Source: Roseateles oligotrophus (GTDB lineage: Bacteria > Pseudomonadota > Gammaproteobacteria > Burkholderiales > Burkholderiaceae_C). Taken from it: a stretch of DNA of 64,000 nt. The stretch spans positions 620,001 to 684,000 of the forward strand of contig NZ_JAJIRN010000001.1 in assembly GCF_025717515.1 (NCBI RefSeq). Reading direction: 5' to 3'. Shown here in pieces: positions 1 to 64,000 of this stretch (its first letter is position 1; each line of letters starts with the position of its first letter). The notes beneath the pieces were generated by a model, which ran no database searches, was not told the origin of the DNA, and saw only the letters and a list, made by a program, of their open reading frames with translations. Position numbers and translations under genes: made by a program.

Positions 1-918
1 CGCCGCCTCCTGCTGCATTGCCGCTTGGCGTTGAGCCTCCTGGCGCTCGGCCTGCTGGCGGGCGGAGGCCTGGCGGGCGGCCTCCAAGCGCGCCGCCTCT
101 TGGCGCTCGGCTTCCAGACGCGCGGCCTGAATCCGCTCAGACTCCTGTTTTGCAGCAGCAGCCTGTCGTGCCGCCTCGTCCCGTGCTGCGGCTTGCCGCA
201 TTGCCTGCTGGCGTTCGGCTTCCTGACGAGCGGCCGCTTGTCGCGCTTCCTCCATCTGGGTCAGCTTCGCCATTTGGGCCAACTGCTCCGCTTGCCTTTG
301 TGCCTGCTGCTCCGCACGATCGAGCTTGGCTCGCTCCTGCGACTCCGGGTCGATCGGCTTCGGCGCCGCAACCACCGTTTCTTGGGGCGTCGCCGGCATG
401 GCCTCCGGGCTCGACGCGCTGGGCCCCGCCGTGACCAGGGCTGTCGGCAGCAAGGGGGCTGTGGGCACGACCCAAGCGGCCGCCTTCGACTGAGGCAAAG
501 CCATCAAGACCGGCGCGGCCGCCGACTCGGGGGGCGGCGCGTGCAGCGTCGCGGTGCTCTTCTCTGGCGGCAGAACAATAGTCGTCGGCGCGTTCGCCGC
601 GAATCCGTCGGTCGCGGGCCGGGCTGTTGGCTCGGTCAAGGCCATCGGCTGGAACTCTGGTGGTGCTTCGATCGCGGCCGGCGCGGGCGCCGCTGTGGAC
701 CGTGCCGGCACAAGCACCACGCGCAAATCCTCGACCGCCGCTCGCCTTTGTCGCCAGGGCAAATCCAAGCCCGGAAGCCCCAGCCCCTGACCTCCGAAGC
801 TGAGGCTCAACAGCAGCGTATGAATCAGCAAAGAAAGCAGCAGCGCCGTGCTCACCCGCCTGCGCCCGCGCGCAATGCCGGGTGCCGAACTCCGAGGAAC
901 GTCGGAGTTCGGTTTCAA
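1..918 (-). CDS. TonB/TolA-like envelope protein, C-terminus cut off by window edge
   Basis: This reading frame is open from about 918 to the left edge, so the C-terminus is missing. It has a short basic N-terminus, one hydrophobic segment (STALLLSLLIHTLLLSLSF), a Pro/Ala-rich stretch, and then about 100 residues of Gln/Arg/Glu/Ala repeats of the type RQEAERQQA. Such repeats form a long helix. This plan (membrane anchor, extended spacer, helical rod) is that of TonB/TolA-type proteins that reach across the periplasm. The diagnostic C-terminal domain is not visible, so the family is an inference. The start is uncertain: TTG at 918 has a GGGGG stretch six bases upstream and places basic residues before the membrane helix; GTG at 855 lies directly before the helix. 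Confidence 0.6.
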   Translation of the reverse strand, partial: MKPNSDVPRSSAPGIARGRRRVSTALLLSLLIHTLLLSLSFGGQGLGLPGLDLPWRQRRAAVEDLRVVLVPARSTAAPAPAAIEAPPEFQPMALTEPTARPATDGFAANAPTTIVLPPEKSTATLHAPPPESAAAPVLMALPQSKAAAWVVPTAPLLPTALVTAGPSASSPEAMPATPQETVVAAPKPIDPESQERAKLDRAEQQAQRQAEQLAQMAKLTQMEEARQAAARQEAERQQAMRQAAARDEAARQAAAAKQESERIQAARLEAERQEAARLEAARQASARQQAERQEAQRQAAMQQEAA

Positions 919-1459
919 GTTGAACCCCCAGTTCAAGATGCGACTTCCATCGACAAGAAATGCAAGCGCAGTAGAAATAGTTCGAGAGCCCTGGTGCAAG
1001 TCATGGGCCGGTGCTTCTGGCCCGCGGCCAGCCTCTGCTATTCAGCTTCATTTGAGTCGATTCAATGCATGTCATGGGGGTCAGGTCACTCATCTGATGG
1101 CAAGACCCGATGGCCTGTCGACTATTGTGCCTTGCTCCAAACCACGCCTTGGTCGTTTGGGTTTGCTCGCTGCCGGCCAAATCCGCCAAGCTCCGCTCCG
1201 CTCCGGTCCGAACCCAAGGCCCAGCCGGTCAAGAAGCCCCGATCATGGCCGCATCGGGCTTCTTGTGCGGCGGCTCGACCCGACATTTCATCTTTGCTTG
1301 CTTGCGCCCTGGGTGGCAAACCCATGCAAGAGCCATCTGCAATTCCGATGCAGCGCGGATGGCCAGGGCTTGCCGGCGCCTAGCCTGGCAGCAAATGCAG
1401 CATGGTTCGCCCGGCGGTGCTCAGGACATGGATTCCGACGACGAGCGCCTTGTGAGCAT
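919..1459. other. Gene-free stretch between the TonB-like gene and nirN
   Basis: About 540 bases with no reading frame that looks like a protein on either strand. It holds one TTGA-N6-TCAA core at 1052-1065, the symmetrical core of FNR/Dnr sites. It lies 134 bases upstream of the TonB-like start. A match of this length is expected about once by chance in a window this size, so it is weak evidence alone. No convincing terminator was seen after nirN; a short GCCAGG/CCTGGC pair at 1362-1389 has no T-run. Confidence 0.5.
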
Positions 1460-3070
1460 TCAATGCGAGGTGCCTTCTTCGCGATTGATCTTGTTCCAGA
1501 CGTTGTATTTGCCCACCGGCTTGCTCATCGGTAACCGTTTGATTTCCTTGAAGCTGGAGGCATCCAGGACGATGATCGCGCCGTCCATTTCCCAGACGCT
1601 CGCCAATGCATAGCGGCCGTCCTTGGTGAATTCGATATGTGCCAGGGTTTTGCCCGGCTCCTTGACTTGGGCAACGGTCTCCAGGCTTTGTTTGTCAATG
1701 ATGGTCAAGGTGTCCTTGGCGCTGGCACTCATCATCGAGTCGACCCAGGCATAGCGGCTTTTGGCATGGCTGCGCATGAAGAAGCCGGGGCCGGGCGTGG
1801 CGATGTCCTTGAGCTTCTTCCAGCTCTGCAGATCGATCACCGTGACCAGTCCATCCTTCAGGTTAGGACTTGCCAATACCCGCCGGCCTTGCCAGTCGAA
1901 TGTGATGCCCGAGCCCAGATGCGGCATGCCGGGGATGGGCAGGGTCGCGATGCTGCGGCGGATATCGAGGTTGACGACCTGGCCGAGATCGGCCTTGGCT
2001 TGTCCGTCTTCGGCCGGCCGCCCGGCGCCCAGCACATATGCATAGCTCGGGTCGAAGAAGAAGTCATCCAGCGGCTGCGCCAGTTTGGTCCGGCGAATAT
2101 TCAGATAGCCGGGCTTGGCAATGGCTTCGCTGGACCGGTAGTCATGCACCAGGCCGTCATAGATGGCCTCGGCCTTGGGGTCGTAGGAGATCTCCCAAAT
2201 CTCTGCAATGTCCTTGAGCGCGACCACAAAGCTGCAGCGCGGCTCGGCGTCATAGACGGCCGAAACGCGCGAGCTTTGCGCGCCATCCAGCGTGGTCGCT
2301 GCAAATTGTTTGAGGGGGTTCAGGTCGGCATCGAACAAGGCCAGCGTGTGCGGCAGATAGTTGGCCGCCATCACCATCTTGCCGTCGCCGCTGACGGCGA
2401 TATTGCGCATATTCAGGCCGGCGCGCACCTCGGCCACGATCTTCAAATTCCAGAGGTCGTACTTGGTGATCCAACCGTCGCGCGAACCGAAGTAGACGTA
2501 ACGGCCGTCGGGCGTGAACTTGGGCCCGCCGTGCAAGGCGAAGCGGGAGCTGAAGCGATGGATGACTTCAAAGCGGTCCCCGTCGAGCAGGCTGATATGG
2601 TGGTCGCCGCCCTCGACGACGACAAACAAATTCATCGGGTCGGCCTTCCACTGCGGGGCCGAGGGCCAGGTCTTGCTGGCGGCATCGAAGCTGCGCGAGG
2701 CCAGGATTTCGGCCGCGCTCCATTGCGGAGCCGGGCTGAGCGGCTGGTAGATCAAGGCGCCCAAGGCTTCGATCTCTTCGGCCTTCAATTGATCGCCGAA
2801 GCCCGGCATCTGGGTCGCCGGCCGGCCTTTTTGGATCACCTTCAAGGCATCTTGCTTGCGCAGTCGAGCCAGGCTTTCGGGCAACAGGGCAGGGCCCATG
2901 CCGCCGAGGCGCTGTGCGCCATGGCAGGCGGCGCAATGCTGGGAGAACAAGGCCTGTGCATCGGGCTTGGCGTCGGCTGTTGGTTCGGCGCGCGCCTGAT
3001 CTGCGGCCATCCAGAACAGGCCCAGTGCCAGCAATATTGGGGCCAGGTCCGACAAGTTTTTGAGCTTCAT
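1460..3070 (-). CDS. nirN: NirN, cytochrome c / d1-type protein (dihydro-heme d1 dehydrogenase)
   Basis: NirN performs the last step of heme d1 synthesis in the periplasm: oxidation of dihydro-heme d1 and hand-over to NirS. The 536-residue product has a signal peptide, a class I cytochrome c domain with CAACH near residue 44, and an eight-bladed propeller like that of NirS but shorter. The start at 3070 gives a clean signal peptide (ILLALGLFWMAADQARA) and overlaps the end of nirJ by four bases, which indicates translational coupling. It is the last gene of the nir operon. Its position after nirJ, in addition to a full nirS, separates it from NirS itself. Confidence 0.93.
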   Translation of the reverse strand: MKLKNLSDLAPILLALGLFWMAADQARAEPTADAKPDAQALFSQHCAACHGAQRLGGMGPALLPESLARLRKQDALKVIQKGRPATQMPGFGDQLKAEEIEALGALIYQPLSPAPQWSAAEILASRSFDAASKTWPSAPQWKADPMNLFVVVEGGDHHISLLDGDRFEVIHRFSSRFALHGGPKFTPDGRYVYFGSRDGWITKYDLWNLKIVAEVRAGLNMRNIAVSGDGKMVMAANYLPHTLALFDADLNPLKQFAATTLDGAQSSRVSAVYDAEPRCSFVVALKDIAEIWEISYDPKAEAIYDGLVHDYRSSEAIAKPGYLNIRRTKLAQPLDDFFFDPSYAYVLGAGRPAEDGQAKADLGQVVNLDIRRSIATLPIPGMPHLGSGITFDWQGRRVLASPNLKDGLVTVIDLQSWKKLKDIATPGPGFFMRSHAKSRYAWVDSMMSASAKDTLTIIDKQSLETVAQVKEPGKTLAHIEFTKDGRYALASVWEMDGAIIVLDASSFKEIKRLPMSKPVGKYNVWNKINREEGTSH

Positions 3071-4356
3071 GCGGCGTGGATGGCAATTGTTTTGGGTGTT
3101 AGCTTGGTCGAATAGTTGAAGGCGGTGGTTTCCACCCTGCTCAGGCGGGCCGAGGCCTCGGCCGACAGGCCGATCTCGGCATCGTCGAGATAGCAGCCCG
3201 GGTCTTCGGCCCAAAGGTCACCGGTGACCTGCTGGGCGCGCACGCGCGTATTGCCGCCGCAGAGCGCGAAATGCTCGCATTCCGCGCAGCGTCCCTTGAC
3301 CGGGCGGGGCTTGGTTTTGAGCCCGTCCATCAGCGGATCACTGCGGTCGCTCCAGATCGCCGAGAAGGGGCGCTGGCGCAAGTTTCCAAGCGGGTAATGC
3401 CACCACATGGTGTCCGGGTGCACCTCGCCCAGATTGTCGATATTGGCCACGCCGACACCCGAGGCATTGCCGCCCCAGGCGACCAGGCGCTCGCGCAAGG
3501 CGGGCGCCCATTGCGGATAGCGGCGCTGCACCCAGCGCAGCAAGTAGGCGGCATCGGCGTCGTTATTGCCGGTCACATAATCCCGTTCGCTGCCGGCAAC
3601 AGCGTCTTGCCAGGCGGTCTCGAACAGCAGGTCCAAGGCCGCCCTGGTGGCATCGAAACGGGCGTCGCGGCCACGGTGGATATTGCCGCGGCCGGCGTAA
3701 TTGAGGTGGGAGAAATAGAACTTGTCGACCTGCTCGTCCTTCATCAGCTGCAGCAGCGCCGGGAAGTCCTGGTCATTCAGGTCGGTGAAGGTGTAGCGCA
3801 GGCCGGTCTTGACGCCCTGGGCATGCAGCAGGCGGATCGCATTCAAGGACGCGTCGTAAGCACCGTCCAGGCGCCTGAACTTGTCATGCGTTGCGCGGGT
3901 GCCGTCGATGCTGATGCCGACATAATCAAACTTCTGTGCGGCGATGCGCTCGGCCAATGGCGCGTCGATCAGGGTGCCGTTGGTGGAGAGCGCGGTGTAG
4001 AAGCCTTGGGCCTGGGCGCGCGCGGCGATCTCGAACAGATCGGGGCGTAACAGGGGCTCGCCGCCGGACAAAATCAACACCGGCACACCGTAGGTCTTGA
4101 GGTCGTCCATCGCGCTGCAGACCTCGGCAAAGCTCAGCTCACCCGGATAGTCATGGTCGGCCGACAAGGCATAGCAATGCTTGCAGGTCAGGTTGCAGCG
4201 GCGCGTCAGGTTCCAGATCACGACCGGCCCGCTTGGTTTCGGCTCGGTGCTGGTCTGGCTTTGACCCTGCGCTTGAACTCGGCGTTTGGCTTTTGGGTAA
4301 GTGCCGCTACGTTCCGCTGCGGCCACTTCACGCAAGTATTGGCTGATTCTCAACAT
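3067..4356 (-). CDS. nirJ: NirJ, radical SAM heme d1 biosynthesis protein
   Basis: NirJ is the radical SAM enzyme that replaces two propionate side chains during conversion of didecarboxysiroheme to the heme d1 skeleton. The 429-residue protein has the CxxxCxxC motif (CNLTCKHC) near residue 55, a SAM-binding GGEPL segment, and a C-terminal Cys cluster (CAECEHFALCGG, then a further Cys) for an auxiliary Fe-S cluster of the SPASM type. The start ATG at 4356 begins MLRISQYLRE, typical of NirJ. It lies 11 bases after nirH and overlaps nirN. Cytoplasmic. Confidence 0.95.
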   Translation of the reverse strand: MLRISQYLREVAAAERSGTYPKAKRRVQAQGQSQTSTEPKPSGPVVIWNLTRRCNLTCKHCYALSADHDYPGELSFAEVCSAMDDLKTYGVPVLILSGGEPLLRPDLFEIAARAQAQGFYTALSTNGTLIDAPLAERIAAQKFDYVGISIDGTRATHDKFRRLDGAYDASLNAIRLLHAQGVKTGLRYTFTDLNDQDFPALLQLMKDEQVDKFYFSHLNYAGRGNIHRGRDARFDATRAALDLLFETAWQDAVAGSERDYVTGNNDADAAYLLRWVQRRYPQWAPALRERLVAWGGNASGVGVANIDNLGEVHPDTMWWHYPLGNLRQRPFSAIWSDRSDPLMDGLKTKPRPVKGRCAECEHFALCGGNTRVRAQQVTGDLWAEDPGCYLDDAEIGLSAEASARLSRVETTAFNYSTKLTPKTIAIHAA

Positions 4357-4367
4357 GGTTTTCTTTC

Positions 4368-4847
4368 TCAGTCCTTCAGGCGCAGGCCGGTCTTTTTGAG
4401 TATCGCGCTGCTGTACAGAATCTCGTCGGCGCGGCAGGCGGAGCCGAGCAGGCTGCGGATTTCCGCTGCATGCTGCTCGACCTCGTCGCGCGCGTGGCCA
4501 TGCACCATCGCAAACAGGTTGTAGCGCCAGGCGGGCAGCCGGCGCGGCCGACGGTAGCAATGGCTGACGCAGCTGAGCGAGCCAATGCGTTCGCCCAGTT
4601 CGTCGACCAGCGCGTCGTCGACATCCCAAACCGTCATGCCGTTGGCCAGATAGCCGAGCCGGTAATGGTTGGGCACGGCGCCGATGCGGCGGATCAAGCC
4701 CTTGGCCTGCATCTGCGCCAACTCGGTCAGCACCTCGGCCTCGCTGATGCCCAACACCGCGCCCAGCGCCTCGAAGGGGTTTTTCAGCAGTGGCAGGCCG
4801 GCTTGGGTGGCGGCGATCAGTTGCCGCTCAATGGGACTCAAGGCCAT
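4368..4847 (-). CDS. nirH: NirH, siroheme decarboxylase subunit
   Basis: A 159-residue AsnC/Lrp-fold protein with an N-terminal helix-turn-helix-like part and the AsnC-type C-terminal domain. In the Nir family these domains are not regulators: NirD, L, G and H together decarboxylate siroheme to 12,18-didecarboxysiroheme in heme d1 synthesis. Recognisable segments are RRIGAVPNHYRLGY and the active-site region SHCYRRPR...WRYNLFAMVHG. It overlaps nirG by 20 bases. The letters G and H are assigned by gene order and similarity, so they could be exchanged. Confidence 0.87.
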   Translation of the reverse strand: MALSPIERQLIAATQAGLPLLKNPFEALGAVLGISEAEVLTELAQMQAKGLIRRIGAVPNHYRLGYLANGMTVWDVDDALVDELGERIGSLSCVSHCYRRPRRLPAWRYNLFAMVHGHARDEVEQHAAEIRSLLGSACRADEILYSSAILKKTGLRLKD

Positions 4848-5355
4848 GGGCGGCTCCGCTGACTAGGTTGGCTTGGGCCGGCAAACGCAGACCGACAAAG
4901 AATTCGCGCTCCTTGGGGAAGGCGAGCACGACGCAATCGGTCAGCGCCTCGATCCGCTGGCAAACGCTGTCGGCCTGCTCCGGCGTTTCGACGGCGATCA
5001 CGAACCACATATTCAGCGCATGTTCACGCCGGTAGTTGTGCGCGACCTCGGGCAGCGCGTTGACCAGCATGGCCACCGCATCGAAGCGCTGTTCCGGCAC
5101 CTGCATGGCGGCCAGCACAAACAGGCCACCGGCGCGCTCGATCTGGAACAGCGGCCCAAAGCGGGTCAAGGTCCCTTGCGCGAGCAGGCGCTGCAGGCGG
5201 TCAATGACCACATCCTCGCTGCAGCCCAGTTCGGCGGCAATGGCGGCAAAGGGGCGCGGCAGCAGCGGCAAGTCGTCTTGCAAGCGGTTGATCAAGGCCG
5301 CGTCCAGCGGGTCAATCTGGGCGAGACGTTTGTTCGCGCCATTGGATTCATGCAT
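4828..5355 (-). CDS. nirG: NirG, siroheme decarboxylase subunit
   Basis: A 175-residue AsnC/Lrp-like subunit of the siroheme decarboxylase. It carries the same fold as NirH and NirDL: an N-terminal winged-helix part (DRLQRLLAQGTLTRFGPLF) and the HNYRREHALNMWFV segment, which matches the substrate-binding region of NirD/NirG proteins. It overlaps nirDL by 8 bases upstream and nirH by 20 bases downstream, so the three are translated as one coupled unit. Confidence 0.87.
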   Translation of the reverse strand: MHESNGANKRLAQIDPLDAALINRLQDDLPLLPRPFAAIAAELGCSEDVVIDRLQRLLAQGTLTRFGPLFQIERAGGLFVLAAMQVPEQRFDAVAMLVNALPEVAHNYRREHALNMWFVIAVETPEQADSVCQRIEALTDCVVLAFPKEREFFVGLRLPAQANLVSGAAHGLESH

Positions 5356-6376
5356 CGATGGCCTCCCTTGTCTGGGACTTGCTGCTCAGCTCGGCGAAGT
5401 TGCGAAAGTAGCGCGCGCCGCATTGCTTGAAACGCCGCCGGCTGAACAAGACCGTTTGCGGCACCTGCTCCAGCCCGGCCGCCTTGCGCGCCGCCTCCAA
5501 CCATGCCAGCACCTCGCCGCGCTCGCGCCCGTGCAACATGCAATAGAGGTTGTAAGGCCAGCCCGTAGCGCGGGCGCGGCGATAGCACAGCGTCACGCCG
5601 GGCTGCTGGCTCAGGATGGCGGCGTGAGCGTCGACGTCGGCGTCCGCCACATCAAACACGCACATCGCGTTGGCGGCAAAGCCGAGCTCATGATGGCGCA
5701 CCACCACGCCAAAGCGGCGCAAGGTTCCTTGGCTCAGCCATTGTTGCAACTTGGCGAAGATATGGGCCTCGCTGCAGCCCAGCGCCTGAGCCCAGGCGGC
5801 ATAGGGGCGCGCGATCAGCGGCAGGCCGTCTTCCACCAAGGCGGCCAGGGCGCGGTCTTCATTTTGGACCGCATGCCTGTGGTCGCGCAGCTGCTCCTGG
5901 CCGGCAGAGCGAGCAGCGCACCCGGCCGCGTGAGGGCGCTGCAAATCGAAACCCAGATTGATGCGGTAGGCCCGCTGCATCGGCAGGCGCAAGGCCTGCA
6001 AACCGCAAGCGGCCTCCAGGCTGCTCACGCCGGCCGCCACCTGCTCCCGGTCGGCGCCGGTGATCACGAACCAGAGGTTGTAAGCATGCTCACGTTCGTA
6101 GTTATGGTTGACGCCCGCGTGCGCGCTGACCAAGGCCGCGACGGCCTCCAAGCGTTGCGGCGGCACCGCGAAAGCGCAGAGCAGCGCCGCACCGCCGGCG
6201 CCGCTGCCCCAGATGCCGCCGATGCGGCCCAGGCTGCCACTCTCTTGCATGCGCTTGAACTCGGCCAGTACCCGGTCTGTACCGACGCCGCACTGCGCGC
6301 CCAGTTCAGTGAAGGGCTCGCTGCAGAGCGGAAAGCGCTGCTGCCAGTCGTTGATCAGTTGTTCGGCGACGCTCAT
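5348..6376 (-). CDS. nirDL: NirDL, fused siroheme decarboxylase
   Basis: A 342-residue protein made of two AsnC-like halves. The first half (about 1-160) has HNYEREHAYNLWFV and resembles NirD/NirG; the second half (about 180-342) has LRRFGVVVRHHELGF and CYRRARATGWPYNLYCMLHG and resembles NirL/NirH. NirD and NirL are separate in Pseudomonas but fused in several denitrifiers. Together with the separate NirG and NirH the cell has all four modules. The start follows the nirF stop by two bases. Confidence 0.92.
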   Translation of the reverse strand: MSVAEQLINDWQQRFPLCSEPFTELGAQCGVGTDRVLAEFKRMQESGSLGRIGGIWGSGAGGAALLCAFAVPPQRLEAVAALVSAHAGVNHNYEREHAYNLWFVITGADREQVAAGVSSLEAACGLQALRLPMQRAYRINLGFDLQRPHAAGCAARSAGQEQLRDHRHAVQNEDRALAALVEDGLPLIARPYAAWAQALGCSEAHIFAKLQQWLSQGTLRRFGVVVRHHELGFAANAMCVFDVADADVDAHAAILSQQPGVTLCYRRARATGWPYNLYCMLHGRERGEVLAWLEAARKAAGLEQVPQTVLFSRRRFKQCGARYFRNFAELSSKSQTREAIDA

Positions 6377-6378
6377 TT

Positions 6379-7572
6379 CTAGAATCCCATCCGATTGGCG
6401 CGGCTGCTGAAGAAGATGCCGCTGGGGGCATCTGCGCTCAAGACGGTTTGTGTCTCGAAGCTGTCGGTGGCGATCACCGAGACGCGGTTGTCGTCGCGCG
6501 AGGAAATCCAGACCGCCTCGCCGCGCGGTGTGAACTCCATATGCAGCACCGCCTTGCCCGGCTCCAGCGTCTTGATGACCTGGCGGGTCTGCGTGTCTAT
6601 CACCTGCACGCGGTTGTAGTCGGGCACGGCGAAGTTGACCCAGACCTGGCGGCCATCGGGCCTGGCGATCACGAAGACCGGTTGGCCCGCGACCTTGATG
6701 CGGCCGACCTCGGCCCAGTTTTCGGTATCGACCACCAGGACCTCATGGCGGCCGATGGCGGGCAGGTAGGCGAGCCGGCCGGCGACCGCCCAGCCGCGCA
6801 GATGCGGCATCTTGAAGACCGGCAGCGGCTCTTGGCCGCGCCCATAGCCGCCCAAAATTCGCGTTACTTTGGGTTCAGGCGCCCAGAGGTCGATCATCGC
6901 CAGACCATCTTCGCCGAACAGGCCGGCGATGTAGTGGCGGCCATTGGGTGTCAGCAAGGCGTCATAGGGCTGGCGGCCGACGTCCTTGAATTTGGTGATC
7001 TTGGGAAGGCCTGGGCCGCTCAAGTCGGCAATCCAGATCTCGCCCGCATCAAACAGCGAGTAGATAAAGCGCTTGCCCGGCAGATCGGCTAGGCCGACCA
7101 CGCGCGAAAGCTTGCCCGGTGCATATTCGGCCGGGATGTCGGCGACCAGGGCCAATGTCTTGGCATCGAAGACCTTGATGCCGCCGGGCTGGTAGTTCTG
7201 CGCCGCCACCAGGCTGCCGTCTTGCGAAATTGCGCCGCCGATCGAGTTGCCGCTTTGCTGCACGCGAGCGTCGGTCTTGTGCGTTAGCAAGTTGACCTTG
7301 CTCAGCGCACCGTCGCGGCCGAAGACATAGGCTGTCGCACCATCGCGGCCGTAGACGACCGAGGCGTGGGAGAGGTCGCCGAGCCCAGCAATGCCGCCGA
7401 GGATTTGCCGGCTCGTGGTGTTGATGACTTGCAGCGAGCCTTGGGCCCGTTCGACCACCACGCCGAGGTCGCCGCTGCCTGTAGGGGGCGTGGCGACGAC
7501 AGTGGGCGTTGGTGTGGCGCAGCCAAGCAGGGCGGCGGTGGCCAGCAGTGCGCACAGCAAAGCTTGCTTCAT
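6379..7572 (-). CDS. nirF: NirF, heme d1 biosynthesis propeller lipoprotein
   Basis: NirF is a periplasmic d1-type propeller protein needed for a late step of heme d1 formation; it binds a d1 precursor and has no cytochrome c domain. The 397-residue product starts at 7572 with a signal sequence and lipobox (ALLGC, Cys 18), so it is probably membrane-tethered. The propeller includes MPHLRGWAV and the repeated pattern VFVIARPDGRQVWVNFA. It overlaps nirC by four bases. Confidence 0.93.
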   Translation of the reverse strand: MKQALLCALLATAALLGCATPTPTVVATPPTGSGDLGVVVERAQGSLQVINTTSRQILGGIAGLGDLSHASVVYGRDGATAYVFGRDGALSKVNLLTHKTDARVQQSGNSIGGAISQDGSLVAAQNYQPGGIKVFDAKTLALVADIPAEYAPGKLSRVVGLADLPGKRFIYSLFDAGEIWIADLSGPGLPKITKFKDVGRQPYDALLTPNGRHYIAGLFGEDGLAMIDLWAPEPKVTRILGGYGRGQEPLPVFKMPHLRGWAVAGRLAYLPAIGRHEVLVVDTENWAEVGRIKVAGQPVFVIARPDGRQVWVNFAVPDYNRVQVIDTQTRQVIKTLEPGKAVLHMEFTPRGEAVWISSRDDNRVSVIATDSFETQTVLSADAPSGIFFSSRANRMGF

Positions 7573-7910
7573 GGCCCGGCCTTGTTCGGGGTGTCGCTGG
7601 GGAAACCCTGCAGCAGTTTTGATGCGATCCACTCGGCTTCACTTTCGGAAATCATGCTGCGCCAGGGCGGCATAGGCGTGCCCGGCCGGCCGTGATAGAT
7701 GGTGGCTTTGAGCGTTAGCAAGGGGGTGTCGGCCAAGGCCTCGCGCGTCAGCGCGGGCCCCAGGCCGCCGGTCAGCTTCATGCCGTGGCAGCTGCCGCAG
7801 TCCTGCCTGACCATGCGCACCAGTTCGGACTGGCGACCGAGCGTTGGACTCTCGGCCGCTTGAGCGCCAAGCGCCACCAGCAGCAGACCCACAGCAAGAA
7901 GAAGCCGCAT
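7569..7910 (-). CDS. nirC: NirC, periplasmic cytochrome c
   Basis: A 113-residue class I cytochrome c with signal peptide and one heme motif, CGSCH, followed by GMKLTGGLGPALT and a C-terminal Met in GTPMPPW as the likely axial ligand. NirC donates to NirS or serves in heme d1 maturation. An in-frame GTG lies just before the chosen ATG at 7910. It sits between nirM and nirF, with a four-base overlap to nirF. Confidence 0.9.
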   Translation of the reverse strand: MRLLLAVGLLLVALGAQAAESPTLGRQSELVRMVRQDCGSCHGMKLTGGLGPALTREALADTPLLTLKATIYHGRPGTPMPPWRSMISESEAEWIASKLLQGFPSDTPNKAGP

Positions 7911-7914
7911 CACA

Positions 7915-8220
7915 TCAGCTCTTGAGGATGGACTCCACCGCCGCCTTCAAGTCGGCGTCGCTGATCTTGTCCGCCCCGGTGGGTGCCATCGGCACCGGAC
8001 CGAAGGAGCCGGCACCCCCCTTGCGGACCTTCTCGCTCAGCTTGGCCACCACATCCTGGCCCTTGTATTTGGCGGCAATGTCCTTGAAGGAGGGGCCGAC
8101 GATCTTCTTGTCTTTCGAGTGGCAGGCCATGCAGCCGGCCTTGTTCATCGCATCATCAAGTTCGGCGGCCTGGGCGCCGAAGCTAAGCAGCGCGGCCAGG
8201 GCTATCAACAACTGTTTCAT
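7915..8220 (-). CDS. nirM: Cytochrome c551, electron donor to NirS
   Basis: A 101-residue mono-heme cytochrome c with signal peptide (cleavage after FGAQA), the motif CMACH, then KIVGPSFKDIAAKY, and VPMAPT as the Met ligand loop. These are hallmarks of cytochrome c551/c8, the soluble donor to cd1 nitrite reductase. It could equally feed the CuA subunit encoded at 12554. The ATG at 8220 is six bases behind AAGGAG; an adjacent GTG is too close to that site. Confidence 0.92.
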   Translation of the reverse strand: MKQLLIALAALLSFGAQAAELDDAMNKAGCMACHSKDKKIVGPSFKDIAAKYKGQDVVAKLSEKVRKGGAGSFGPVPMAPTGADKISDADLKAAVESILKS

Positions 8221-8241
8221 CACTAACTCCTTGTTGGGACG

Positions 8242-8269
8242 GGCCGCACCGGCTGCAAGCCGGGCGGCC
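8242..8269. other. Stable hairpin between nirS and nirM
   Basis: GGCCG and CCGGC on one side pair with GCCGG and CGGCC on the other around a five-base loop (TGCAA). It lies between the nirS stop (8280) and the nirM start (8220). No T-run follows on the minus strand, so it is more likely a processing, stabilising or partial-termination structure that makes nirS mRNA more abundant than the heme d1 genes than a full terminator. That role is inference. Confidence 0.55.
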
Positions 8270-8279
8270 TTGGGCTGGC

Positions 8280-10202
<1,923 letters not shown>

Positions 10203-10244
10203 TCACTCTTATCGGAAGTCGACGCTTTTAAGGAGTGGCAGCGC

Positions 10245-11114
10245 ATGAGCATCTTGGACGAACCACTGCATTTTGGGCAGCCGATCCGGCTCAGGCGAGC
10301 CTCGCCAGCCAAGCAAGGTGAGGCACAGCCGGCCTTGGTCACGCTGGTCGGGGCCGGGCCCGGTGACCCTGATTTATTGACCGTCAAGGCGGCGCGTGCC
10401 CTGGGCCAGGCCAGTCTGGTTTTGTATGACCATCTGGTCTCCAAGGAGGTGTTGCAGCTCTTGCCGGAGGGCGCCGAGTTGATCTATGTCGGCAAGCAGA
10501 GCGGTCACCATGCCTTGCCCCAGGAGGGCATCATCGAGCTGATGGTGCGGCTGGCCAAGAGCGGGCGGCCGGTCCTGCGCCTGAAGGGCGGCGACCCCTA
10601 TATCTTCGGCCGTGGTGGCGAAGAGGTGCAGGCGCTGGCCGCTGCCGGCGTGCCCTTCGAGACCATTCCCGGCATCAGCGCCGCGCAAGGGGCGGGGGCT
10701 TACGCCGGCATTCCACTGACTCACCGAGATCACGCCCGCTCGCTGGTCTTCGCGACCGGGCATTTGAAGGGCGGCGAGGGTGGCCAGGGTGAAGAGCGCA
10801 GCGTCGATCTCGACTGGCCGATGCTGGCGCGCCCGCGCCAGACCGTGGTGATCTATATGGGTTTGGCGGCCTTGCCCATCATCTGCGAGCAGCTGATCGC
10901 GCATGGCATGGCGCCGGAGATGCCTGCGGCGCTGATCGAAAAAGCCAGCCTGCCCGAGCAGCGCTGCGTCAGCGGCAACTTGCAGAGCCTGCCGACCTTG
11001 GCGCTGCTGCATGCGGTCAAGGCCCCGGCGCTGATCGTGATCGGCAGTGTGGTCGGTCTGCGTGAGCAATTGAGCCGGCCGAACTTGGCCGCGATGCTGC
11101 AGGCCAGTGTCTAA
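10245..11114 (+). CDS. nirE: Uroporphyrinogen-III C-methyltransferase (NirE/CobA type)
   Basis: This SAM-dependent enzyme makes precorrin-2, the entry step to siroheme and heme d1. The 289-residue protein carries the family motifs VGAGPGDPDLLTVKA near the N-terminus, VRLKGGDPYIFGRGGEE, and the IPGISAAQGAGAYAGIPLTHR segment. The N-terminal extension of about 30 residues before ALVTLVGAGPG is common in nir-linked copies. ATG at 10245 has AAGGAG upstream. Position beside nirS supports a dedicated NirE over a general CobA/SUMT. Confidence 0.92.
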   Translation: MSILDEPLHFGQPIRLRRASPAKQGEAQPALVTLVGAGPGDPDLLTVKAARALGQASLVLYDHLVSKEVLQLLPEGAELIYVGKQSGHHALPQEGIIELMVRLAKSGRPVLRLKGGDPYIFGRGGEEVQALAAAGVPFETIPGISAAQGAGAYAGIPLTHRDHARSLVFATGHLKGGEGGQGEERSVDLDWPMLARPRQTVVIYMGLAALPIICEQLIAHGMAPEMPAALIEKASLPEQRCVSGNLQSLPTLALLHAVKAPALIVIGSVVGLREQLSRPNLAAMLQASV

Positions 11115-11130
11115 GTCGTTAGCGCAGCGG

Positions 11131-12075
11131 TTAAAAAAGCAAGAGCAGCGCGCTCAGCAGGCCGGCTGCCAGCAAGTTGTGCAGCATGGCCAGGCTCAAG
11201 GGCAGCGAGCCTTGCAGCATGGCAAAGCCGAGCGCTGTTTGAGCCAGCAGCAGGAGCAGCAGCAAGCAGGCGCGGCGTGGCCGGCCAAGGCGCCAGGCCT
11301 GTATCGCCAGTGCCGGCAATAGCAGAGCCAAGCCCAGCGCCAGCAGGCGGTGCAGCGACTGCGCCAAGGCGCCGTTCGGGTTGACGGCCGGCCCCTGGGG
11401 CTGCAACTGCGCCAGCAAGGGTTCGCGCCAGGGGTTCAGCGCGGCCCAGTCGATCGCGCCTGCGCTTGCCAAGCATTCTCCCCAGCCGCTGCAACTCATG
11501 CCCGCATAGGAGGCGCTGACCAGACCGCCCAGTACCACTTGCAGCAGCAACAGCAGCAGGGCAGGGATCAAGCAATATCGAAAGCCGCCTGCGGATTCCA
11601 GCAGACCGGCCGCGCTCAAGCGCCCGCACAGCGCCAGCAAGCCGAAGCCGCCGAGCAGATTGCCTATCGTCACGGCCGGCACACGGGCGCCGCTGCTCCA
11701 TACCCCCAGCACCGCCAGGAACAGCGTCAGCCCCAGCAGCGCGAGCGCCGTTGGGCCATGCTGGCGCAGCGCCGGCCCGGCCCCCGCGCCGTAGCAACTC
11801 ATCACCATCATGATCACCAGTAGCAGGGCGGTCACGGCGGTGGCGCGGTGGGCCAAGCGGGCCATGGCCGTGCTGGTCTGCTCCTGGGTCGTGGGCGCCT
11901 GGCCTTGTTGTGCTTGCCGCAGGCTTTGCCCATAACACTGTGGCCAATCGGTACAGCCGAGGCCGACCTTGCTCAGGCGGATGTAGGCACTCAGGCCCGT
12001 CACGGCCAGCACCATGATCATGCACAGCAGGGCAAGGCGGCGCAGGGCTTTGAGGCGGTGATCGACTGAATTCAC
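11131..12075 (-). CDS. ctaA: Heme A synthase, COX15/CtaA family
   Basis: CtaA oxidises a methyl group of heme O to give heme A in the cytoplasmic membrane. The protein has eight predicted membrane helices and conserved histidines in LAHRATAV, LHRLLALG and LHNLLAAG, plus two Cys pairs (GCTDWPQC and CSGWGEC) typical of the family. I prefer GTG at 12075, with GGAG eight bases upstream; TTG at 12123 is in frame but has no ribosome site. It is convergent with nirE and divergent from the heme-copper block, and with ctaB at 14820 suggests that the neighbouring enzyme carries heme A or O. Confidence 0.9.
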   Translation of the reverse strand: MNSVDHRLKALRRLALLCMIMVLAVTGLSAYIRLSKVGLGCTDWPQCYGQSLRQAQQGQAPTTQEQTSTAMARLAHRATAVTALLLVIMMVMSCYGAGAGPALRQHGPTALALLGLTLFLAVLGVWSSGARVPAVTIGNLLGGFGLLALCGRLSAAGLLESAGGFRYCLIPALLLLLLQVVLGGLVSASYAGMSCSGWGECLASAGAIDWAALNPWREPLLAQLQPQGPAVNPNGALAQSLHRLLALGLALLLPALAIQAWRLGRPRRACLLLLLLLAQTALGFAMLQGSLPLSLAMLHNLLAAGLLSALLLLF

Positions 12076-12220
12076 GCTGGAGACTCCGCATAAGCAGGGG
12101 CAGGGTTTTGGGGACCTGTGCAAGGTCGCGCATCAATCAAATGGTAAGTCGGGCCACCCGCCCGCCGGCGCCCTCACAACTAGGGGTCTGCCCTGGTTTG
12201 GCGCATAACCGTGCAATTCC

Positions 12221-12234
12221 TTGAACTGGTTCAA
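12221..12234. promoter_or_regulatory. FNR/Dnr-type box upstream of the heme-copper block
   Basis: TTGAACTGGTTCAA is a near-perfect palindrome with the TTGA-N6-TCAA core, 73 bases before the first plus-strand gene at 12307 and about 145 bases from ctaA on the other strand. Its sequence closely resembles the box at 10162-10175, so the same anaerobic or NO-responsive regulator may control nirS and this block. No binding data exist here. Confidence 0.65.
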
Positions 12235-12306
12235 TTTATACGCAAGAGGGCGTGATCAGAATGGCCCGGCCACTTCCGATTGCATTGACTCCAACGAGGA
12301 ATCGCC

Positions 12307-12462
12307 ATGAAGAATACCGATGCGGAACAAGAAGCCGTTCCGATGATGCAGCAGTTGCTCGACAACCCTTTCTTGCTGCTCTTTCTCGGCGTGCTGGTGC
12401 CGATGCTGGTCTACACCTTGTGGGGTGTGATCGACATCCTGACGGTGCCCTTGGCCAAATAA
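12307..12462 (+). CDS. One-helix small subunit of the heme-copper enzyme
   Basis: A 51-residue protein with a polar N-terminus and one membrane helix (FLLLFLGVLVPMLVYTLWGV) followed by IDILTVPLAK. The ATG has GAGGAA six bases upstream. It lies directly before the CuA subunit gene and after the Dnr-type box. Small single-helix subunits of this kind (subunit IIa of ba3 oxidase) often sit before subunit II in B-family heme-copper operons. I infer the same role from size, topology and place, not from a diagnostic motif. Confidence 0.72.
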   Translation: MKNTDAEQEAVPMMQQLLDNPFLLLFLGVLVPMLVYTLWGVIDILTVPLAK

Positions 12463-12553
12463 GGACTGGCCCGGCCAGGCCGCCGACCAGGGGTCGACGC
12501 GGCCACCCCATCCCGGCGGTGCGCCGCCTTGTTGTTGCTCCGAGGATCCATCC

Positions 12554-13093
12554 ATGAGCGCCATACTCCCTCCCGCAGAACGACTTTGGTGGAAGCATCC
12601 GCTTGACCGGGTCGAAGGCACCTGGATCGTCATCGCCTTCGTCTGGTGCATGGTGATGTTTGTGATGATGGTCGGCTGGCATGTCTACGGCAAACAGAAT
12701 CTGTCGACCGAGACCTACCGCACCACGCCCGAGATGTTCTCGGCTAAGACGCAGGCGATGGTCGATAAATACACGGTGCGTACCGAGACCGACGAGAAGA
12801 TTCCCGTCGTCCATCCGCCCGAAGGCAGCGATGTCTACCTGATCGCGCGGCTCTGGAGTTGGTGGCCCATCATCGAGCTGGAGAAGGACAAGACCTACCG
12901 CTTGCACCTGACCTCGATGGACTACAACCACGGCTTCTCGCTGCAGCCCACCAATATCAATATCCAGGTGGTGCCGGGCTATGAGCATGTGGTGAAGGTC
13001 ACGCCGAACCAGTCGGGGCAGTTCTCCGTGGTGTGCAACGAATATTGCGGCATCAACCATCACACGATGGTTGGTCGCATCTACGTCAAGTGA
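12554..13093 (+). CDS. CuA-containing subunit II of a heme-copper NO reductase/oxidase (NorS/CoxB-like)
   Basis: A 179-residue protein with one N-terminal membrane helix (about 24-45) and a periplasmic cupredoxin domain. A complete CuA site is visible: His126 in DYNHGF and Cys161, Glu163, Cys165, His169, Met172 in CNEYCGINHHTM. It should accept electrons from a cytochrome c, for example NirM. It is shorter than A-family subunit II (about 250) and has one helix, as in B-family enzymes and in the NorS subunit of the norSY-senC clusters of ammonia oxidisers. GAGGA precedes the ATG; 11 bases separate it from subunit I. Confidence 0.9.
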   Translation: MSAILPPAERLWWKHPLDRVEGTWIVIAFVWCMVMFVMMVGWHVYGKQNLSTETYRTTPEMFSAKTQAMVDKYTVRTETDEKIPVVHPPEGSDVYLIARLWSWWPIIELEKDKTYRLHLTSMDYNHGFSLQPTNINIQVVPGYEHVVKVTPNQSGQFSVVCNEYCGINHHTMVGRIYVK

Positions 13094-13103
13094 GGAGGGC
13101 GCC

Positions 13104-14804
13104 ATGTCCAGCAATGTGACCTACCGGACCTGCCCACGCTCGGGCTTGCAGTTCGAGGGCCAGGCCGAAAAGCTGATGATTGCCAACGCCGTGGTGGCGG
13201 TGGTGTTCTTGCTGATCGGCGGCATCTTGGCCCTTGGCGTCGTCTTGACGCGCTGGCCGGCCGTGCATTGGCTGGCCGCCGATACGTTTTACCAAGTGCT
13301 GACCGCGCATGGCATCGACATGCTGATCTTCTGGATCATCTTCTTCGAGGTGGCGGTGCTGTACTTCTGTTCATCGACGCTCTTGCGCTGTCGAATCGCG
13401 ACGCCCAAGGTCGCCTGGTTGGCCTTTGCACTGATGCTGGTGGGCGCCATCACCAACAATATCGCCGTGCTGCAGGGCGGCTCCAGCGTCATGATGACGA
13501 GTTATGTGCCGATGATGGCGGCGCCGCATTTCTACCTCGGCCTGATCCTGTTCGCCGTCGGCGCGCTGATCGCCTGCTTCATTTTCTTCGGCACCCTGGT
13601 GATCGCCAAGCGTGACAAAACCTATCAAGGCTCGGTGCCCTTGGTCACCTTCGGCGCCATCACGGCGGCCATCATCGCGGTGTTCACGATTGCCTCCGGC
13701 GCCATCATCCTGATCCCGACCTTTTTGCTCTCGGTCGGCATCGTCAAGGCGGTGGATCCGCTGGTCTATCGGACGATCTGGTGGGCTTTTGGTCACAGCT
13801 CGCAGCAAATCAATGTGGCCGCGCATATCTCGATCTGGTACGCGGTGGCGGCGATTGCCTTCGGCGCCAAGCCGATGAGCGAGCGGGTTAGCCGCGGTGC
13901 CTTCTTGCTCTACATCCTGTTCCTGCAACTGGCCAGTGCGCACCACCTGCTTGCCGACCCCGGCGTCAGCACCGCCTGGAAGGTCGTCAACACCAGCTAC
14001 TTCATGTATTTTGCGGTGTTGGCCTCGATGATCCACGGCCTCACCATTCCCGGCGCGATCGAGGTGGCGCAGCGGCAGAAGGGCTACACCAACGGCCTGT
14101 TCGAGTGGTTGCGCAAGGCGCCTTGGGGCAACCCGGTGTTCTCGGGCATGTTCATTTCGCTGATCGGCTTCGGCTTCCTGGGCGGCATCTCGGGCGTGAT
14201 GATGGGCACCGAGCAGCTCAATATGATCATCCACAACACCATCTACGTACCCGGTCACTTCCACGCCACCGTGGTGGTCGGCACGACGTTGTCCTTCATG
14301 GCGCTGACCTATTTCCTGATCCCGGTGCTGTTCCGGCGCGAGATGATCAATCCGGGGCTGGCCAAGCTGCAGCCCTATCTGTTCGGCTTCTCGATGTACT
14401 TCTTCTGCCTGGTGATGATGGGGGCCGGCACGCTGGGCGTCTCGCGGCGCCACTGGGACATGGCCTTCAACGGCGCGGCGCTGGCCTATGAATGGCCGGG
14501 TGCGGCCTATCTGATGATGGGTCTGGTCGGCATCGCCGGCGTGGCGGCGATGGTCGGCGGCGCGCTCTATATCTACATCACCGTGGGTTCGCTGCTGTGG
14601 GGCAAAAAGCTCGACAGCGGTGCGGTCAGCGCCAAGTTCACGCCCATCCCGCCCACACCGGTCGGCGTGGCGGTGCAGAACTACGGCTCGGCCGGGTTCG
14701 CCGCACCGGGTACCTTTGTGCTGGCGATGGTCTTCCTGACCGCCTTCGTGCTGTATTACTTCATCAACTGGAAGTATCTGTCCCAGGTCTGGGGTCTCAG
14801 CTGA
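13104..14804 (+). CDS. Heme-copper catalytic subunit I lacking the active-site Tyr; probable sNOR-type NO reductase (NorY-like)
   Basis: A 566-residue protein with about 12-14 membrane helices. Heme ligands are His69 (VLTAHGIDM) and His385/His387 (PGHFHATV). CuB ligands are His231 and His280-His281 (SAHHLLADPG, a B-family signature as in ba3). Oxygen reductases have HPxVY after the first CuB His; here it is HSSQQ (231-235), so the cross-linked tyrosine is replaced by Gln235. Loss of this Tyr marks the nitric oxide reductase branches of the superfamily. With the CuA subunit, heme O synthase and SenC neighbour it best fits sNOR (norSY-senC). A diverged oxygen reductase is less likely. ATG at 13104 follows GGAGG. 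Confidence 0.85.
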   Translation: MSSNVTYRTCPRSGLQFEGQAEKLMIANAVVAVVFLLIGGILALGVVLTRWPAVHWLAADTFYQVLTAHGIDMLIFWIIFFEVAVLYFCSSTLLRCRIATPKVAWLAFALMLVGAITNNIAVLQGGSSVMMTSYVPMMAAPHFYLGLILFAVGALIACFIFFGTLVIAKRDKTYQGSVPLVTFGAITAAIIAVFTIASGAIILIPTFLLSVGIVKAVDPLVYRTIWWAFGHSSQQINVAAHISIWYAVAAIAFGAKPMSERVSRGAFLLYILFLQLASAHHLLADPGVSTAWKVVNTSYFMYFAVLASMIHGLTIPGAIEVAQRQKGYTNGLFEWLRKAPWGNPVFSGMFISLIGFGFLGGISGVMMGTEQLNMIIHNTIYVPGHFHATVVVGTTLSFMALTYFLIPVLFRREMINPGLAKLQPYLFGFSMYFFCLVMMGAGTLGVSRRHWDMAFNGAALAYEWPGAAYLMMGLVGIAGVAAMVGGALYIYITVGSLLWGKKLDSGAVSAKFTPIPPTPVGVAVQNYGSAGFAAPGTFVLAMVFLTAFVLYYFINWKYLSQVWGLS

Positions 14805-14819
14805 ACAAGGCGATGCGCG

Positions 14820-15716
14820 ATGGACACCACCCTAGCCCCCGCCGCCGCGTCACTGCAACGTGTTCGTGAAGTATTGAGCCTGTTCAAGCTGCGCATCGGC
14901 GGCTTCATCTCGATCACCGCCCTGGTCGGTTTTGCGGTGAGCGGCAAGGGGCAAGACTTGACCCTCATTCAAGTCACGGTGCTGGCGTTGTCGGTCTTGC
15001 TGGCCTCGGCCAGCGCCGGCGCATTCAATCAATACGCCGAAGCAGAAGGCGACCGCCTGATGGCGCGCACCCGCAAGCGGCCCTTCGCCACCGGCGCCAT
15101 TCCGCGCCGGCCGGCCTGGTTGCTGTTGATGGCGCTGATGCTGGCGCTGGCGGTCGGCTCGGCCGCCTGGGTCTTGAACGCGATGGTGGCGTTCTATATT
15201 TTTCTGGGTGCCTTCTTCTACGGCGTGGTCTACACGCTGTGGCTGAAGCGACGCAGCTGGCTCAATATCGTCGTCGGCGGCCTGTCCGGCAGTTTCGCGG
15301 CGCTGGCCGGTGCGGCTGCGGTGGACCCTGGCGTCGGGGTGCATGGCTGGCTGCTGGCGCTGGCGCTGTTCTTGTGGACGCCGCCGCATTTCTGGAGTCT
15401 GGCGATTGCCGGCGCGGCCGATTACACGGCGGCCGGCGTGCCGATGTTGCCGGTGGTGGTCGGCAATGCGCGGGCCGCCCGCATCGTCTATGCCAGCGCG
15501 GTGGCGCTGGGCTTGGCCGCCTTGCTGCCGATGTTCTTTGGCGCCGGCTGGATCTATCTGCTTGGTGCCCTGGGCGGCGGCGGCTACTTTGTGCTGAAGG
15601 CCAGGGCGCTGGCGCTGGCCCCAAGCCGGGCGACGGCGATGGCCTCATTTTTCGCTTCTTTGCTGCAACTCGGTGCGCTGCTCGCGGCGGCGAGTATTGA
15701 TGGTTTGCTCCGTTAG
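14820..15716 (+). CDS. ctaB: Protoheme IX farnesyltransferase (heme O synthase)
   Basis: CtaB/CyoE adds a farnesyl chain to heme b. The 298-residue membrane protein shows the UbiA-family Asp motif NQYAEAEGDRLMARTRKRP, a second motif around YTLWLKRRSWLNIVVGG, and WTPPHFWSLAI. About seven to nine helices are predicted. It lies 15 bases after subunit I and overlaps the SCO gene by 17 bases, so it appears dedicated to this enzyme. Classical NorB contains only heme b, so a linked ctaB argues for a different heme-copper class. Confidence 0.94.
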   Translation: MDTTLAPAAASLQRVREVLSLFKLRIGGFISITALVGFAVSGKGQDLTLIQVTVLALSVLLASASAGAFNQYAEAEGDRLMARTRKRPFATGAIPRRPAWLLLMALMLALAVGSAAWVLNAMVAFYIFLGAFFYGVVYTLWLKRRSWLNIVVGGLSGSFAALAGAAAVDPGVGVHGWLLALALFLWTPPHFWSLAIAGAADYTAAGVPMLPVVVGNARAARIVYASAVALGLAALLPMFFGAGWIYLLGALGGGGYFVLKARALALAPSRATAMASFFASLLQLGALLAAASIDGLLR

Positions 15717-16509
15717 ACGCTTTCTTTGCTTCTTGTCGCTGGCGACCTTGTTGCTGCCGGCCCGGGCCCAAACGCCTGTTCTCGATGGATGGGCGGCGCT
15801 GCAGGCCAGCCAGGCGGTGCTTGGCAAGACATTGGGCGAGCATGCGCTGCTGGACCGCGAGGGCCGGCCGCTGCGCCTGTCCAGCCTGCGCGGCAAGCCG
15901 CTGCTGGTCAGCTTCATCTACACCGGCTGTTTCCAGGTTTGCCCCGCCAACTCCCGCTCGCTGCTGCAGGCGGTGCAGGCGCTGGAGGCTCGCTTTGGTC
16001 TTGATGGCTTCAATGTGATCAGCATCGGCTTCAACCAGCCGGCCGACTCACCGCAGGCGATGAAGGCTTTTGCGCTGCAGCATGGCATCGATAGGCCGCA
16101 GTGGAATTTTCTGAGCGCGCCGGCCGCCTCGGTTGACGCGCTGACGCGCGACTTCGGCTTCAGCTACGCGGCCACGCCGGCCGGTTTCGACCATGTGCTG
16201 CAGGTGACGCTGGTCGACGCACAAGGCCGCATCGCACGCCAGGTCTATGGCGACGAAGTGCCGGCCGATGCACTCGGTGAGCCGCTCAAGCAATTGCTGC
16301 TCGGCGCGCCGCTGCCGCAGCAGTCCGGGCTTGATGATCTGATCAACCGGGTGCGCATTCTGTGCACAGTCTACGACCCCAAGACCGGCCGCTACCGGGT
16401 CGACTACAGCCTGGCCATCGAAGTTGCCGGCGGCCTGAGCTTTGTGCTGGCGATTCTTTTGTACTTCTTCAATGAATGGCGCGGCCAGCGCCGCCGATCG
16501 CGGGTCTGA
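15700..16509 (+). CDS. SCO1/SenC copper chaperone with C-terminal membrane anchor
   Basis: SCO proteins deliver copper to, or reduce, the CuA site of subunit II. This 269-residue protein has a signal sequence, a thioredoxin fold with the copper motif CFQVC in YTGCFQVCP, and the distal His in GFDHVLQVTL. Unlike most SCO proteins (about 200 residues) it ends with an extra segment and a transmembrane helix (LSFVLAILLYFFNEW). The ATG at 15700 lies inside the end of ctaB. In norSY clusters a senC gene occupies the same place. Confidence 0.9.
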   Translation: MVCSVRRFLCFLSLATLLLPARAQTPVLDGWAALQASQAVLGKTLGEHALLDREGRPLRLSSLRGKPLLVSFIYTGCFQVCPANSRSLLQAVQALEARFGLDGFNVISIGFNQPADSPQAMKAFALQHGIDRPQWNFLSAPAASVDALTRDFGFSYAATPAGFDHVLQVTLVDAQGRIARQVYGDEVPADALGEPLKQLLLGAPLPQQSGLDDLINRVRILCTVYDPKTGRYRVDYSLAIEVAGGLSFVLAILLYFFNEWRGQRRRSRV

Positions 16510-18102
16510 ATGGCTGCTCACGCTATTCATGCGGCCGGACCCTTGCGCAAGCGGCTGCTGCCGGCTTGGCAGCGCCTGGAGCGTGGCTTTGACCAAGTCT
16601 TCGGGGCTAACGCCAACCCCTTGCGGCAGCTCGGCGGCCTGGGTTTTTTGTTTTTTGCCTGGCTCTTGCTGAGCGGCATCTATCTCTTCGCCATGCTGGA
16701 CAGCTCGGCCACCGCGGCCTACGCGTCGATCGCGCGCCTGGAGCGCTTGCCCTGGTCTGCGGGCGGCTGGTTGCGCGGGGTCCATCGTTACGCGGCGGAC
16801 GCCTTTGTGCTGGTGATGCTCTTGCATCTGCTGCGCGAATGGCTGCTCGGCCGCTACCAGGGCTTTCGGCGTTATTCCTGGCTGACCGGCGTGCCGCTGC
16901 TGCTGTTCGTGTTCATCAGCGGCGTCGTTGGTTTCTGGCTCAACTGGGACCGCCTCGGCCAGTATTCGGCCGTCGCCACGGCCGAGTGGCTGGACGCCTT
17001 GCCGATCTTCGCCACGCCCTTGGCGCGCAACTTCCTCAATGTGGCGGCGGTCGGTGACCGGCTGTTCTCGCTCTTCATCTTCATTCATTTGGGCCTGCCG
17101 CTGCTGCTCTTGTTCGGGCTCTGGTTCCACATCCAGCGCCTGACGCTGGCGGCGGTGTTGCCGCCGCGCGGTCTGGCCTTGCGGGCCAGCCTGGGGCTGC
17201 TGATGCTGGCGGGCATGGCGCCGGTGCGCAGCCAGGGGCAGGCCGATCTGACGCAGCTGGGCGGCGCCTTGAATTTCGACTGGTTCCTGCTCTTTTTGCA
17301 CCCGCTCACCGATGCCATCGGCGCCGCGCCGGTCTGGGCCTTGTTGCTCGGCGTCATGCTGAGCTTGTTCGCCTTGCCCTTTTTGGCGGGCCGCGGCGGC
17401 CCCTTGCCGGCGCGCCACACGGCCGAGGTCGACCCGGCCAACTGCAATGGTTGCCGGCGCTGCGTGGTCGACTGCCCCTATGCCGCGGTGACGATGGTGC
17501 CGCACCCCGATTGGCAGACGCCGGGCCGGCCGATCCGGCAACTCGCGCAGGTCGACGCCGATCTGTGCGCGAGTTGCGGCATCTGCGTCGGCGCCTGCCC
17601 CTCGGCCACGCCGTTTCGCAGCGGCGTCGATTTGCTGACCGGCATCGACATGCCGCAGCAACCGCTGGACGGTCTGCGCCGCCGGCTGGAGGCGGGCCTG
17701 GCCGCCTTGGCCGGCCCGCATAAATTCGTCGTTATCGGCTGCGAGCGCGGCCCGCGGGGCGAGCATGAAGCTGCCGCCGATGTGCTGACGCTCAATTTGA
17801 TTTGCACCGGCATGTTGCCTCCGTCCTTCATCGAATATGCCTTGCGCGGCGGGGCGGCCGGCGTGGTCATCAGCGGCTGCCTTGAGGGCGATTGCGCGTT
17901 CCGCTTCGGCCAGCGCTGGACCGAACAGCGCCTGAGCGGGCAGCGTGAACCCAGGCTGCGCGCCAGCGTGCCGCGCGAACAGGTCTTGCTGGCTTGGCCC
18001 AGCCCGGCGCAGCCGCGCGCGGTGTCGGCGGCCTTGCAGCGCCTGCGCAGCGCGGCCGCCGGTCGGCCCGCCGCCGGCACTTTTGAGGAGTCGCCCGCAT
18101 GA
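16510..18102 (+). CDS. Fusion: di-heme cytochrome b + 2[4Fe-4S] ferredoxin + MvhD-like domain
   Basis: A 530-residue redox fusion. Residues about 30-215 are a cytochrome b/b6-like unit with four helical histidines (HRYAAD, MLLHLLRE, IFIHLGLP, LWFHIQR; the last pair 14 residues apart) for two hemes b. After more helices, residues about 310-370 hold two 4Fe-4S motifs, CNGCRRCVVDCP and CASCGICVGACP. Residues about 395-490 resemble MvhD, the Fe-S subunit that links hydrogenase to heterodisulfide reductase, with CERG, ICTGMLPPSFIEYA and SGCLEGDC. It should connect soluble low-potential Fe-S chemistry with membrane hemes b. Its ATG abuts the SCO stop codon. I know no named protein with this exact role. 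Confidence 0.85.
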   Translation: MAAHAIHAAGPLRKRLLPAWQRLERGFDQVFGANANPLRQLGGLGFLFFAWLLLSGIYLFAMLDSSATAAYASIARLERLPWSAGGWLRGVHRYAADAFVLVMLLHLLREWLLGRYQGFRRYSWLTGVPLLLFVFISGVVGFWLNWDRLGQYSAVATAEWLDALPIFATPLARNFLNVAAVGDRLFSLFIFIHLGLPLLLLFGLWFHIQRLTLAAVLPPRGLALRASLGLLMLAGMAPVRSQGQADLTQLGGALNFDWFLLFLHPLTDAIGAAPVWALLLGVMLSLFALPFLAGRGGPLPARHTAEVDPANCNGCRRCVVDCPYAAVTMVPHPDWQTPGRPIRQLAQVDADLCASCGICVGACPSATPFRSGVDLLTGIDMPQQPLDGLRRRLEAGLAALAGPHKFVVIGCERGPRGEHEAAADVLTLNLICTGMLPPSFIEYALRGGAAGVVISGCLEGDCAFRFGQRWTEQRLSGQREPRLRASVPREQVLLAWPSPAQPRAVSAALQRLRSAAAGRPAAGTFEESPA

Positions 18103-18629
18103 TCACCCGCCCGAGCTCGAAGCAGGCGCTGAACTGGGCTGGCCAGGCGCTGCTGTATGGCTTGTTCGCCTTGCTGATCGGTTTGTTCTCTCGCTGGCCG
18201 CCTTATCGGCATTTGGCGGCGGACCAGTCCTTGATCAAACTCAGCTTCTCGCACCATGGCCAGCCGGTCGCGCCCTGCAGGCTTTTGAGCGCCGCCGAGC
18301 TGGCCAAGCTGCCGCCGAATATGCGCACACCCAAGGTCTGCCCGCGCGAGCGCGTGCCGGTGACGGTGGAACTGGAACTCGACGGCAAGACGGTGCTGCG
18401 CCATATCGCCCCGCCGGCGGGCCTGTCCAAGGACGGCGCCTCCTCGGCCTATCACCGCATTCAGGTGGCGGCCGGCGAGCATCTGCTCAAGGTGCGCTTG
18501 AAGGACAGCCCGGCTGGCCCCGGAAAAACCGACTTCGACTATCAGCGCGAAGCGCGCGTGACGCTGGCGCCCGGCCGCATTCTGGTGATTGACTTCGACG
18601 TCGAGAAGGGCGGCATTGTGCTGCAATGA
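18099..18629 (+). CDS. Membrane-anchored protein of unknown function in the heme-copper block
   Basis: A 176-residue protein with one N-terminal membrane helix (LLYGLFALLIGLFSRWP) and a likely periplasmic beta-rich domain with two Cys (PCRLL and KVCPRE). It overlaps the genes on both sides by four bases (ATGA), with GAGGAG upstream, so it is co-translated with them. Its constant place between two redox proteins suggests an assembly or accessory subunit. I do not recognise a characterised family; a relation to the short orf of norSY-senC clusters is possible. Confidence 0.8.
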   Translation: MITRPSSKQALNWAGQALLYGLFALLIGLFSRWPPYRHLAADQSLIKLSFSHHGQPVAPCRLLSAAELAKLPPNMRTPKVCPRERVPVTVELELDGKTVLRHIAPPAGLSKDGASSAYHRIQVAAGEHLLKVRLKDSPAGPGKTDFDYQREARVTLAPGRILVIDFDVEKGGIVLQ

Positions 18630-20065
18630 ATAGGGTCTCCGATGCCTTCGCTCCGCCTGCCGTCGGCAACTCAGCGCCCGCACCCGCTCTGGCGTCCAGT
18701 TATCTATTGACGCTGCCGCAGGGCGCCCAGCTGGCCTTGGCGCGTGGCTGGTTGTGGCTGGGCCTGCTGGCCTTGCTGGGCTCGGGGCTGTTCTCGGTCT
18801 TGCTGGTGTTGTCGCGCACGCCGGGGCTGAATCAATGGTTCCCGGTCAGCGACTTCTTTCGCGTCGCCTTGGTCGTGCATGTGGATCTGTCGGTGCTGGT
18901 CTGGTTCGTGGCGCTGGCCGGCCTGCTGTGGAGCTTGAACGGCTCGGCGCGCGGCCTCGCCTGGGGCTGGGCCGCGCAAGCGCTGTGTGGCGCGGGCACC
19001 TTGTTGATGGCGCTGGCACCGTTTTTGTCGCGGGCCGAGCCCATCATGGCCAACTACATTCCGGTCCTTGATGGGCCCTTGTTTTTGGCCGGCCTCTTGC
19101 TGTTTGGCGCCGGGGCGGTGCTGCTGGTCTTGCGCAGCCTGTTGACCGCGCCCAAGCTGGGCGCGGGTTTCGGCGGCGAGGGCGCCCTGCGATTCGGGCT
19201 GAACGCAGCGGCGATCGCGTCGGCAGTGGCGCTCGGCGCTTTCGCGGCCTCTTGGGCCGGCGTACCGCTGGGCTTGAGCGGCAAGGCCTATTACGAGATT
19301 TTGTTCTGGGGCGGCGGCCATGCCTTGCAGTTCAGCTGGACGCTGTTGATGTTGGTCGCCTGGTTGTGGCTGGCCAGCGCCTGTGGCGCCGAGTTGCGCC
19401 TGAGCCCAAGGATTGCGGTGCTGCTGTTGGCGCTGGCGCTGCTGGCGGTCTTCATCACGCCCTATGCCTATCTGGCCCATCCGATTGCCTCGGTCGAACA
19501 TCGGAATTTATTGACCTGGGCGATGCGGCTGGGCGGCGCCTTGGGGCTGGCACCGATCGGGCTGGCGGTGGGGCATGGGCTCTGCAGCAAGCCCATGCGC
19601 GCCGGCAGCCCGGTCACTGCCCCGCTGCGCGCTGCCTTGCTAAGCTCCTTGCTCTTGTTCGCGGCCGGTGGCCTGATTGGCCTTTTTATCTCGGGCAGCA
19701 ATGTGCGCATTCCCGCCCATTACCACGGCTGCATCGTTGGCGTAACGCTGGCCTTGATGGGGCTGGTTTATCTGCTTCTGCCGCGCTTGGGCTACGGCAC
19801 CGCGCAGGGCCGGATGGCGCACTGGCAACCCTGGACCTATGGGCTGGGGCAGCTGATGCACATCATCGGCCTGGTTTGGTCGGGGGGCTACGGCGTGCAG
19901 CGCAAGGTGGCGGGGGCCGAGCAGGTGCTGCGCAGCCCGGGCGAGGTCGGCGGCATGGCCCTGATGGGCTTGGGCGGCGCGGTCGCGATCGTCGGCGGCT
20001 TCTTGTTTGTCGTCGTGGTGATTCAGGCCTTGCGTCAGCAGGCCGCAGCGGGGCCGCTGCCATGA
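18626..20065 (+). CDS. Second, highly divergent heme-copper subunit I with altered CuB site
   Basis: A 479-residue membrane protein with about 12 helices that keeps the heme-copper framework: His85 (VVHVDLSVLVWF, low-spin heme), His365/His367 (PAHYHGCIVG, high- and low-spin hemes) and His232 (GGGHALQF) as first CuB ligand. Two features differ from oxygen reductases. The HPxVY motif is HALQF, so the Tyr is lost; and the HH pair is His285-Pro286 (YLAHPIASVEHR), so one CuB histidine is lost, with His292 nearby. It has no CuA partner of its own and is flanked by cytochrome b fusions, so its electrons may come from those. NO reduction, NO sensing or another metal site are all possible. Confidence 0.75.
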   Translation: MNRVSDAFAPPAVGNSAPAPALASSYLLTLPQGAQLALARGWLWLGLLALLGSGLFSVLLVLSRTPGLNQWFPVSDFFRVALVVHVDLSVLVWFVALAGLLWSLNGSARGLAWGWAAQALCGAGTLLMALAPFLSRAEPIMANYIPVLDGPLFLAGLLLFGAGAVLLVLRSLLTAPKLGAGFGGEGALRFGLNAAAIASAVALGAFAASWAGVPLGLSGKAYYEILFWGGGHALQFSWTLLMLVAWLWLASACGAELRLSPRIAVLLLALALLAVFITPYAYLAHPIASVEHRNLLTWAMRLGGALGLAPIGLAVGHGLCSKPMRAGSPVTAPLRAALLSSLLLFAAGGLIGLFISGSNVRIPAHYHGCIVGVTLALMGLVYLLLPRLGYGTAQGRMAHWQPWTYGLGQLMHIIGLVWSGGYGVQRKVAGAEQVLRSPGEVGGMALMGLGGAVAIVGGFLFVVVVIQALRQQAAAGPLP

Positions 20066-21975
20066 TTCAGCGTCTGCAAGCGCTGCTACAAGCCTGCTTC
20101 ATGCGGGTCGAGGCCTTGTTCAACCGGGCCTTTGGAGACCGCCTCAATCCGCTCTATCACCTGGGTTCGATCGGCTTCTTGCTGTTCTGGATCGTCGCCG
20201 GCAGCGGGCTTTATCTTTACGCTTTCTTCGAGACCGGCGTGGCCGGCGCCCATGCCTCGGTTGAGGCCTTGACGCATGGCCAATGGTGGGCCGGCGGCAT
20301 CCTGCGCAGCCTGCACCGCTATGCCTCGGACGCCTTGGTGCTGGTGATGTGCTTGCATATGCTGCGAAATTTCGCCTTCGATCGCCTGCGCGGCTTCCGC
20401 TGGTTCTCCTGGGTCTCGGGCGTCGCGCTGATCTGGCTGGTCTATCTGTCCGGCATCAATGGTTATATATTGCCCTGGGACCGGCTGGCGCAGTTCGTCG
20501 TCGTCGCGGTGTTCGAATGGCTCGACGCCTTGCCCGGTTTTGGCGGCGCCCTGATGCGCAACTTCATCTACGCCAGCAGCGTCAATGACCGTTTGTTTTC
20601 GCTGTTAGCCTTCATGCATATCGGCGTGCCCTTGCTGCTTTTGCTGCTGCTGTTCGTGCACATTCAGCGGGTCCCCAAGGCCAAGACCCTGCCGCCGCGC
20701 AGCATTGCGGCCAGCCTGGGGCTGACGCTCTTGGCCTTGTCGCTGTGGCAGCCGGTGCTCAGCCAGGGCGGCGCGGCCGATCTGAGTCTGGCGGCGGGCA
20801 GCTTGGCGCTGGACTGGTTCTATCTGGCCATGCTGCCCTTGTTTTACAGCTGGCCCTTGAAGTTGGTCTGGGCCTTGGCCGTGGCGGGCAGCCTGCTGTT
20901 GCTGCTATTGCCCTGGTTGCCAATGAAGCGGCGCGGCAGTAAGCCGGCCGCACACCAGATCTTGCTGCATCCGGCTGAGCAGCGGCTGACGGTGCAGGGC
21001 GGCGAGACGATTCTCGAGGCCGGGCTGCGCGCCGGGCTGGCCTTGCCTTTCGAGTGCCGCAATGGTGCTTGTGGTGTTTGTGTCTGCACGGTGCTGCAGG
21101 GCCGCGTCGAGCAGGGGCCGTATCAACCGCAGGTGCTGAGCGAGGCGATGCGTGCCAAGGGTCAGGTCTTGATGTGTTGTGCCAAGCCGCTGGGTGATCT
21201 GGAGATAGAGCTGGACGCGGCGGCAGATTCAGCGGCGGCTCTCCGTCCTCAAATCCAGCGGGCGCGCGTCGAACGGCTGGAGCATCTGTCGGCGGATCTG
21301 GTGCGCCTGCGCTTGGGCTTGCTGGACCAGGCGACGATAGCCTTCAAGGGCGGCCAGTACATCAACATCTTGTTGGCCGATGGCCAGCGCCGCGCCTTCT
21401 CCTTCGCCAACGCGCCGCAGCATAACGATCACATCGAACTGCATGTGCGGCGTATTCCGGGTGGGCGTTTCACCGGTCAGGTGTTCACGCAAATGCAGGT
21501 CGGCGATGAACTGCGCTTCGAGGGCCCACTGGGCGACTTCAGCCTGCGCGAGGGCGAGTTGCCGTTTCTGTTCGTCGCCGGAGCGACCGGCTTTGCGCCG
21601 ATCAAAAGCATCGTCGAAGATGCCTTTGCGCGCGGCCTGACGCGGCCGATGTGGCTGTACTGGGGCGTGCGCCGGCAGGCCGATCTCTATGCGCTGGACT
21701 TGGCGCGGCAGTGGCAAGCCGAGCGGCCTAACTTTCATTTCGTGCCGGTCTTGTCCGAGCCGGATGCGGCCATTCCCTGGTCGGGCCGCACCGGCCTGGT
21801 CCATCAGGCGATGCTGGATGACTTTCCGGATCTGCGGGGCTTCGAGGTCTATCTCTGCGGTTCGGTCAAGATGGTCGATGTGGCCGCGCCGGCCTTCATC
21901 GAGCGGGGCTTGAGCGAGGGCCTGTGCTTTACCGATGCCTTCAGGCCGGCCCTGCGTGCAAACTCCGGCCCCTGA
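20062..21975 (+). CDS. Fusion: di-heme cytochrome b + 2Fe-2S ferredoxin + FAD/NAD(P)H reductase
   Basis: A 637-residue fusion. Residues about 25-215 form a cytochrome b/b6-like unit with histidines in LHRYASD, CLHMLRN, FMHIGVP and FVHIQRV and the b6-like ILPWDRLAQ loop. Residues about 300-390 are a plant-type 2Fe-2S ferredoxin (CRNGACGVC, then a distal Cys in LMCCAK). Residues about 400-630 are a ferredoxin-NADP reductase module: RAFSFAN for FAD, GGRFTGQVF, VAGATGFAPI for the nucleotide, and LYLCGSVKM near the end. It should carry electrons from NAD(P)H through FAD and 2Fe-2S to membrane hemes b, presumably for the heme-copper protein encoded just upstream, which it overlaps by four bases. 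Confidence 0.88.
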   Translation: MIQRLQALLQACFMRVEALFNRAFGDRLNPLYHLGSIGFLLFWIVAGSGLYLYAFFETGVAGAHASVEALTHGQWWAGGILRSLHRYASDALVLVMCLHMLRNFAFDRLRGFRWFSWVSGVALIWLVYLSGINGYILPWDRLAQFVVVAVFEWLDALPGFGGALMRNFIYASSVNDRLFSLLAFMHIGVPLLLLLLLFVHIQRVPKAKTLPPRSIAASLGLTLLALSLWQPVLSQGGAADLSLAAGSLALDWFYLAMLPLFYSWPLKLVWALAVAGSLLLLLLPWLPMKRRGSKPAAHQILLHPAEQRLTVQGGETILEAGLRAGLALPFECRNGACGVCVCTVLQGRVEQGPYQPQVLSEAMRAKGQVLMCCAKPLGDLEIELDAAADSAAALRPQIQRARVERLEHLSADLVRLRLGLLDQATIAFKGGQYINILLADGQRRAFSFANAPQHNDHIELHVRRIPGGRFTGQVFTQMQVGDELRFEGPLGDFSLREGELPFLFVAGATGFAPIKSIVEDAFARGLTRPMWLYWGVRRQADLYALDLARQWQAERPNFHFVPVLSEPDAAIPWSGRTGLVHQAMLDDFPDLRGFEVYLCGSVKMVDVAAPAFIERGLSEGLCFTDAFRPALRANSGP

Positions 21976-22076
21976 CGCTTGCCCATGATGTAGCGCAAAT
22001 CCACGTTGCCGGCATCTGTGCAGACTGCGCCCCAGTTCAACAAGATGATCCGGCCCCGCTGCCGGGATTGGCCGAT

Positions 22077-23126
22077 ATGTCGAATTCATATGCACGCAAG
22101 CCCCATCTGGTGTGCCCGGCCGGCTCACTGCGCGCGCTGCAGCTGGCCGTCAATGCCGGCGCCGATGCGGTCTATATGGGCTTGAAGGATGCGACCAATG
22201 CGCGCAACTTCGCCGGCCTGAATTTTGACTTGGAGCAGGCGCAAGAGGGCGTCGCGCACGCGCATGCCAAGGGCGCGCAGGTGCTGATGGCGCTGAACAC
22301 CTTTGCCCGTGCCGATGAGCCCGAGCGCTGGTACCGGGCCGTCGACACCGCCGCTGAAATGGGCGCCGATGCCTTGATCTGCGCCGACACGGCGGTGATG
22401 GCCTATGCCTGCCGCGCGCATCCGCAGATGCGTTTGCACCTCAGCGTGCAGGCCTCGGCCACCAGCTACGAGGCGATCGAGTTCTACCGCGAGCACTACG
22501 GCATTCAGCGGGCGGTGTTGCCGCGCGTGTTGATGCTCTCTCATATTGGCCATGTGCTGCGCAATAGCAAGGTGGAAATCGAGGTGTTCGGCTTCGGCAG
22601 CCTGTGCGTGATGGTGGAGGGGCGCTGTGCCTTGTCGTCCTATGTGACCGGGCAATCACCGAACAATGCCGGCGTTTGCTCGCCGCCTTCCGCCGTGCGC
22701 TGGATCGACAAGGCCGATGGTGTGCAGGCGCGCCTCGGTGAGGTGTTGATCGATCAATTCGGCCCCGCTGAGCCGCGCGGTTATCCGACCCTGTGCAAGG
22801 GTCGCTTCAGCGTCGGCGGCCGGCGCGACTATGCGCTGGAAGATCCGTCAAGCCTCAACAGCATGGCCTTGCTGCCGGAGCTGATGGCGATGGGCATCGC
22901 GGCGATCAAGATCGAGGGGCGGCAGCGCAGCGCCGCCTATGTCGAGCAGGTCACCGGCGTCTGGCGTCAGGCCATCGATGCCTGCTATCTAGCGGGGCCG
23001 GCGGGCAGTACCGGTATTGACGGGGGCTCACGTTTCAGCGTGCAGCCGGCTTGGGCCGCCACGCTGGCCGAACATGCCGAGGGCCAGCAGGTCACGCTCG
23101 GCGCCTATAGCCGCCCATGGCGTTGA
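22077..23126 (+). CDS. ubiU: UbiU, O2-independent ubiquinone hydroxylation protein
   Basis: UbiU and UbiV form a heterodimer of U32-family proteins that hydroxylates ubiquinone precursors without oxygen. The 349-residue protein begins LVCPAGSLRALQLAVNAGAD and has the four 4Fe-4S cysteines at 177, 184, 201 and 240, exactly eight residues beyond the positions reported for the E. coli protein (169, 176, 193, 232). It starts 101 bases after the cytochrome b/reductase fusion on the same strand and may belong to the same transcript. Confidence 0.94.
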   Translation: MSNSYARKPHLVCPAGSLRALQLAVNAGADAVYMGLKDATNARNFAGLNFDLEQAQEGVAHAHAKGAQVLMALNTFARADEPERWYRAVDTAAEMGADALICADTAVMAYACRAHPQMRLHLSVQASATSYEAIEFYREHYGIQRAVLPRVLMLSHIGHVLRNSKVEIEVFGFGSLCVMVEGRCALSSYVTGQSPNNAGVCSPPSAVRWIDKADGVQARLGEVLIDQFGPAEPRGYPTLCKGRFSVGGRRDYALEDPSSLNSMALLPELMAMGIAAIKIEGRQRSAAYVEQVTGVWRQAIDACYLAGPAGSTGIDGGSRFSVQPAWAATLAEHAEGQQVTLGAYSRPWR

Positions 23127-23143
23127 ATGGATTGAATACAGTG

Positions 23144-24067
23144 ATGCAAACAGAACGTATCAAACTGAGCGTAGGCCCCTTGCTCTATCTGTGGCCACGC
23201 AACACGGTCACGCAGTTCTATGCCGATCTGGCCGACGGCCCGGCCGACACCGTGGTGCTGGGCGAGGTGGTGTGCGCGCGCCGACGCGAGCTGAAGCTGG
23301 ACGATTGGCTGGGTCTGGCGCGCGAGCTGAGTCAGGCCGGCAAGGAGGTGGTGTTGGCGGCGCAGGCGCTGATCGAGTCGGAGTCCGATCTGCGCTTGCT
23401 GCGCCGTCAAGCCGAGCAGCATGAGTTTCTGCTCGAGGCCGGCGACGCCTCGGCGCTGCGCCTGCTGCAGGGCAAGCCCTTTGTGCTGGGGCCGCACATC
23501 AATATCTACAGCCGCCCGGCGCTGGAGCAGCATGCCTTGCTGGGCGCGCTGCGCTGGGTGCCGCCGCTGGAGCTGGACCTGGCGGCGCTGGCTCGCATCA
23601 ACCCGGCGGAGGCGCCGGTTCGCAATCCGATGGGCGAGGCGCTTGAGACCGAGCTGTTCGCCTTTGGCCGCATGCCGCTGGCATTTTCGGCGCGCTGCTT
23701 CACCGCCCGCCACCATCATCTGAGCAAGGACGAATGCCAGTTCCGCTGCCTGGATGACCCCGACGGCCTGCTGGTGCGCTCGACCGAGGGGCAGGACTTT
23801 CTGGTGCTGAACGGCATCCAGACCCAGTCCGCGGGCCTGCATTGCGTGCTGGCACAGGCACAGCAGCTGCGCGCTGCCGGCCTGCGGCGCCTGCGCCTAT
23901 CGCCTTGTTCAAGCGGCTTTACCGAGGTGGTAACGCAGTACGAGCAGGTGTTCAACCAGGGCCTGGCCGGCGAGGCGGGTCTGCAATCACTGCGCGAGTT
24001 GCCGCTGCCGGGCGCCCTGGTCAATGGCTATGCGCTGAAGCAGGCCGGTATGGCCTGGCAGGATTGA
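23144..24067 (+). CDS. ubiV: UbiV, O2-independent ubiquinone hydroxylation protein
   Basis: Partner of UbiU. The 307-residue protein starts with KLSVGPLLYLWPR as in other UbiV proteins, and its cluster cysteines are at 44, 185, 198 and 202, the E. coli spacing (39, 180, 193, 197) shifted by five. I chose ATG at 23144 because it fits the family N-terminus; an in-frame ATG at 23117 overlaps ubiU and would add nine residues. Confidence 0.94.
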   Translation: MQTERIKLSVGPLLYLWPRNTVTQFYADLADGPADTVVLGEVVCARRRELKLDDWLGLARELSQAGKEVVLAAQALIESESDLRLLRRQAEQHEFLLEAGDASALRLLQGKPFVLGPHINIYSRPALEQHALLGALRWVPPLELDLAALARINPAEAPVRNPMGEALETELFAFGRMPLAFSARCFTARHHHLSKDECQFRCLDDPDGLLVRSTEGQDFLVLNGIQTQSAGLHCVLAQAQQLRAAGLRRLRLSPCSSGFTEVVTQYEQVFNQGLAGEAGLQSLRELPLPGALVNGYALKQAGMAWQD

Positions 24068-24080
24068 AAAAAGAGGCAAC

Positions 24081-24551
24081 ATGATGACGACAGCCCATAC
24101 TCAGCAAGGCCGGGGCCAGCAGTCCGGCTTTAGCTTGCCGCCTTTGCCCGGACCTCTGCGCGGCTTGGTCAGGCGTCTGCCCTGGCAGCCGCCCAGCCTG
24201 CTGCTGGCGCTGAGCTTGCAGCGGCTGATGTGGCCGAAGCTGCGCGAATCGCAGCGCCGCGAGCTGGCCGGGGCGGTTGTCGCCATCGAGGTCGAAGACC
24301 TCGGCCTGCAATGCCGCGTCTGGTTGGTCGAAGGCAAGGGCTTTGCGGTGGCGCCGGCGGGCCAAACGCCGCGTGTGCGGGTACGGGCCAGCAGCAGCGG
24401 CTATCTGCGTTTGCTGAAAGGCCAGGAGGACCCCGACCGCCTGTTCTTCGAGCGTGCGCTGGTGCTGGAGGGTGACACCGAATATGGGCTGCTCTTGAAG
24501 AACACGCTTGACGCCTTGGGGCCGATTCTTCAATGGCCAAGAGCTGGTTGA
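24081..24551 (+). CDS. ubiT: UbiT, SCP2-domain accessory protein for anaerobic ubiquinone synthesis
   Basis: A 156-residue protein with a sterol-carrier (SCP2) lipid-binding domain (RVRVRASSSGYLRLLKG...DTEYGLLLKNTLD). UbiT is the lipid-binding partner of UbiU/UbiV. The gene follows ubiV by 13 bases with AAGAGG ahead of the ATG. Gene order ubiU-ubiV-ubiT supports the name. Confidence 0.9.
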   Translation: MMTTAHTQQGRGQQSGFSLPPLPGPLRGLVRRLPWQPPSLLLALSLQRLMWPKLRESQRRELAGAVVAIEVEDLGLQCRVWLVEGKGFAVAPAGQTPRVRVRASSSGYLRLLKGQEDPDRLFFERALVLEGDTEYGLLLKNTLDALGPILQWPRAG

Positions 24552-25083
24552 GTTTTGCTTGATTCGAGCGAGCGAACTTGTTTCGCGTGCTGGGAGAGAA
24601 CCAAGCAAAAAGATGGTGCCGAATGTTTTACTGCGAGCGTGACGACGCGGTCGATGTCTGGCGGGTCTTGCATGGGCTGCGGGATCTCACGGCTTGGATG
24701 GCGCGGCCCTGAGTTTTGATCCTCTTCATCCAGGCTCGAAGGAATCTTCTAGCCTGTCCAGTCGCCACACATCGACCTTGGCTTTGTTAAATTCCCAGAT
24801 GCTTCATGGGCGTCAAACCAATGAGCCTGGATGGAGGGAAAAAAGAGGATTCAGACGGCGCTCGTGCATGTCGAAATTCTTTACACCCCCCCCCCCGATT
24901 TTTGGCCGTCACTGACGTACCCAACGCTGGCGAATCGACTGCCTCCTCTGGAATGGGGGGGCGAGTATTCGTGATTTTTCTCACATAAATTCGCAGCTAA
25001 AGTCTTGGATAAAGCAATCCCTAGCTTTTTGTCAGCCTGCCGGCAGGCGCCAGGCTCGCTGGCAAGCTGTTGCTTCCATGCAG
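24552..25083. other. Gene-free stretch upstream of a PEP-CTERM gene, with an 11-base C tract
   Basis: No convincing gene on either strand. A run of 11 C lies at 24886-24896. The segment is less GC-rich and irregular compared with its neighbours. Near its right end (25060-25074) a second sigma-54-like pair, GG-N9-GC, is one base short of consensus and sits just before the exact site at 25084. Confidence 0.5.
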
Positions 25084-25099
25084 TGGCATGTGATTTGCT
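25084..25099 (+). promoter_or_regulatory. Sigma-54 (RpoN) promoter
   Basis: TGGCATGTGATTTGCT matches the -24/-12 consensus TGGCAC-N5-TTGCT, with GG and GC exactly ten bases apart. It lies 80 bases upstream of the PEP-CTERM gene at 25179. Several PEP-CTERM genes in exopolysaccharide-producing proteobacteria are known to be read from RpoN promoters under the PrsK/PrsR pair, which fits. The activator genes are not in the window. Confidence 0.65.
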
Positions 25100-25178
25100 C
25101 CACCTGTCTGCGCCCCAATTGTTGGCCCCACCGCCAAGGCTGACTTGGCGGCCATATTTTTCAAATAGAGTAAAAATC

Positions 25179-25811
25179 ATGAAAAAGTTTCCTCTGGTGA
25201 CGGCCATTGCGGCGCTCGGTATGGTCGCTGCCGGCTTGGTTCAAGCCGGCCCGATCCACGTTGGCGTCATGAACGGCGGCGGGTTTGGTGGTGCATATGG
25301 CTCGCCAAACACTGCAACCTCAACCCAGGCCTTCGTCAACAGCGGCTTGCAGGTTCAGGCCGGCGACATCGTTCAAGTCATGGCCACGGGCTCGATCTGC
25401 TTGAGCGGTTCTTGTGCTGGCAACGGCGCTGACGGCCAGACCCTTTTGGGCTATGGTTTCGGCACAGCCCATTACACCGGCCTGAACAATCTGTTCGGCG
25501 CCTTGGTCGGCAGCATCGTCGGCGACGACAGCGGCAGCTTCGAGGCCTATGACAGGCTCGATGTCTCAAACGGCATCGCCGAGAGTTCGCTGTTCGCCTT
25601 AGGCAGCAACATGCAATTCACCGCAGCGAGCAGCGGCCGCCTTTATCTGGGTGTCTCCGACTCGGCCTTCTGGGACAACGGCGGCCCTGGCTTCGACGTG
25701 ACGCTGAATCGCATTCCGGCGAACAACAACAATGTGCCTGAGCCTTCGTCCTGGGCCTTGGCGGGCTTGGCGCTGTTGGGTGCTTTCGCGGGTCGACGCC
25801 GCTGCGTTTGA
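25179..25811 (+). CDS. PEP-CTERM secreted protein
   Basis: A 210-residue exported protein with a signal peptide (ending VQAGP) and a typical PEP-CTERM tail: VPEPSSWALAGLALLGAFAG followed by RRRC. The tail is recognised by an exosortase (XrtA type), cut and processed at the membrane. The middle part is Gly/Ser-rich and has a Cys pair (CLSGSC); no enzymatic motif is visible. The ATG at 25179 follows an AT-rich leader; the RpoN promoter sits upstream and a terminator downstream. Confidence 0.85.
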   Translation: MKKFPLVTAIAALGMVAAGLVQAGPIHVGVMNGGGFGGAYGSPNTATSTQAFVNSGLQVQAGDIVQVMATGSICLSGSCAGNGADGQTLLGYGFGTAHYTGLNNLFGALVGSIVGDDSGSFEAYDRLDVSNGIAESSLFALGSNMQFTAASSGRLYLGVSDSAFWDNGGPGFDVTLNRIPANNNNVPEPSSWALAGLALLGAFAGRRRCV

Positions 25812-25858
25812 GGCGTGAGGCGACGCAGCCAGTGAGGCGCTAAACCATCACCCCAAAG

Positions 25859-25893
25859 AAAACCCGCAGGGCTTGCGCGCTGCGGGTTTTTCT
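25859..25893. terminator. Rho-independent terminator, possibly bidirectional
   Basis: AACCCGCAG and CTGCGGGTT form a stem around a ten-base loop, preceded by an A-run and followed by TTTTT. It lies between the convergent PEP-CTERM gene and the indolepyruvate oxidoreductase gene and can serve both. Confidence 0.85.
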
Positions 25894-25910
25894 ATTCAGA
25901 CGGGCTCAGT

Positions 25911-28900
25911 TCAAGCAGCGGCCTTCCACTGCGCCATCAGTCCATCCCACTTGGCGCGCGCGGCATGCACATGGCGTTCCTTGACATGGCCGTAACCGCG
26001 AATCTCCTCGGGGATGCGCGCGATCTCGGTGGCTAGCGCCAGGCGCTCGGGTGTCAAGCCCTTGGCCAGGATCGCCTCGATGCTGGCGCGGTACTCGCCA
26101 ATCAAGGCGCGTTCTTGTCTGCGCTCGGCCGTGTAGCCGAAGATGTCGAACGCACCGCCGCGCAGGCCCTTGAACTTGGCCAGCAGACCAAAGGCAGGCC
26201 TAATCCAGCCGCCCATCTGCTGCTTGATCAGCTCGCCCTTGGCGTTCTTCTTGGCCAAGAGCGGCGGCGCCAAATGGTGGACCAGCTTGTAGTCGCCTTC
26301 GAACTGCAAGGCCACCTGGGCCAGGAACTTGGGGTCGGTGTGCAGACGCGCGACTTCGTACTCGTCCTTGTAGGCCATCAGCTTGAACAGATAACGGGCC
26401 ACCGCCTCGGTCAGTTTGTGGCTCGGGCCGCCCAGCTTGTCTTCGGCCGCGCGCACCTTGTCGACGAAGGCTTTGTAGCTCTCGGCATAGGCCGGGTCCT
26501 GGTAGTCGACCAGGAAGTCGATGCGCTTGGAGAACATCTCGTCCAGGCCGGGGCGCTTGACGATATTGATCACCTGGCGCGCCTCGAACAGCGCCCGCAC
26601 GGCGGCCAGATCCTGCGCGCAGCGACGGCCCCATTCAAACGCGATCTTGTTGTTCTCGATCTGCACATTGTTCAGCTCGATCGCCCGCATCAGCGCCGCA
26701 AAGCTCAAGGGCACACGGCCCTGCTGCCAGGCGTAACCCAGCATCAGCGGGTTGGTGTAGAGCGAGTCGCCGACCAGTTTGACGGCCACTTCCTCGGCGT
26801 CAAACATGCCGATCCCGGCGGCGCCTACGGCCGCAGCCACGGCGCTCTCGCAGGCAGCCCCTGGGAATGACCAGTTAGCGTCATTGACCAAGGCGGCGGT
26901 CGGCGAGCCATGGGTGTTCAGCGCGACATAGGTGCGGCCTTCGCGCATCACCGCCAGCGTGGCCTTGTTGGCCGCCACGATGGAGTCGCAGGCAATCACC
27001 AGATCGGCCTCGGCGGTGCCGACCTTGGTGCAGTGGATCGCGGCTTCGCTATTGGCAATCTGGATATGGCTCCAGGTGCTGCCGCCCTTTTGCGCCAAAC
27101 CGGCCGCGTCTTGCGTGATCACGCCCTTGCCCTCTAAGTGGGCGGCCATGCCGAGCAACTGGCCGATGGTGATGACGCCGGTACCGCCAACGCCGGCGAC
27201 GACGATGCCCCAGGCTTTCTCGGGGTTAGGGATCAGCGGCATCGGCAGCACGCCCAATGACGCATCGAACGGGCTCAGGCGCTTGTCCTTCTTGGGTTTC
27301 TTCAGTTGCCCGCCTTCGACGGTGACGAAGCTCGGGCAGAAGCCCTTGACGCAGGAATAGTCCTTGTTGCAGCTGTTCTGGTTGATCTGGCGCTTGCGGC
27401 CAAAGTCGGTGTCCAGCGGCTCGATGCTCAAGCAGTTGGATTGAATGCTGCAATCGCCGCAGCCTTCGCAGACGAGGTCGTTGATGACGACGCGCTTGGC
27501 CGGGTCGACCAACTTGCCCCGCTTGCGGCGGCGGCGCTTTTCGGTCGCGCAGGTTTGGTCATAGATGATGGCCGAGGTGCCGACGATCTCGCGGAACTCG
27601 CGCTGTATCGCATCCAGCTCATCGCGGTGATGCACGGTCACGCCGGGCAGCAGCGCCACGCCGTCGTACTTCGCGGGCTCATCCGTCACGATGCAGAGTT
27701 TGGCTACGCCTTCCGAGATCACGCTCTGCATGATTTGCAAGACGCTGTGACCTTCGGCGCGCTCGCCCACTTGCTGGCCGCCGGTCATCGCGACCGCATC
27801 GTTGTAGAGGATCTTGTAGGTGATGTTGACGCCGGCAGCAATGCTCTGGCGGATCGCCAGGATGCCGCTGTGGAAGTAGGTGCCATCGCCGAGATTGGAG
27901 AAGATGTGCTTCTCGTCGGTGAAGGCCGACTGCCCCACCCATGGCACGCCTTCGCCGCCCATTTGGGTGAAGGTGGCGGTGTTGCGGCCGGGCATCCAGG
28001 TGACCATATAGTGGCAGCCGATGCCGCCCACCGCGCGCGAACCTTCGGGTACGCGGGTCGAGGTGTTGTGCGGGCAGCCGCTGCAGAACCAGGGCGTGCG
28101 GTCGGCGCCGGCGGCGGTTTTTTCCTCGGCCTTCAGCGCATTCTCTTTGGCGTCGATGATGGCGACGCGGGCGTCCAAACGCGCCACCACATCGGCGTCT
28201 ACGCCGAGCTTTTTGAGGCGCTTGGCGATGGCGCGGGCGATGATGGCCGGAGTCAGGTCGGCCTGCGGGCGCAAGAGCCAGTTCTTGCTCGGGCTGGCCA
28301 TGCCCCATTCGCCGCCCAGGGCACCAGAATCGGCGTCGTCATCGAACTTGCCCAGCACATGCGGGCGCACATCGGGGCGCCAGTTGTAGAGCTGTTCCTT
28401 GATCTGATACTCGATGACCTGGCGCTTTTCTTCCACCACCAGGATCTCTTGCAGGCCGTCGGCAAAGTCGCGCGTGATCGTTGCCTCTAATGGCCAAACC
28501 ACATTGACCTTGTGGACGCGGATACCGAGGCGGCGGCAGGTGTCGTCGTCCAGGCCCAGGTCGTGCAGCGCCTGACGGGTGTCGTTATAGGCCTTGCCGG
28601 AGGCGATCAGGCCGAAGCGATCCTGCTGGGTAGCGATCACGTTGTAGTTGAGCTTGTTGGCGCGCACATAGGCCAGAGCGGCGTACCACTTGTGATCCAT
28701 CATGCGGGCTTCTTGCTCCAGCGGCGCGTCGGGCCAGCGGATATGCAGGCCACCGGCCGGCATCGGGAAGTCCTCCGGCATGATGATCTTGACGCGGTCC
28801 GGGTCAACGCTGACCGAGGCGGCCGATTCGACGATTTCTTGAATCGTCTTCATGCCCGACCACAGGCCCGAGAAGCGGCTCATCGCAAACGCATGCAAGC

Positions 28901-29480
28901 CCATGTCCAGGATGTCCTGCACGCTGGTCGGGAAGAAGACCGGGAAGCCTGCGGCCTTGAACACATGGTCGCTCTGGTGCGCGGCGGTGGAACTCTTGGC
29001 GATATGGTCATCGGCGGCGATCGCGATCACGCCGCCATGCTTGGAGGTGCCGGCCATATTGGCATGCTTGAAGACGTCGATGCTGCGGTCCACGCCCGGG
29101 CCCTTGCCGTACCAGATGCCGAACACGCCGTCGAACTTGGCCTTCTCGGGGAACAGGTCCAACTGCTGTGTGCCCCAGACGGCGGTGGCGCCGAGTTCCT
29201 CGTTGACGCCGGGCTGGAACACGATGTGCTGCTTGGCCAGATGCTTCTTGGCCGCCTGCAGCGCCTGGTCATAGCCGCCCAGCGGCGAGCCCCGGTAGCC
29301 GGATACAAAGCCGGCGGTGTTGAGGCCGGCCATCGCGTCGCGCGTGCGCTGCAGCATCGGCAGGCGTACCAGGGCCTGCACCCCGCTCATGAACGCGCGA
29401 CCCGAGTCGAGCGCGTATTTGTCGTCCAGCGTGACTTTTTCTAGCGCGCGCAGGATGTGATCGGGCAAGGGTGCATTCAT
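25911..29480 (-). CDS. Indolepyruvate:ferredoxin oxidoreductase, fused alpha-gamma type
   Basis: A 1189-residue cytoplasmic enzyme that oxidatively decarboxylates aryl pyruvates from aromatic amino acids to acyl-CoA. The N-terminal pyruvate-oxidoreductase domain has SGYRGSPLGGYD; the TPP domain has CSGCPHNTSTRVPEG and GGEGVPWVGQ; a central Fe-S region has CEGCGDCSIQSNC and further Cys; the gamma-like domain has GVGGTGVITIGQLLG; a C-terminal part of unknown role follows. Archaeal enzymes are two-subunit; a single long chain is usual in proteobacteria. The Lrp-type gene at 29664 is divergent. Confidence 0.93.
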   Translation of the reverse strand: MNAPLPDHILRALEKVTLDDKYALDSGRAFMSGVQALVRLPMLQRTRDAMAGLNTAGFVSGYRGSPLGGYDQALQAAKKHLAKQHIVFQPGVNEELGATAVWGTQQLDLFPEKAKFDGVFGIWYGKGPGVDRSIDVFKHANMAGTSKHGGVIAIAADDHIAKSSTAAHQSDHVFKAAGFPVFFPTSVQDILDMGLHAFAMSRFSGLWSGMKTIQEIVESAASVSVDPDRVKIIMPEDFPMPAGGLHIRWPDAPLEQEARMMDHKWYAALAYVRANKLNYNVIATQQDRFGLIASGKAYNDTRQALHDLGLDDDTCRRLGIRVHKVNVVWPLEATITRDFADGLQEILVVEEKRQVIEYQIKEQLYNWRPDVRPHVLGKFDDDADSGALGGEWGMASPSKNWLLRPQADLTPAIIARAIAKRLKKLGVDADVVARLDARVAIIDAKENALKAEEKTAAGADRTPWFCSGCPHNTSTRVPEGSRAVGGIGCHYMVTWMPGRNTATFTQMGGEGVPWVGQSAFTDEKHIFSNLGDGTYFHSGILAIRQSIAAGVNITYKILYNDAVAMTGGQQVGERAEGHSVLQIMQSVISEGVAKLCIVTDEPAKYDGVALLPGVTVHHRDELDAIQREFREIVGTSAIIYDQTCATEKRRRRKRGKLVDPAKRVVINDLVCEGCGDCSIQSNCLSIEPLDTDFGRKRQINQNSCNKDYSCVKGFCPSFVTVEGGQLKKPKKDKRLSPFDASLGVLPMPLIPNPEKAWGIVVAGVGGTGVITIGQLLGMAAHLEGKGVITQDAAGLAQKGGSTWSHIQIANSEAAIHCTKVGTAEADLVIACDSIVAANKATLAVMREGRTYVALNTHGSPTAALVNDANWSFPGAACESAVAAAVGAAGIGMFDAEEVAVKLVGDSLYTNPLMLGYAWQQGRVPLSFAALMRAIELNNVQIENNKIAFEWGRRCAQDLAAVRALFEARQVINIVKRPGLDEMFSKRIDFLVDYQDPAYAESYKAFVDKVRAAEDKLGGPSHKLTEAVARYLFKLMAYKDEYEVARLHTDPKFLAQVALQFEGDYKLVHHLAPPLLAKKNAKGELIKQQMGGWIRPAFGLLAKFKGLRGGAFDIFGYTAERRQERALIGEYRASIEAILAKGLTPERLALATEIARIPEEIRGYGHVKERHVHAARAKWDGLMAQWKAAA

Positions 29481-29663
29481 GGTGTGGTCGCTTGTCTCTT
29501 GGTTTGGGGCAGGGCCGACGCAGGCCGCTTGTGGCGGCTTCGCCCCCTTCGGGTATTGGCAGTATTACCGGGTAGGGCAGTGTAGGGAAAGCGCGGCGTC
29601 AGGTGCTTGCTTTTTGCTGTTGCATTTTGGTGTCTTGCGCAATAATCATGCTGAATATGTTGA

Positions 29664-30263
29664 ATGGAGTGCAGATTGGCATCTCAAAAGCCTGGCTCGG
29701 GGCAAGTTAGCCTAAAAGGTCTCGCTAAAACCAATGCAAGCGTTGCGCCGCCGGGCGGGGTCAGTGAGGCCGAAGTGCTGGGCGGCGACACGCTGGATCG
29801 TTATCACATCGCCATCCTGGCCGAGTTGCAGCGCGATGCACGGCTGTCGAACGCCGAGTTGTCGGCCCGCATTGGCCTGTCCACTGCGCCGACCTGGCGG
29901 CGCGTGCGCTGGCTGGAGGAGCAGGGCTTCATCACCGGCTACCGGGCCGAGATCGACCGGCGCAAGATCGGCCTCGGCGTGTTGGCCTTTGTGCGCCTGG
30001 ACGCCGACCGCAACACCGGCGCCTCGACCAAGCCGCTGGAAGATGCCATCAGGCAGCTGCCCGAGGTGATCTCCTGCCACTACATCTCGGGCGCCGGCAC
30101 TTTCGAGCTGCAGGTCCTGGCGACCGACCTCGATGCCTTCAGCCGCTTTACCATCGATATTTTGTTAAATCTGCCTAACGTCAAGGATGTACACACCAGC
30201 TTTTCGCTCGGCGAGGTGAAGGCCAGCGGCGGCGTGCCGCTGGCGCATCTGCAGCAGCCCTGA
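29664..30263 (+). CDS. Lrp/AsnC family regulator
   Basis: A protein of up to 199 residues with an N-terminal winged helix (LDRYHIAILAELQRDARLSNAELSARIGLS) and a C-terminal RAM domain that binds amino acids. It is divergent from the indolepyruvate oxidoreductase gene, with 183 bases between them, so it probably senses an aromatic amino acid and controls that gene. About 40 residues precede the helix-turn-helix, more than usual. TTG at 29676 has GGAG seven bases upstream and is an alternative start to ATG at 29664. Confidence 0.9.
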   Translation: MECRLASQKPGSGQVSLKGLAKTNASVAPPGGVSEAEVLGGDTLDRYHIAILAELQRDARLSNAELSARIGLSTAPTWRRVRWLEEQGFITGYRAEIDRRKIGLGVLAFVRLDADRNTGASTKPLEDAIRQLPEVISCHYISGAGTFELQVLATDLDAFSRFTIDILLNLPNVKDVHTSFSLGEVKASGGVPLAHLQQP

Positions 30264-30338
30264 CGGACTCAGTGACCGGCATCGGCCTACCGTACATTCC
30301 CGAGCTTGCCCGCCTCAGCCTTTTATCCCCACCAAGCC

Positions 30339-31931
30339 ATGCCAAAAATGACAGCAAGCCCAAGTTTCTCGACCCTTCTTCGCGCCCTGATCCTGGCCGG
30401 CTTGGCGCTGTCGCTGGCCGGGCAGGCCGGCGCGGTCGAAGCGGCCAAGCCCAGCCTGCCCAAAGACGGCGCCGCCTGGCAGCGCGCCGCGATTCAGGAC
30501 ATCAATGCCGCCTACCGCATCACGCTGGACAACCACCCGGGCACGCATGACGCCGCCAATCCGGGCTTCCAGAAAAACCTCGAGCAGGCTCGCCGGCAAG
30601 GTTTGGCGCTGGCCGCCAAGGTCGGCAATAGTGCCGGCTATGTCGCGGCCATGCAGCGCTTCAATGTCGGCATCCACGACGGCCATGCCGGCGTCTTCAC
30701 GACGCTGGATGAGAAGAGCGTGGCGCCGCCCGAGCGCTGGCCCGGTTTTGTGAGCGTCTGGCGCGGCGACGCGCTTTATGTCTACGCCGCGCAGCCGGGC
30801 GGACCGGCCGTGGGTGCGCGGGTGCTGTCTTGTGATGGCAGCGCGATCAAGGATCTGATCACCCGCAATGTGTTTGCCTTCAGCGGGCGCATCGACGAGG
30901 CCGGCCATTGGTGGGTCAGGGCCAGGCGGGTCTTTGTGGACGAGGGCAACCCCTTCATCCGCTTGCCCAAGCGCTGCCGGTTCGACAGCGGCCCCGGCAG
31001 CAAGCCCTTTGCCCGGACGCTGGTCTGGCAAGCCGCCAATGAACAAAGCCGCCAGTGGATCAAGGAGAGCTACAACGGCGACGCGCTGGCGGTCGGTTTG
31101 ACCCAGCCGAGGCCGGGTTTGTTCTGGGTCGCGATGCCGAGCTTCGATCCCGACGAAGCCCAGCGAGCGGCCTATCTGACGCTCAACAAGCAGGTCGGCG
31201 AGCAGCGCCAAGGCTTTCTCGATGCCGAGGCGGTGGTGATCGATCTGCGCCACAACCAGGGCGGCTCGTCCACCTGGAGTCGGGACTTTGCCGGCGCGCT
31301 ATGGGGCGCAGAGCGGGTCGATCGTCGCATGACGGCCTACCAAGGTGATTTGGCGATTTGGTGGCGGGCGTCCAAAGACAACACCGCCTATCTGGGCGAA
31401 CTTGCTGAGCGCTTGAGCAAAGAGGGTCAGGTGGAAACGGCCGCCTGGGTCAAGACCATCGGTACCGGCATGCAGGCGGCCTTGGCGCGTGGCGACAAGT
31501 TCTTCATCGAAGCCAGCGAGAGCGAGGTGGCCAGCCAGCCGGCGAGCTCGGCCGCCTCTGCGGCGCAGATTGCTTCGGACCCGGCGGCCGACCTGCCCTC
31601 TGACCCGCCCGCCTTCACCAAGCCGGTTTATGTGATCGTGCCGGGGCAATGTGCCAGCGCCTGCCTTGACGCGCTGGATGTCTTCACGCGCTTTCCCAAT
31701 ACCCGCTTGATCGGCGCACCCAGTTCCGCCGACTCGACCTATATGGAGGTGCGCACCCAGGCGCTGGCTTCGGGCTTGGCCACGGTGATCATCCCCAACA
31801 AGGTCTATGTCAAACGACCGCGCGCCAACGGCCAAGGCTATCTGCCCGCGATTTACCTGAAAGAGCCGGTCTGGTCGACGGCCAATTTCTTGAAGGCGGT
31901 GGACGCGGATCTGGCCGCGCAAGGACGGTAG
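30339..31931 (+). CDS. Exported S41-like (C-terminal processing) peptidase family protein
   Basis: A 530-residue exported protein with a signal sequence ending AGQAGAVEA. The S41-type core is seen in VVIDLRHNQGGSS and in VIVPGQCASACLDALDVF, where the serine after the first Cys takes the nucleophile place of the family. The usual lysine is not obvious, and a long Ala/Ser-rich insertion (about 400-430) splits the domain. It may be an active peptidase or an inactive relative. The ATG at 30339 has no strong ribosome site; a TTG at 30306 is in frame. Confidence 0.72.
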   Translation: MPKMTASPSFSTLLRALILAGLALSLAGQAGAVEAAKPSLPKDGAAWQRAAIQDINAAYRITLDNHPGTHDAANPGFQKNLEQARRQGLALAAKVGNSAGYVAAMQRFNVGIHDGHAGVFTTLDEKSVAPPERWPGFVSVWRGDALYVYAAQPGGPAVGARVLSCDGSAIKDLITRNVFAFSGRIDEAGHWWVRARRVFVDEGNPFIRLPKRCRFDSGPGSKPFARTLVWQAANEQSRQWIKESYNGDALAVGLTQPRPGLFWVAMPSFDPDEAQRAAYLTLNKQVGEQRQGFLDAEAVVIDLRHNQGGSSTWSRDFAGALWGAERVDRRMTAYQGDLAIWWRASKDNTAYLGELAERLSKEGQVETAAWVKTIGTGMQAALARGDKFFIEASESEVASQPASSAASAAQIASDPAADLPSDPPAFTKPVYVIVPGQCASACLDALDVFTRFPNTRLIGAPSSADSTYMEVRTQALASGLATVIIPNKVYVKRPRANGQGYLPAIYLKEPVWSTANFLKAVDADLAAQGR

Positions 31932-32008
31932 TTGGCGTGGCGGGCAGAGGCGCGCCGGCCAATTAAGCACCTGCCGCTACCATCGGCGACAGCCAATCAG
32001 GAGCCAGC

Positions 32009-32908
32009 ATGAGTCAGGGCGCACGTCTTCCGTTCAAACATTTCCTGCTCGCCTTGGCCGTGGTGGCGATCTGGGGCAGTAACTTCGTCGTCATACGGAT
32101 GGGGCTGGACGCTTTGCCGCCGCTGTTGTTCGCGACGCTGCGCTTTTCCTTTGCGGTCTTGCCGGCGATTTTCTTTCTGAAGAAGCCCGATCTGCCCTGG
32201 CGCAATCTCATGAGCTATGGGCTTTTGATCGGTGTTGGCCAGTTCGGCCTGCTGTTCCTGGCCATGCGCGGCAATATCTCGCCCGGCCTGGCCTCCTTGG
32301 TGATTCAGACGCAGGTCTTTTTCACCTTGATGCTGTCGATGCGGCTGAACAAGGAAGGGGTGCAGGGCTATCAATGGTTAGCGTTGTTGCTGGCGGCCAG
32401 CGGCATTGCGCTGATTGCCAGCCACACCGACGGCAGCGCCACGCCGCTGGGCTTGGTGATGATCCTCGCCGCCGCCTTCAGCTGGGCCTGCGCGAATATG
32501 GTCGGCAAGCAGGCCGGCCGGGTCAATATGCTGGCCTATATGGTCTGGACCAGCGTCTTTGCCGTGCCGCCCTTGCTGGCGCTGTCCTTGCTCGTTGAGG
32601 GGCCCTCGGCGATGGCGGCCGGCCTGGCCCGCGCCGACGCGACGACCTGGGCCGCGGTGCTCTGGCAGGCCGTCGGCAATACCTTGTTTGGCTACGCCGC
32701 CTGGGGCTGGCTCTTGGCTCGCCATGCGCCGGCCACCGTCGTGCCGATGGCCTTGTTGGTGCCGGTGTTCGGCATGAGCACGGCCGCGCTGGTGCTGGGC
32801 GAGAGCCTGCCGCCCTGGAAGCTGATCGCAGCGGCTCTGGTGCTCAGCGGGCTGGCGCTCAACCTGCTGTGGCCGCTGCGGCCTTGGCGGGTCCGCGCCG
32901 GACATTGA
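32009..32908 (+). CDS. EamA/DMT family transporter
   Basis: A 299-residue protein with ten predicted membrane helices in two EamA repeats. It opens with AVVAIWGSNFVVIRMGLDALPP, the conserved start of EamA exporters, and is closest in style to E. coli EamA, an exporter of cysteine pathway metabolites. AGGAG precedes the ATG. The substrate cannot be told from sequence. Confidence 0.9.
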   Translation: MSQGARLPFKHFLLALAVVAIWGSNFVVIRMGLDALPPLLFATLRFSFAVLPAIFFLKKPDLPWRNLMSYGLLIGVGQFGLLFLAMRGNISPGLASLVIQTQVFFTLMLSMRLNKEGVQGYQWLALLLAASGIALIASHTDGSATPLGLVMILAAAFSWACANMVGKQAGRVNMLAYMVWTSVFAVPPLLALSLLVEGPSAMAAGLARADATTWAAVLWQAVGNTLFGYAAWGWLLARHAPATVVPMALLVPVFGMSTAALVLGESLPPWKLIAAALVLSGLALNLLWPLRPWRVRAGH

Positions 32909-32971
32909 TCTGGAACAGCTGACGCTCAATGCCTGGGGCTTGGCCGGCGGACTGGAGATTAGGATGAGCCG

Positions 32972-34744
32972 ATGAACTCCTCATATCCCATCTTGCTGCT
33001 CAAACAGCCGCCCCGCTATCTGTTCTTTACCGGCAAGGGCGGTGTGGGCAAGACCTCTTGCTCCACCGCGGTGGCGCTGGCCCTGGCGGACCGCGGGCTG
33101 CGGGTGCTGCTGGTCAGCACCGACGCGGCGTCCAATCTCGACGAGATGCTGGGCGTGCCGCTGCGCAATCAGCCGGTCGCGGTGCCCGGCGCTTTGGGCC
33201 TGTCGGTCTTGAATATCGACCCGAATCAGGCTGCCGAGGATTACCGCTTGCGGGTCCTGGCTCAGCTGGCCGTTGACGTTAGCGAGACCGACCGCGGCAA
33301 GGTACGCGAGCAGTTGTCGGGCGCCTGCACGACCGAAATCGCCGCCTTCGATGAGTTCGCAACGCTGCTGTCCGAGCCGCCGGCGGACTTTGATCACATC
33401 ATTTTTGACACCGCCCCGACCGGCCATACGCTGCGCTTGCTGAGCCTGCCCAAGGCCTGGAGCGGCTTTCTGGCCGACAACGACCGCGGTGCATCCTGCC
33501 TGGGCCCGCATTCGGGGCTGAAGATGCAGGAGCAGCGTTTTCAAGCGGCCTTGGCCGCCCTGACCGACCCGGCCTTGACCGAGGTGGTGCTGGTGACGCG
33601 GGCCGAGGTGGCCGCCTTGGCCGAGGCCGGCCGAACGTCGGCGGAGTTGCGCGAACTGGGCTTGAATCGCCAGCGCTTGCTGGTCAACGGCGTCTTCAAG
33701 GCCAGCGACTTGAGCGACCTGGTCGCGCTGGCGCTGGAGGCGCAAGGTGAGGCGGCGCTCGCGGCGATGCCGGCCGCCTTGCTCGATCTGCCTCGCGATC
33801 AAGTGCCGCTGCGCGCTTTTGACACCGTCGGTTTGCCGGCGCTGCGTCGCTTGTTGCGTGATTCGCCCGCTGGAGACGCGGCAGCGGCCGCTGTGTCGCG
33901 GCCCACTCAACTCGACGCCGCCGGCCTGGGCGCGCTTTGCGACGACTTGGCCGCCGCCGGCCATGGCCTGGTCATGGTGATGGGCAAGGGCGGGGTGGGC
34001 AAGACCACGATCGCGGCGGCGCTGGCCATCGGCCTGGTGCAGCGCGGCCATGCGGTTCACCTGACCACCACCGACCCGGCCGCCCATGTGCTGCCGACCG
34101 TGCAAGGCGACTTGGTCGGCCTGCGCATCGATTGCATAGACCCCAAGCGCGAAACCGAGCTGTACATCGCCAAGATCATGGCGGCGCGCGGGCGCCTGCT
34201 GGACGACGCCGGCCGGGCGCTGATGCTGGAGGATTTGCAGTCGCCCTGCACCGAGGAGGTGGCGGTGTTCCATGCGTTCTCGCGCGTGGTCAGCGAGGCG
34301 CGCAGCGCCTTTGTCGTGATGGATACGGCGCCGACCGGCCATTCGTTGCTGCTGATGGATGCCACCGGCGCCTACCACCGGCAGATGATGCGCGAGTTCG
34401 AGGGCCGCAATGCGGCGGGCCGGGTGTTGACGCCCTTGATGCGTCTGCAAGACCCGCAGCACACCCGCATCATCATCGCCACCTTGGCCGAGCAGACGCC
34501 GGTGTCGCAGGCGGCGGCCTTGCAAGATGACCTCAAGCGTGCCGGTATCACGCCTTATGCCTGGGTCATCAACCGCAGCCTGCTGGCGGCCGGCGCGCGC
34601 GATACGCTGCTGCAGGCCCGGCTGGTCGGTGAGCAGCGCCAGGTGCAGCGCATTCGGTCCGGCTTGGCCGAGCGGGTCTATGTCTTGCCGTGGTCGGCCA
34701 CCCCGCCGGTCGGCGTGGCGGCCTTGGGGTCGCTGACGGCCTAG
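32972..34744 (+). CDS. arsA: ArsA-type arsenite-stimulated ATPase, two-domain
   Basis: A 590-residue cytoplasmic ATPase with two homologous halves, each with a deviant P-loop (FFTGKGGVGKTS at about 19-30 and MVMGKGGVGKTT at about 335-346) and a DTAPTGH signal-transduction motif. The three metalloid-binding cysteines of ArsA are in place: SGACTTE, GASCLGP and QSPCTEE. ArsA drives the ArsB antimonite/arsenite efflux channel, but no arsB, arsD or arsR lies in this window, so its partner must be elsewhere or its substrate differs. Confidence 0.9.
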   Translation: MNSSYPILLLKQPPRYLFFTGKGGVGKTSCSTAVALALADRGLRVLLVSTDAASNLDEMLGVPLRNQPVAVPGALGLSVLNIDPNQAAEDYRLRVLAQLAVDVSETDRGKVREQLSGACTTEIAAFDEFATLLSEPPADFDHIIFDTAPTGHTLRLLSLPKAWSGFLADNDRGASCLGPHSGLKMQEQRFQAALAALTDPALTEVVLVTRAEVAALAEAGRTSAELRELGLNRQRLLVNGVFKASDLSDLVALALEAQGEAALAAMPAALLDLPRDQVPLRAFDTVGLPALRRLLRDSPAGDAAAAAVSRPTQLDAAGLGALCDDLAAAGHGLVMVMGKGGVGKTTIAAALAIGLVQRGHAVHLTTTDPAAHVLPTVQGDLVGLRIDCIDPKRETELYIAKIMAARGRLLDDAGRALMLEDLQSPCTEEVAVFHAFSRVVSEARSAFVVMDTAPTGHSLLLMDATGAYHRQMMREFEGRNAAGRVLTPLMRLQDPQHTRIIIATLAEQTPVSQAAALQDDLKRAGITPYAWVINRSLLAAGARDTLLQARLVGEQRQVQRIRSGLAERVYVLPWSATPPVGVAALGSLTA

Positions 34745-35250
34745 CGCCGCTGGGCCGTCACCCATTGCTCCAGCGTCAGCAGCTCAAGCCCGAGCCGGCG
34801 GTAGTCCACCATCAGATAGCCGTCCTCGGTTTCGGCCACGGCCTCAGGCACCAGGCCCGCGACCTCTTGCGCCATCACGCCGACATAGACGGTGTCGCTC
34901 CACGCATAGCGGTAGGCGTAGAGGCCCAGGCCACTGGGCGAGCTCTCAAGCTGGGTGATGTCCGTTTTGAGTCGCGCGTCAGAGAAGAAATACCAGGGCG
35001 CCTTGACGGGTTGGTCGGCGCCGCCCTTGGTGTTGAGTCGGGTCTGGCAACGTGATTTGTTGCGCGAGCTCCCTGTTGCCTCGCAAGCCTTCTTTGCGGC
35101 AGCCAGCCGAGCTATGAGGGGCTTCTGGGCCGAGCTGTAGCTTGTCGTGCCGGGCGCGGCGCTGGTTGCGGATTGCGCGCCGCAGCTCAAGGCGCTGGTC
35201 AGCAAGCACAGTGCGATGCCGCAGCGCCGCAGGGTTAGAGACTTGATCAT
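34741..35250 (-). CDS. Exported protein with S74 autochaperone (endosialidase-chaperone) domain
   Basis: A 169-residue protein with a signal peptide (TSALSCGAQSA; the Cys could be a lipobox variant). Its C-terminal half is a peptidase S74 domain: the cut motif SDARLKTDI, then VYVGVMAQEV and VDYRRLGLEL. Such domains fold trimeric tail fibres and then cut themselves off. Here it is joined only to about 85 residues, not to a fibre. Its stop codon shares the CTAG at 34741-34744 with the convergent arsA stop. Confidence 0.8.
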   Translation of the reverse strand: MIKSLTLRRCGIALCLLTSALSCGAQSATSAAPGTTSYSSAQKPLIARLAAAKKACEATGSSRNKSRCQTRLNTKGGADQPVKAPWYFFSDARLKTDITQLESSPSGLGLYAYRYAWSDTVYVGVMAQEVAGLVPEAVAETEDGYLMVDYRRLGLELLTLEQWVTAQRR

Positions 35251-35259
35251 GATGATTTC

Positions 35260-36090
35260 TTAGGTGGAGGATGTTGAGACGGCTTGGCGGCGCAGCGCCC
35301 GCACGCCGATGGCCAGCAGGCCCAAGCCCATCAAGGCCCAAGTGCCTGGCTCAGGCACGGCGGTGATGTTGTAGGTGACGTCGTAGGAAACCGGTGCGCC
35401 GCCGGCGTAGGGGCCGGTGGAGAGGTAGGTGGAGGTGAAGCGCAGTTGGTGCTGGCCGGCCGACAAGCCTTCCAAGGCAAAGGTATAGCCCAAGGTAACA
35501 GCCGGAAAAATGCCGGGAGGGTAGCCCCAGATGGTACTGATAATGCCGTTGGCCGGCAGGCTCAGCGGGAACAGCGGGCCGGACTGCAAAAACGAGTCCA
35601 GCGAGTTGACACCATTGGGTAGCAGGGCCGGCGCGTCGTCAACCGTGACCGTTAGATTGCTGACATCGCCCAACGCCCAAGCCGCGTGTGTGCGCATATC
35701 CGCCTCGGTGTTGACCGCAGCATCGGCCCAGAACAGGACGGAAACCGGGCTGAACACCAGCGTCTGGTCGGTGCGCACCGTCACGTTGCGCACGACGGGT
35801 GCCTGCGAGAACGTGGAGGCGAGAAAGAAGTAGCTGCCCTGGTCGCCCTGCGCGGTATGTGCGCCGGTCATGTCCAATATGGGGTTGGTCGCCTCCGGGA
35901 TGGAAAACTCCCACTGCATCATTTGAGCCGACAGAAAGCTCTGGCTATAGCCGCCCACCATGGCGTTGGGGTCAATCAGCTGCTGTGCTTGCAATGGCGC
36001 GGCTGAGATGGCGAGCAGGGCGGCTGCGGCGAGCGGGGCCAACTGCCGCGCAATGGCTGCGGTGGCGTGACGGGTCAGGTTTGTTGACAT
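35260..36090 (-). CDS. PEP-CTERM secreted protein
   Basis: A 276-residue exported protein with a signal peptide (AISAAPLQAQQ) and a C-terminal sorting signal VPEPGTWALMGLGLLAIG followed by RALRRQA. The middle is beta-rich and Thr/Val-rich, as in extracellular matrix proteins processed by exosortase. No enzyme motif was recognised. It ends nine bases before the S74 gene in the same direction, so the two may be co-transcribed. Confidence 0.85.
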   Translation of the reverse strand: MSTNLTRHATAAIARQLAPLAAAALLAISAAPLQAQQLIDPNAMVGGYSQSFLSAQMMQWEFSIPEATNPILDMTGAHTAQGDQGSYFFLASTFSQAPVVRNVTVRTDQTLVFSPVSVLFWADAAVNTEADMRTHAAWALGDVSNLTVTVDDAPALLPNGVNSLDSFLQSGPLFPLSLPANGIISTIWGYPPGIFPAVTLGYTFALEGLSAGQHQLRFTSTYLSTGPYAGGAPVSYDVTYNITAVPEPGTWALMGLGLLAIGVRALRRQAVSTSST

Positions 36091-36195
36091 GGCGTATCTC
36101 CCAGGGGTTGACGATGAACGGCAGGCTGCAAGCCCACCCAGTGCACGGCCTCGGTTTGCCGTGCCGCCAATGTCCTACTTGGCGGGCGCGCCGTC

Positions 36196-36232
36196 CTTAA
36201 AGCACCTGAAACGGCGCTTAAAAATTCTTAAG
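36196..36232. promoter_or_regulatory. Three phased CTTAA repeats, candidate response-regulator site
   Basis: CTTAA occurs at 36196, 36217 and 36227, that is 21 and 10 bases apart, so all three face the same side of the helix. Direct CTTAA repeats at about one turn are typical of OmpR/PhoB-family sites (PmrA/QseB type). They lie between the divergent PEP-CTERM gene and the hybrid kinase gene. No data link them to a particular regulator. Confidence 0.4.
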
Positions 36233-36351
36233 GTTTGCGGCCAGGGTTCAGATGCCGGGCTTTGAATCCCTATGATCGGCGGCGCTGGGTCCGAGAGTTA
36301 GTCTTGGCGACAGCGACTCAGCCCCATGTGACTCTTGAGGAGTAGCCCGCC

Positions 36352-39327
36352 ATGCCAATGGACTCTGCCAGTCCCGATGTGCCAGCCGCGCCGGCCACAG
36401 CTTTGGCGCCAGCGCCTGCCGGCCCTAACGAGGCGCTGCGCTGGAAGGTGGTCTTGCTCCTCATTTGTCTGATTTGCGCCGGCATGCGGCTGTGGGCGAT
36501 GACTTATCTGGATCGTTCGGTCGTGCCCGAAGCAGCGGGTGGCATGGGTGTTGTGATGAAGGGGCCGCTCAACGGGCCGCATTGGTTGACCCGGGTGGTC
36601 AGCATCAACCCCGACTCCGATCTGGCCCGGCAAGGGGTCAAGGTCGCAGACAGATTGACTTATGACCGCATTGGCGATCGTTGGCGCACCAAGGGCGTGG
36701 ATGAGCTGATCCCGGTCACGATCGAATCCGAGGGGGAATTTCGCCAATTGACGGTGCGCACCTTTCCGGAGCCTGAACGTGTCAACGCGGTCGGGGTGGC
36801 CCGCGAGTTCACCGGGCTGGTCGAGAGCTGGCTGGCCTTGACGATTGCGGCGGTGTTGAGTTGGCGCCGCTCGGACAGCCCTCCCATGCGTGCCTTGGCT
36901 CTGGCCTTGGCGATCTACAGCATTGCCGATGTGGGCGGGCGTTTGCCGGCCGGTACGGTGCAGGCGCTGATGATGCTGGCCAGCTCAACCGTCATGCTCT
37001 TCACCATCACCGCGTGCTACCTCTTTTTTGCCATTGCCTACCCCGATGAACAAAGCCGCTTCTCCCGGCCCTGGGTGCGCAGGTCCTTCGTTCTGCTCTT
37101 GTGCTTGGCCCTGCCGGTCAATGCCTATGAAATCGCCTTTCACTTTCGGCTCACGCCTTTTGAGCCGCAGGAGTGGAAATTCATCTTCGAGCGCATTTCT
37201 AAGAGTTTCAGCAACTTGGCCAGTGTTGCTGCGCTCGTTTTCTTGTGGGTGGCTTGGCGGCGGGCCACTGGGGTTGCCAAGTACCGCGCCGCCTGGATAG
37301 GGGTATGCGTGGCCTTGATGCTAGGGAATTCCATCATTTTCATCATCCTGGGCTCCCTGCCCGGCCGAACCTTGCAGCGCGAGTTGATCACAGACTTTGT
37401 GTGCATTGCACTGGCCATGTTATCCATGCTGGGCTTGGCCTACGCCGTGCTGCGCCATCGTGTTTTTGGTTTCGGCTTCGCGCTCAACCGCGCCTTGGTT
37501 TGGGGTCTGGTGTTGGCGGTCCTGCTGGCCGGTGTGGCCCTGCTGCGCATGTTGGGGGCACGCTGGCCGCTGCTGGCCGACCCCCGTGTGGCGGCCGGCG
37601 TGACAGTGCCGCTGGCGCTGCTGTTTGCAGGCGCCGTGCCGCGCTTGCGTGTATGGTCGGATGCCCTCGTGCAACAGCTGTTCTTCAGCAATTGGCGCCA
37701 TCGCGAGGAGCAGCTGTGGATGGCCGCGCGGGCGGCCGCATCACTGCAAGGGCAGGCGGAGTTGATGCAGCATTACCTGGCGGCGATCAGCGGTTTTGCG
37801 GACGGTGCGCATGCGGCCCTGTATCGCGTCGGCGCCGATCAAATCGACTGCTTGGCCTCGACGGCAGGCAAGACGCCCGGCGTGCTGAGCTTGGACGCAG
37901 CCGACCTGCGCAGCATCCTCGCCCATCGTTTGCCGGCTGCCTTGGCCGCGCTGGTCGGTGTGGATGGCCTGGCGGTGCCGATCAAGCATCGCGAAGTTCT
38001 GAGCGGATTTATGCTGCTGAACACGCGCTCAGATGCGGCCCCCTATCGCCCCGACGAGGTGCGCGCGCTGGCCCGCGCCACCGAGATGATGCAAGAGGAT
38101 TTGCAGGCCGACGCCGGGCGCGCCCAGGCGCAGTTGCTGGAGCAAAAGCTGGCCGCCGAGCTGCAAGCGCGCGAGGCCGCGCAATCGGCCAATGCGGCCA
38201 AGAGCGCTTTTCTGGCCACCGTCAGCCATGAGATTCGCACGCCAATGAACGGCGTGATCGGCATGAGCGGGCTGTTGCTCAACTCGCCTTTGACGGAGGA
38301 GCAGCGCGACAACGCGCAAACCATTCGCGACTCGGCCGAGGCGCTGCTGACCATCATCAACGACGTGCTCGATTTTTCCAAGATAGAGGCCGGCCGGATG
38401 GAGCTGGAGGCGCAGCCTTTTGATCTGCGCGAATGCGTGCGCCTGGCGCTCGATCTGGTCAGCTTGCGGGCCGGCCAAAAAGGCTTGCGCTTGAGTTGCC
38501 ACTTTGAGGACGGAGTGCCCGCGGCGGTGGTCGGCGACGCCGCTCATCTGCGCCAGATTTTGCTGAACTTGCTCAGCAACGCGGTCAAGTTCTCCGATGT
38601 GGGCGAGGTGGTGTTGGCGGTGGCGGCGCCCGAGGCGGGGCGGCTTGCATTTGAGGTCCGCGATACCGGCATCGGCCTCAGCGCCGAGGGCCGTGCCCGG
38701 CTGTTTCAGCGCTTCAGCCAGGCCGACAGCAGCATTGCCAGCCGCTACGGCGGCACCGGCCTGGGGCTGGCCATCAGCAAGCAATTGGCGGAGTTGATGG
38801 GCGGCAGCATGGACGTCGCGAGTGCGGGGCCCGGCCAGGGCAGCCGGTTTTTCTTCACGATTCAGGCGGCAGCCGCTGACCCTGCGCTGCTGCCTCAGCG
38901 CGGGCCCGCAGCACCGACCCTGCTGGATCCCGGTCTGGCCAGCCGCCACCCGCTGCGCATTCTCTTGGCCGAGGACAACGGCGTGAACCAGAAGTTGGCA
39001 CTGCGCCTGCTTGAGCAAATGGGCTACCGGGCCGATCTGGCCGGCAATGGGCGCGAGGCGCTCGAATGCGTGGCGCGTCAAAGTTATGACCTCGTGCTGA
39101 TGGATGTGCGCATGCCCGAGATGGACGGCTTGCAAGCGACCCGCGAAATCGCCCGGCGCTGGCCGGCCGGGCGCCGCCCGCGCATCGTCGCGATGACCGC
39201 CAATGCCCTCAATGGCGACCGCCCACAATGCCTGGCGGCGGGCATGGACGAGCATCTTGCCAAGCCGCTGCGCGTCGAAAACTTGGTCGCCGAGCTGATC
39301 GCCACAACCCGTCGAAGCAATGTGTAA
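36352..39327 (+). CDS. Hybrid sensor histidine kinase with PDZ-like and membrane sensor region
   Basis: A 991-residue membrane kinase. One helix at about 30-50 is followed by a periplasmic PDZ-like part ([21 protein letters not shown]), then about seven more helices (160-430), a GAF-like region (about 460-590), a coiled coil, HisKA with phospho-acceptor His626 in [11 protein letters not shown], the ATPase domain ([22 protein letters not shown]), and a C-terminal receiver with Asp918 in [17 protein letters not shown] precedes the ATG. It forms a unit with the Hpt gene and regulator that follow, which points to a His-Asp-His-Asp relay. The signal is unknown. Confidence 0.92.
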
Positions 39328-39340
39328 TGCAGGCAAAGCC

Positions 39341-39688
39341 ATGAATAATCCAACTATTGCTCCACTCGTTTTCGAAGCGTTGCAGGCCAATGCGGGCGCC
39401 GACTTCGTGCTTCAACTGGTCGAGGCCTTTGCCGAAGAGGCGCCGCGGCTGACGCAGCAACTGCGTGCCGCCGCCGAGACGGGAGATGCGACGCAGTTTG
39501 AAACGATCGCGCATAGCCTGAAAAGCAACGGCGTGACCTTTGGTGCGCTGCGCCTGACCGAAATGGCCGCCCGGCTGGAATGGCAAGGGCTGGCGGCAGA
39601 CTCCGCCGCGATCGAGGTGGCGATCGCTGAATTGGTGGGCGAGGTCGCCGCCATTGTGCCGATCTTGCGGGCGGTGGCGCGGCAATGA
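39341..39688 (+). CDS. Hpt domain phosphotransfer protein
   Basis: A 115-residue single-domain histidine phosphotransferase. The phospho-acceptor is the His in IAHSLKSNGVTFGA, with the Lys two residues on that is typical of Hpt domains. It should pass phosphate from the receiver of the upstream hybrid kinase to the receiver of the downstream regulator. ATG at 39341 is preferred; an in-frame ATG at 39320 overlaps the kinase stop. It overlaps the next gene by four bases. Confidence 0.9.
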   Translation: MNNPTIAPLVFEALQANAGADFVLQLVEAFAEEAPRLTQQLRAAAETGDATQFETIAHSLKSNGVTFGALRLTEMAARLEWQGLAADSAAIEVAIAELVGEVAAIVPILRAVARQ

Positions 39689-40974
39689 GCAAGAACATGA
39701 ATACGAGCGCCAACGCCGGCCTGTGCTTCGGCCATATCGAGTTGCGTTTGGACGAACGCCGCTTGCTGGTCGATGGGCAAACCGTCGGGCTGGGCAGTCG
39801 CGGCTTCGATTTACTCAAGGCCCTGGTCAACAAGCGCGAACGCGTCGTCAGCAAGGACGAGTTGCTGGATGAGGTGTGGCCGGGCCTGGTGGTGGAGGAG
39901 AACAATCTGCAGGTGCAGATTTCGGGCCTGCGCCGCGTGCTGGGAGCGGCTGCTATTGTGACGGTGCCCGGATTCGGCTACCGGTTCACGCTCGCGCTCG
40001 GGAGCATCGAGCCGACCCTTGCCGAACCGCCTGCGGCCTTGTGGCAAGCGCCAGCCAGGGCCGTCGGCCATGGTGCTCGGGTGCTGGTGGCCGATGACAA
40101 CAAGGTCAATCGACTGCTGCTGTGCCGCTCGCTGGAGCTGATGGGGCATGAGGTGAGCAGCGCGAGCCATGGCCGTGAAGCGCTCGAACTGCTCAAGGCA
40201 CAGCGCTTCGACCTCTTGCTGCTGGACCTGGCGATGCCCGAACTCGACGGCTTTGGCTTGCTGCAAATCCGTGCCGACGACGCCGCGCTGCGCGAAGTGG
40301 CGGTCATCGTGACCAGTGCGATTGGCGGCGTGGCGCCGGTGGCGCGCTGCATCGAGTTGGGGGTCGAGGATTTTCTGCATAAGCCGGTTGACCCTAGTTT
40401 GCTGAAGGCGCGGGTCGACGCCAGTCTGGGTGCCAAACGCCTGCGTGACGAGCAGCGTGACGCCTTGCGCCGGATGATGCCCGCCGGTCCCGACGCGGCG
40501 CAAGGCCTGGCCGATGCGGTGGTGCTGGTGGCGCGGCTCTACGGGCTCGAAATACTGCCACATTCGCCGCAGCAAACCCAGGCGCTGCTGAGCGACTGGA
40601 GCACGCTGATGTTTGACGCCATAGAGGGGCACGGAGGGGAGGTCGCGCAGTTCACCGGCGATAGCCTCTTGGCCTTGTTCGGCGAGCCGCAGGGGGCAGC
40701 GCAAGCGGCTCAGCAAACGGCACAGGATATGGGCGAGTTGATGCTGGCGCTGAATGAGGAGCGCCTGATCCTCGGCTTGAGCCCGGTCAGTGCCGGCTGC
40801 GGTCTGGCGCGCGGCCAAGTCGTTGTTTGTTCGGCAGCCACCAGCAGTCGTGCGACCTATGCCTGCATTGGCGCGCCGGTTTTGGCGGCCGAGCGCTTGG
40901 CGGCGGCCTGCGCGGCCAAAGAGGCGGTCTACTTGATGGATGACTGCATGCGGGCCGGGTCGCCGGTCGATTGA
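39685..40974 (+). CDS. Regulator: winged helix + receiver + nucleotidyl-cyclase-like domain
   Basis: A 429-residue protein of unusual domain order. Residues about 12-105 are an OmpR/CadC-type winged helix (SRGFDLLKALVNKRERVVSKDELLDEVWPG). Residues about 130-250 are a receiver with acceptor Asp181 in LLLLDLAMPELDG and the Lys in FLHKPVD. Residues about 280-425 resemble a class III cyclase: FTGDSLLALFGEP holds one metal Asp, and ATYACIGAPVLAAERLA matches the adenine-site strand. The first metal Asp, expected around VVLVARLYGLE, is absent, so this domain is probably a non-catalytic nucleotide sensor or interaction module. It overlaps the Hpt gene. Confidence 0.85.
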   Translation: MSKNMNTSANAGLCFGHIELRLDERRLLVDGQTVGLGSRGFDLLKALVNKRERVVSKDELLDEVWPGLVVEENNLQVQISGLRRVLGAAAIVTVPGFGYRFTLALGSIEPTLAEPPAALWQAPARAVGHGARVLVADDNKVNRLLLCRSLELMGHEVSSASHGREALELLKAQRFDLLLLDLAMPELDGFGLLQIRADDAALREVAVIVTSAIGGVAPVARCIELGVEDFLHKPVDPSLLKARVDASLGAKRLRDEQRDALRRMMPAGPDAAQGLADAVVLVARLYGLEILPHSPQQTQALLSDWSTLMFDAIEGHGGEVAQFTGDSLLALFGEPQGAAQAAQQTAQDMGELMLALNEERLILGLSPVSAGCGLARGQVVVCSAATSSRATYACIGAPVLAAERLAAACAAKEAVYLMDDCMRAGSPVD

Positions 40975-41045
40975 CGGGCTGAAATGGCCGGCTAATGCTA
41001 TAAATTCTCGGCTTGTCGGCGCCCTGTGGCGCTTATGCTGCTGGC

Positions 41046-41759
41046 ATGAAGACGCATCCCTATCGCTTCGCTGTCGCCTTGTCTCTGACGCTAACGGCAT
41101 GCGCCGTCGGTGCGGCAGACGCGCGGGTCGCGGGTCAAAACCTTTGGGTCGAACTGCGCTGGGTCGACAGCGCAATCAGCGGCGCGGCTTTGTCGGCGGT
41201 GCGAGATGGTTCGGTCGTGGTCGGCACGGCCGGCTCGGTGTCGGCGCGTGGCAGCGTCGGGTTCAACACGCAGCGCCGTGATGAGCAGCAGGTGCAGCGC
41301 CTCTTGGTGCTCAATGGACATCAGGCCTCGGTGAATTTGACCGAAACAAGGCCGGTGCAATGGCTGGACTTTGGCGTGCAGTTTGATGCCGGTGGGCCTG
41401 GTGGGGCGACGCCGCTGCCGGCGGGCAATAGCGCAAGTTCCAACAAGGGCTGGGCGGTGCCGCGCCAGGGCGTGACCGAGCAGACGCAAGGCTTCACCGT
41501 CACGCCACATTGGCCGGGTGGCCAACAACCGGTGCGGGTGGAGTTACGGGCGCAAGGCGGCGGCAATCCTTCTAATGACGTTCAGGCCCAAAGCCAGGTG
41601 CAAGTTTTCAGCACCGTCTCGGTGGGGCTCGGCCAATGGCTGACCGTGGCGCGCAGCGGAGCGGCGATGCAGCGCCAGGAGCGCGGCGTCACCAGCAGCC
41701 GCAGCGCCGAAACGCAGAGCACCCGTGAGCTGCAGCTGCGGGTGGATTTGGCGCCTTGA
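41046..41759 (+). CDS. Exported protein of unknown function
   Basis: A 237-residue protein with a signal peptide (MKTHPYRFAVALSLTLTACAVGAADA). The rest is predicted as beta strands, with the segment QRLLVLNGHQASVNLTETRPVQW and a Ser/Gln-rich tail. I have seen similar architecture in beta-proteobacterial hypothetical proteins but no known function. It follows the regulator at 72 bases and converges with the TonB receptor. A hairpin (41787-41816, 11 base pairs with one mismatch, no T-run) separates them. Confidence 0.72.
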   Translation: MKTHPYRFAVALSLTLTACAVGAADARVAGQNLWVELRWVDSAISGAALSAVRDGSVVVGTAGSVSARGSVGFNTQRRDEQQVQRLLVLNGHQASVNLTETRPVQWLDFGVQFDAGGPGGATPLPAGNSASSNKGWAVPRQGVTEQTQGFTVTPHWPGGQQPVRVELRAQGGGNPSNDVQAQSQVQVFSTVSVGLGQWLTVARSGAAMQRQERGVTSSRSAETQSTRELQLRVDLAP

Positions 41760-41829
41760 GCCCGCCGTGTCCAATACGCAGGCATAGGGAAGCGATGACT
41801 GAGGCCATCACTTCCCAGTCAGGCATCAA

Positions 41830-44448
41830 TCAATACTCGACGCCGACCCTGACCCCGAACATACGCGGATCATTCCAAGTGGCCTTGACCCAACCGTCTC
41901 CGGCCATCAGGGAGTTCTTGGTGACCTTGTTGCCGAGATTCAGCACATAGGCCTCGATATGCCATTGCTTGGGTGAAACCAACTTGATCGACGCATCGAT
42001 CTTGGTGAAGGCCGCTTGCGCATCCGAGATATGTGCGTTGTCCAAGTTGCGCAGCGTGAAGTACATCTTGTCTTGCCACTTCACGTTCACCCATGGCGTC
42101 AGCTTGTAGCCGCCGCCGAAGTTGAAGTCCTGCGAGAAGCTGACACCGAAGCTGAACTTGGGCGCCAAAGGCAGTTGGTTGCCGGTGATGTCATAGACAT
42201 TGCGGCCGTCCAAGGTCGGGTCGCTGCCCGAGTAAGTGGGCGGGCAGGCCGGCGCCCCCATCTCGCCGCGGTAGTCGCACAACCAGTTGTCGCTGTAGCT
42301 TGGGTAGTCCTTCATTTTGGTGCTCAGGTAGGAGAAGAAGCCACCCAGGCGGGCGCCGGCCCAAGGCTTGTAATCCACCTCCAACTCCAGGCCTGCAATG
42401 TCGACCACGCCAACATTGACGGTTTGCCAAGTCTTGTGAATATCGCAACCAGGGTTCTCGCTCGGGCAGGGGGCATCGGGTTTGAACTTGGTCATGAAGG
42501 CTTCGCCGGTGACCTGCATGTCTTTGTATTTGCTGTAAAACGCGGTCGCCGACAAGCTCAAGCGGTTCTCCAGCATCAAGCCCTTGTAGCCCAACTCAAG
42601 GTTGGTGACGGTTTCTGGCTTGTAGGGCAGGAAGGTGGTCTTGTTCGCATATTGCCCTTCGCAACTGTGCTCGGTGCAGAAGGCATCCTTGTCGCCAAAA
42701 CCGCCCGCCTTGTAGCCCGTGGCCAGCGAGGTGTAGACCATGTCCTTGGGCGTGAGCTGCTTCATCAAACCGAGTCGGTAGGTGAACTTCTTCCAGGATT
42801 CGGTATGGTCGTTATGCGCGGGTTCGCCATAGCCGGCGTAGGCGCCGACACCGGCAAATGCGCCCATGTCCTTGGTCAAGTCTTTGCTGCTGTGGGGGCG
42901 GAAGCCCGCTTCACCCGGATGCCCTGGGTCATAGTGTCCGTTGTAGTAGGCGCCGTCATAGGTGTTGTAGGTGCCGTAGTTGCGGCCGCCAATGTCGGTC
43001 TTCTTGTCCCAGCTATAGCGCCCACCGAGCGTCGCGGTCCAGGTCGGGGCGAACTTCCAGTCGGCTTGCGCAAACAAGGCCTTGGAGTCGACCGGCCGGT
43101 TGGCCTGCGCGTAGTAAGCACTGGCAGGCAGGCCGTAAGGGGCGGTCATCAACATATCTTGCGCATAGTTGATCTGGTTCTTCTCATGCATCCAGAACGC
43201 ACCCAGCACATATTGCAAGGTGTCGGTTTTTTGTTTGAACTGCAGCTCATGCACGGTCGAGATGTACTTCGAGTCGACCGTGTTCGACGAGTTGTCGGCG
43301 ATTGGCCACATGCCCCACTGCTCATCGGCCGAAGAGACGGGCAGATGCACGTTGATCTGGCTGGCCAGCGGGTGATAACCGGCATCATCATCGGTCTGCT
43401 GCGAGCGGCGTTGGTCCGCATAAGCGAAGTTGTATTCCAGCGTCGAGCTTTTGTTAAGGTTCCAGGTCAAACCGCCGCGCACGGTGTCGATCGACATGTC
43501 GATCTTGCCGGGTACATTGACCTTGGCATCCCACTTGCCGCCCGTGCACGCATAGGCGGTGCCGGCCGCTTGGTCGCAGTCCTTCATCGCCAACTCACCG
43601 GCGCCGGAGTTCTGGAACTTCTCGTAGGACAGCGAGCCTTCGATGTCATTGCTGAACTTGGCGCGTGCGGTGATGCGGCCCGCCCATTCGTTCTTGTTGT
43701 AGTAGTAGTCCTTCTTGCCGACCTTGCTGTTGCGGCGCTGATCAACATCGGGGATGCCGTCGGGCTGCAGGCCATGCACAGGGTCGTAGACATCGGTGAA
43801 ATCCTGGCTTTGGTTGATCCAGCCGTCACGGGTGATCTTGCTCAAGGTGGCGCGGATTGCGAACTTGTCGCTGATGCCGATGTTTTGCACCAGATTGAAC
43901 TGGCGCTTGTTGTAGTTGCCGAAATCGACCTCGGCATTGCCATAGGTCTCGCCAAACTCGGGCTTGGCGGGGATGATGTTGATGCTGCCGGCGGTCGAGT
44001 TGCGACCGAACAAAGTGCCTTGCGGGCCACGCAGGACTTCGACCTGCTCCAGGTCGAACATCAAGGCCATCGCACCCTGCGGGCGTGGTGAGTACAGGCC
44101 GCCCACATGCAGGCCGACGGCGGGGTCGCCGATCTCGGTGAAGTTGTTGGAGCTGACGCCGCGAATGCTGATTTGCACGCCGGAGTCGGCCCCGGTGGAG
44201 ATTTGCATATTCGGCACCGAACCCGACAAGCCACGCACATCGGTGATGCCCTCGCGGGTTAGCTTTTCTTGGGTGACCGCGGTGACCGCGACCGGGGTTT
44301 GCAAGAGGCCGGAGCTGACGCGGGTGGCCGTCACCATCACGGTGGGCAACTCGTTGCTGTTTTCCGCGGCCGCGTGTTGGGCGATGCAGCTCAGGGCGGC
44401 TGCAGCCAATGCCGTCAGGGCGAGACGGGAGGGTTGTTTTATCTTCAT
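41830..44448 (-). CDS. TonB-dependent outer-membrane receptor
   Basis: An 872-residue receptor with a signal peptide (ending QHAAAE), a TonB box-like start (PTVMVTATR), plug domain motifs (EVLRGPQGTLFGRNSTAGSINII) and a 22-strand barrel ending in a terminal aromatic residue. Neighbours are a sugar permease, a sugar kinase, a ROK regulator and a GH9 glycosidase, so an oligosaccharide is a likelier substrate than a siderophore. GGAGA precedes the ATG. It is the last gene of the minus-strand sugar group, 89 bases after the permease. Confidence 0.92.
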   Translation of the reverse strand: MKIKQPSRLALTALAAAALSCIAQHAAAENSNELPTVMVTATRVSSGLLQTPVAVTAVTQEKLTREGITDVRGLSGSVPNMQISTGADSGVQISIRGVSSNNFTEIGDPAVGLHVGGLYSPRPQGAMALMFDLEQVEVLRGPQGTLFGRNSTAGSINIIPAKPEFGETYGNAEVDFGNYNKRQFNLVQNIGISDKFAIRATLSKITRDGWINQSQDFTDVYDPVHGLQPDGIPDVDQRRNSKVGKKDYYYNKNEWAGRITARAKFSNDIEGSLSYEKFQNSGAGELAMKDCDQAAGTAYACTGGKWDAKVNVPGKIDMSIDTVRGGLTWNLNKSSTLEYNFAYADQRRSQQTDDDAGYHPLASQINVHLPVSSADEQWGMWPIADNSSNTVDSKYISTVHELQFKQKTDTLQYVLGAFWMHEKNQINYAQDMLMTAPYGLPASAYYAQANRPVDSKALFAQADWKFAPTWTATLGGRYSWDKKTDIGGRNYGTYNTYDGAYYNGHYDPGHPGEAGFRPHSSKDLTKDMGAFAGVGAYAGYGEPAHNDHTESWKKFTYRLGLMKQLTPKDMVYTSLATGYKAGGFGDKDAFCTEHSCEGQYANKTTFLPYKPETVTNLELGYKGLMLENRLSLSATAFYSKYKDMQVTGEAFMTKFKPDAPCPSENPGCDIHKTWQTVNVGVVDIAGLELEVDYKPWAGARLGGFFSYLSTKMKDYPSYSDNWLCDYRGEMGAPACPPTYSGSDPTLDGRNVYDITGNQLPLAPKFSFGVSFSQDFNFGGGYKLTPWVNVKWQDKMYFTLRNLDNAHISDAQAAFTKIDASIKLVSPKQWHIEAYVLNLGNKVTKNSLMAGDGWVKATWNDPRMFGVRVGVEY

Positions 44449-44537
44449 TTTGTCTCCAGAAAAGGTTGGGGGGGTGTCGGATAGGCGAGATCAGGCATGC
44501 CATGCCCGGCATGCGATGGGGAAAACGGGATTCGGCG

Positions 44538-45791
44538 CTAGTGCTGGACCGGTGATGTCGCGTCGGGGCGCCGGGGGCTTAGCAATTCAGTCAGTCGGAC
44601 GGTCTTGTTAGGCACCAGCGGGCAGGCCCAGAAAGCCACGCTCAGGATGTAGGCGAGCGAGATGAAGACGCTGCTCATGGCCATGCGCAGGCCTAGCCCT
44701 TCGGCCAGTTGCCCGACCAGCATCGGCAGCACCGCGCCGCCCAAGATGCCGGTGCACAAGATGCCGGAGAAAGCGCCGTGGTGCAGGGGCACCGAGTTCA
44801 AGGCCAGCGAGAACAGCACCGAGAACATCACCGACAAGCAGAATCCCGCCGCCGGGAAGGCCCACAAGGCGGTGGCCGCGCTGCCATAAAGCGCCGCTGC
44901 GACGCAGGCGATGGCCCCCAGCACGAACAGCATCAACACCCGGCGTGAGTCCATCAGCTTGAGCAGCAACAGGCCCAGCAGACAGCCCAGCGACATCAGG
45001 CCCCAGAACTGCCCGACCGCATCGGCGCCTTCGGCCGTGGCGGACAGGCCATGCTGGCTATTGAGGAATTGGGACATCCAGTTGGCCAGCGTCTGCTCGG
45101 TGCCCACATAGGCGACGATGGCGAGGAAGTAGAGCCAGACATCGACGCGCGACAGGAGCTCGCGGTAGGCCTGGAGGCCACCCATGCGCTCGTCTTCTCT
45201 CAGGTCCACGGTCGGCAGGGCCAGGCGGTGGTTGAGCGCCAGCAACGCCACAAAGCCCAGCACAAAGGCCCAATAGAAATCGACCCACACCAGCGTGCCC
45301 GGCTGCGTCACCGGGCGCGCCATCATGCGCTGGAACACCCAAGGGCTGACGAAGGACGCCAGGCCGAAGACCAACTGCCCCATCACCGAAAAGAAGGCGA
45401 AATTGGCTTCGCCGCCGGCGGTGCGCATCAGCGGGTTGATGACAACCTGTAGCAGCGCCATCCCCAGACCGATCACGAAGAGGCCGGCGATCACCACAGC
45501 GAATACCGGCTGCAGCGCAATCGCCAACGCGCCGAGCAGGTTCAGCGCAAAGGCCAGCATCAGCGTGAAGCGCGCGCCGCGGCGTTCGACCAGGATGCCG
45601 CCGGGAATGGACACCAGGCCATAGGCCAAAAAGAAGGAGAAGGGCAGGAAGCCGGCCATCCCCAGGCTGAGCTTGAAGTCCTCAATCAGGATGGGCATCA
45701 GCGGCCCGATCAGGTTGGTCACGAAGGAGATCGCGAACCAGATGACCAGGATGTAGATCACGATGCCGTAACGTTTCGCCATATTGCTCAT
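44538..45791 (-). CDS. Sugar MFS transporter (FucP/GlcP-like)
   Basis: A 417-residue permease with 12 predicted helices. It resembles the sugar:proton symporter group of the major facilitator family (PLMPILIEDFKLSLGMAGFLPFSFFLAYG near the N-terminus). ATG at 45791 is preferred; an in-frame TTG at 45821 overlaps the kinase stop and would add ten residues. It follows the PfkB kinase closely, so uptake and phosphorylation are probably coupled. Confidence 0.87.
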   Translation of the reverse strand: MSNMAKRYGIVIYILVIWFAISFVTNLIGPLMPILIEDFKLSLGMAGFLPFSFFLAYGLVSIPGGILVERRGARFTLMLAFALNLLGALAIALQPVFAVVIAGLFVIGLGMALLQVVINPLMRTAGGEANFAFFSVMGQLVFGLASFVSPWVFQRMMARPVTQPGTLVWVDFYWAFVLGFVALLALNHRLALPTVDLREDERMGGLQAYRELLSRVDVWLYFLAIVAYVGTEQTLANWMSQFLNSQHGLSATAEGADAVGQFWGLMSLGCLLGLLLLKLMDSRRVLMLFVLGAIACVAAALYGSAATALWAFPAAGFCLSVMFSVLFSLALNSVPLHHGAFSGILCTGILGGAVLPMLVGQLAEGLGLRMAMSSVFISLAYILSVAFWACPLVPNKTVRLTELLSPRRPDATSPVQH

Positions 45792-45817
45792 CTTGTCGCT
45801 CACCTTCTTGCTCAACT

Positions 45818-46762
45818 TCAAGCCGGCTGCGCCAGCAGATCACTGAATTCGCCCGGCTTGATGGTCTGGCGCGGAAAGCGCGACAGCACGGCCGTGGCGA
45901 CCCTGCAAGCACTGGCCAGCGCTTGCTGCAGCGAGGCGCCTTGCAGCAGCGCCGCCAGATAGCCGGCATTGAAACTGTCGCCCGCGCCGATGGTGTCAAA
46001 CACATCGGCGGCCTGCGTGGCCTGACTCAGCTGCTGCGCGCCCTTGCATGCCATTGCGCCGCGCGCACCGGCCTTGACGACCAAGGTTGCCTCGGGGCGC
46101 AGCCAGCTTTGCACGAGGGCCATGGCCTGCGGAACCGCGTCCACGCCGGCCAACTTGCAGACCTCCAACTCGTTGAGCAAGAGGTGATCGCAGTGGGCCA
46201 GCCAGCCCCGAAGCTCGCTGCGGACGGCGTCCGTCCAGCCCTCGCTGGGCCAGCCGGTGTCCAGCGCCACCTGGTAGCCGCGCGCGCGCAGCTCGGTCAT
46301 CAGCGTCAGGTAGTGGGCGCGCAGGCCTGGCAGCAAGAACACCCCGGTCAGCAGCGCCAGGCTGCCGGGCACGGCCTCGGGCAGCTGACTCAGCGCCTGC
46401 TCCAGCGTGAATGCCGCCAGATGGCCTTCGGTGGTGAAAAAATTGCGCTCGCTGCAGCTGTGCATCAGGCCGACCGACACCGTCGTGGCGCAGGGGCACA
46501 CGCTGAGCCGGGCGTCCACGCCGTCAAACTGCGCGCGCAGCCAGCGGCCGAAGTCGTCATTGCCGACCGCAGACACCAGCCGGGCCGGCACACCCGCGTG
46601 GCGCAAGGCCAGCACCGCATTGCCGGCCGAGCCGCCGGCGCGCAACTCGCTGCGCGGCAGGATCAACTCGGTGCCGATCTGCGGCCATTGTTCGAGCATG
46701 CCCATGACGAGATCGACGCCGATATCGCCGATGGCACAAATAAAGGGTGGGGTGCGTTCCAT
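45818..46762 (-). CDS. PfkB-family carbohydrate kinase
   Basis: A 314-residue ribokinase-like sugar kinase. The first family signature is AGGSAGNAVLALRHAGVPARLVSAVG; the second, with the catalytic Asp, is DTIGAGDSFNAGYLAAL. It lacks features that would tell ribokinase, fructokinase and aminosugar kinases apart. It heads the permease and receptor genes on the minus strand, behind an inverted repeat that may be the ROK operator. Confidence 0.9.
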   Translation of the reverse strand: MERTPPFICAIGDIGVDLVMGMLEQWPQIGTELILPRSELRAGGSAGNAVLALRHAGVPARLVSAVGNDDFGRWLRAQFDGVDARLSVCPCATTVSVGLMHSCSERNFFTTEGHLAAFTLEQALSQLPEAVPGSLALLTGVFLLPGLRAHYLTLMTELRARGYQVALDTGWPSEGWTDAVRSELRGWLAHCDHLLLNELEVCKLAGVDAVPQAMALVQSWLRPEATLVVKAGARGAMACKGAQQLSQATQAADVFDTIGAGDSFNAGYLAALLQGASLQQALASACRVATAVLSRFPRQTIKPGEFSDLLAQPA

Positions 46763-46797
46763 GGGGGCGACTATAGGTCGCCATTTATCGCCCTGTC

Positions 46798-46830
46798 AAT
46801 AAATAAAACTACTGGATGTGTTTATTTATT
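46798..46830. promoter_or_regulatory. 10-base inverted repeat, candidate ROK operator
   Basis: AATAAATAAA (46798-46807) and TTTATTTATT (46821-46830) form a perfect inverted repeat with a 13-base spacer. It stands out as an AT island in GC-rich DNA, 36 bases upstream of the kinase start and just after the ROK gene. NagC/Mlc-type ROK proteins bind AT-rich inverted repeats of similar look. A terminator is unlikely because the arms have no GC. Confidence 0.5.
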
Positions 46831-46837
46831 TGGGCCC

Positions 46838-48088
46838 CTATCCGCCCCAGCGGCCGCCGCCCCGGTGCCCCAGCAGCTCGGCCACATCGGCCTCGGGCCG
46901 CCTGTCTTGTTGCACCGTCTCAAGGCGCGGCGACAGCATTTCGTAGATTGGCAGCACGGCAGCGCCGAGGATGGCGCTGTCGGCCTGATGCTCCGATAGC
47001 AAGAGGCGCAGGGCCGGATCGGCGATGCCGCCGCGCACCGAGCGGCGCAGCGGCTGCGCGGCGGCCAGCAGGCGTTCGACCAGCGCCTTGGGAGCGCCAC
47101 CGCCGATGATGATGGCGCGTGGGTCGAGCATGTTTTCTATCATGCAGATCGCGTCGCGCAGGCGTTCGCCGGCCTGACGACACCAGGCGTTGACGGTCTC
47201 GTCCTGAGCGTCTTCCAGGCGGGCCAGTAAGGCGGGCGAGTGCAGCTGCGGATCTTCAATGCCCAGTGCCTCGGCCAATGCGTGCATGGATACGTAACGC
47301 TCCAGGCAGCCGGAGTTGCCGCAGTAGCAAGATAGGCCCCCCGGCACCACCGGCACATGGCCGACTTCGGTCGCATTGCCATTGGCGCCGCGGTAGGCGG
47401 TCCGGTTGACGACGAGGGCGCCGCCCAGCCCCAAGCCCAGGTGGAGGTAGAAAAAATTGTCCAAAGACTTGGCCACCCCGAACAGCGTTTCTCCCAAGGC
47501 GCCGGCCACGCTGTCTACGCTGTAGAACAAGGGCAGGCGGACCGCCTCGCGCAGTTCGTCCAAGATGGACAGGTCGGCCCAGCCCTCCATCGCCGTGGGG
47601 CCGAGAAAGCTGATGTCGGTCGCGCCCAGCGGCCCGGGGAGGGAGACGCCAATGCCCCAAAGCCGCTCTCGGGCGCCTTTGCGCAGCTGTTGCACCTGCG
47701 CCAGCATCACGGCCAGCAATTGCTGCCGATGGCTGGTGTCGACGGCGGTTTCGGTGCGCTCAAGCACATCGCCAACCAGGTTGACCCGTGCCGCCAGGAC
47801 GCGACCCGGCTCCAGGCTGATGCCAATCGTGTGCCCACCTTCCGGGTTCAACTCGAAGGCCATGGGCGGCTGGCCGCGCAGCTTCTCGCCCTTTTGCCGG
47901 CGCGAAACGATCAGGCCGATTGACTCCAGGTCATTGGTGATGTTGACGACGGTCTGCGGGCTGAGCGAGACCATATCGGTGATGTCTTTGCGCGAGGCCG
48001 CACCTTGTTGGCGGATAAAGTCCAGCACGACCCGTCGGTTATAGGGTGCGCTGGATTGCTGGGTGGCGCCGCGGCCAATGGTTCGCAT
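46838..48088 (-). CDS. ROK-family transcriptional regulator
   Basis: A 416-residue protein with an N-terminal winged helix (NRRVVLDFIRQQGAASRKDITDMVSLSPQTV) and a ROK sugar-binding domain. The zinc site CYCGNSGCLE and the preceding EVGHVP are present. ROK regulators such as NagC, Mlc and XylR respond to sugars or sugar phosphates. The gene lies between the kinase/permease/receptor unit and the divergent GH9 gene, so it is the likely local controller of both. Confidence 0.93.
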   Translation of the reverse strand: MRTIGRGATQQSSAPYNRRVVLDFIRQQGAASRKDITDMVSLSPQTVVNITNDLESIGLIVSRRQKGEKLRGQPPMAFELNPEGGHTIGISLEPGRVLAARVNLVGDVLERTETAVDTSHRQQLLAVMLAQVQQLRKGARERLWGIGVSLPGPLGATDISFLGPTAMEGWADLSILDELREAVRLPLFYSVDSVAGALGETLFGVAKSLDNFFYLHLGLGLGGALVVNRTAYRGANGNATEVGHVPVVPGGLSCYCGNSGCLERYVSMHALAEALGIEDPQLHSPALLARLEDAQDETVNAWCRQAGERLRDAICMIENMLDPRAIIIGGGAPKALVERLLAAAQPLRRSVRGGIADPALRLLLSEHQADSAILGAAVLPIYEMLSPRLETVQQDRRPEADVAELLGHRGGGRWGG

Positions 48089-48295
48089 GGGGTCTGATCC
48101 TCGTCTTGGTCTTGAAATGATAAGCCAGCGCCGTCTGCGGCGGCCGGGATGCGATCGAGTACTCGTCGATAGGCATTTTAATACTTCTAATGGTTGTACG
48201 TATTGACGATATGCAATTTGCTTGCTATGGTCGCCTTGCCTGCCGATTCTCGGACCTTCCTTGCGCTTTCCATTTCTGCCCAGCGAGACCTCTCC

Positions 48296-50158
48296 ATGTT
48301 GCTGCCTTTCAGCCCCGGCTCATTTCAAATCCGACGCGCTGTGCTGCTCGCACTGCCTTGCGCCTTGCTGGGTCACACGGCCATCGCGAAGGAAAAGGTC
48401 GAGGGTCTGGTGAGCCTGCCGAGCGCAGCCTTGCAAGTCCATATCAATCAAGTCGCGCTGGAGCGCCTGGGGCCCAAGGTGGCCATGGTCAGCGCCAAGG
48501 GCCCCGCAGTGTCGGGCCGCTACCGGGTGCTGCGCGATGGCCAGGTGCAGGCCGAGGGGCCGCTCACGGCGCTGCCGGCCTTCGAGGCCTGGACGCCGGG
48601 GCGAAAACATTTCGAGGTCGACTTCTCGCAGCTGACGCAAGCCGGGCGCTACCAGGTCGATGTCTGGGTCGGTGGGCGCCATGCCCGCTCGGCGCCGGTT
48701 CATGTCGAAGACCAGGCGCTTTTCCGGCGCACCGCCGCCGCCTTGCTGGACTACTTCAAACAGTCGCGCCATACCGATCCGGGCGACCGCCACCGCCGCG
48801 TGTTTGAAACCGACCGCTTTGTCGATGTCTGGGGCGGCTGGAATGATGCGGGCGGCGACACCGGCAAGTACCTGTCCCACCTCGGTTATGCCAACCATTT
48901 CAACCCGCAGCAAGCGCCGCTGGCCGCCTGGGTGCTGGCGCACAGCGCGCATCAATCGGCCGGGCTTTATGCCCGCGCCGGCCTGCTGCGCCAAGCGCAG
49001 GATGAAGCCTTCTGGGGTGCCGACTATCTGCACCGGGTGCTGGACCCGGCCGGTTATTTCTACACCACCGTCTTTGACAAATGGGGTGCCGAGGGTGCCG
49101 AGCGCATGGTGGTCGGATACGAGGGCGAGGAGGGTGTCTACACCAGCGGCTATCGCAGCGCCTACCGGGCCGGCGGCGGCATGGCGATTGCCGCGCTGGC
49201 GCGTGCGGCCATGCTCGCCCGCAGTTCCGGCCGTCAGGGCGAGTACTCGGCGCAGACCTATCTGGACGATGCCCGCCGCGCCTTTGCGCATCTGCAAACC
49301 GACAGCCGCAACTACACCGCCGATGGGCAAGAAAACCTGATCGATGACTACACCGCCTTGCTCGCGGCCGTGGAGTTGCAGCGCGCCACCGCTGAGCCGG
49401 AATATTTGCAGGCCGCCCGCGAGCGGGTCGCGCAGATGCTCAAGCGCCAGGACGGTGATGGGCATTTCTACAGCGACGCGGTCGGGCAGCGCCCTTACTA
49501 CCATGCGGTCGAAGCCGGCTTGCCGGTCATAGGCCTGAGCCACTATCTGGCGATCGAGACCGACCCCGCACAGCGAGCCGGCGCGAGCGCGGCGATAGCC
49601 AAGGCCCTGGCGGCGCAGCAGCGCCTCGACCAAGCGGTGCCCAATCCCTATGCCTATGCTCGCCAACGCTTCCGGCAGTCAGCCCCGGGCGCCGAGGCCG
49701 GACCGGTCGAGACTGGTTTCTTCATTCCTCATCGCAACGAAACCGGTTATTGGTGGCAGGGCGAAAGCGCGCGCCTGGCCTCGCTGAGCACGGCCATGGT
49801 GCTGGGCGGAAGGGCGCTCGCGCCGCTAGAACAAGGCAGTCATTCCGGCGGCTTTGGCGTGACTGCGGCACAGGCACGCAGCGCGCAAGCGCAGCTCGAC
49901 TGGACGCTGGGCCGCAACCCCTACGGCATCTCGATGTTGTACGGCTTTGGTGCGCTCAACCCGCCGGCTGCGCCAAGTGCTGCCGGCGTGATGTTGCGTG
50001 GCGGGGTCTCCAACGGCATCACCGGCGCGCCCGACAGCGATGCCGGCACAGGCATCGCCTTTGCCAGCGGCCCCACCGACAACCAATGGCGCTGGAACGA
50101 ACAATGGTTGCCCCACACGGCCTGGCTGTTGATGGCCGCCGTCACGATGGCGCAGTGA
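48296..50158 (+). CDS. Glycoside hydrolase family 9 enzyme
   Basis: A 620-residue exported enzyme with a signal sequence (ALPCALLGHTAIAKEK), an N-terminal Ig-like CelD domain (about 35-120) and an (alpha/alpha)6 GH9 catalytic domain. The catalytic Asp region is GGWNDAGGDTGKYLSH and the likely acid Glu is in WRWNEQWLPHTAW at the C-terminus. GH9 is best known for endoglucanases, but the GG(W)xDAxGD form resembles the beta-glucosidase/exo-glucosaminidase branch. Substrate is open: beta-glucan or chito-oligosaccharide. ATG at 48296 gives the signal peptide. Confidence 0.85.
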   Translation: MLLPFSPGSFQIRRAVLLALPCALLGHTAIAKEKVEGLVSLPSAALQVHINQVALERLGPKVAMVSAKGPAVSGRYRVLRDGQVQAEGPLTALPAFEAWTPGRKHFEVDFSQLTQAGRYQVDVWVGGRHARSAPVHVEDQALFRRTAAALLDYFKQSRHTDPGDRHRRVFETDRFVDVWGGWNDAGGDTGKYLSHLGYANHFNPQQAPLAAWVLAHSAHQSAGLYARAGLLRQAQDEAFWGADYLHRVLDPAGYFYTTVFDKWGAEGAERMVVGYEGEEGVYTSGYRSAYRAGGGMAIAALARAAMLARSSGRQGEYSAQTYLDDARRAFAHLQTDSRNYTADGQENLIDDYTALLAAVELQRATAEPEYLQAARERVAQMLKRQDGDGHFYSDAVGQRPYYHAVEAGLPVIGLSHYLAIETDPAQRAGASAAIAKALAAQQRLDQAVPNPYAYARQRFRQSAPGAEAGPVETGFFIPHRNETGYWWQGESARLASLSTAMVLGGRALAPLEQGSHSGGFGVTAAQARSAQAQLDWTLGRNPYGISMLYGFGALNPPAAPSAAGVMLRGGVSNGITGAPDSDAGTGIAFASGPTDNQWRWNEQWLPHTAWLLMAAVTMAQ

Positions 50159-50240
50159 GAAATAGCTGGCGCTGGTGGTGAAGCCGCTATGCTCGGCCAC
50201 CGGTCGCGCGGGTCGCGAAGTCAATCGTTAGGACTGCCTC

Positions 50241-50417
50241 ATGACCCTCTGCCCAATCGCCATCGCCGTGGGATGCCGCAAATGCCCGATCTTCAAGCTC
50301 TGCCCGGCCAAGGGTTTGATCGGCGATATGCCGTCCGCTGCGCGACCCGATTCAGCACCGGCAGTCAAGACCAAGCCCGCAGCAAAAAAGCCGAGCGCTG
50401 GCAAGAAACCGCGTTAG
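50241..50417 (+). CDS. Small Cys-rich protein with Ala/Lys tail
   Basis: A 58-residue protein. Cysteines at 4, 12, 15 and 21 (TLCPIAIAVGCRKCPIFKLCPAKG) could bind zinc or an Fe-S cluster; the second half is Pro/Ala/Lys-rich. Codon use fits the neighbours. No family is recognised. It lies alone between GH9 and a convergent dehydrogenase gene, whose stop is 21 bases away. Confidence 0.6.
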   Translation: MTLCPIAIAVGCRKCPIFKLCPAKGLIGDMPSAARPDSAPAVKTKPAAKKPSAGKKPR

Positions 50418-50438
50418 CAGTATTCAGGCTTGCGCGGC

Positions 50439-51149
50439 CTACCAAGGCAGCCGCTCGCCCGAGTAACTGAGGAAATGCCCGCTGTCCGCTGGCGTCAGGC
50501 CATCCAGCACCGCCAACATCTCGGCCGCCGCCACAGCGGCAGGCCGGCCGATCTCGGCGCCGCGGAACGGCGCTGACAAGGCCGAGCTGACCGTGCCCGG
50601 ATGCAGCGCGACGAGCACCGTTTGCGGCTGGCTGCGGCGCAGCTCGATGGCGGCCGTCTTGATCAGCATATTCAGCGCCGCCTTGGACGCGCGGTAGCTG
50701 TACCAGCCGCCCAGCCGGTTGTCCTCGATGCTGCCGACCTTGGCCGACAGCATCGCCATCACGCCGCGCTGGCGATCCAGCAAGGGGCTGAAGTAACGCA
50801 GCAGCAGGGCGGGCCCGAGGGTGTTGATGGTGAAAGTGCTCAGCAGTTGGGTGTAGCTCAAATGTGCGAGTTGCTTTTCGGGCATGAACTCCGGGCTGTG
50901 CAGAATGCCGGCGGCGTTGATGATGAGCTGAAACGGCCCCAGCGGCGCCAGCTCGGCGGCGGCTGCGGCGATGCTGGCTTCTTGCTCGAAATCAATCGCC
51001 GGCACCGTCTTGCGTCCCAAGCCCAGCACCTGTGCGCAGCGCGGGTCGCTTTGCAGTTTTTGAATAAACGCCGCCCCGATCCCGCCGCCGGCGGCGACCA
51101 CCAGCGCCCGGTAGCCCTCGGGCATCGAGCCGAGCAGCGGCCCGCTCAT
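50439..51149 (-). CDS. Short-chain dehydrogenase/reductase
   Basis: A 236-residue NAD(P)-dependent oxidoreductase of the SDR family. The cofactor loop is AAGGGIGAAF (a degenerate GxxxGxG), NAAG occurs at about 82, and the catalytic pair YSYRASK is present with an upstream Ser. ATG at 51149 overlaps the upstream Trp-rich gene by four bases. Substrate unknown. Confidence 0.88.
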   Translation of the reverse strand: MSGPLLGSMPEGYRALVVAAGGGIGAAFIQKLQSDPRCAQVLGLGRKTVPAIDFEQEASIAAAAAELAPLGPFQLIINAAGILHSPEFMPEKQLAHLSYTQLLSTFTINTLGPALLLRYFSPLLDRQRGVMAMLSAKVGSIEDNRLGGWYSYRASKAALNMLIKTAAIELRRSQPQTVLVALHPGTVSSALSAPFRGAEIGRPAAVAAAEMLAVLDGLTPADSGHFLSYSGERLPW

Positions 51150-51385
51150 AGCCAGCCTTGGCGCCACTGCGCCGAGTCTTGCAGTTCGCGCCAATCAATG
51201 CGCTGGCTGCGCTTGGACATCACCGCCTCCAGCTCGACCGCTTCCACCGCCGGCGTCGATTGAACGCTCCCCGGCAGGGCTTCGGCATGGATGACGCGGG
51301 TCACCAGGAAATGCTTTTCTTTGGCTTGAGGCCGCACGGCGGTCCATTTGCTTAAGTGCAGCTTCTTGGGATGTATCGGGTTCAT
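51146..51385 (-). CDS. TIGR02450-type Trp-rich small protein
   Basis: A 79-residue protein that starts MNPIHPKKLHLSKWTAVRP and ends WRELQDSAQWRQGWL. The LSKWTA...KEKHFLVT pattern is that of a small conserved proteobacterial family of unknown function. The start at 51385 fits the family. It is translationally coupled to the dehydrogenase gene. Confidence 0.83.
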   Translation of the reverse strand: MNPIHPKKLHLSKWTAVRPQAKEKHFLVTRVIHAEALPGSVQSTPAVEAVELEAVMSKRSQRIDWRELQDSAQWRQGWL

Positions 51386-51532
51386 GGCAGCGAGACTAGC
51401 CGAAATCCTGGTGCCGCGGCGCCGCCTCGAGAGATGTCTTGGCCCGGCGATGGGTGATAGCGCTGGCCGGGCCATGCCTATCACCGCGCAGGCAACAATG
51501 CGCGCTGACCGAAATCATCTGGCGGATATCCC

Positions 51533-52555
51533 ATGAGCTGTTTTCTAAATGTCGCGGTGATTGGTGCCGGCCTGGCCGGCTTGTCTTGCGCGACGGCTTT
51601 GCAGGCGGCCGGCTACCGGGTCACGGTGTTCGAGAAAAGCCTGGGCCCGGCCGGCCGAATGAGCACGCGCCGTGGCGAGGGTTGGCAATGTGATCACGGC
51701 GCCCAATATTTCACCGCTCGCAGCGGCGCTTTCAGCGCCGAGTTGGCGCGTTGGGTGGATGCCGGCGTGGCGAAGGTCTGGGCGCCGCGCTTGGCGGTGT
51801 TGGGCGACGCCACGCTGCACCGGGCCGACGCGGCGCTGCAGCGCTATGTCGGCATGCCGCAGATGACCGCGCCGGCGCATTGGCTGGCCAGCGCGCTGTC
51901 GACACCGCTCAAGACCGGCATGCCGATTGAGCGCTTGCAGCGAGTCGGGTCGGCGTGGCGGCTGCAGGTGGGCGCCGCCCTGCTAGACGATGACTTTGAC
52001 GCGGTGCTGCTGGCGCTGCCGGCCCCGCAGGCGGCCGCCTTGCTGCAAGACTGCGCGCCGGCCTTGGCGCAGCAGGCGGCTGCGGTGCCGATGCGCCCGA
52101 GCTGGGCCTTGATGCTGAATTATTGCGCGCCGCTGGAGCTGGGTTTTGATGCCGCCTTTGTCAACCAAGGGCCGCTGCGCTGGGTGGCGCGCAACAGCAG
52201 CAAGCCGGGCCGCAGCGGTGCGGAGAGTTGGCTGCTGCATGCGCAGGCCGAATGGAGCGAAGCGCGGCTGCATTTGCCGGCCGAGCCGGTGGCGGCGGCG
52301 CTGCAAGCGGCCTTTGCCGCCCTGGGCGCGCCGCCCGCCGAGCGGTGGAGCGCGCATCGCTGGCTCTATGCCGATATGGCAGCGCCGCATGGCGGCCCGG
52401 CTGCCCGCTCCATCTGGGATCAGGCGCTGGGCCTCGGTTTATGTGGCGACTGGCTGGGCGCCGGCAAGGTGGAGGGCGCTTGGCTCAGTGGGCAGGGCTT
52501 GGCGCAACAGCTGCCGGCAGCGGCGGGCAGGGCCATCGCGGCAGCCGCCTCCTAG
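51533..52555 (+). CDS. FAD-dependent oxidoreductase, renalase/amine-oxidase-like
   Basis: A 340-residue flavoprotein. The dinucleotide motif is VAVIGAGLAGLSCATAL near the N-terminus, followed by VFEKSLGPAGRMSTRR and DHGAQYFTAR, a set typical of the renalase-like group. The C-terminal GLCGDWLGAGKVEGAWLSG closes the FAD site. Substrate unknown. It diverges from the Trp-rich gene. Confidence 0.88.
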   Translation: MSCFLNVAVIGAGLAGLSCATALQAAGYRVTVFEKSLGPAGRMSTRRGEGWQCDHGAQYFTARSGAFSAELARWVDAGVAKVWAPRLAVLGDATLHRADAALQRYVGMPQMTAPAHWLASALSTPLKTGMPIERLQRVGSAWRLQVGAALLDDDFDAVLLALPAPQAAALLQDCAPALAQQAAAVPMRPSWALMLNYCAPLELGFDAAFVNQGPLRWVARNSSKPGRSGAESWLLHAQAEWSEARLHLPAEPVAAALQAAFAALGAPPAERWSAHRWLYADMAAPHGGPAARSIWDQALGLGLCGDWLGAGKVEGAWLSGQGLAQQLPAAAGRAIAAAAS

Positions 52556-52642
52556 GGGCGAATACGGGTGTGGAAAACCTCACGATCGGCCACAATCTGC
52601 CGTAGAAAGTCAACGCTATGTAGCCCAGGGACTTGATCCATC

Positions 52643-55600
52643 ATGCCGGCAGCAACTATCCCTCACGTCCATCAGGAGTTGGACAGACTGAGCGCTTTGC
52701 AGGCCTTGCAAGTGCTTGACAGCCCACCCGAACCCGAGTTCGATGCCCTGGTGCAGGCGGCAGCCTTGGCTTGCGCCGCGCCGATTGCTCGCATAGCGCT
52801 GGTCGATGAGCGGCGCGCCTGGTTCAAGGCCGGGGTGGGCTTGGAGGGCTTGGATGAGTTGCCCCGTGACGAAGCGTTTTGCTCGCACAGCATTCTGGGG
52901 GTAGGGCTGTTCGAGCTTGAAGACGCCAGCCTGGACGCGCGTTTTCGTGATTTCCCTGCTGTCGCAGGCTCGGTGGGTTTGCGCTTTTACGCCGCGGCGA
53001 ACCTGTGCCTGAGCGGCGGGCAGGTGGTCGGCACGCTGTGCGTGATGGATGTGCAGCCGCGTCGTCTGAGTCAGGCTCAACGAGAGCTGTTGACCCAGCT
53101 GGCCAAGGCGGTCGTGCATGCCTTGGAGCTGCGGCGCAGCGTGCAAGCCGAGTTGCTGGCGGCGACGCAGCTGGCCGAGCGTGATGCCTGGTTCCGCACC
53201 CTTAACGACGCGGCGCCGATCGGCATCTTTCATACCAATACCAGCGGCGCTTGCAGCTATACCAACCCGCGCTGGCAAGAGATTTTCGGACTCAGCCAGG
53301 CGCAAAGTCTGGGCCAGGGCTGGTCCCAAACCATCCACCCGCAAGACCAGGCGCGGGTGTTTGAGCATTGGCTGAGCTGCGCTCGCTCACAGCGCGATTT
53401 CGAGATGGAGTTCCGTGTGCATGCGCCGGGTGCCGGCTTGCGCCAAGTGCATGCCCGCAGCCGGCCGGTGCTGGGCTTGAACGGTGAATTCATCGGGCAT
53501 GTGGGCGCGGTTGAAGACATCAGCGCGCGCATCCACACGCAGGCTGAACTGGCGGCCAGCGAGGGGCGCTTGAGCATGGCCTTGGACAGCGGGCGCATCG
53601 GCATCTGGGAGCTCGACCTGCGCAATGGCACGCTGGTTTGGGATGCCTGGATGCACCGTCTCTACGGCTTGCAGCCAAGCAGCGCGGCGATGAGCTACGC
53701 GGCTTGGGCGGCTTGCCTGCATCCAGATGACCTCGAGCGTGCCGAGCGCGAAGTGCAAGAGGCGATCAAAGGGCTCAAGCCTTTTGACACCGAATTCCGG
53801 GTGATCTGGCCCGACGCCAGCGTTCACCATCTGCGTGGTTCGGCGCGGCTGACGTTTGATGAGCAAGGGCGCGCTTTGCGCATGGTCGGAGCGAATTGGG
53901 ATTTGACCCAGATACGCCAAATGGCCGAGGAGATCGCCGCACGCATGAGCGCCGTCTTGGCCGAGCAGCATGAGTTGCTTTTGGTCACGCTGCGCTCCAT
54001 CGGAGACGCGGTCATCACCGCCGACGCGGCGGGCCGGGTCCAATGGCTGAACCCGGCCGCCGAGCTGCTGACCGGTTGGGCGGCCGATGAGGCGCGTGGC
54101 CGACCGCTGGAGCAGGTCTTTCATATCATCGATGAGCAAACGCGAGCCGTGGCAGAGAATCCGGTGCGGGCCTGCGTGAAAGAGGGCAAGAAGATCGCCC
54201 AGTCCGGCCAGACCTTGCTGATCTCCCGTACCGGCCAGGAGTTCGGTGTACAAGACTCGGTCGCCCCGATCCGCAATGACAAGGGCGAGATTTTTGGCGT
54301 CGTGCTGGTTTTCCACGATGTCACCGAGCAGCGCCGGCTGAGTGGCGAGATGACTTATCGTGCCACCCATGATTCACTGACGGGCTTGATCAACCGCGCT
54401 GAATTCGAGGCCAGGCTGCGCCGTGTGCTCGAGCAGGCGCAGTCCGACCGCAGCCAGCATGCGCTGCTCTATATCGACCTTGATCAGTTCAAGCTGGTCA
54501 ATGATGCCTGCGGTCATGCGGTCGGTGACCAATTGCTGAAGCAAGTGGCCGGCATCTTGGGAACGGCGGTGCGCACGCGCGACACCTTGGCGCGGCTCGG
54601 CGGCGATGAATTTGCGGCCCTGCTCGAGCATTGCTCGCCGGTGCAGGCGGATCGGGTGGCGCAGCAGATTTGCGATCGCATGGAAGAGTTCAGATTCCTG
54701 CATGATGAGCGGCGTTTTCGGATCGGCGCCAGTATTGGCCTGGTGCCCATCACCGGGCGCTGGCCCTCGGCGGCGGCGATTCTTCAGGCCGCCGACACTT
54801 CCTGTTATGCCGCCAAGGAGCAAGGGCGAAATCGCGTGCACACCTGGTTTGATACCGATCAGGCGATGCGCGCCCGGCACGGCGAAATGCAGTGGACCGG
54901 GCGCATCGAGCAGGCGCTGGATGAAGACCGGTTTGTGCTTTACGCGCAGCGCATCGAGGCTTTGCATCTGTCGGTGGACTCGAGTGCGAAGAATGCGAGC
55001 CGAATTGCCGCGGCCAAGCCCGGCCTGCATGCCGAGGTCTTGTTGCGCATGACCGAACCGGGGGGCGCGTTGGTGCTGCCGGGGGCCTTTCTTCCAGCGG
55101 CCGAGCGTTTCAATTTGGCGACCCGTATCGATCGCTGGGTCTTGCGACATGTGATCGCCTGGATGAAGGCCGAGCCGAATCTGGCGGCGATCGAAATGCT
55201 CAGCGTCAACCTGTCGGGCCAGTCCATCGGCGACCGCGCCTTTCATCGCTGGGCCGTCGATGCCTTGACCGGCGCGGGGCCGCAAGTGTGCCGCCGCCTA
55301 TGCATCGAGATCACCGAGACGGCCGCGATCACCAGCCTGACCGATGCGGCGTTGTTCATCGAGCAGGTGCGGGCCTTGGGCGTGCGCGGTGCGCTCGATG
55401 ATTTTGGCTCCGGCGCTTCGTCCTTCGGTTATTTGAAGAATCTGCCGGTGGACTATTTGAAGATCGATGGCCAGTTTGTGCGCGACCTCGTCAGCGATGC
55501 CTTGGACGAGGCCGCCGTGCGCTGCTTTGTCGATGTGGCGCAGGTGGTGGGCATGCAGACGGTGGCCGAGTTTGTCGACAGCCCGGCGGTTTTGCAGCGC

Positions 55601-55708
55601 CTGCGCGAGATCGGGGTCAACTACGCGCAGGGCTTTTTGCAGCATGAGCCCATGCCCTTGAGCGAGCTGATCGGCTCCAAGCTGAATGTGCTGCAGGAGT
55701 CGGTGTGA
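52643..55708 (+). CDS. GAF-PAS-GGDEF-EAL cyclic-di-GMP protein
   Basis: A 1021-residue cytoplasmic signalling protein without clear membrane helices. Order: GAF (about 10-165; FCSHSIL), PAS/PAC (175-300), PAS/PAC (305-420), PAS/PAC (445-560), GGDEF (570-735; intact RLGGDEFAALLEHC) and EAL (745-1015). In the EAL domain the signature is EVL (HAEVLLRM), but the metal and catalytic residues in SVNLSGQ, EITET, DDFGSG and KIDGQF are present. It can therefore make and possibly degrade c-di-GMP. No neighbour indicates its input. Confidence 0.93.
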   Translation: MPAATIPHVHQELDRLSALQALQVLDSPPEPEFDALVQAAALACAAPIARIALVDERRAWFKAGVGLEGLDELPRDEAFCSHSILGVGLFELEDASLDARFRDFPAVAGSVGLRFYAAANLCLSGGQVVGTLCVMDVQPRRLSQAQRELLTQLAKAVVHALELRRSVQAELLAATQLAERDAWFRTLNDAAPIGIFHTNTSGACSYTNPRWQEIFGLSQAQSLGQGWSQTIHPQDQARVFEHWLSCARSQRDFEMEFRVHAPGAGLRQVHARSRPVLGLNGEFIGHVGAVEDISARIHTQAELAASEGRLSMALDSGRIGIWELDLRNGTLVWDAWMHRLYGLQPSSAAMSYAAWAACLHPDDLERAEREVQEAIKGLKPFDTEFRVIWPDASVHHLRGSARLTFDEQGRALRMVGANWDLTQIRQMAEEIAARMSAVLAEQHELLLVTLRSIGDAVITADAAGRVQWLNPAAELLTGWAADEARGRPLEQVFHIIDEQTRAVAENPVRACVKEGKKIAQSGQTLLISRTGQEFGVQDSVAPIRNDKGEIFGVVLVFHDVTEQRRLSGEMTYRATHDSLTGLINRAEFEARLRRVLEQAQSDRSQHALLYIDLDQFKLVNDACGHAVGDQLLKQVAGILGTAVRTRDTLARLGGDEFAALLEHCSPVQADRVAQQICDRMEEFRFLHDERRFRIGASIGLVPITGRWPSAAAILQAADTSCYAAKEQGRNRVHTWFDTDQAMRARHGEMQWTGRIEQALDEDRFVLYAQRIEALHLSVDSSAKNASRIAAAKPGLHAEVLLRMTEPGGALVLPGAFLPAAERFNLATRIDRWVLRHVIAWMKAEPNLAAIEMLSVNLSGQSIGDRAFHRWAVDALTGAGPQVCRRLCIEITETAAITSLTDAALFIEQVRALGVRGALDDFGSGASSFGYLKNLPVDYLKIDGQFVRDLVSDALDEAAVRCFVDVAQVVGMQTVAEFVDSPAVLQRLREIGVNYAQGFLQHEPMPLSELIGSKLNVLQESV

Positions 55709-55783
55709 GTCTGCTGCTTTTGTGGTCGGCGGCATGAGCTTTCTTTGCAGCACAATGCGTGCCTTCGCTGCAGCCTCTCCCGC

Positions 55784-57391
55784 ATGAATTTTCCAAATCC
55801 TGATCGCCGCCGACTGCTCACCCAAGCCCTGTTGCTGAGCACGGGCGCCTGGGCCGGCTGCGGCCATGTCGGCACGCCCAAGGACACGCTGGTGCAGGCC
55901 TTTGCCTTCGATGACATCATCAGCATGGACCCGGCCACGTCCTTCGAGATATCCGGCGTCGAGATCCTGGGCAACACCTATGAGCGCTTGGTCGGCTTTG
56001 ATCTGGACGAGCCGAGCCGCATCGTCGGCATGCTGGCGCGGTCTTGGCAGGTCTCGCCCGATGGGCTGGAGTTCGGCTTTGAGCTGAAACCCGGTTTGCG
56101 TTTCGCCTCCGGCAATCCGCTGGGCGCCGAGGATGTGGTGTTCTCCCTGCAGCGCGCGGTGCGCATGGACAAGACGCCGGCCTTCATCCTGACGCAGTTG
56201 GGTCTGAGCAAGAGCAATGTGGCCGAGCGCGTGGTTCAGACCGGCCCGCTTACGCTGAGTTTGAAGATTGGCAAGCCCTTTGCGCCGAGCTTTGTCTTGA
56301 ACTGCCTGACCGCCACGGTGGCCTCGGTGGTGGATAAGCAGTTGCTCTTGTCCAAAGCGAAAGACGACGATCTCGGTGCGGCCTGGCTCAAGCTCAACCA
56401 TGCCGGCTCCGGCCCCTGGAAGCTGCGCGATTGGCGCGCCAACGAGATCCTGGTGATTGAACGTAATGAGTTATTTCACGGCCCCAGGCCCGCGCTGGCG
56501 CGGGTGATCTACCGCCATGTGAAGGAGGCCGCCACCCAGCGCCTGCTGCTGGAAAAAGGCGATGTGGACATCGCCCGCAACCTGGCACCGCAGGATCTGG
56601 CGCCGCTGGCGGCACGCCAGGACATCAAGCTGACCCAGCAAGCCAAGGGCGTGCTCTATTACCTCGGCCTGAATCAGCGCAATCCCTTGTTGGCCAAGCC
56701 GGAGGTGCGTGAGGCCTTCAAATGGCTGGTTGACTACGAGGCCATAGGCGCCACTCTGATCAAGGGCATAGGCGTGCCGCATCAGAACTTTTTGCCGCAG
56801 GGCCTCTTGGGTGCCAGCGGCGAGCGGCCTTACAAGCTCGATGTGGCCAAGGCGCGCGCGCTGCTGGCCAAGGCGGGCTTGGCCGATGGTTTCAAGATCA
56901 CCATGGATGTCCGCACGATTCAGCCGGTGATGGGCATTGCCGAGGCGGTGCAGCAGACAGCCGGACGCGCCGGCATCCGCATCGAGATCATTCCCGGCGA
57001 CGGCAAGCAGGTGCTGACCAAGTACCGGCAGCGCCGCCACGACATCTTCATCGGCGATTGGGGCACCGACTATTGGGACCCGCACAGCAATGCCGATACT
57101 TTTACGCGTAACCCCGACAACAGTGACGGCGCCAAACTCAAGCCGCTGAGCTGGCGCAATAGCTGGGACATCCCCGAGCTAACGCGCAAAACCGATGCCG
57201 CCGTGCTGGAACATGATGCCGCCCGGCGTGTGCAGATGTACGAGGCGCTGCAGGCCGAGTTTCGCCAAAGCAGCCCCTTTGTGATGCTGTTCCAGCAGAC
57301 GCAGGTGGCAGCGCTGCGCAAAGAGGTGCAGGGTTTCAGGATTGGCCCAACTTCGGACACCACCTTCATGGCCCCGGTGAGCAAGCTGTGA
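55784..57391 (+). CDS. Peptide-type ABC transporter substrate-binding protein
   Basis: A 535-residue family-5 solute-binding protein (DppA/OppA fold; LVGFDLDEPSRIVGMLARSWQVS). The N-terminus has consecutive arginines (DRRRLLTQALL) before the hydrophobic stretch, a Tat-like pattern, and a possible lipobox (AWAGC), so it may be a lipoprotein. ATG at 55784 is used. It is the first gene of a five-gene importer operon; the permease starts at its stop codon. Confidence 0.92.
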   Translation: MNFPNPDRRRLLTQALLLSTGAWAGCGHVGTPKDTLVQAFAFDDIISMDPATSFEISGVEILGNTYERLVGFDLDEPSRIVGMLARSWQVSPDGLEFGFELKPGLRFASGNPLGAEDVVFSLQRAVRMDKTPAFILTQLGLSKSNVAERVVQTGPLTLSLKIGKPFAPSFVLNCLTATVASVVDKQLLLSKAKDDDLGAAWLKLNHAGSGPWKLRDWRANEILVIERNELFHGPRPALARVIYRHVKEAATQRLLLEKGDVDIARNLAPQDLAPLAARQDIKLTQQAKGVLYYLGLNQRNPLLAKPEVREAFKWLVDYEAIGATLIKGIGVPHQNFLPQGLLGASGERPYKLDVAKARALLAKAGLADGFKITMDVRTIQPVMGIAEAVQQTAGRAGIRIEIIPGDGKQVLTKYRQRRHDIFIGDWGTDYWDPHSNADTFTRNPDNSDGAKLKPLSWRNSWDIPELTRKTDAAVLEHDAARRVQMYEALQAEFRQSSPFVMLFQQTQVAALRKEVQGFRIGPTSDTTFMAPVSKL

Positions 57392-58401
57392 GTAAATTCT
57401 TCAAGGCCTTGCTGCGATTTCTGCCGGTGATGGCGCTGACCTATCTGGGTCTCTTGGCCGTCACCTTTTTCATCGGCCGCGTGGTGCCGGTGGACCCGGT
57501 CTTGGCGGTGCTGGGTGACCGTGCGACCGAGGACCAGATGGCGCAGATGCGCGAGGCGATGGGCCTCAACAAGCCGCTGTGGGCACAGTTTGCCAGTTAT
57601 GTGAGCAAGGTCGCGCAGGGCGATTTCGGTACCTCGGTCTTGACCGCGCGGCCGGTGCTGGATGACATCATCCGGGTCTTTCCGGCCACGCTGGAGTTGG
57701 CCACCATGGGCATCATCATCGGCGTCGGCGTCGGTGTGCCGCTGGGCGTGTGGGCGGCGGTGCGGCGTGGCAAGTTTGCCGATCAACTGGTGCGGGTGAT
57801 GGGGCTGATTGGTTACTCGGTGCCGATCTTCTGGCTCGGGCTGATGGGCCTGGTCTTGTTCTACGCCAAGCTCGACTGGGTCAGCGGCCCGGGGCGTATC
57901 GGCATTGCCTTCGCTTACAGCGTACCGACCGTGACCGGCCTGGTGTTGGTGGATAGCGCCTTGGCGGGCGAGTGGCAGGCCTTCAGGAGCGCAATCTCCC
58001 ATCTGGCCCTGCCCGCTGGGCTGCTGGGTTACTTCTCGCTTGCCTACATCAGCCGCATGACGCGCAGCTTCATGCTCAAGGAGCTGAGCCAGGAGTACAT
58101 CGTGGCGGCGCGTGCCAAGGGCTTGAGCGAGGCGACCATCATCTGGCGCCATGCCTTGCGCAATGCGGCCGTGCCGCTGGTGACGGTGATCGCGCTGTCC
58201 TATGCCGGTTTGCTGGAGGGCTCGGTCTTGACCGAGACGGTGTTCGCCTGGCCGGGCCTGGGTCTTTACATCACCAACTCGCTGCAGAACGCCGATATGA
58301 ACGCGGTCCTGGGCGGCACGCTGGTGGTGGGTTCGATCTTTATTGCCTTGAACTTGTTCTCCGATCTGATGTACCGACTGCTGGACCCGCGCACGCGATG
58401 A
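57388..58401 (+). CDS. Peptide-type ABC transporter permease, DppB-like
   Basis: A 337-residue inner-membrane permease with six predicted helices. Residues LTYLGLLAVTFFIGRVVPVDPV and the EAA loop (EYIVAARAKGLSEATIIWRHALRNA) are typical of DppB/OppB. It starts with GTG overlapping the binding-protein stop and overlaps the next permease by four bases. Confidence 0.94.
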   Translation: MSKFFKALLRFLPVMALTYLGLLAVTFFIGRVVPVDPVLAVLGDRATEDQMAQMREAMGLNKPLWAQFASYVSKVAQGDFGTSVLTARPVLDDIIRVFPATLELATMGIIIGVGVGVPLGVWAAVRRGKFADQLVRVMGLIGYSVPIFWLGLMGLVLFYAKLDWVSGPGRIGIAFAYSVPTVTGLVLVDSALAGEWQAFRSAISHLALPAGLLGYFSLAYISRMTRSFMLKELSQEYIVAARAKGLSEATIIWRHALRNAAVPLVTVIALSYAGLLEGSVLTETVFAWPGLGLYITNSLQNADMNAVLGGTLVVGSIFIALNLFSDLMYRLLDPRTR

Positions 58402-59309
58402 GCAAGTTTGCCGAACTGAATCAATATCTGATGAGCGAGCGCCCGGCCTCGCGCAGGCAGGCTGCGTTTGGCCGCTTTTACGCCGGCTGGTGCGCCTTTG
58501 CCCGCAACCGGCTGGCTTTGTTGGGCTTGGGCCTTGTGCTGCTTCTGGTGCTGGTGGCCGCTCTCGCACCTTGGCTTGCACCCTATGCGCCGGATGTCGG
58601 CGACCTGCTGACGCAGCGCCTGCTGCCGCCGTCCGCCGCCCATTGGCTGGGCACCGACGATCAGGGGCGCGACATCCTCTCGCGCATCCTGCATGGCTCG
58701 CGCATCACCTTGTTTGTGGTGACCTTGGTGGCGATTCTGGCCGCGCCGATTGGCTTGGCTGTAGGCACGGTGGCCGGCTATTTTGGCGGCTATGTGGACG
58801 CCGCGCTGATGCGCGTGACCGACATCTTTCTGGCCTTTCCGCGCCTGATCCTGGCGCTGGCTTTTGTCGCCGCTTTAGGCCCCGGCATCGAGAACGCGGT
58901 GCTGGCTATTGCGATCACCTCCTGGCCGCCCTATGCCCGTATCGCGCGCGCCGAGACGCTGACCATTCGCAATGCCGACTACATCGCCGCCGTGCAGCTG
59001 CTGGGCGCCTCGCGCTGGCGGATTGTGTGGCGCCACATCATGCCGCTGTGCCTGCCCTCGGTGATCGTGCGCGTCACCCTGGACATGGCCGGCATCATCC
59101 TGACCGCCGCCGGCCTGGGCTTTTTAGGCCTGGGCGCGCAGCCGCCAAGCCCCGAGTGGGGCGCGATGATTGCCGCCGGCCGGCAATATGTGCTGGACCA
59201 ATGGTGGGTCGCAGCGGGGCCAGGTCTTGCCATCTTCATCGTCAGCCTGGCCTTCAATTTGCTCGGCGATGGCTTGCGTGATGCACTTGATCCAAAGACG
59301 GGTGAATGA
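58398..59309 (+). CDS. Peptide-type ABC transporter permease, DppC-like
   Basis: A 303-residue permease with the short N-terminal region before the first helix and GTDDQGRDILSRILHGSR, hallmarks of DppC/OppC, and an EAA loop (YIAAVQLLGASRWRIVWRHI). Overlaps of four bases on both sides show tight coupling in the operon. Confidence 0.94.
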   Translation: MSKFAELNQYLMSERPASRRQAAFGRFYAGWCAFARNRLALLGLGLVLLLVLVAALAPWLAPYAPDVGDLLTQRLLPPSAAHWLGTDDQGRDILSRILHGSRITLFVVTLVAILAAPIGLAVGTVAGYFGGYVDAALMRVTDIFLAFPRLILALAFVAALGPGIENAVLAIAITSWPPYARIARAETLTIRNADYIAAVQLLGASRWRIVWRHIMPLCLPSVIVRVTLDMAGIILTAAGLGFLGLGAQPPSPEWGAMIAAGRQYVLDQWWVAAGPGLAIFIVSLAFNLLGDGLRDALDPKTGE

Positions 59310-60235
59310 GCATGAGTGCCCATATGTTGGAAGTTGAAAACCTGCGGGTGGCTTTTCCGAATCGCGACGGCAGTCTCAGCGAGGCGGTGCGCGGTGTCTC
59401 CTTCAAGCTCGGCCGCGAGCGGCTCGGCATCGTCGGCGAGTCGGGCTCGGGCAAGTCGCAAACCGGCCGCGCCATCTTGGGTCTGTCGGCGCCCGAGGCC
59501 AGGATCAGTGCGGACAGGCTAGCCTTTGACGGTATCGATCTTTTGCGCTGCAGCGCCGCCGAGCGCCGCAGCCTGCGTGGCCGGCGCATTGCGATGGTCT
59601 TGCAGGACCCGAAATATTCGCTCAACCCGGTGATGCGCATAGGCGCGCAGATCGCCGAGACCCTGCTCGCGCATCGGGCTATGGCCGCAGCCGAGGCACA
59701 CAAGCGGGTGATGCAGGCCTTGCTCGATGTCGCGATCGACGACCCCGAGCGCGTCGCACGGCTTTACCCGCACGAGGTGTCGGGCGGCATGGGGCAGCGC
59801 GTGATGATGGCGATGATGTTGATCGCCGAACCCGAGCTGCTGATCGCGGACGAGCCGACCTCGGCGCTCGACGTCACGGTGCAACTGCAGGTGCTGGGCA
59901 TTCTCGACAAGCTGGTCAGGGCTGATCGGCCCCTGGGCCTCCGCGATGCGGAGGTTGTCCCCCAAGCGGAGTCGGGCGGCTTGGGACGGCCCGGCGCCGC
60001 CCGGCGCGGCATGGGGCTGATCTTCATCTCGCATGACCTGCGCCTGGTGGCCAGTTTTTGTGACCGCATTCTGGTCATGTATGCGGGCCGCGTGGTCGAG
60101 GAGATTGCCGCCCGTGACTTGGCTGCTGCCAAGCATCCCTACACCCAAGGCCTGCTGAACTGCTTGCCGCAGCTCGGTGGCGCGCGCCATCCGCTGCCGA
60201 CGCTGCAGCGCCAAGAGAGCTGGAATTCCGCATGA
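59306..60235 (+). CDS. Peptide-type ABC transporter ATPase, DppD-like, with in-frame insertion
   Basis: A 309-residue ATPase. Walker A is GESGSGKSQ, the Q-loop lies at MVLQDPKYSLNP, the signature is VSGGMGQRV, and Walker B is LLIADEPTSALD. Between the D-loop (LDKLVRA) and the H-loop (GLIFISHDL) there are about 28 extra residues rich in Gly/Pro/Arg that relatives lack. They are encoded by a palindromic DNA segment at 59928-59998. All catalytic motifs remain. It is coupled to the genes on both sides. Confidence 0.92.
   Translation: MSMSAHMLEVENLRVAFPNRDGSLSEAVRGVSFKLGRERLGIVGESGSGKSQTGRAILGLSAPEARISADRLAFDGIDLLRCSAAERRSLRGRRIAMVLQDPKYSLNPVMRIGAQIAETLLAHRAMAAAEAHKRVMQALLDVAIDDPERVARLYPHEVSGGMGQRVMMAMMLIAEPELLIADEPTSALDVTVQLQVLGILDKLVRADRPLGLRDAEVVPQAESGGLGRPGAARRGMGLIFISHDLRLVASFCDRILVMYAGRVVEEIAARDLAAAKHPYTQGLLNCLPQLGGARHPLPTLQRQESWNSA
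59928..59998. repeat. Palindromic REP-like element inserted inside an ABC ATPase gene
   Basis: Three nested palindromes follow one another: GGCCCCTGGGCC (59928-59939), CCTCCGC/GCGGAGG (59938-59954) and CCCAAGC/GCTTGGG (59961-59985), followed by GC-rich GGCCCGGCGCCG. The compact series of hairpins looks like a dispersed intergenic palindromic element of Burkholderiales. It keeps the reading frame open. No second copy was recognised by eye in this window. Confidence 0.6.
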
Positions 60236-60984
60236 GCATAGGGCTTGAAATCAGCGGCCTGCAGGTCCGCTTTGGCGCTTTCACCGCCGTGCATGAGTTG
60301 AACCTCAGGATCGCGCCGGGAGAAAGTTTTGGCCTGGTTGGCGAATCCGGCTCGGGTAAATCCACGGTCTTGCGCGCCATCTGTGGCTTGGCGCCGCTGG
60401 CGGCCGGCGCGGTCAAGTTGACCGGTGCCGGCGAGCTGCCCGAGCCCGGCAGCAAGGCCTTTCGGCGTGCGGTGCAGATGGTGTTTCAAGACCCTTACGG
60501 CTCGCTGCATCCGCGCCAAACCGTCGACAGCATGTTGGCCGAGGCCTTGGCCATTCACGCCATCGGCGAGGCCGAACGGCGCATTGAAGCGGTGCTGGAC
60601 GCGGTCGGTTTGGGCCATGGTTTTCGCTTTCGCTACCCGCATCAACTCTCCGGCGGTCAGCGCCAACGGGTGGCGATTGCGCGGGCCTTGATTCTGGAGC
60701 CCAAGGTCTTGCTCTTGGACGAGCCGACCTCGGCGCTCGATGCCTCGGTGCAGGCCGAGGTCTTGAATCTGCTGGAGCGCTTGCGCGCCGAGCGCGGGCT
60801 GACGTTTTTGATGGTCAGCCATGACCTGGCCGTCGTCACCCATCTGTGCGAGCGGCTGATGGTGATGCGGCTGGGGCGCGAGGTCGAGACGCTGGCCGCA
60901 GCCGATCTGGTGCGCCAACAGGTCAGCGCCGACTACACGCGGGACTTGATGCGTGCCTCGGCGGGCTTTGTGCGCAGCGCTTGA
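60232..60984 (+). CDS. Peptide-type ABC transporter ATPase, DppF-like
   Basis: A 250-residue ATPase with Walker A GESGSGKST, Q-loop MVFQDPYGSLHPRQT, signature LSGGQRQRV, Walker B VLLLDEPTSALD and His in MVSHDLAVV. It is the last gene of the importer operon and overlaps the previous ATPase by four bases. The short C-terminal oligopeptide domain of DppF is partly present. Confidence 0.94.
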   Translation: MSIGLEISGLQVRFGAFTAVHELNLRIAPGESFGLVGESGSGKSTVLRAICGLAPLAAGAVKLTGAGELPEPGSKAFRRAVQMVFQDPYGSLHPRQTVDSMLAEALAIHAIGEAERRIEAVLDAVGLGHGFRFRYPHQLSGGQRQRVAIARALILEPKVLLLDEPTSALDASVQAEVLNLLERLRAERGLTFLMVSHDLAVVTHLCERLMVMRLGREVETLAAADLVRQQVSADYTRDLMRASAGFVRSA

Positions 60985-61031
60985 GATCAACTTGATGCCG
61001 GGCTGTAACTGCCGGTCTTTAAGATAGGCGC

Positions 61032-61403
61032 ATGAAGCTCGCATTGATCGCCCACGACGGCAAGAAGAACGATATGGTGGCCCTGGCCGCCCGCTATCTA
61101 CCGCTGCTGCAAAACTGCAGCCTGATGGCCACCGGCACCACCGGGCGCCGCTTGGTCTCGGAGTTGGGCCTGGAGGTTGATTGTTTGCTCAGCGGCCCGC
61201 TGGGCGGTGACCTGCAGATCGGTGCGCGGCTGGCTGTGGGCGAGGTTGACGGCGTGATCTTCTTGCGCGACCCGATGACGCCGCAGCCGCATGAGCCCGA
61301 CATCAATGCTTTGGTGCGCGCCTGCGATGTGCATGATGTGCCCTGCGCGACCAATCTGGCCGGCGCCGAGTTGATGTTGCAGGCCTGGGCGCGGCGGTTT
61401 TGA
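61032..61403 (+). CDS. mgsA: Methylglyoxal synthase
   Basis: MgsA converts dihydroxyacetone phosphate to methylglyoxal, a bypass of lower glycolysis under phosphate shortage. The 123-residue protein has [18 protein letters not shown] and the catalytic [12 protein letters not shown] motif, then [12 protein letters not shown]. It lacks about 30 residues at the ends of the 152-residue E. coli enzyme, as do many short bacterial forms. It starts 47 bases after the importer operon. Confidence 0.93.
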
Positions 61404-61409
61404 GTTGAA

Positions 61410-61715
61410 CTAGTCAGGGGCCGGCATTCTGGCCGTACCCGGCGGCTCGCCCAGCACGGCCTTGAGCAGTCGATTCAGCAAGCTGTCCGGCGCCAATTCC
61501 TTGCCCGCATTGCCCTTTCTGGCCTCATCCGCCAATTTTCGGTAATGCAGCTGTTGTTCTTCGTTGACGCCCAGGTTTTGCCAGCCGTCGGCGGTCAAGT
61601 CAAAGCCATTGGCGATCTTTTCGCGCTGCATTTGGGCCGCTTTCAGCTCAGCGGGGGACGCGGCGCAGGCACTCAAGGCCAGCGCCAGCAAGGCTGGCCA
61701 TAGATAGGTTTTCAA
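61410..61715 (-). CDS. Small lipoprotein of unknown function
   Basis: A 101-residue protein with a lipoprotein signal (LLALALSACAAS, lipobox LSAC). The mature part is helical and charged. The apparent start is TTG at 61715; no better start lies upstream in frame. It converges with mgsA at six bases. No family recognised. Confidence 0.68.
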   Translation of the reverse strand: MKTYLWPALLALALSACAASPAELKAAQMQREKIANGFDLTADGWQNLGVNEEQQLHYRKLADEARKGNAGKELAPDSLLNRLLKAVLGEPPGTARMPAPD

Positions 61716-62087
61716 TTTGAGACTGCGTTTGGCGACTAAGGCCAGCAGTGTTGGTCAGCGACTCGAATGCGGCAAGCGCAGCCGCTGAAGTGCCGCCGCA
61801 AGCCACTTGAGGTAGCTTTTTCCGAGCGCCCCTTGGCGCCAAATGCACAAAAATGTGGCCATGGCTCGGCCGGACCTAATTTCCAAAGTAAAATGCCGGA
61901 TTATTTCCAACTCAGTCGTGTCGAGATGGGTCGCAATTTGCAGCTCGATCGGGACTACGGCTCTACTTAAGGCCTCTGCAAGAAGGCGCTAAGTGGAAAA
62001 CGGGGTTGGTGAACTTTTGCTAAGAGTTTTGCCATTAGTTCGGCTTTGCTTTTCGCACTCAATCAATCCTTTGTACTGGAGCCACTC
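61716..62087. other. Gene-free stretch before the small basic protein
   Basis: About 370 bases between the small lipoprotein and the small basic protein gene, both transcribed outwards. It must contain both promoters. No protein-like frame, tRNA or strong repeat was seen. Confidence 0.5.
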
Positions 62088-62255
62088 ATGGGCAACAAAA
62101 TCATCACCGAAGCCGCTCGTCGTGCTACTCCCCGTCCTGCAGCCCCTGTTGGCGTGACCTTCACCGCCGGCCATGGCCAGAAGTGCAGCCTTGAGCGCGG
62201 TGTGCACACCCGCAGCAAGAAGAACCCCGGCAAGCGTCCAAGCAAGGGCGGCTGA
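62088..62255 (+). CDS. Small, highly basic protein
   Basis: A 55-residue protein rich in Lys, Arg, Pro and Gly, with one Cys (HGQKCSLERGVHTRSKKNPGKR as a shortened view spans residues about 29-50). A nucleic-acid-binding role is possible from charge alone. It is isolated and followed by a strong terminator, as for a well-expressed single gene. No family recognised. Confidence 0.6.
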   Translation: MGNKIITEAARRATPRPAAPVGVTFTAGHGQKCSLERGVHTRSKKNPGKRPSKGG

Positions 62256-62319
62256 TTGCCCCGGCTCGGTGGCGTTGCATCCGCTTGGATTCGACGCCCC
62301 GCAGCGAGTTGCATCTTGC

Positions 62320-62355
62320 AATGACAATAGGCCCTTACCCGGGCCTATTGTCATT
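62320..62355. terminator. Strong 15-base-pair hairpin terminator
   Basis: AATGACAATAGGCCC (62320-62334) and its exact complement (62341-62355) flank a six-base loop. The stem is flanked by T-rich sequence only further downstream (CTTTTTAT). It lies 65 bases after the small basic protein gene and 58 before the next gene. The perfect symmetry could also serve an operator, but a terminator is simpler. Confidence 0.7.
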
Positions 62356-62412
62356 TCAGCAGCGGCTTTTTATAAGATTTGCTTTCTTTAGGCCAGCAAT
62401 AGAACGACCACC

Positions 62413-64000
62413 ATGCTTCGCATTACCGAACTCCGCCTGCCCCTGAATCATGCCGAGGACGCCTTGCGGCCCGCCATCGTTCAGCGCCTCGGCCTGGGTG
62501 ATGCGGATCTGCGCGCCTTCACCGTCTTCAAACGCAGTTACGACGCGCGCAAGAAGTCGGCCATCGTCCTGACCTACACGGTCGATTGCGAACTGAGCTC
62601 GGCCTCGCTTGAAGCCGACTTGCTGCAGCGCTTTGCTGCCGACAACCATATCAAGGCGACACCGGACACCGACTATCACTTCGTCGCCCAGGCGCCGGCC
62701 GGTTTTTATGGCGAGGCCAGCGCGCCGCCGCGGCCGCTCGTCATCGGATTCGGCCCCTGCGGCATTTTCGCCGCGCTGATTCTGGCGCAAATGGGGCTGC
62801 GGCCCATCGTGCTGGAGCGTGGCAAAGAGGTGCGCCAGCGCACCAAGGACACCTGGGGCCTGTGGCGTCAGGGCGAGCTGGATCCTGAATCTAACGTTCA
62901 ATTCGGTGAGGGCGGGGCCGGCACGTTTTCGGACGGCAAGCTCTGGAGCCAGATCTCCGACCCGCGCTTTCTGACCCGCAAGGTCTTGACCGAGTTCGTC
63001 AAGGCCGGCGCGCCGGAAGAGATTCTCTACGTCAACAAGCCCCATATCGGTACGTTCCGTTTGGTGTCGATGGTGATCAAGATGCGCGCCGAGATCGAGG
63101 CGCTGGGCGGCGAGATCCGCTTCGAGCAAAAGGTCTCGGACGTGCTGATCGAGGATGGTCATATCCGCGGCGTCACGCTGGCCTCGGGTGAGCAAATCGC
63201 CAGCAACCATGTGGTGCTGGCCTTGGGCCATAGCGCGCGCGACACCTTCACGATGCTGCATCAGCGCGGTGTCTTCATGGAAGCCAAGCCCTTCTCGATC
63301 GGCTACCGCATCGAGCATCCGCAAAGCATCATCGACGCGGCCCGTTTTGGCGCCAGCGCCGGTCACCCGATTCTGGGCGCGGCCGACTACAAGCTGGTCC
63401 ATCACGCCAAGAATGGCCGCTCGGTCTACAGCTTTTGCATGTGCCCGGGCGGCACGGTGGTGGCCGCGACCAGTGAGCCGCTGCGGGTCGTCACCAACGG
63501 CATGAGCCAGTATTCGCGCAATGAGCGCAACGCCAATGCCGGTATCGTCGTCGGCATCAGCCCACAAGATTACCGCCAGGATGGCAAGTTAGACGGTCCG
63601 GTCAATCCGCTCGACGGCATGGCCTTCCAGCGCATCTGGGAGAGCCGCGCCTACGAGTTGGGCGAGGGCGGCTACAAGGCGCCCGGCGCCTTGGTGGGCG
63701 ACTTCATCAAGCGCCAGCGCAGCAAGACGCTTGGCAATGTCGAGCCGTCCTACAAGCCCGGCGTGACGCTGACCGATCTGCAACAAAAGGGTCGTGGCAG
63801 CCTGCCCGACTACGCGCTCGACGCGATCCGCGAGGCCTTGCCGGCGTTTGAGCGCCAGATCAAGGGCTTCTCGATGGCCGACGCGGTTTTGACCGGTGTC
63901 GAGACGCGCACCTCCTCGCCGCTGCGCATCACGCGCGGCCGCGACTACCAAAGCCTTAACGTCAAGGGGCTGTACCCGGCCGGTGAAGGTGCGGGTTATG
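62413..64000 (+). CDS. FAD-dependent dehydrogenase (COG2509 type), C-terminus cut off by window edge
   Basis: At least 529 residues, open at the right edge. An N-terminal domain of about 95 residues (FTVFKRSYDARKKSAIVLTYTVD) precedes an FAD-binding domain with VIGFGPCGIFAALILAQMG, the VQFGEGGAGTFSDGKLW segment and, near the edge, GLYPAGEGAGY, which is close to the usual C-terminus. These marks define a widespread family of uncharacterised flavoproteins. Only a few residues to a few tens should be missing. Confidence 0.88.
   Translation, partial: MLRITELRLPLNHAEDALRPAIVQRLGLGDADLRAFTVFKRSYDARKKSAIVLTYTVDCELSSASLEADLLQRFAADNHIKATPDTDYHFVAQAPAGFYGEASAPPRPLVIGFGPCGIFAALILAQMGLRPIVLERGKEVRQRTKDTWGLWRQGELDPESNVQFGEGGAGTFSDGKLWSQISDPRFLTRKVLTEFVKAGAPEEILYVNKPHIGTFRLVSMVIKMRAEIEALGGEIRFEQKVSDVLIEDGHIRGVTLASGEQIASNHVVLALGHSARDTFTMLHQRGVFMEAKPFSIGYRIEHPQSIIDAARFGASAGHPILGAADYKLVHHAKNGRSVYSFCMCPGGTVVAATSEPLRVVTNGMSQYSRNERNANAGIVVGISPQDYRQDGKLDGPVNPLDGMAFQRIWESRAYELGEGGYKAPGALVGDFIKRQRSKTLGNVEPSYKPGVTLTDLQQKGRGSLPDYALDAIREALPAFERQIKGFSMADAVLTGVETRTSSPLRITRGRDYQSLNVKGLYPAGEGAGY

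Follow-up and report, generated by a model that had tools for sequence, protein, structure and literature searches.

A nine-gene heme-copper block beside the nir genes of Roseateles oligotrophus: a candidate B-family NO reductase with a possible maturation apparatus

The block and its surroundings

The window analysed here is a stretch of 64,000 nucleotides from Roseateles oligotrophus (contig NZ_JAJIRN010000001.1, positions 620,001 to 684,000). Nine open reading frames, all on the + strand, occupy positions 12307-21975 and were confirmed as one tightly packed conserved block, which is flanked by the nir (nirS) cluster and by ubiUVT. The first frame codes for a 51-aa single-helix protein (12307..12462), an ORF that is conserved across loci and that we take to resemble the small subunit of ba3-type enzymes. 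It is followed by CuA subunit II (12554..13093; PF00116, COX2), by a first subunit I (13104..14804; COX1, 216 bits), by ctaB, which codes for a heme o synthase of the UbiA type (14820..15716; TIGR01473, 246 bits against a cut-off of 210), and by an SCO/SenC gene (PF02630, SCO1-SenC) at 15700..16509, whose start is uncertain in a frame that opens at 15673. The SCO/SenC protein has a conserved Cys-x3-Cys and a conserved His. The second half of the block consists of a Cytochrome_B domain fused to two [4Fe-4S] motifs and an FlpD/MvhD domain (16510..18102, here the FlpD-type fusion), a 176-aa protein of which the window's copy has no Pfam match (18099..18629), a second 'subunit I' with the heme-copper fold and a weak COX1 match (18626..20065; 46 bits, cut-off 34.8), and a Cytochrome_B domain fused to a [2Fe-2S] Fer2 domain and an FAD/NAD(P)H reductase (20062..21975, here the NAD-type fusion). 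The domain scan covered eight proteins of the block, the 51-aa first protein being left out. The first three junctions are gaps of 91, 10, and 15 bp, the ctaB and SCO frames overlap with the SCO start as uncertain as noted, SCO and the FlpD-type fusion are separated by 0 bp, and each of the last three junctions is a 4-base overlap (18099-18102, 18626-18629, and 20062-20065). Thus, the preliminary description of nine genes with short spacers or four-base overlaps is borne out, with all frames present and three overlaps exact.

The block was compared in 50 loci of at least 20 kb from named genomes, which were retrieved via the second subunit I. Its named carriers include Comamonas granuli, Simplicispira lacusdiani, and Quisquiliibacterium transsilvanicum. 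The small helix protein, CuA subunit II, the first subunit I, and SCO are all present in 49 of them, the 176-aa protein is in 50/50, each cytochrome b fusion is in 47, and ctaB is in 42. Gene fusions between block members were looked for and none was found. A fixed module order was considered and rejected because the pairs of NAD-type fusion with 176-aa protein and of FlpD-type fusion with 176-aa protein swap places among loci. One block-like locus (L160) is without the reductase.

A TTGA-N6-TCAA palindrome of the FNR/DNR type lies upstream of the first gene (12221..12234, no strand). Of 88 distinct regions in front of the block's first gene, 38 contain a like palindrome, versus 134 of 7179 windows. 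Divergent from the block is ctaA for heme A synthase (11131..12123, - strand; PF02628, 113.6 bits), the second copy in this genome, the other being inside an aa3 cluster on contig C34. The translation of the divergent copy has two Cys pairs, which makes it type 1B by the scheme in the part of PMC12808453 available to us.

The NO-reductase candidate

The ligands of the CuA site in subunit II, Cys161, Cys165, His126, His169, and His170, are conserved (32 rows). The first subunit I keeps His69, His231, His280, His281, His385, and His387, which are all of the heme and CuB ligands. Its motif is GHSSQQ, with Gln235 at His+4 where Tyr-bearing enzymes have the Tyr of GHPIVY; across 32 rows this Gln is conserved to at least 95%, and it replaces Tyr throughout the group that was read. 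The lack of the Tyr in the window's copy had been noticed in the preliminary description. The NorB-type metal site (HxxxE in helix VI) is also absent, GHSSQQ standing in its place. Among solved structures the protein is closest to 7deg (E 9.3e-48) and to chains of the Thermus ba3 enzyme, which places it in the B-family. A grouping of subunit I with oxygen reductases had been named beforehand as a finding that would count against an NO reductase; in our tree the protein is separate from the Tyr-bearing B-family enzymes, a group of 11 rows, all motif-read. A relative on a Thermus plasmid adjoins an annotated nirS.

Conserved co-occurrence of the nine genes with nirS had been proposed as a check; it was found here for the first subunit I and the NirS family. 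Within the same order, the d1/NirS family is matched in 31 of 35 genomes with the first subunit I versus 70 of 364 without it, by a profile (PF02239) that also matches NirF and NirN; the other 4 of the 35 have no d1-family match. Among the 101 d1-family genomes of the order, cNOR or qNOR is found in 11/31 with the block versus 67/70 without it. The figures are 9/21 versus 59/61 for genomes at least 95% complete and 9/23 versus 33/34 by genus, and some cNOR/qNOR match occurs in 12 of the 35 genomes with the first subunit I. These counts are of cNOR and qNOR, with eNOR, gNOR, and bNOR elsewhere in those genomes falling outside them, and they come from related genomes that are not independent and in which missing pieces can mimic absence. 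The statement that norCB is lacking holds for the window and fails for the genome, since norCBQD is on another contig: norC (L083:4702-5160), norB, and norQ- and norD-type genes were found, the true NorB (contig C12) having the motif HLWVEG. The block as the organism's sole NO reductase gene set is therefore rejected.

The co-occurrence with the NirS family, the scarcity of cNOR/qNOR, the FNR/DNR-type palindrome, and the separation from Tyr-bearing B-family enzymes support an NO-reductase role, and we conclude from sequence comparison that the first half is probably a B-family heme-copper NO reductase. The narrower claim that it is an sNOR removing NO made by NirS keeps its NO-reductase part by genome co-occurrence, and its class is put in doubt by a Gln where the Asn mark of sNOR would be expected. 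According to Table A4 of PMC8756737, in the part available, a Gln in place of the active-site Tyr marks eNOR and an Asn marks sNOR, and by such published residue marks only, the first half would fit eNOR better. As in the block, the eNOR in the available parts of PMC8756737 and PMC10734462 has a B-family subunit I with Gln for Tyr and a CuA subunit II just upstream, and it is reported there in Betaproteobacteria and beside nir genes; cytochrome b fusions, a 176-aa protein, and a second heme-copper-fold protein were not found in these parts of the eNOR reports. The sNOR of ammonia oxidisers (norSY-senC-orf1, PMC4940428, in part) likewise combines SCO with subunit I and the CuA subunit in a single operon. 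In the block, however, ctaB intervenes between subunit I and SCO and the second half is extra, and the block has Gln at His+4, the place presumed for the Asn of sNOR, with an Asn at His+6. A search of 18 genomes for the NorY of ammonia oxidisers returned nothing or A-type oxidases.

The second heme-copper-fold protein and the cytochrome b fusions

The fold of the Thermus ba3 oxidase, a B-family enzyme, is common to both heme-copper-fold proteins of the block, and its gene order is small subunit, II, I, as in the block. The helix VI Tyr of B-family O2 reductases is replaced in both block proteins, and the second one is also without the CuB His pair. The best-matching solved structures for this second protein are again of the Thermus ba3 type. 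His85, His232, His365, His367, and Gln235 are invariant in it, and the heme ligands His85, His365, and His367 (low-spin and high-spin) are invariant in alignments A1 and A2. The His-His pair of helix VII is absent, with Ala281-Tyr282 there in the MAFFT alignment, so that of the three CuB His only His232 is left in block members; a single further His is present in some members of the other class and in some TPR-fused ones. Near the CuB place are the conserved His232, Gln235, and Glu224, joined by Tyr282 in block members. The conservation count excluded the four TPR-fused copies, and L241 and L243 were outside the alignment of the other class. Thus, the 'second subunit I' noted earlier has the heme-copper fold and is not an ordinary subunit I, and a second standard reductase was rejected because the CuB ligands are missing.

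Each of the two fusions has a cytochrome b with two His pairs, and for the FlpD-type fusion two hemes b are therefore expected. Both fusions are present in 44 of the 50 loci, the NAD-type only in 3, the FlpD-type only in 3, and neither in none. On a Defluviimonas plasmid the reductase, the FlpD-type fusion, and the 176-aa protein occur in the absence of the heme-copper-fold protein, showing that the fusions can do without it; a plasmid search with the second subunit I itself gave no match. The 176-aa protein has one helix followed by a beta-sandwich and two invariant Cys (60 and 81) (alignment A3; model pLDDT 91.0). A fold search with its model gave no match at E<=0.001, and Pfam and NCBIfam searches with the 176-aa and second-subunit alignments added nothing.

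Within the order, the core second subunit occurs in 33 genomes, every one of which carries the first subunit I. These were kept from 37 matched genomes, leaving out a fragment (G137), a TPR type (G179), and two cross-matches to the first subunit I (G347 and G420). The contig of G347 ends inside the block, and the last block gene of G420 codes for a cytochrome b that falls short of the full fusion.

Outside the block, 20 other-class loci were hand-picked, non-randomly and mainly from long contigs, out of 73 places outside the own genome. In 9 of these loci ctaA lies no more than 307 bp from the second-subunit relative, coxA is within the locus in 6, and the block's reductase is present in 1; there is no ctaA within 500 bp in 11, and 6 have none of the neighbours searched for. 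A CuA-domain protein is near some other-class members. At L128 a cluster for a Tyr-bearing oxidase has the FlpD-type fusion and the heme-copper-fold protein between its ctaB and its ctaA, and the TPR-fused paralogs are near cytochrome c assembly genes. Among block loci, ctaA is in 80/113 and within 500 bp in 20/113, figures that count some places twice because the two block locus sets share records.

Possible roles of the block

We propose tentatively, with somewhat less than even confidence, that the block combines a B-family NO reductase with a dedicated apparatus for maturing it; the NO-reductase half, which we consider probable, is held more firmly than the maturation half. A periplasmic cytochrome c would reduce CuA, and the first subunit I would reduce NirS-made NO to N2O. 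The two-heme cytochrome b would be reduced by NAD(P)H via FAD and [2Fe-2S] or, alternatively, by a ferredoxin/FlpD partner via [4Fe-4S]. The cytochrome b, the Cys-pair protein, and the heme-copper-fold protein may then move electrons during reductase assembly, the electrons being used for conversion of heme o to heme a or for metal/thiol reduction. The heme-copper-fold protein would thus be a maturation or electron-transfer partner and not a second terminal reductase.

It is rather unlikely that the second half is instead an electron entry by which NAD(P)H and ferredoxin feed the NO reductase and in which the heme-copper-fold protein acts as a diheme relay. The constant company of the core second subunit with the first subunit I in the order genomes agrees with such a role, and so do the fusions, which have a similar membrane part but different donors and of which either may be missing and never both, as for alternative inputs. 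However, the conserved CuA ligands point to a periplasmic donor, and outside the block the heme-copper-fold protein is found with ctaA or A-type oxidase genes and mostly without the reductase, which accompanies it in a single one of the 20 loci. Because of these wider gene contexts maturation is favoured over direct electron entry; the soluble-donor redox modules of the preliminary description are real, and it is their direct feeding of the reductase that has become less favoured. The heme-copper-fold protein as a heme-only enzyme or sensor in its own right, which would bind NO or O2 or turn them over and be fed by the cytochrome b fusions, would agree with the ligands kept at both heme sites, with the residues near the CuB place, and with the CuA-domain protein near some other-class members. 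Nevertheless, we regard it as improbable given that block members retain no more than one of the three CuB His and that several of the genes next to it outside the block serve biogenesis. Hardly more probable is a high-affinity O2 reductase as the product of the first half, with the link to NirS merely reflecting low-O2 life. For a related enzyme, the role of a high-affinity terminal oxidase has been argued from its low-O2 expression (PMC6967387, in the part available), B-family relatives are oxidases, and the host carries cNOR too. Against this stand the change of the active-site Tyr to Gln across the group and the 20 of 31 NirS-family genomes with the block that have no cNOR/qNOR match versus 3 of 70 without the block. 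Surveys for cNOR and qNOR alone would score many such NirS-type denitrifiers as NO-reductase-free, and the block would alter who counts as an N2O producer.

To return to the preferred reading, the second half would drive maturation of the reductase by redox reactions, perhaps in the service of heme A synthesis. Since ctaA, ctaB, and SCO are ordinary near any heme-A enzyme, their presence is weak evidence for the second half. A more specific proposal, which we consider unlikely, would have the heme-copper-fold protein work alongside heme A synthase as its redox partner, supplying or removing electrons for the conversion of heme o to heme a when O2 is scarce. It would act with the cytochrome b fusions or, elsewhere, with a cytochrome b561 and a CuA protein, and heme A made under scarce O2 would let a heme-A-type NO reductase be built during denitrification. 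A parallel is the NosR-type activation of N2O reductase, where a membrane protein carrying flavin and Fe-S redox centres serves one denitrification enzyme; the likeness to the block is by description only. Yeast heme A synthase receives its electrons from NADH via ferredoxin reductase and ferredoxin (Arh1 and Yah1; PMC7140478, in part), a supply by NAD(P)H, flavin, and [2Fe-2S] as in the block with its nearby ctaA; unlike in yeast, the carrier domains of the block are fused to a two-heme cytochrome b, and their link to ctaA is purely positional. If the second half does serve heme A synthesis, the making of heme A with little or no O2 becomes directly testable. As had been remarked before, no description of the second half as one system was found in the literature searched. 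It adds to the heme-copper superfamily a widespread branch without the usual copper ligands, with neighbours that often point to enzyme biogenesis, and in a phylum-wide sample of 299 genomes the second-subunit profile was matched in 57.

Gene layout and the first subunit I

The nine genes of the block were found as reading frames that share a strand and span 12307 to 21975, with successive four-base overlaps at three junctions, and the tight packing given in the preliminary description was thus confirmed. Upstream, on the opposite strand, are ctaA (PF02628) and a nir cluster with a d1-type nitrite reductase (8298-9491; PF02239, E 9.9e-149), nirJ (TIGR04051) and further nir-type genes read from translations. 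Directly downstream (22077-24551) are the genes ubiU, ubiV and ubiT for anaerobic ubiquinone synthesis, each above its NCBIfam cut-off; ubiU was also present in 10 of 120 related loci. The host has five COX1-family genes, two inside the block and three elsewhere, and by motifs read from the translations the latter are an aa3 type (contig C34), a cbb3 type (C52) and a NorB (C12) that is surrounded by norC and norQ/norD-type genes. One of the two host ctaA genes is in the aa3 cluster and the other is the one adjoining the block.

Among solved structures, subunit I no. 1 (13104-14804) was aligned best with 7deg (E 9.3e-48) and with chains of Thermus ba3. The six metal-ligand His residues are kept but Gln is at His+4, which is the Tyr position of the oxidases, and the active-site Tyr is therefore missing as had been described. 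The motif HxxQQxN was also found in plasmid relatives from one Defluviimonas, two Thermus and one Thermomicrobium. A grouping with oxygen reductases, named beforehand as counting against a NO reductase, was not obtained in a 40-row tree, where a Gln group of 15 rows (100/98) stood apart from 11 B-family rows, all Tyr-bearing (98/97). In PMC8756737 (Table A4 and section 3.3) eNOR is distinguished at the active site by Gln and sNOR by Asn; Gln in subunit I no. 1 matches the former and differs from the latter. From Gallionellaceae, eNOR has been reported together with nirK or nirS (PMC10734462). On the sequence, subunit I no. 1 is a candidate NO reductase that we provisionally call 'eNOR-like'. 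Of the earlier assignment to sNOR, the heme-copper NO-reductase reading is retained, given the co-occurrence described below, and the Gln fits the label eNOR better than sNOR. In the two Thermus plasmid relatives (L199:6983-8668 and L202:6983-8665) HFK replaces HFH, the low-spin heme His having seemingly become Lys, and one of them adjoins an annotated nirS.

Co-occurrence with nitrite and NO reductase genes

Subunit I no. 1 was found in 35 of 399 genomes of the order (E<=1e-60). The d1 family, which was scored by PF02239 at E<=1e-100 and takes in NirF and NirN, was present in 31 of these 35 as against 70 of the 364 others (p 1.4e-16), so the co-occurrence with nirS that the preliminary description had proposed to look for was seen for subunit I no. 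1 with this family. Among the 101 d1-family genomes a cNOR/qNOR match (E<=1e-20) was found in 11 of the 31 that have the block but in 67 of the 70 that lack it (p 1.5e-10). The same contrast was obtained when only genomes of 95% completeness or more were counted (9 of 21 versus 59 of 61; p 2.5e-7) and by genus (9 of 23 versus 33 of 34; p 1.3e-6). Of 88 distinct regions upstream of the first block gene, 38 have the palindrome TTGA-N6-TCAA within 300 bp, as against 134 of 7179 windows from the same loci. In the window it is at 12221, upstream of the first gene of the block, and at 10162, some 107 bp ahead of the start taken for nirS; other copies are at 1052 and, inside ctaB, at 14874.

Against a NO-reductase role, the host also carries norCBQD, and the absence of norCB can no longer serve as a basis for this role as it had earlier. 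In addition, of the 35 genomes that carry subunit I no. 1, some cNOR/qNOR match was present in 12 and no d1 match was found in 4. In PMC6967387 a case is made for a related enzyme being an O2 reductase.

The heme-copper-fold protein and the second half

The second 'subunit I' (18626-20065) was predicted to have the heme-copper fold (AlphaFold2, pLDDT 85.1, pTM 0.87), and the best fold match of the model was a ba3 chain (E 9.2e-8). His85, His232, Gln235, His365 and His367 were invariant in two 30-row alignments, but the helix VII His-His pair is missing. With MAFFT these columns hold Ala or Ile and then Tyr282 in block members, and the second holds a single His in some TPR-fused and other-class members; with HMMER the columns moved by a few residues and the pair was likewise missing. 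In the 40-row tree this protein, at the end of a long branch (2.6), is placed as sister to the Gln group (100/97), which makes its descent from a NO reductase likely but not secure. The cytochrome b part of each fusion has two conserved His pairs. The 176-aa protein consists of a single helix and a beta-sandwich, and two of its Cys residues are invariant.

This second subunit was found in 33 genomes of the order, a count that omits four weaker or divergent matches, and all 33 have subunit I no. 1. A pattern scan confirmed at least 555 relatives in named genomes. In the 50 loci of at least 20 kb among the best 80 of these, the small helix protein, CuA subunit II, subunit I no. 1 and SCO were present in 49, each cytochrome b fusion in 47, ctaB in 42 and the 176-aa protein in 50. 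Because both fusions were present in 44 of these loci, the NAD type alone in 3, the FlpD type alone in 3 and neither in none, they seem to serve a single system as alternative inputs. The distribution of the block is patchy since, among 18 genomes examined of the host's genus, only the host has the second subunit. The 21-kb locus L160 has the heme-copper-fold protein, the 176-aa protein and both fusions (6224-11332), and NO-reductase genes were not found in it. A Defluviimonas plasmid (L198:8187-14933) has a shorter block, from the small helix protein to the 176-aa protein, after which comes a hemerythrin gene; the second subunit and the NAD-type fusion are missing.

The NO-reductase core of the block is of a known kind and the second half appears to be new. 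Within the partial coverage of the literature searched, neither a description of the block nor one of a heme-copper homologue that lacks the CuB His pair was found, nor were the redox modules of the second half described as one system, in agreement with the earlier claim.

Neighbours outside the block and a possible electron path

A profile of the second subunit matched 57 of 299 genomes in a phylum-wide sample (E<=1e-30). One of them is the genome of the window; the other 56 carry the label 'same phylum', which is given to genomes outside the class. Twenty outside loci were hand-picked from 73 places; ctaA was within 307 bp of the heme-copper-fold gene in 9, A-type coxA was in the locus in 6, a NO-reductase subunit in 1, FlpD-type fusions with the 176-aa protein in 1, and none of the sought neighbours in 6. 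At a betaproteobacterial locus (L128:420-10043) an FlpD-type fusion and the heme-copper-fold protein are between ctaB and ctaA in an A-type oxidase cluster with Tyr, and no NO-reductase subunit was found there. Four divergent paralogs (L074-L077) have a common C-terminal extension, identified by Pfam as TPR in L077, the only one scanned. Neighbours are CcmF, two further Cytochrom_C_asm proteins and a multiheme cytochrome in L077, an ABC ATPase and CcmE in L074, and a Cytochrom_C_asm protein adjoining NrfD and Fe-S proteins in L076; cytochrome c assembly genes are thus near the paralog in the three loci scanned. Of 113 block loci, 80 contain ctaA, and in 20 it is within 500 bp of the heme-copper-fold gene, some places being counted twice. 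A common theme of these neighbours is the building of heme proteins, although it is usual for ctaA, ctaB and SCO to lie close to the genes of a heme-A enzyme.

From the observed domains, ligands, neighbours and co-occurrence we infer an electron path in which either NAD(P)H or a donor resembling ferredoxin would reduce the cytochrome b of the fusions, which would pass electrons to the heme-copper-fold protein and from there to CtaA, SCO or the nascent reductase. There is a precedent in yeast, where heme A synthase receives NADH electrons via Arh1 and Yah1 (PMC7140478). Heme A synthase requires O2, though water supplies the formyl oxygen, according to PMC12808453. The Defluviimonas plasmid counts against strict pairing because it has the reductase, ctaB, SCO, the FlpD-type fusion and the 176-aa protein but not the heme-copper-fold protein. 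The 6 of 20 outside loci without an informative neighbour lower our confidence in a role in maturation.

Genes for the ATPase and permease of an ABC-2 transporter adjoin the heme-copper-fold gene at L230:6703-9827 and L242:7028-10069. At L227, L229 and L235 the heme-copper-fold gene and ctaA have close by a cytochrome b561 gene and a CuA-domain match, for which Pfam was run on L234 and L244 only; these echo the cytochrome b and CuA parts of the block.
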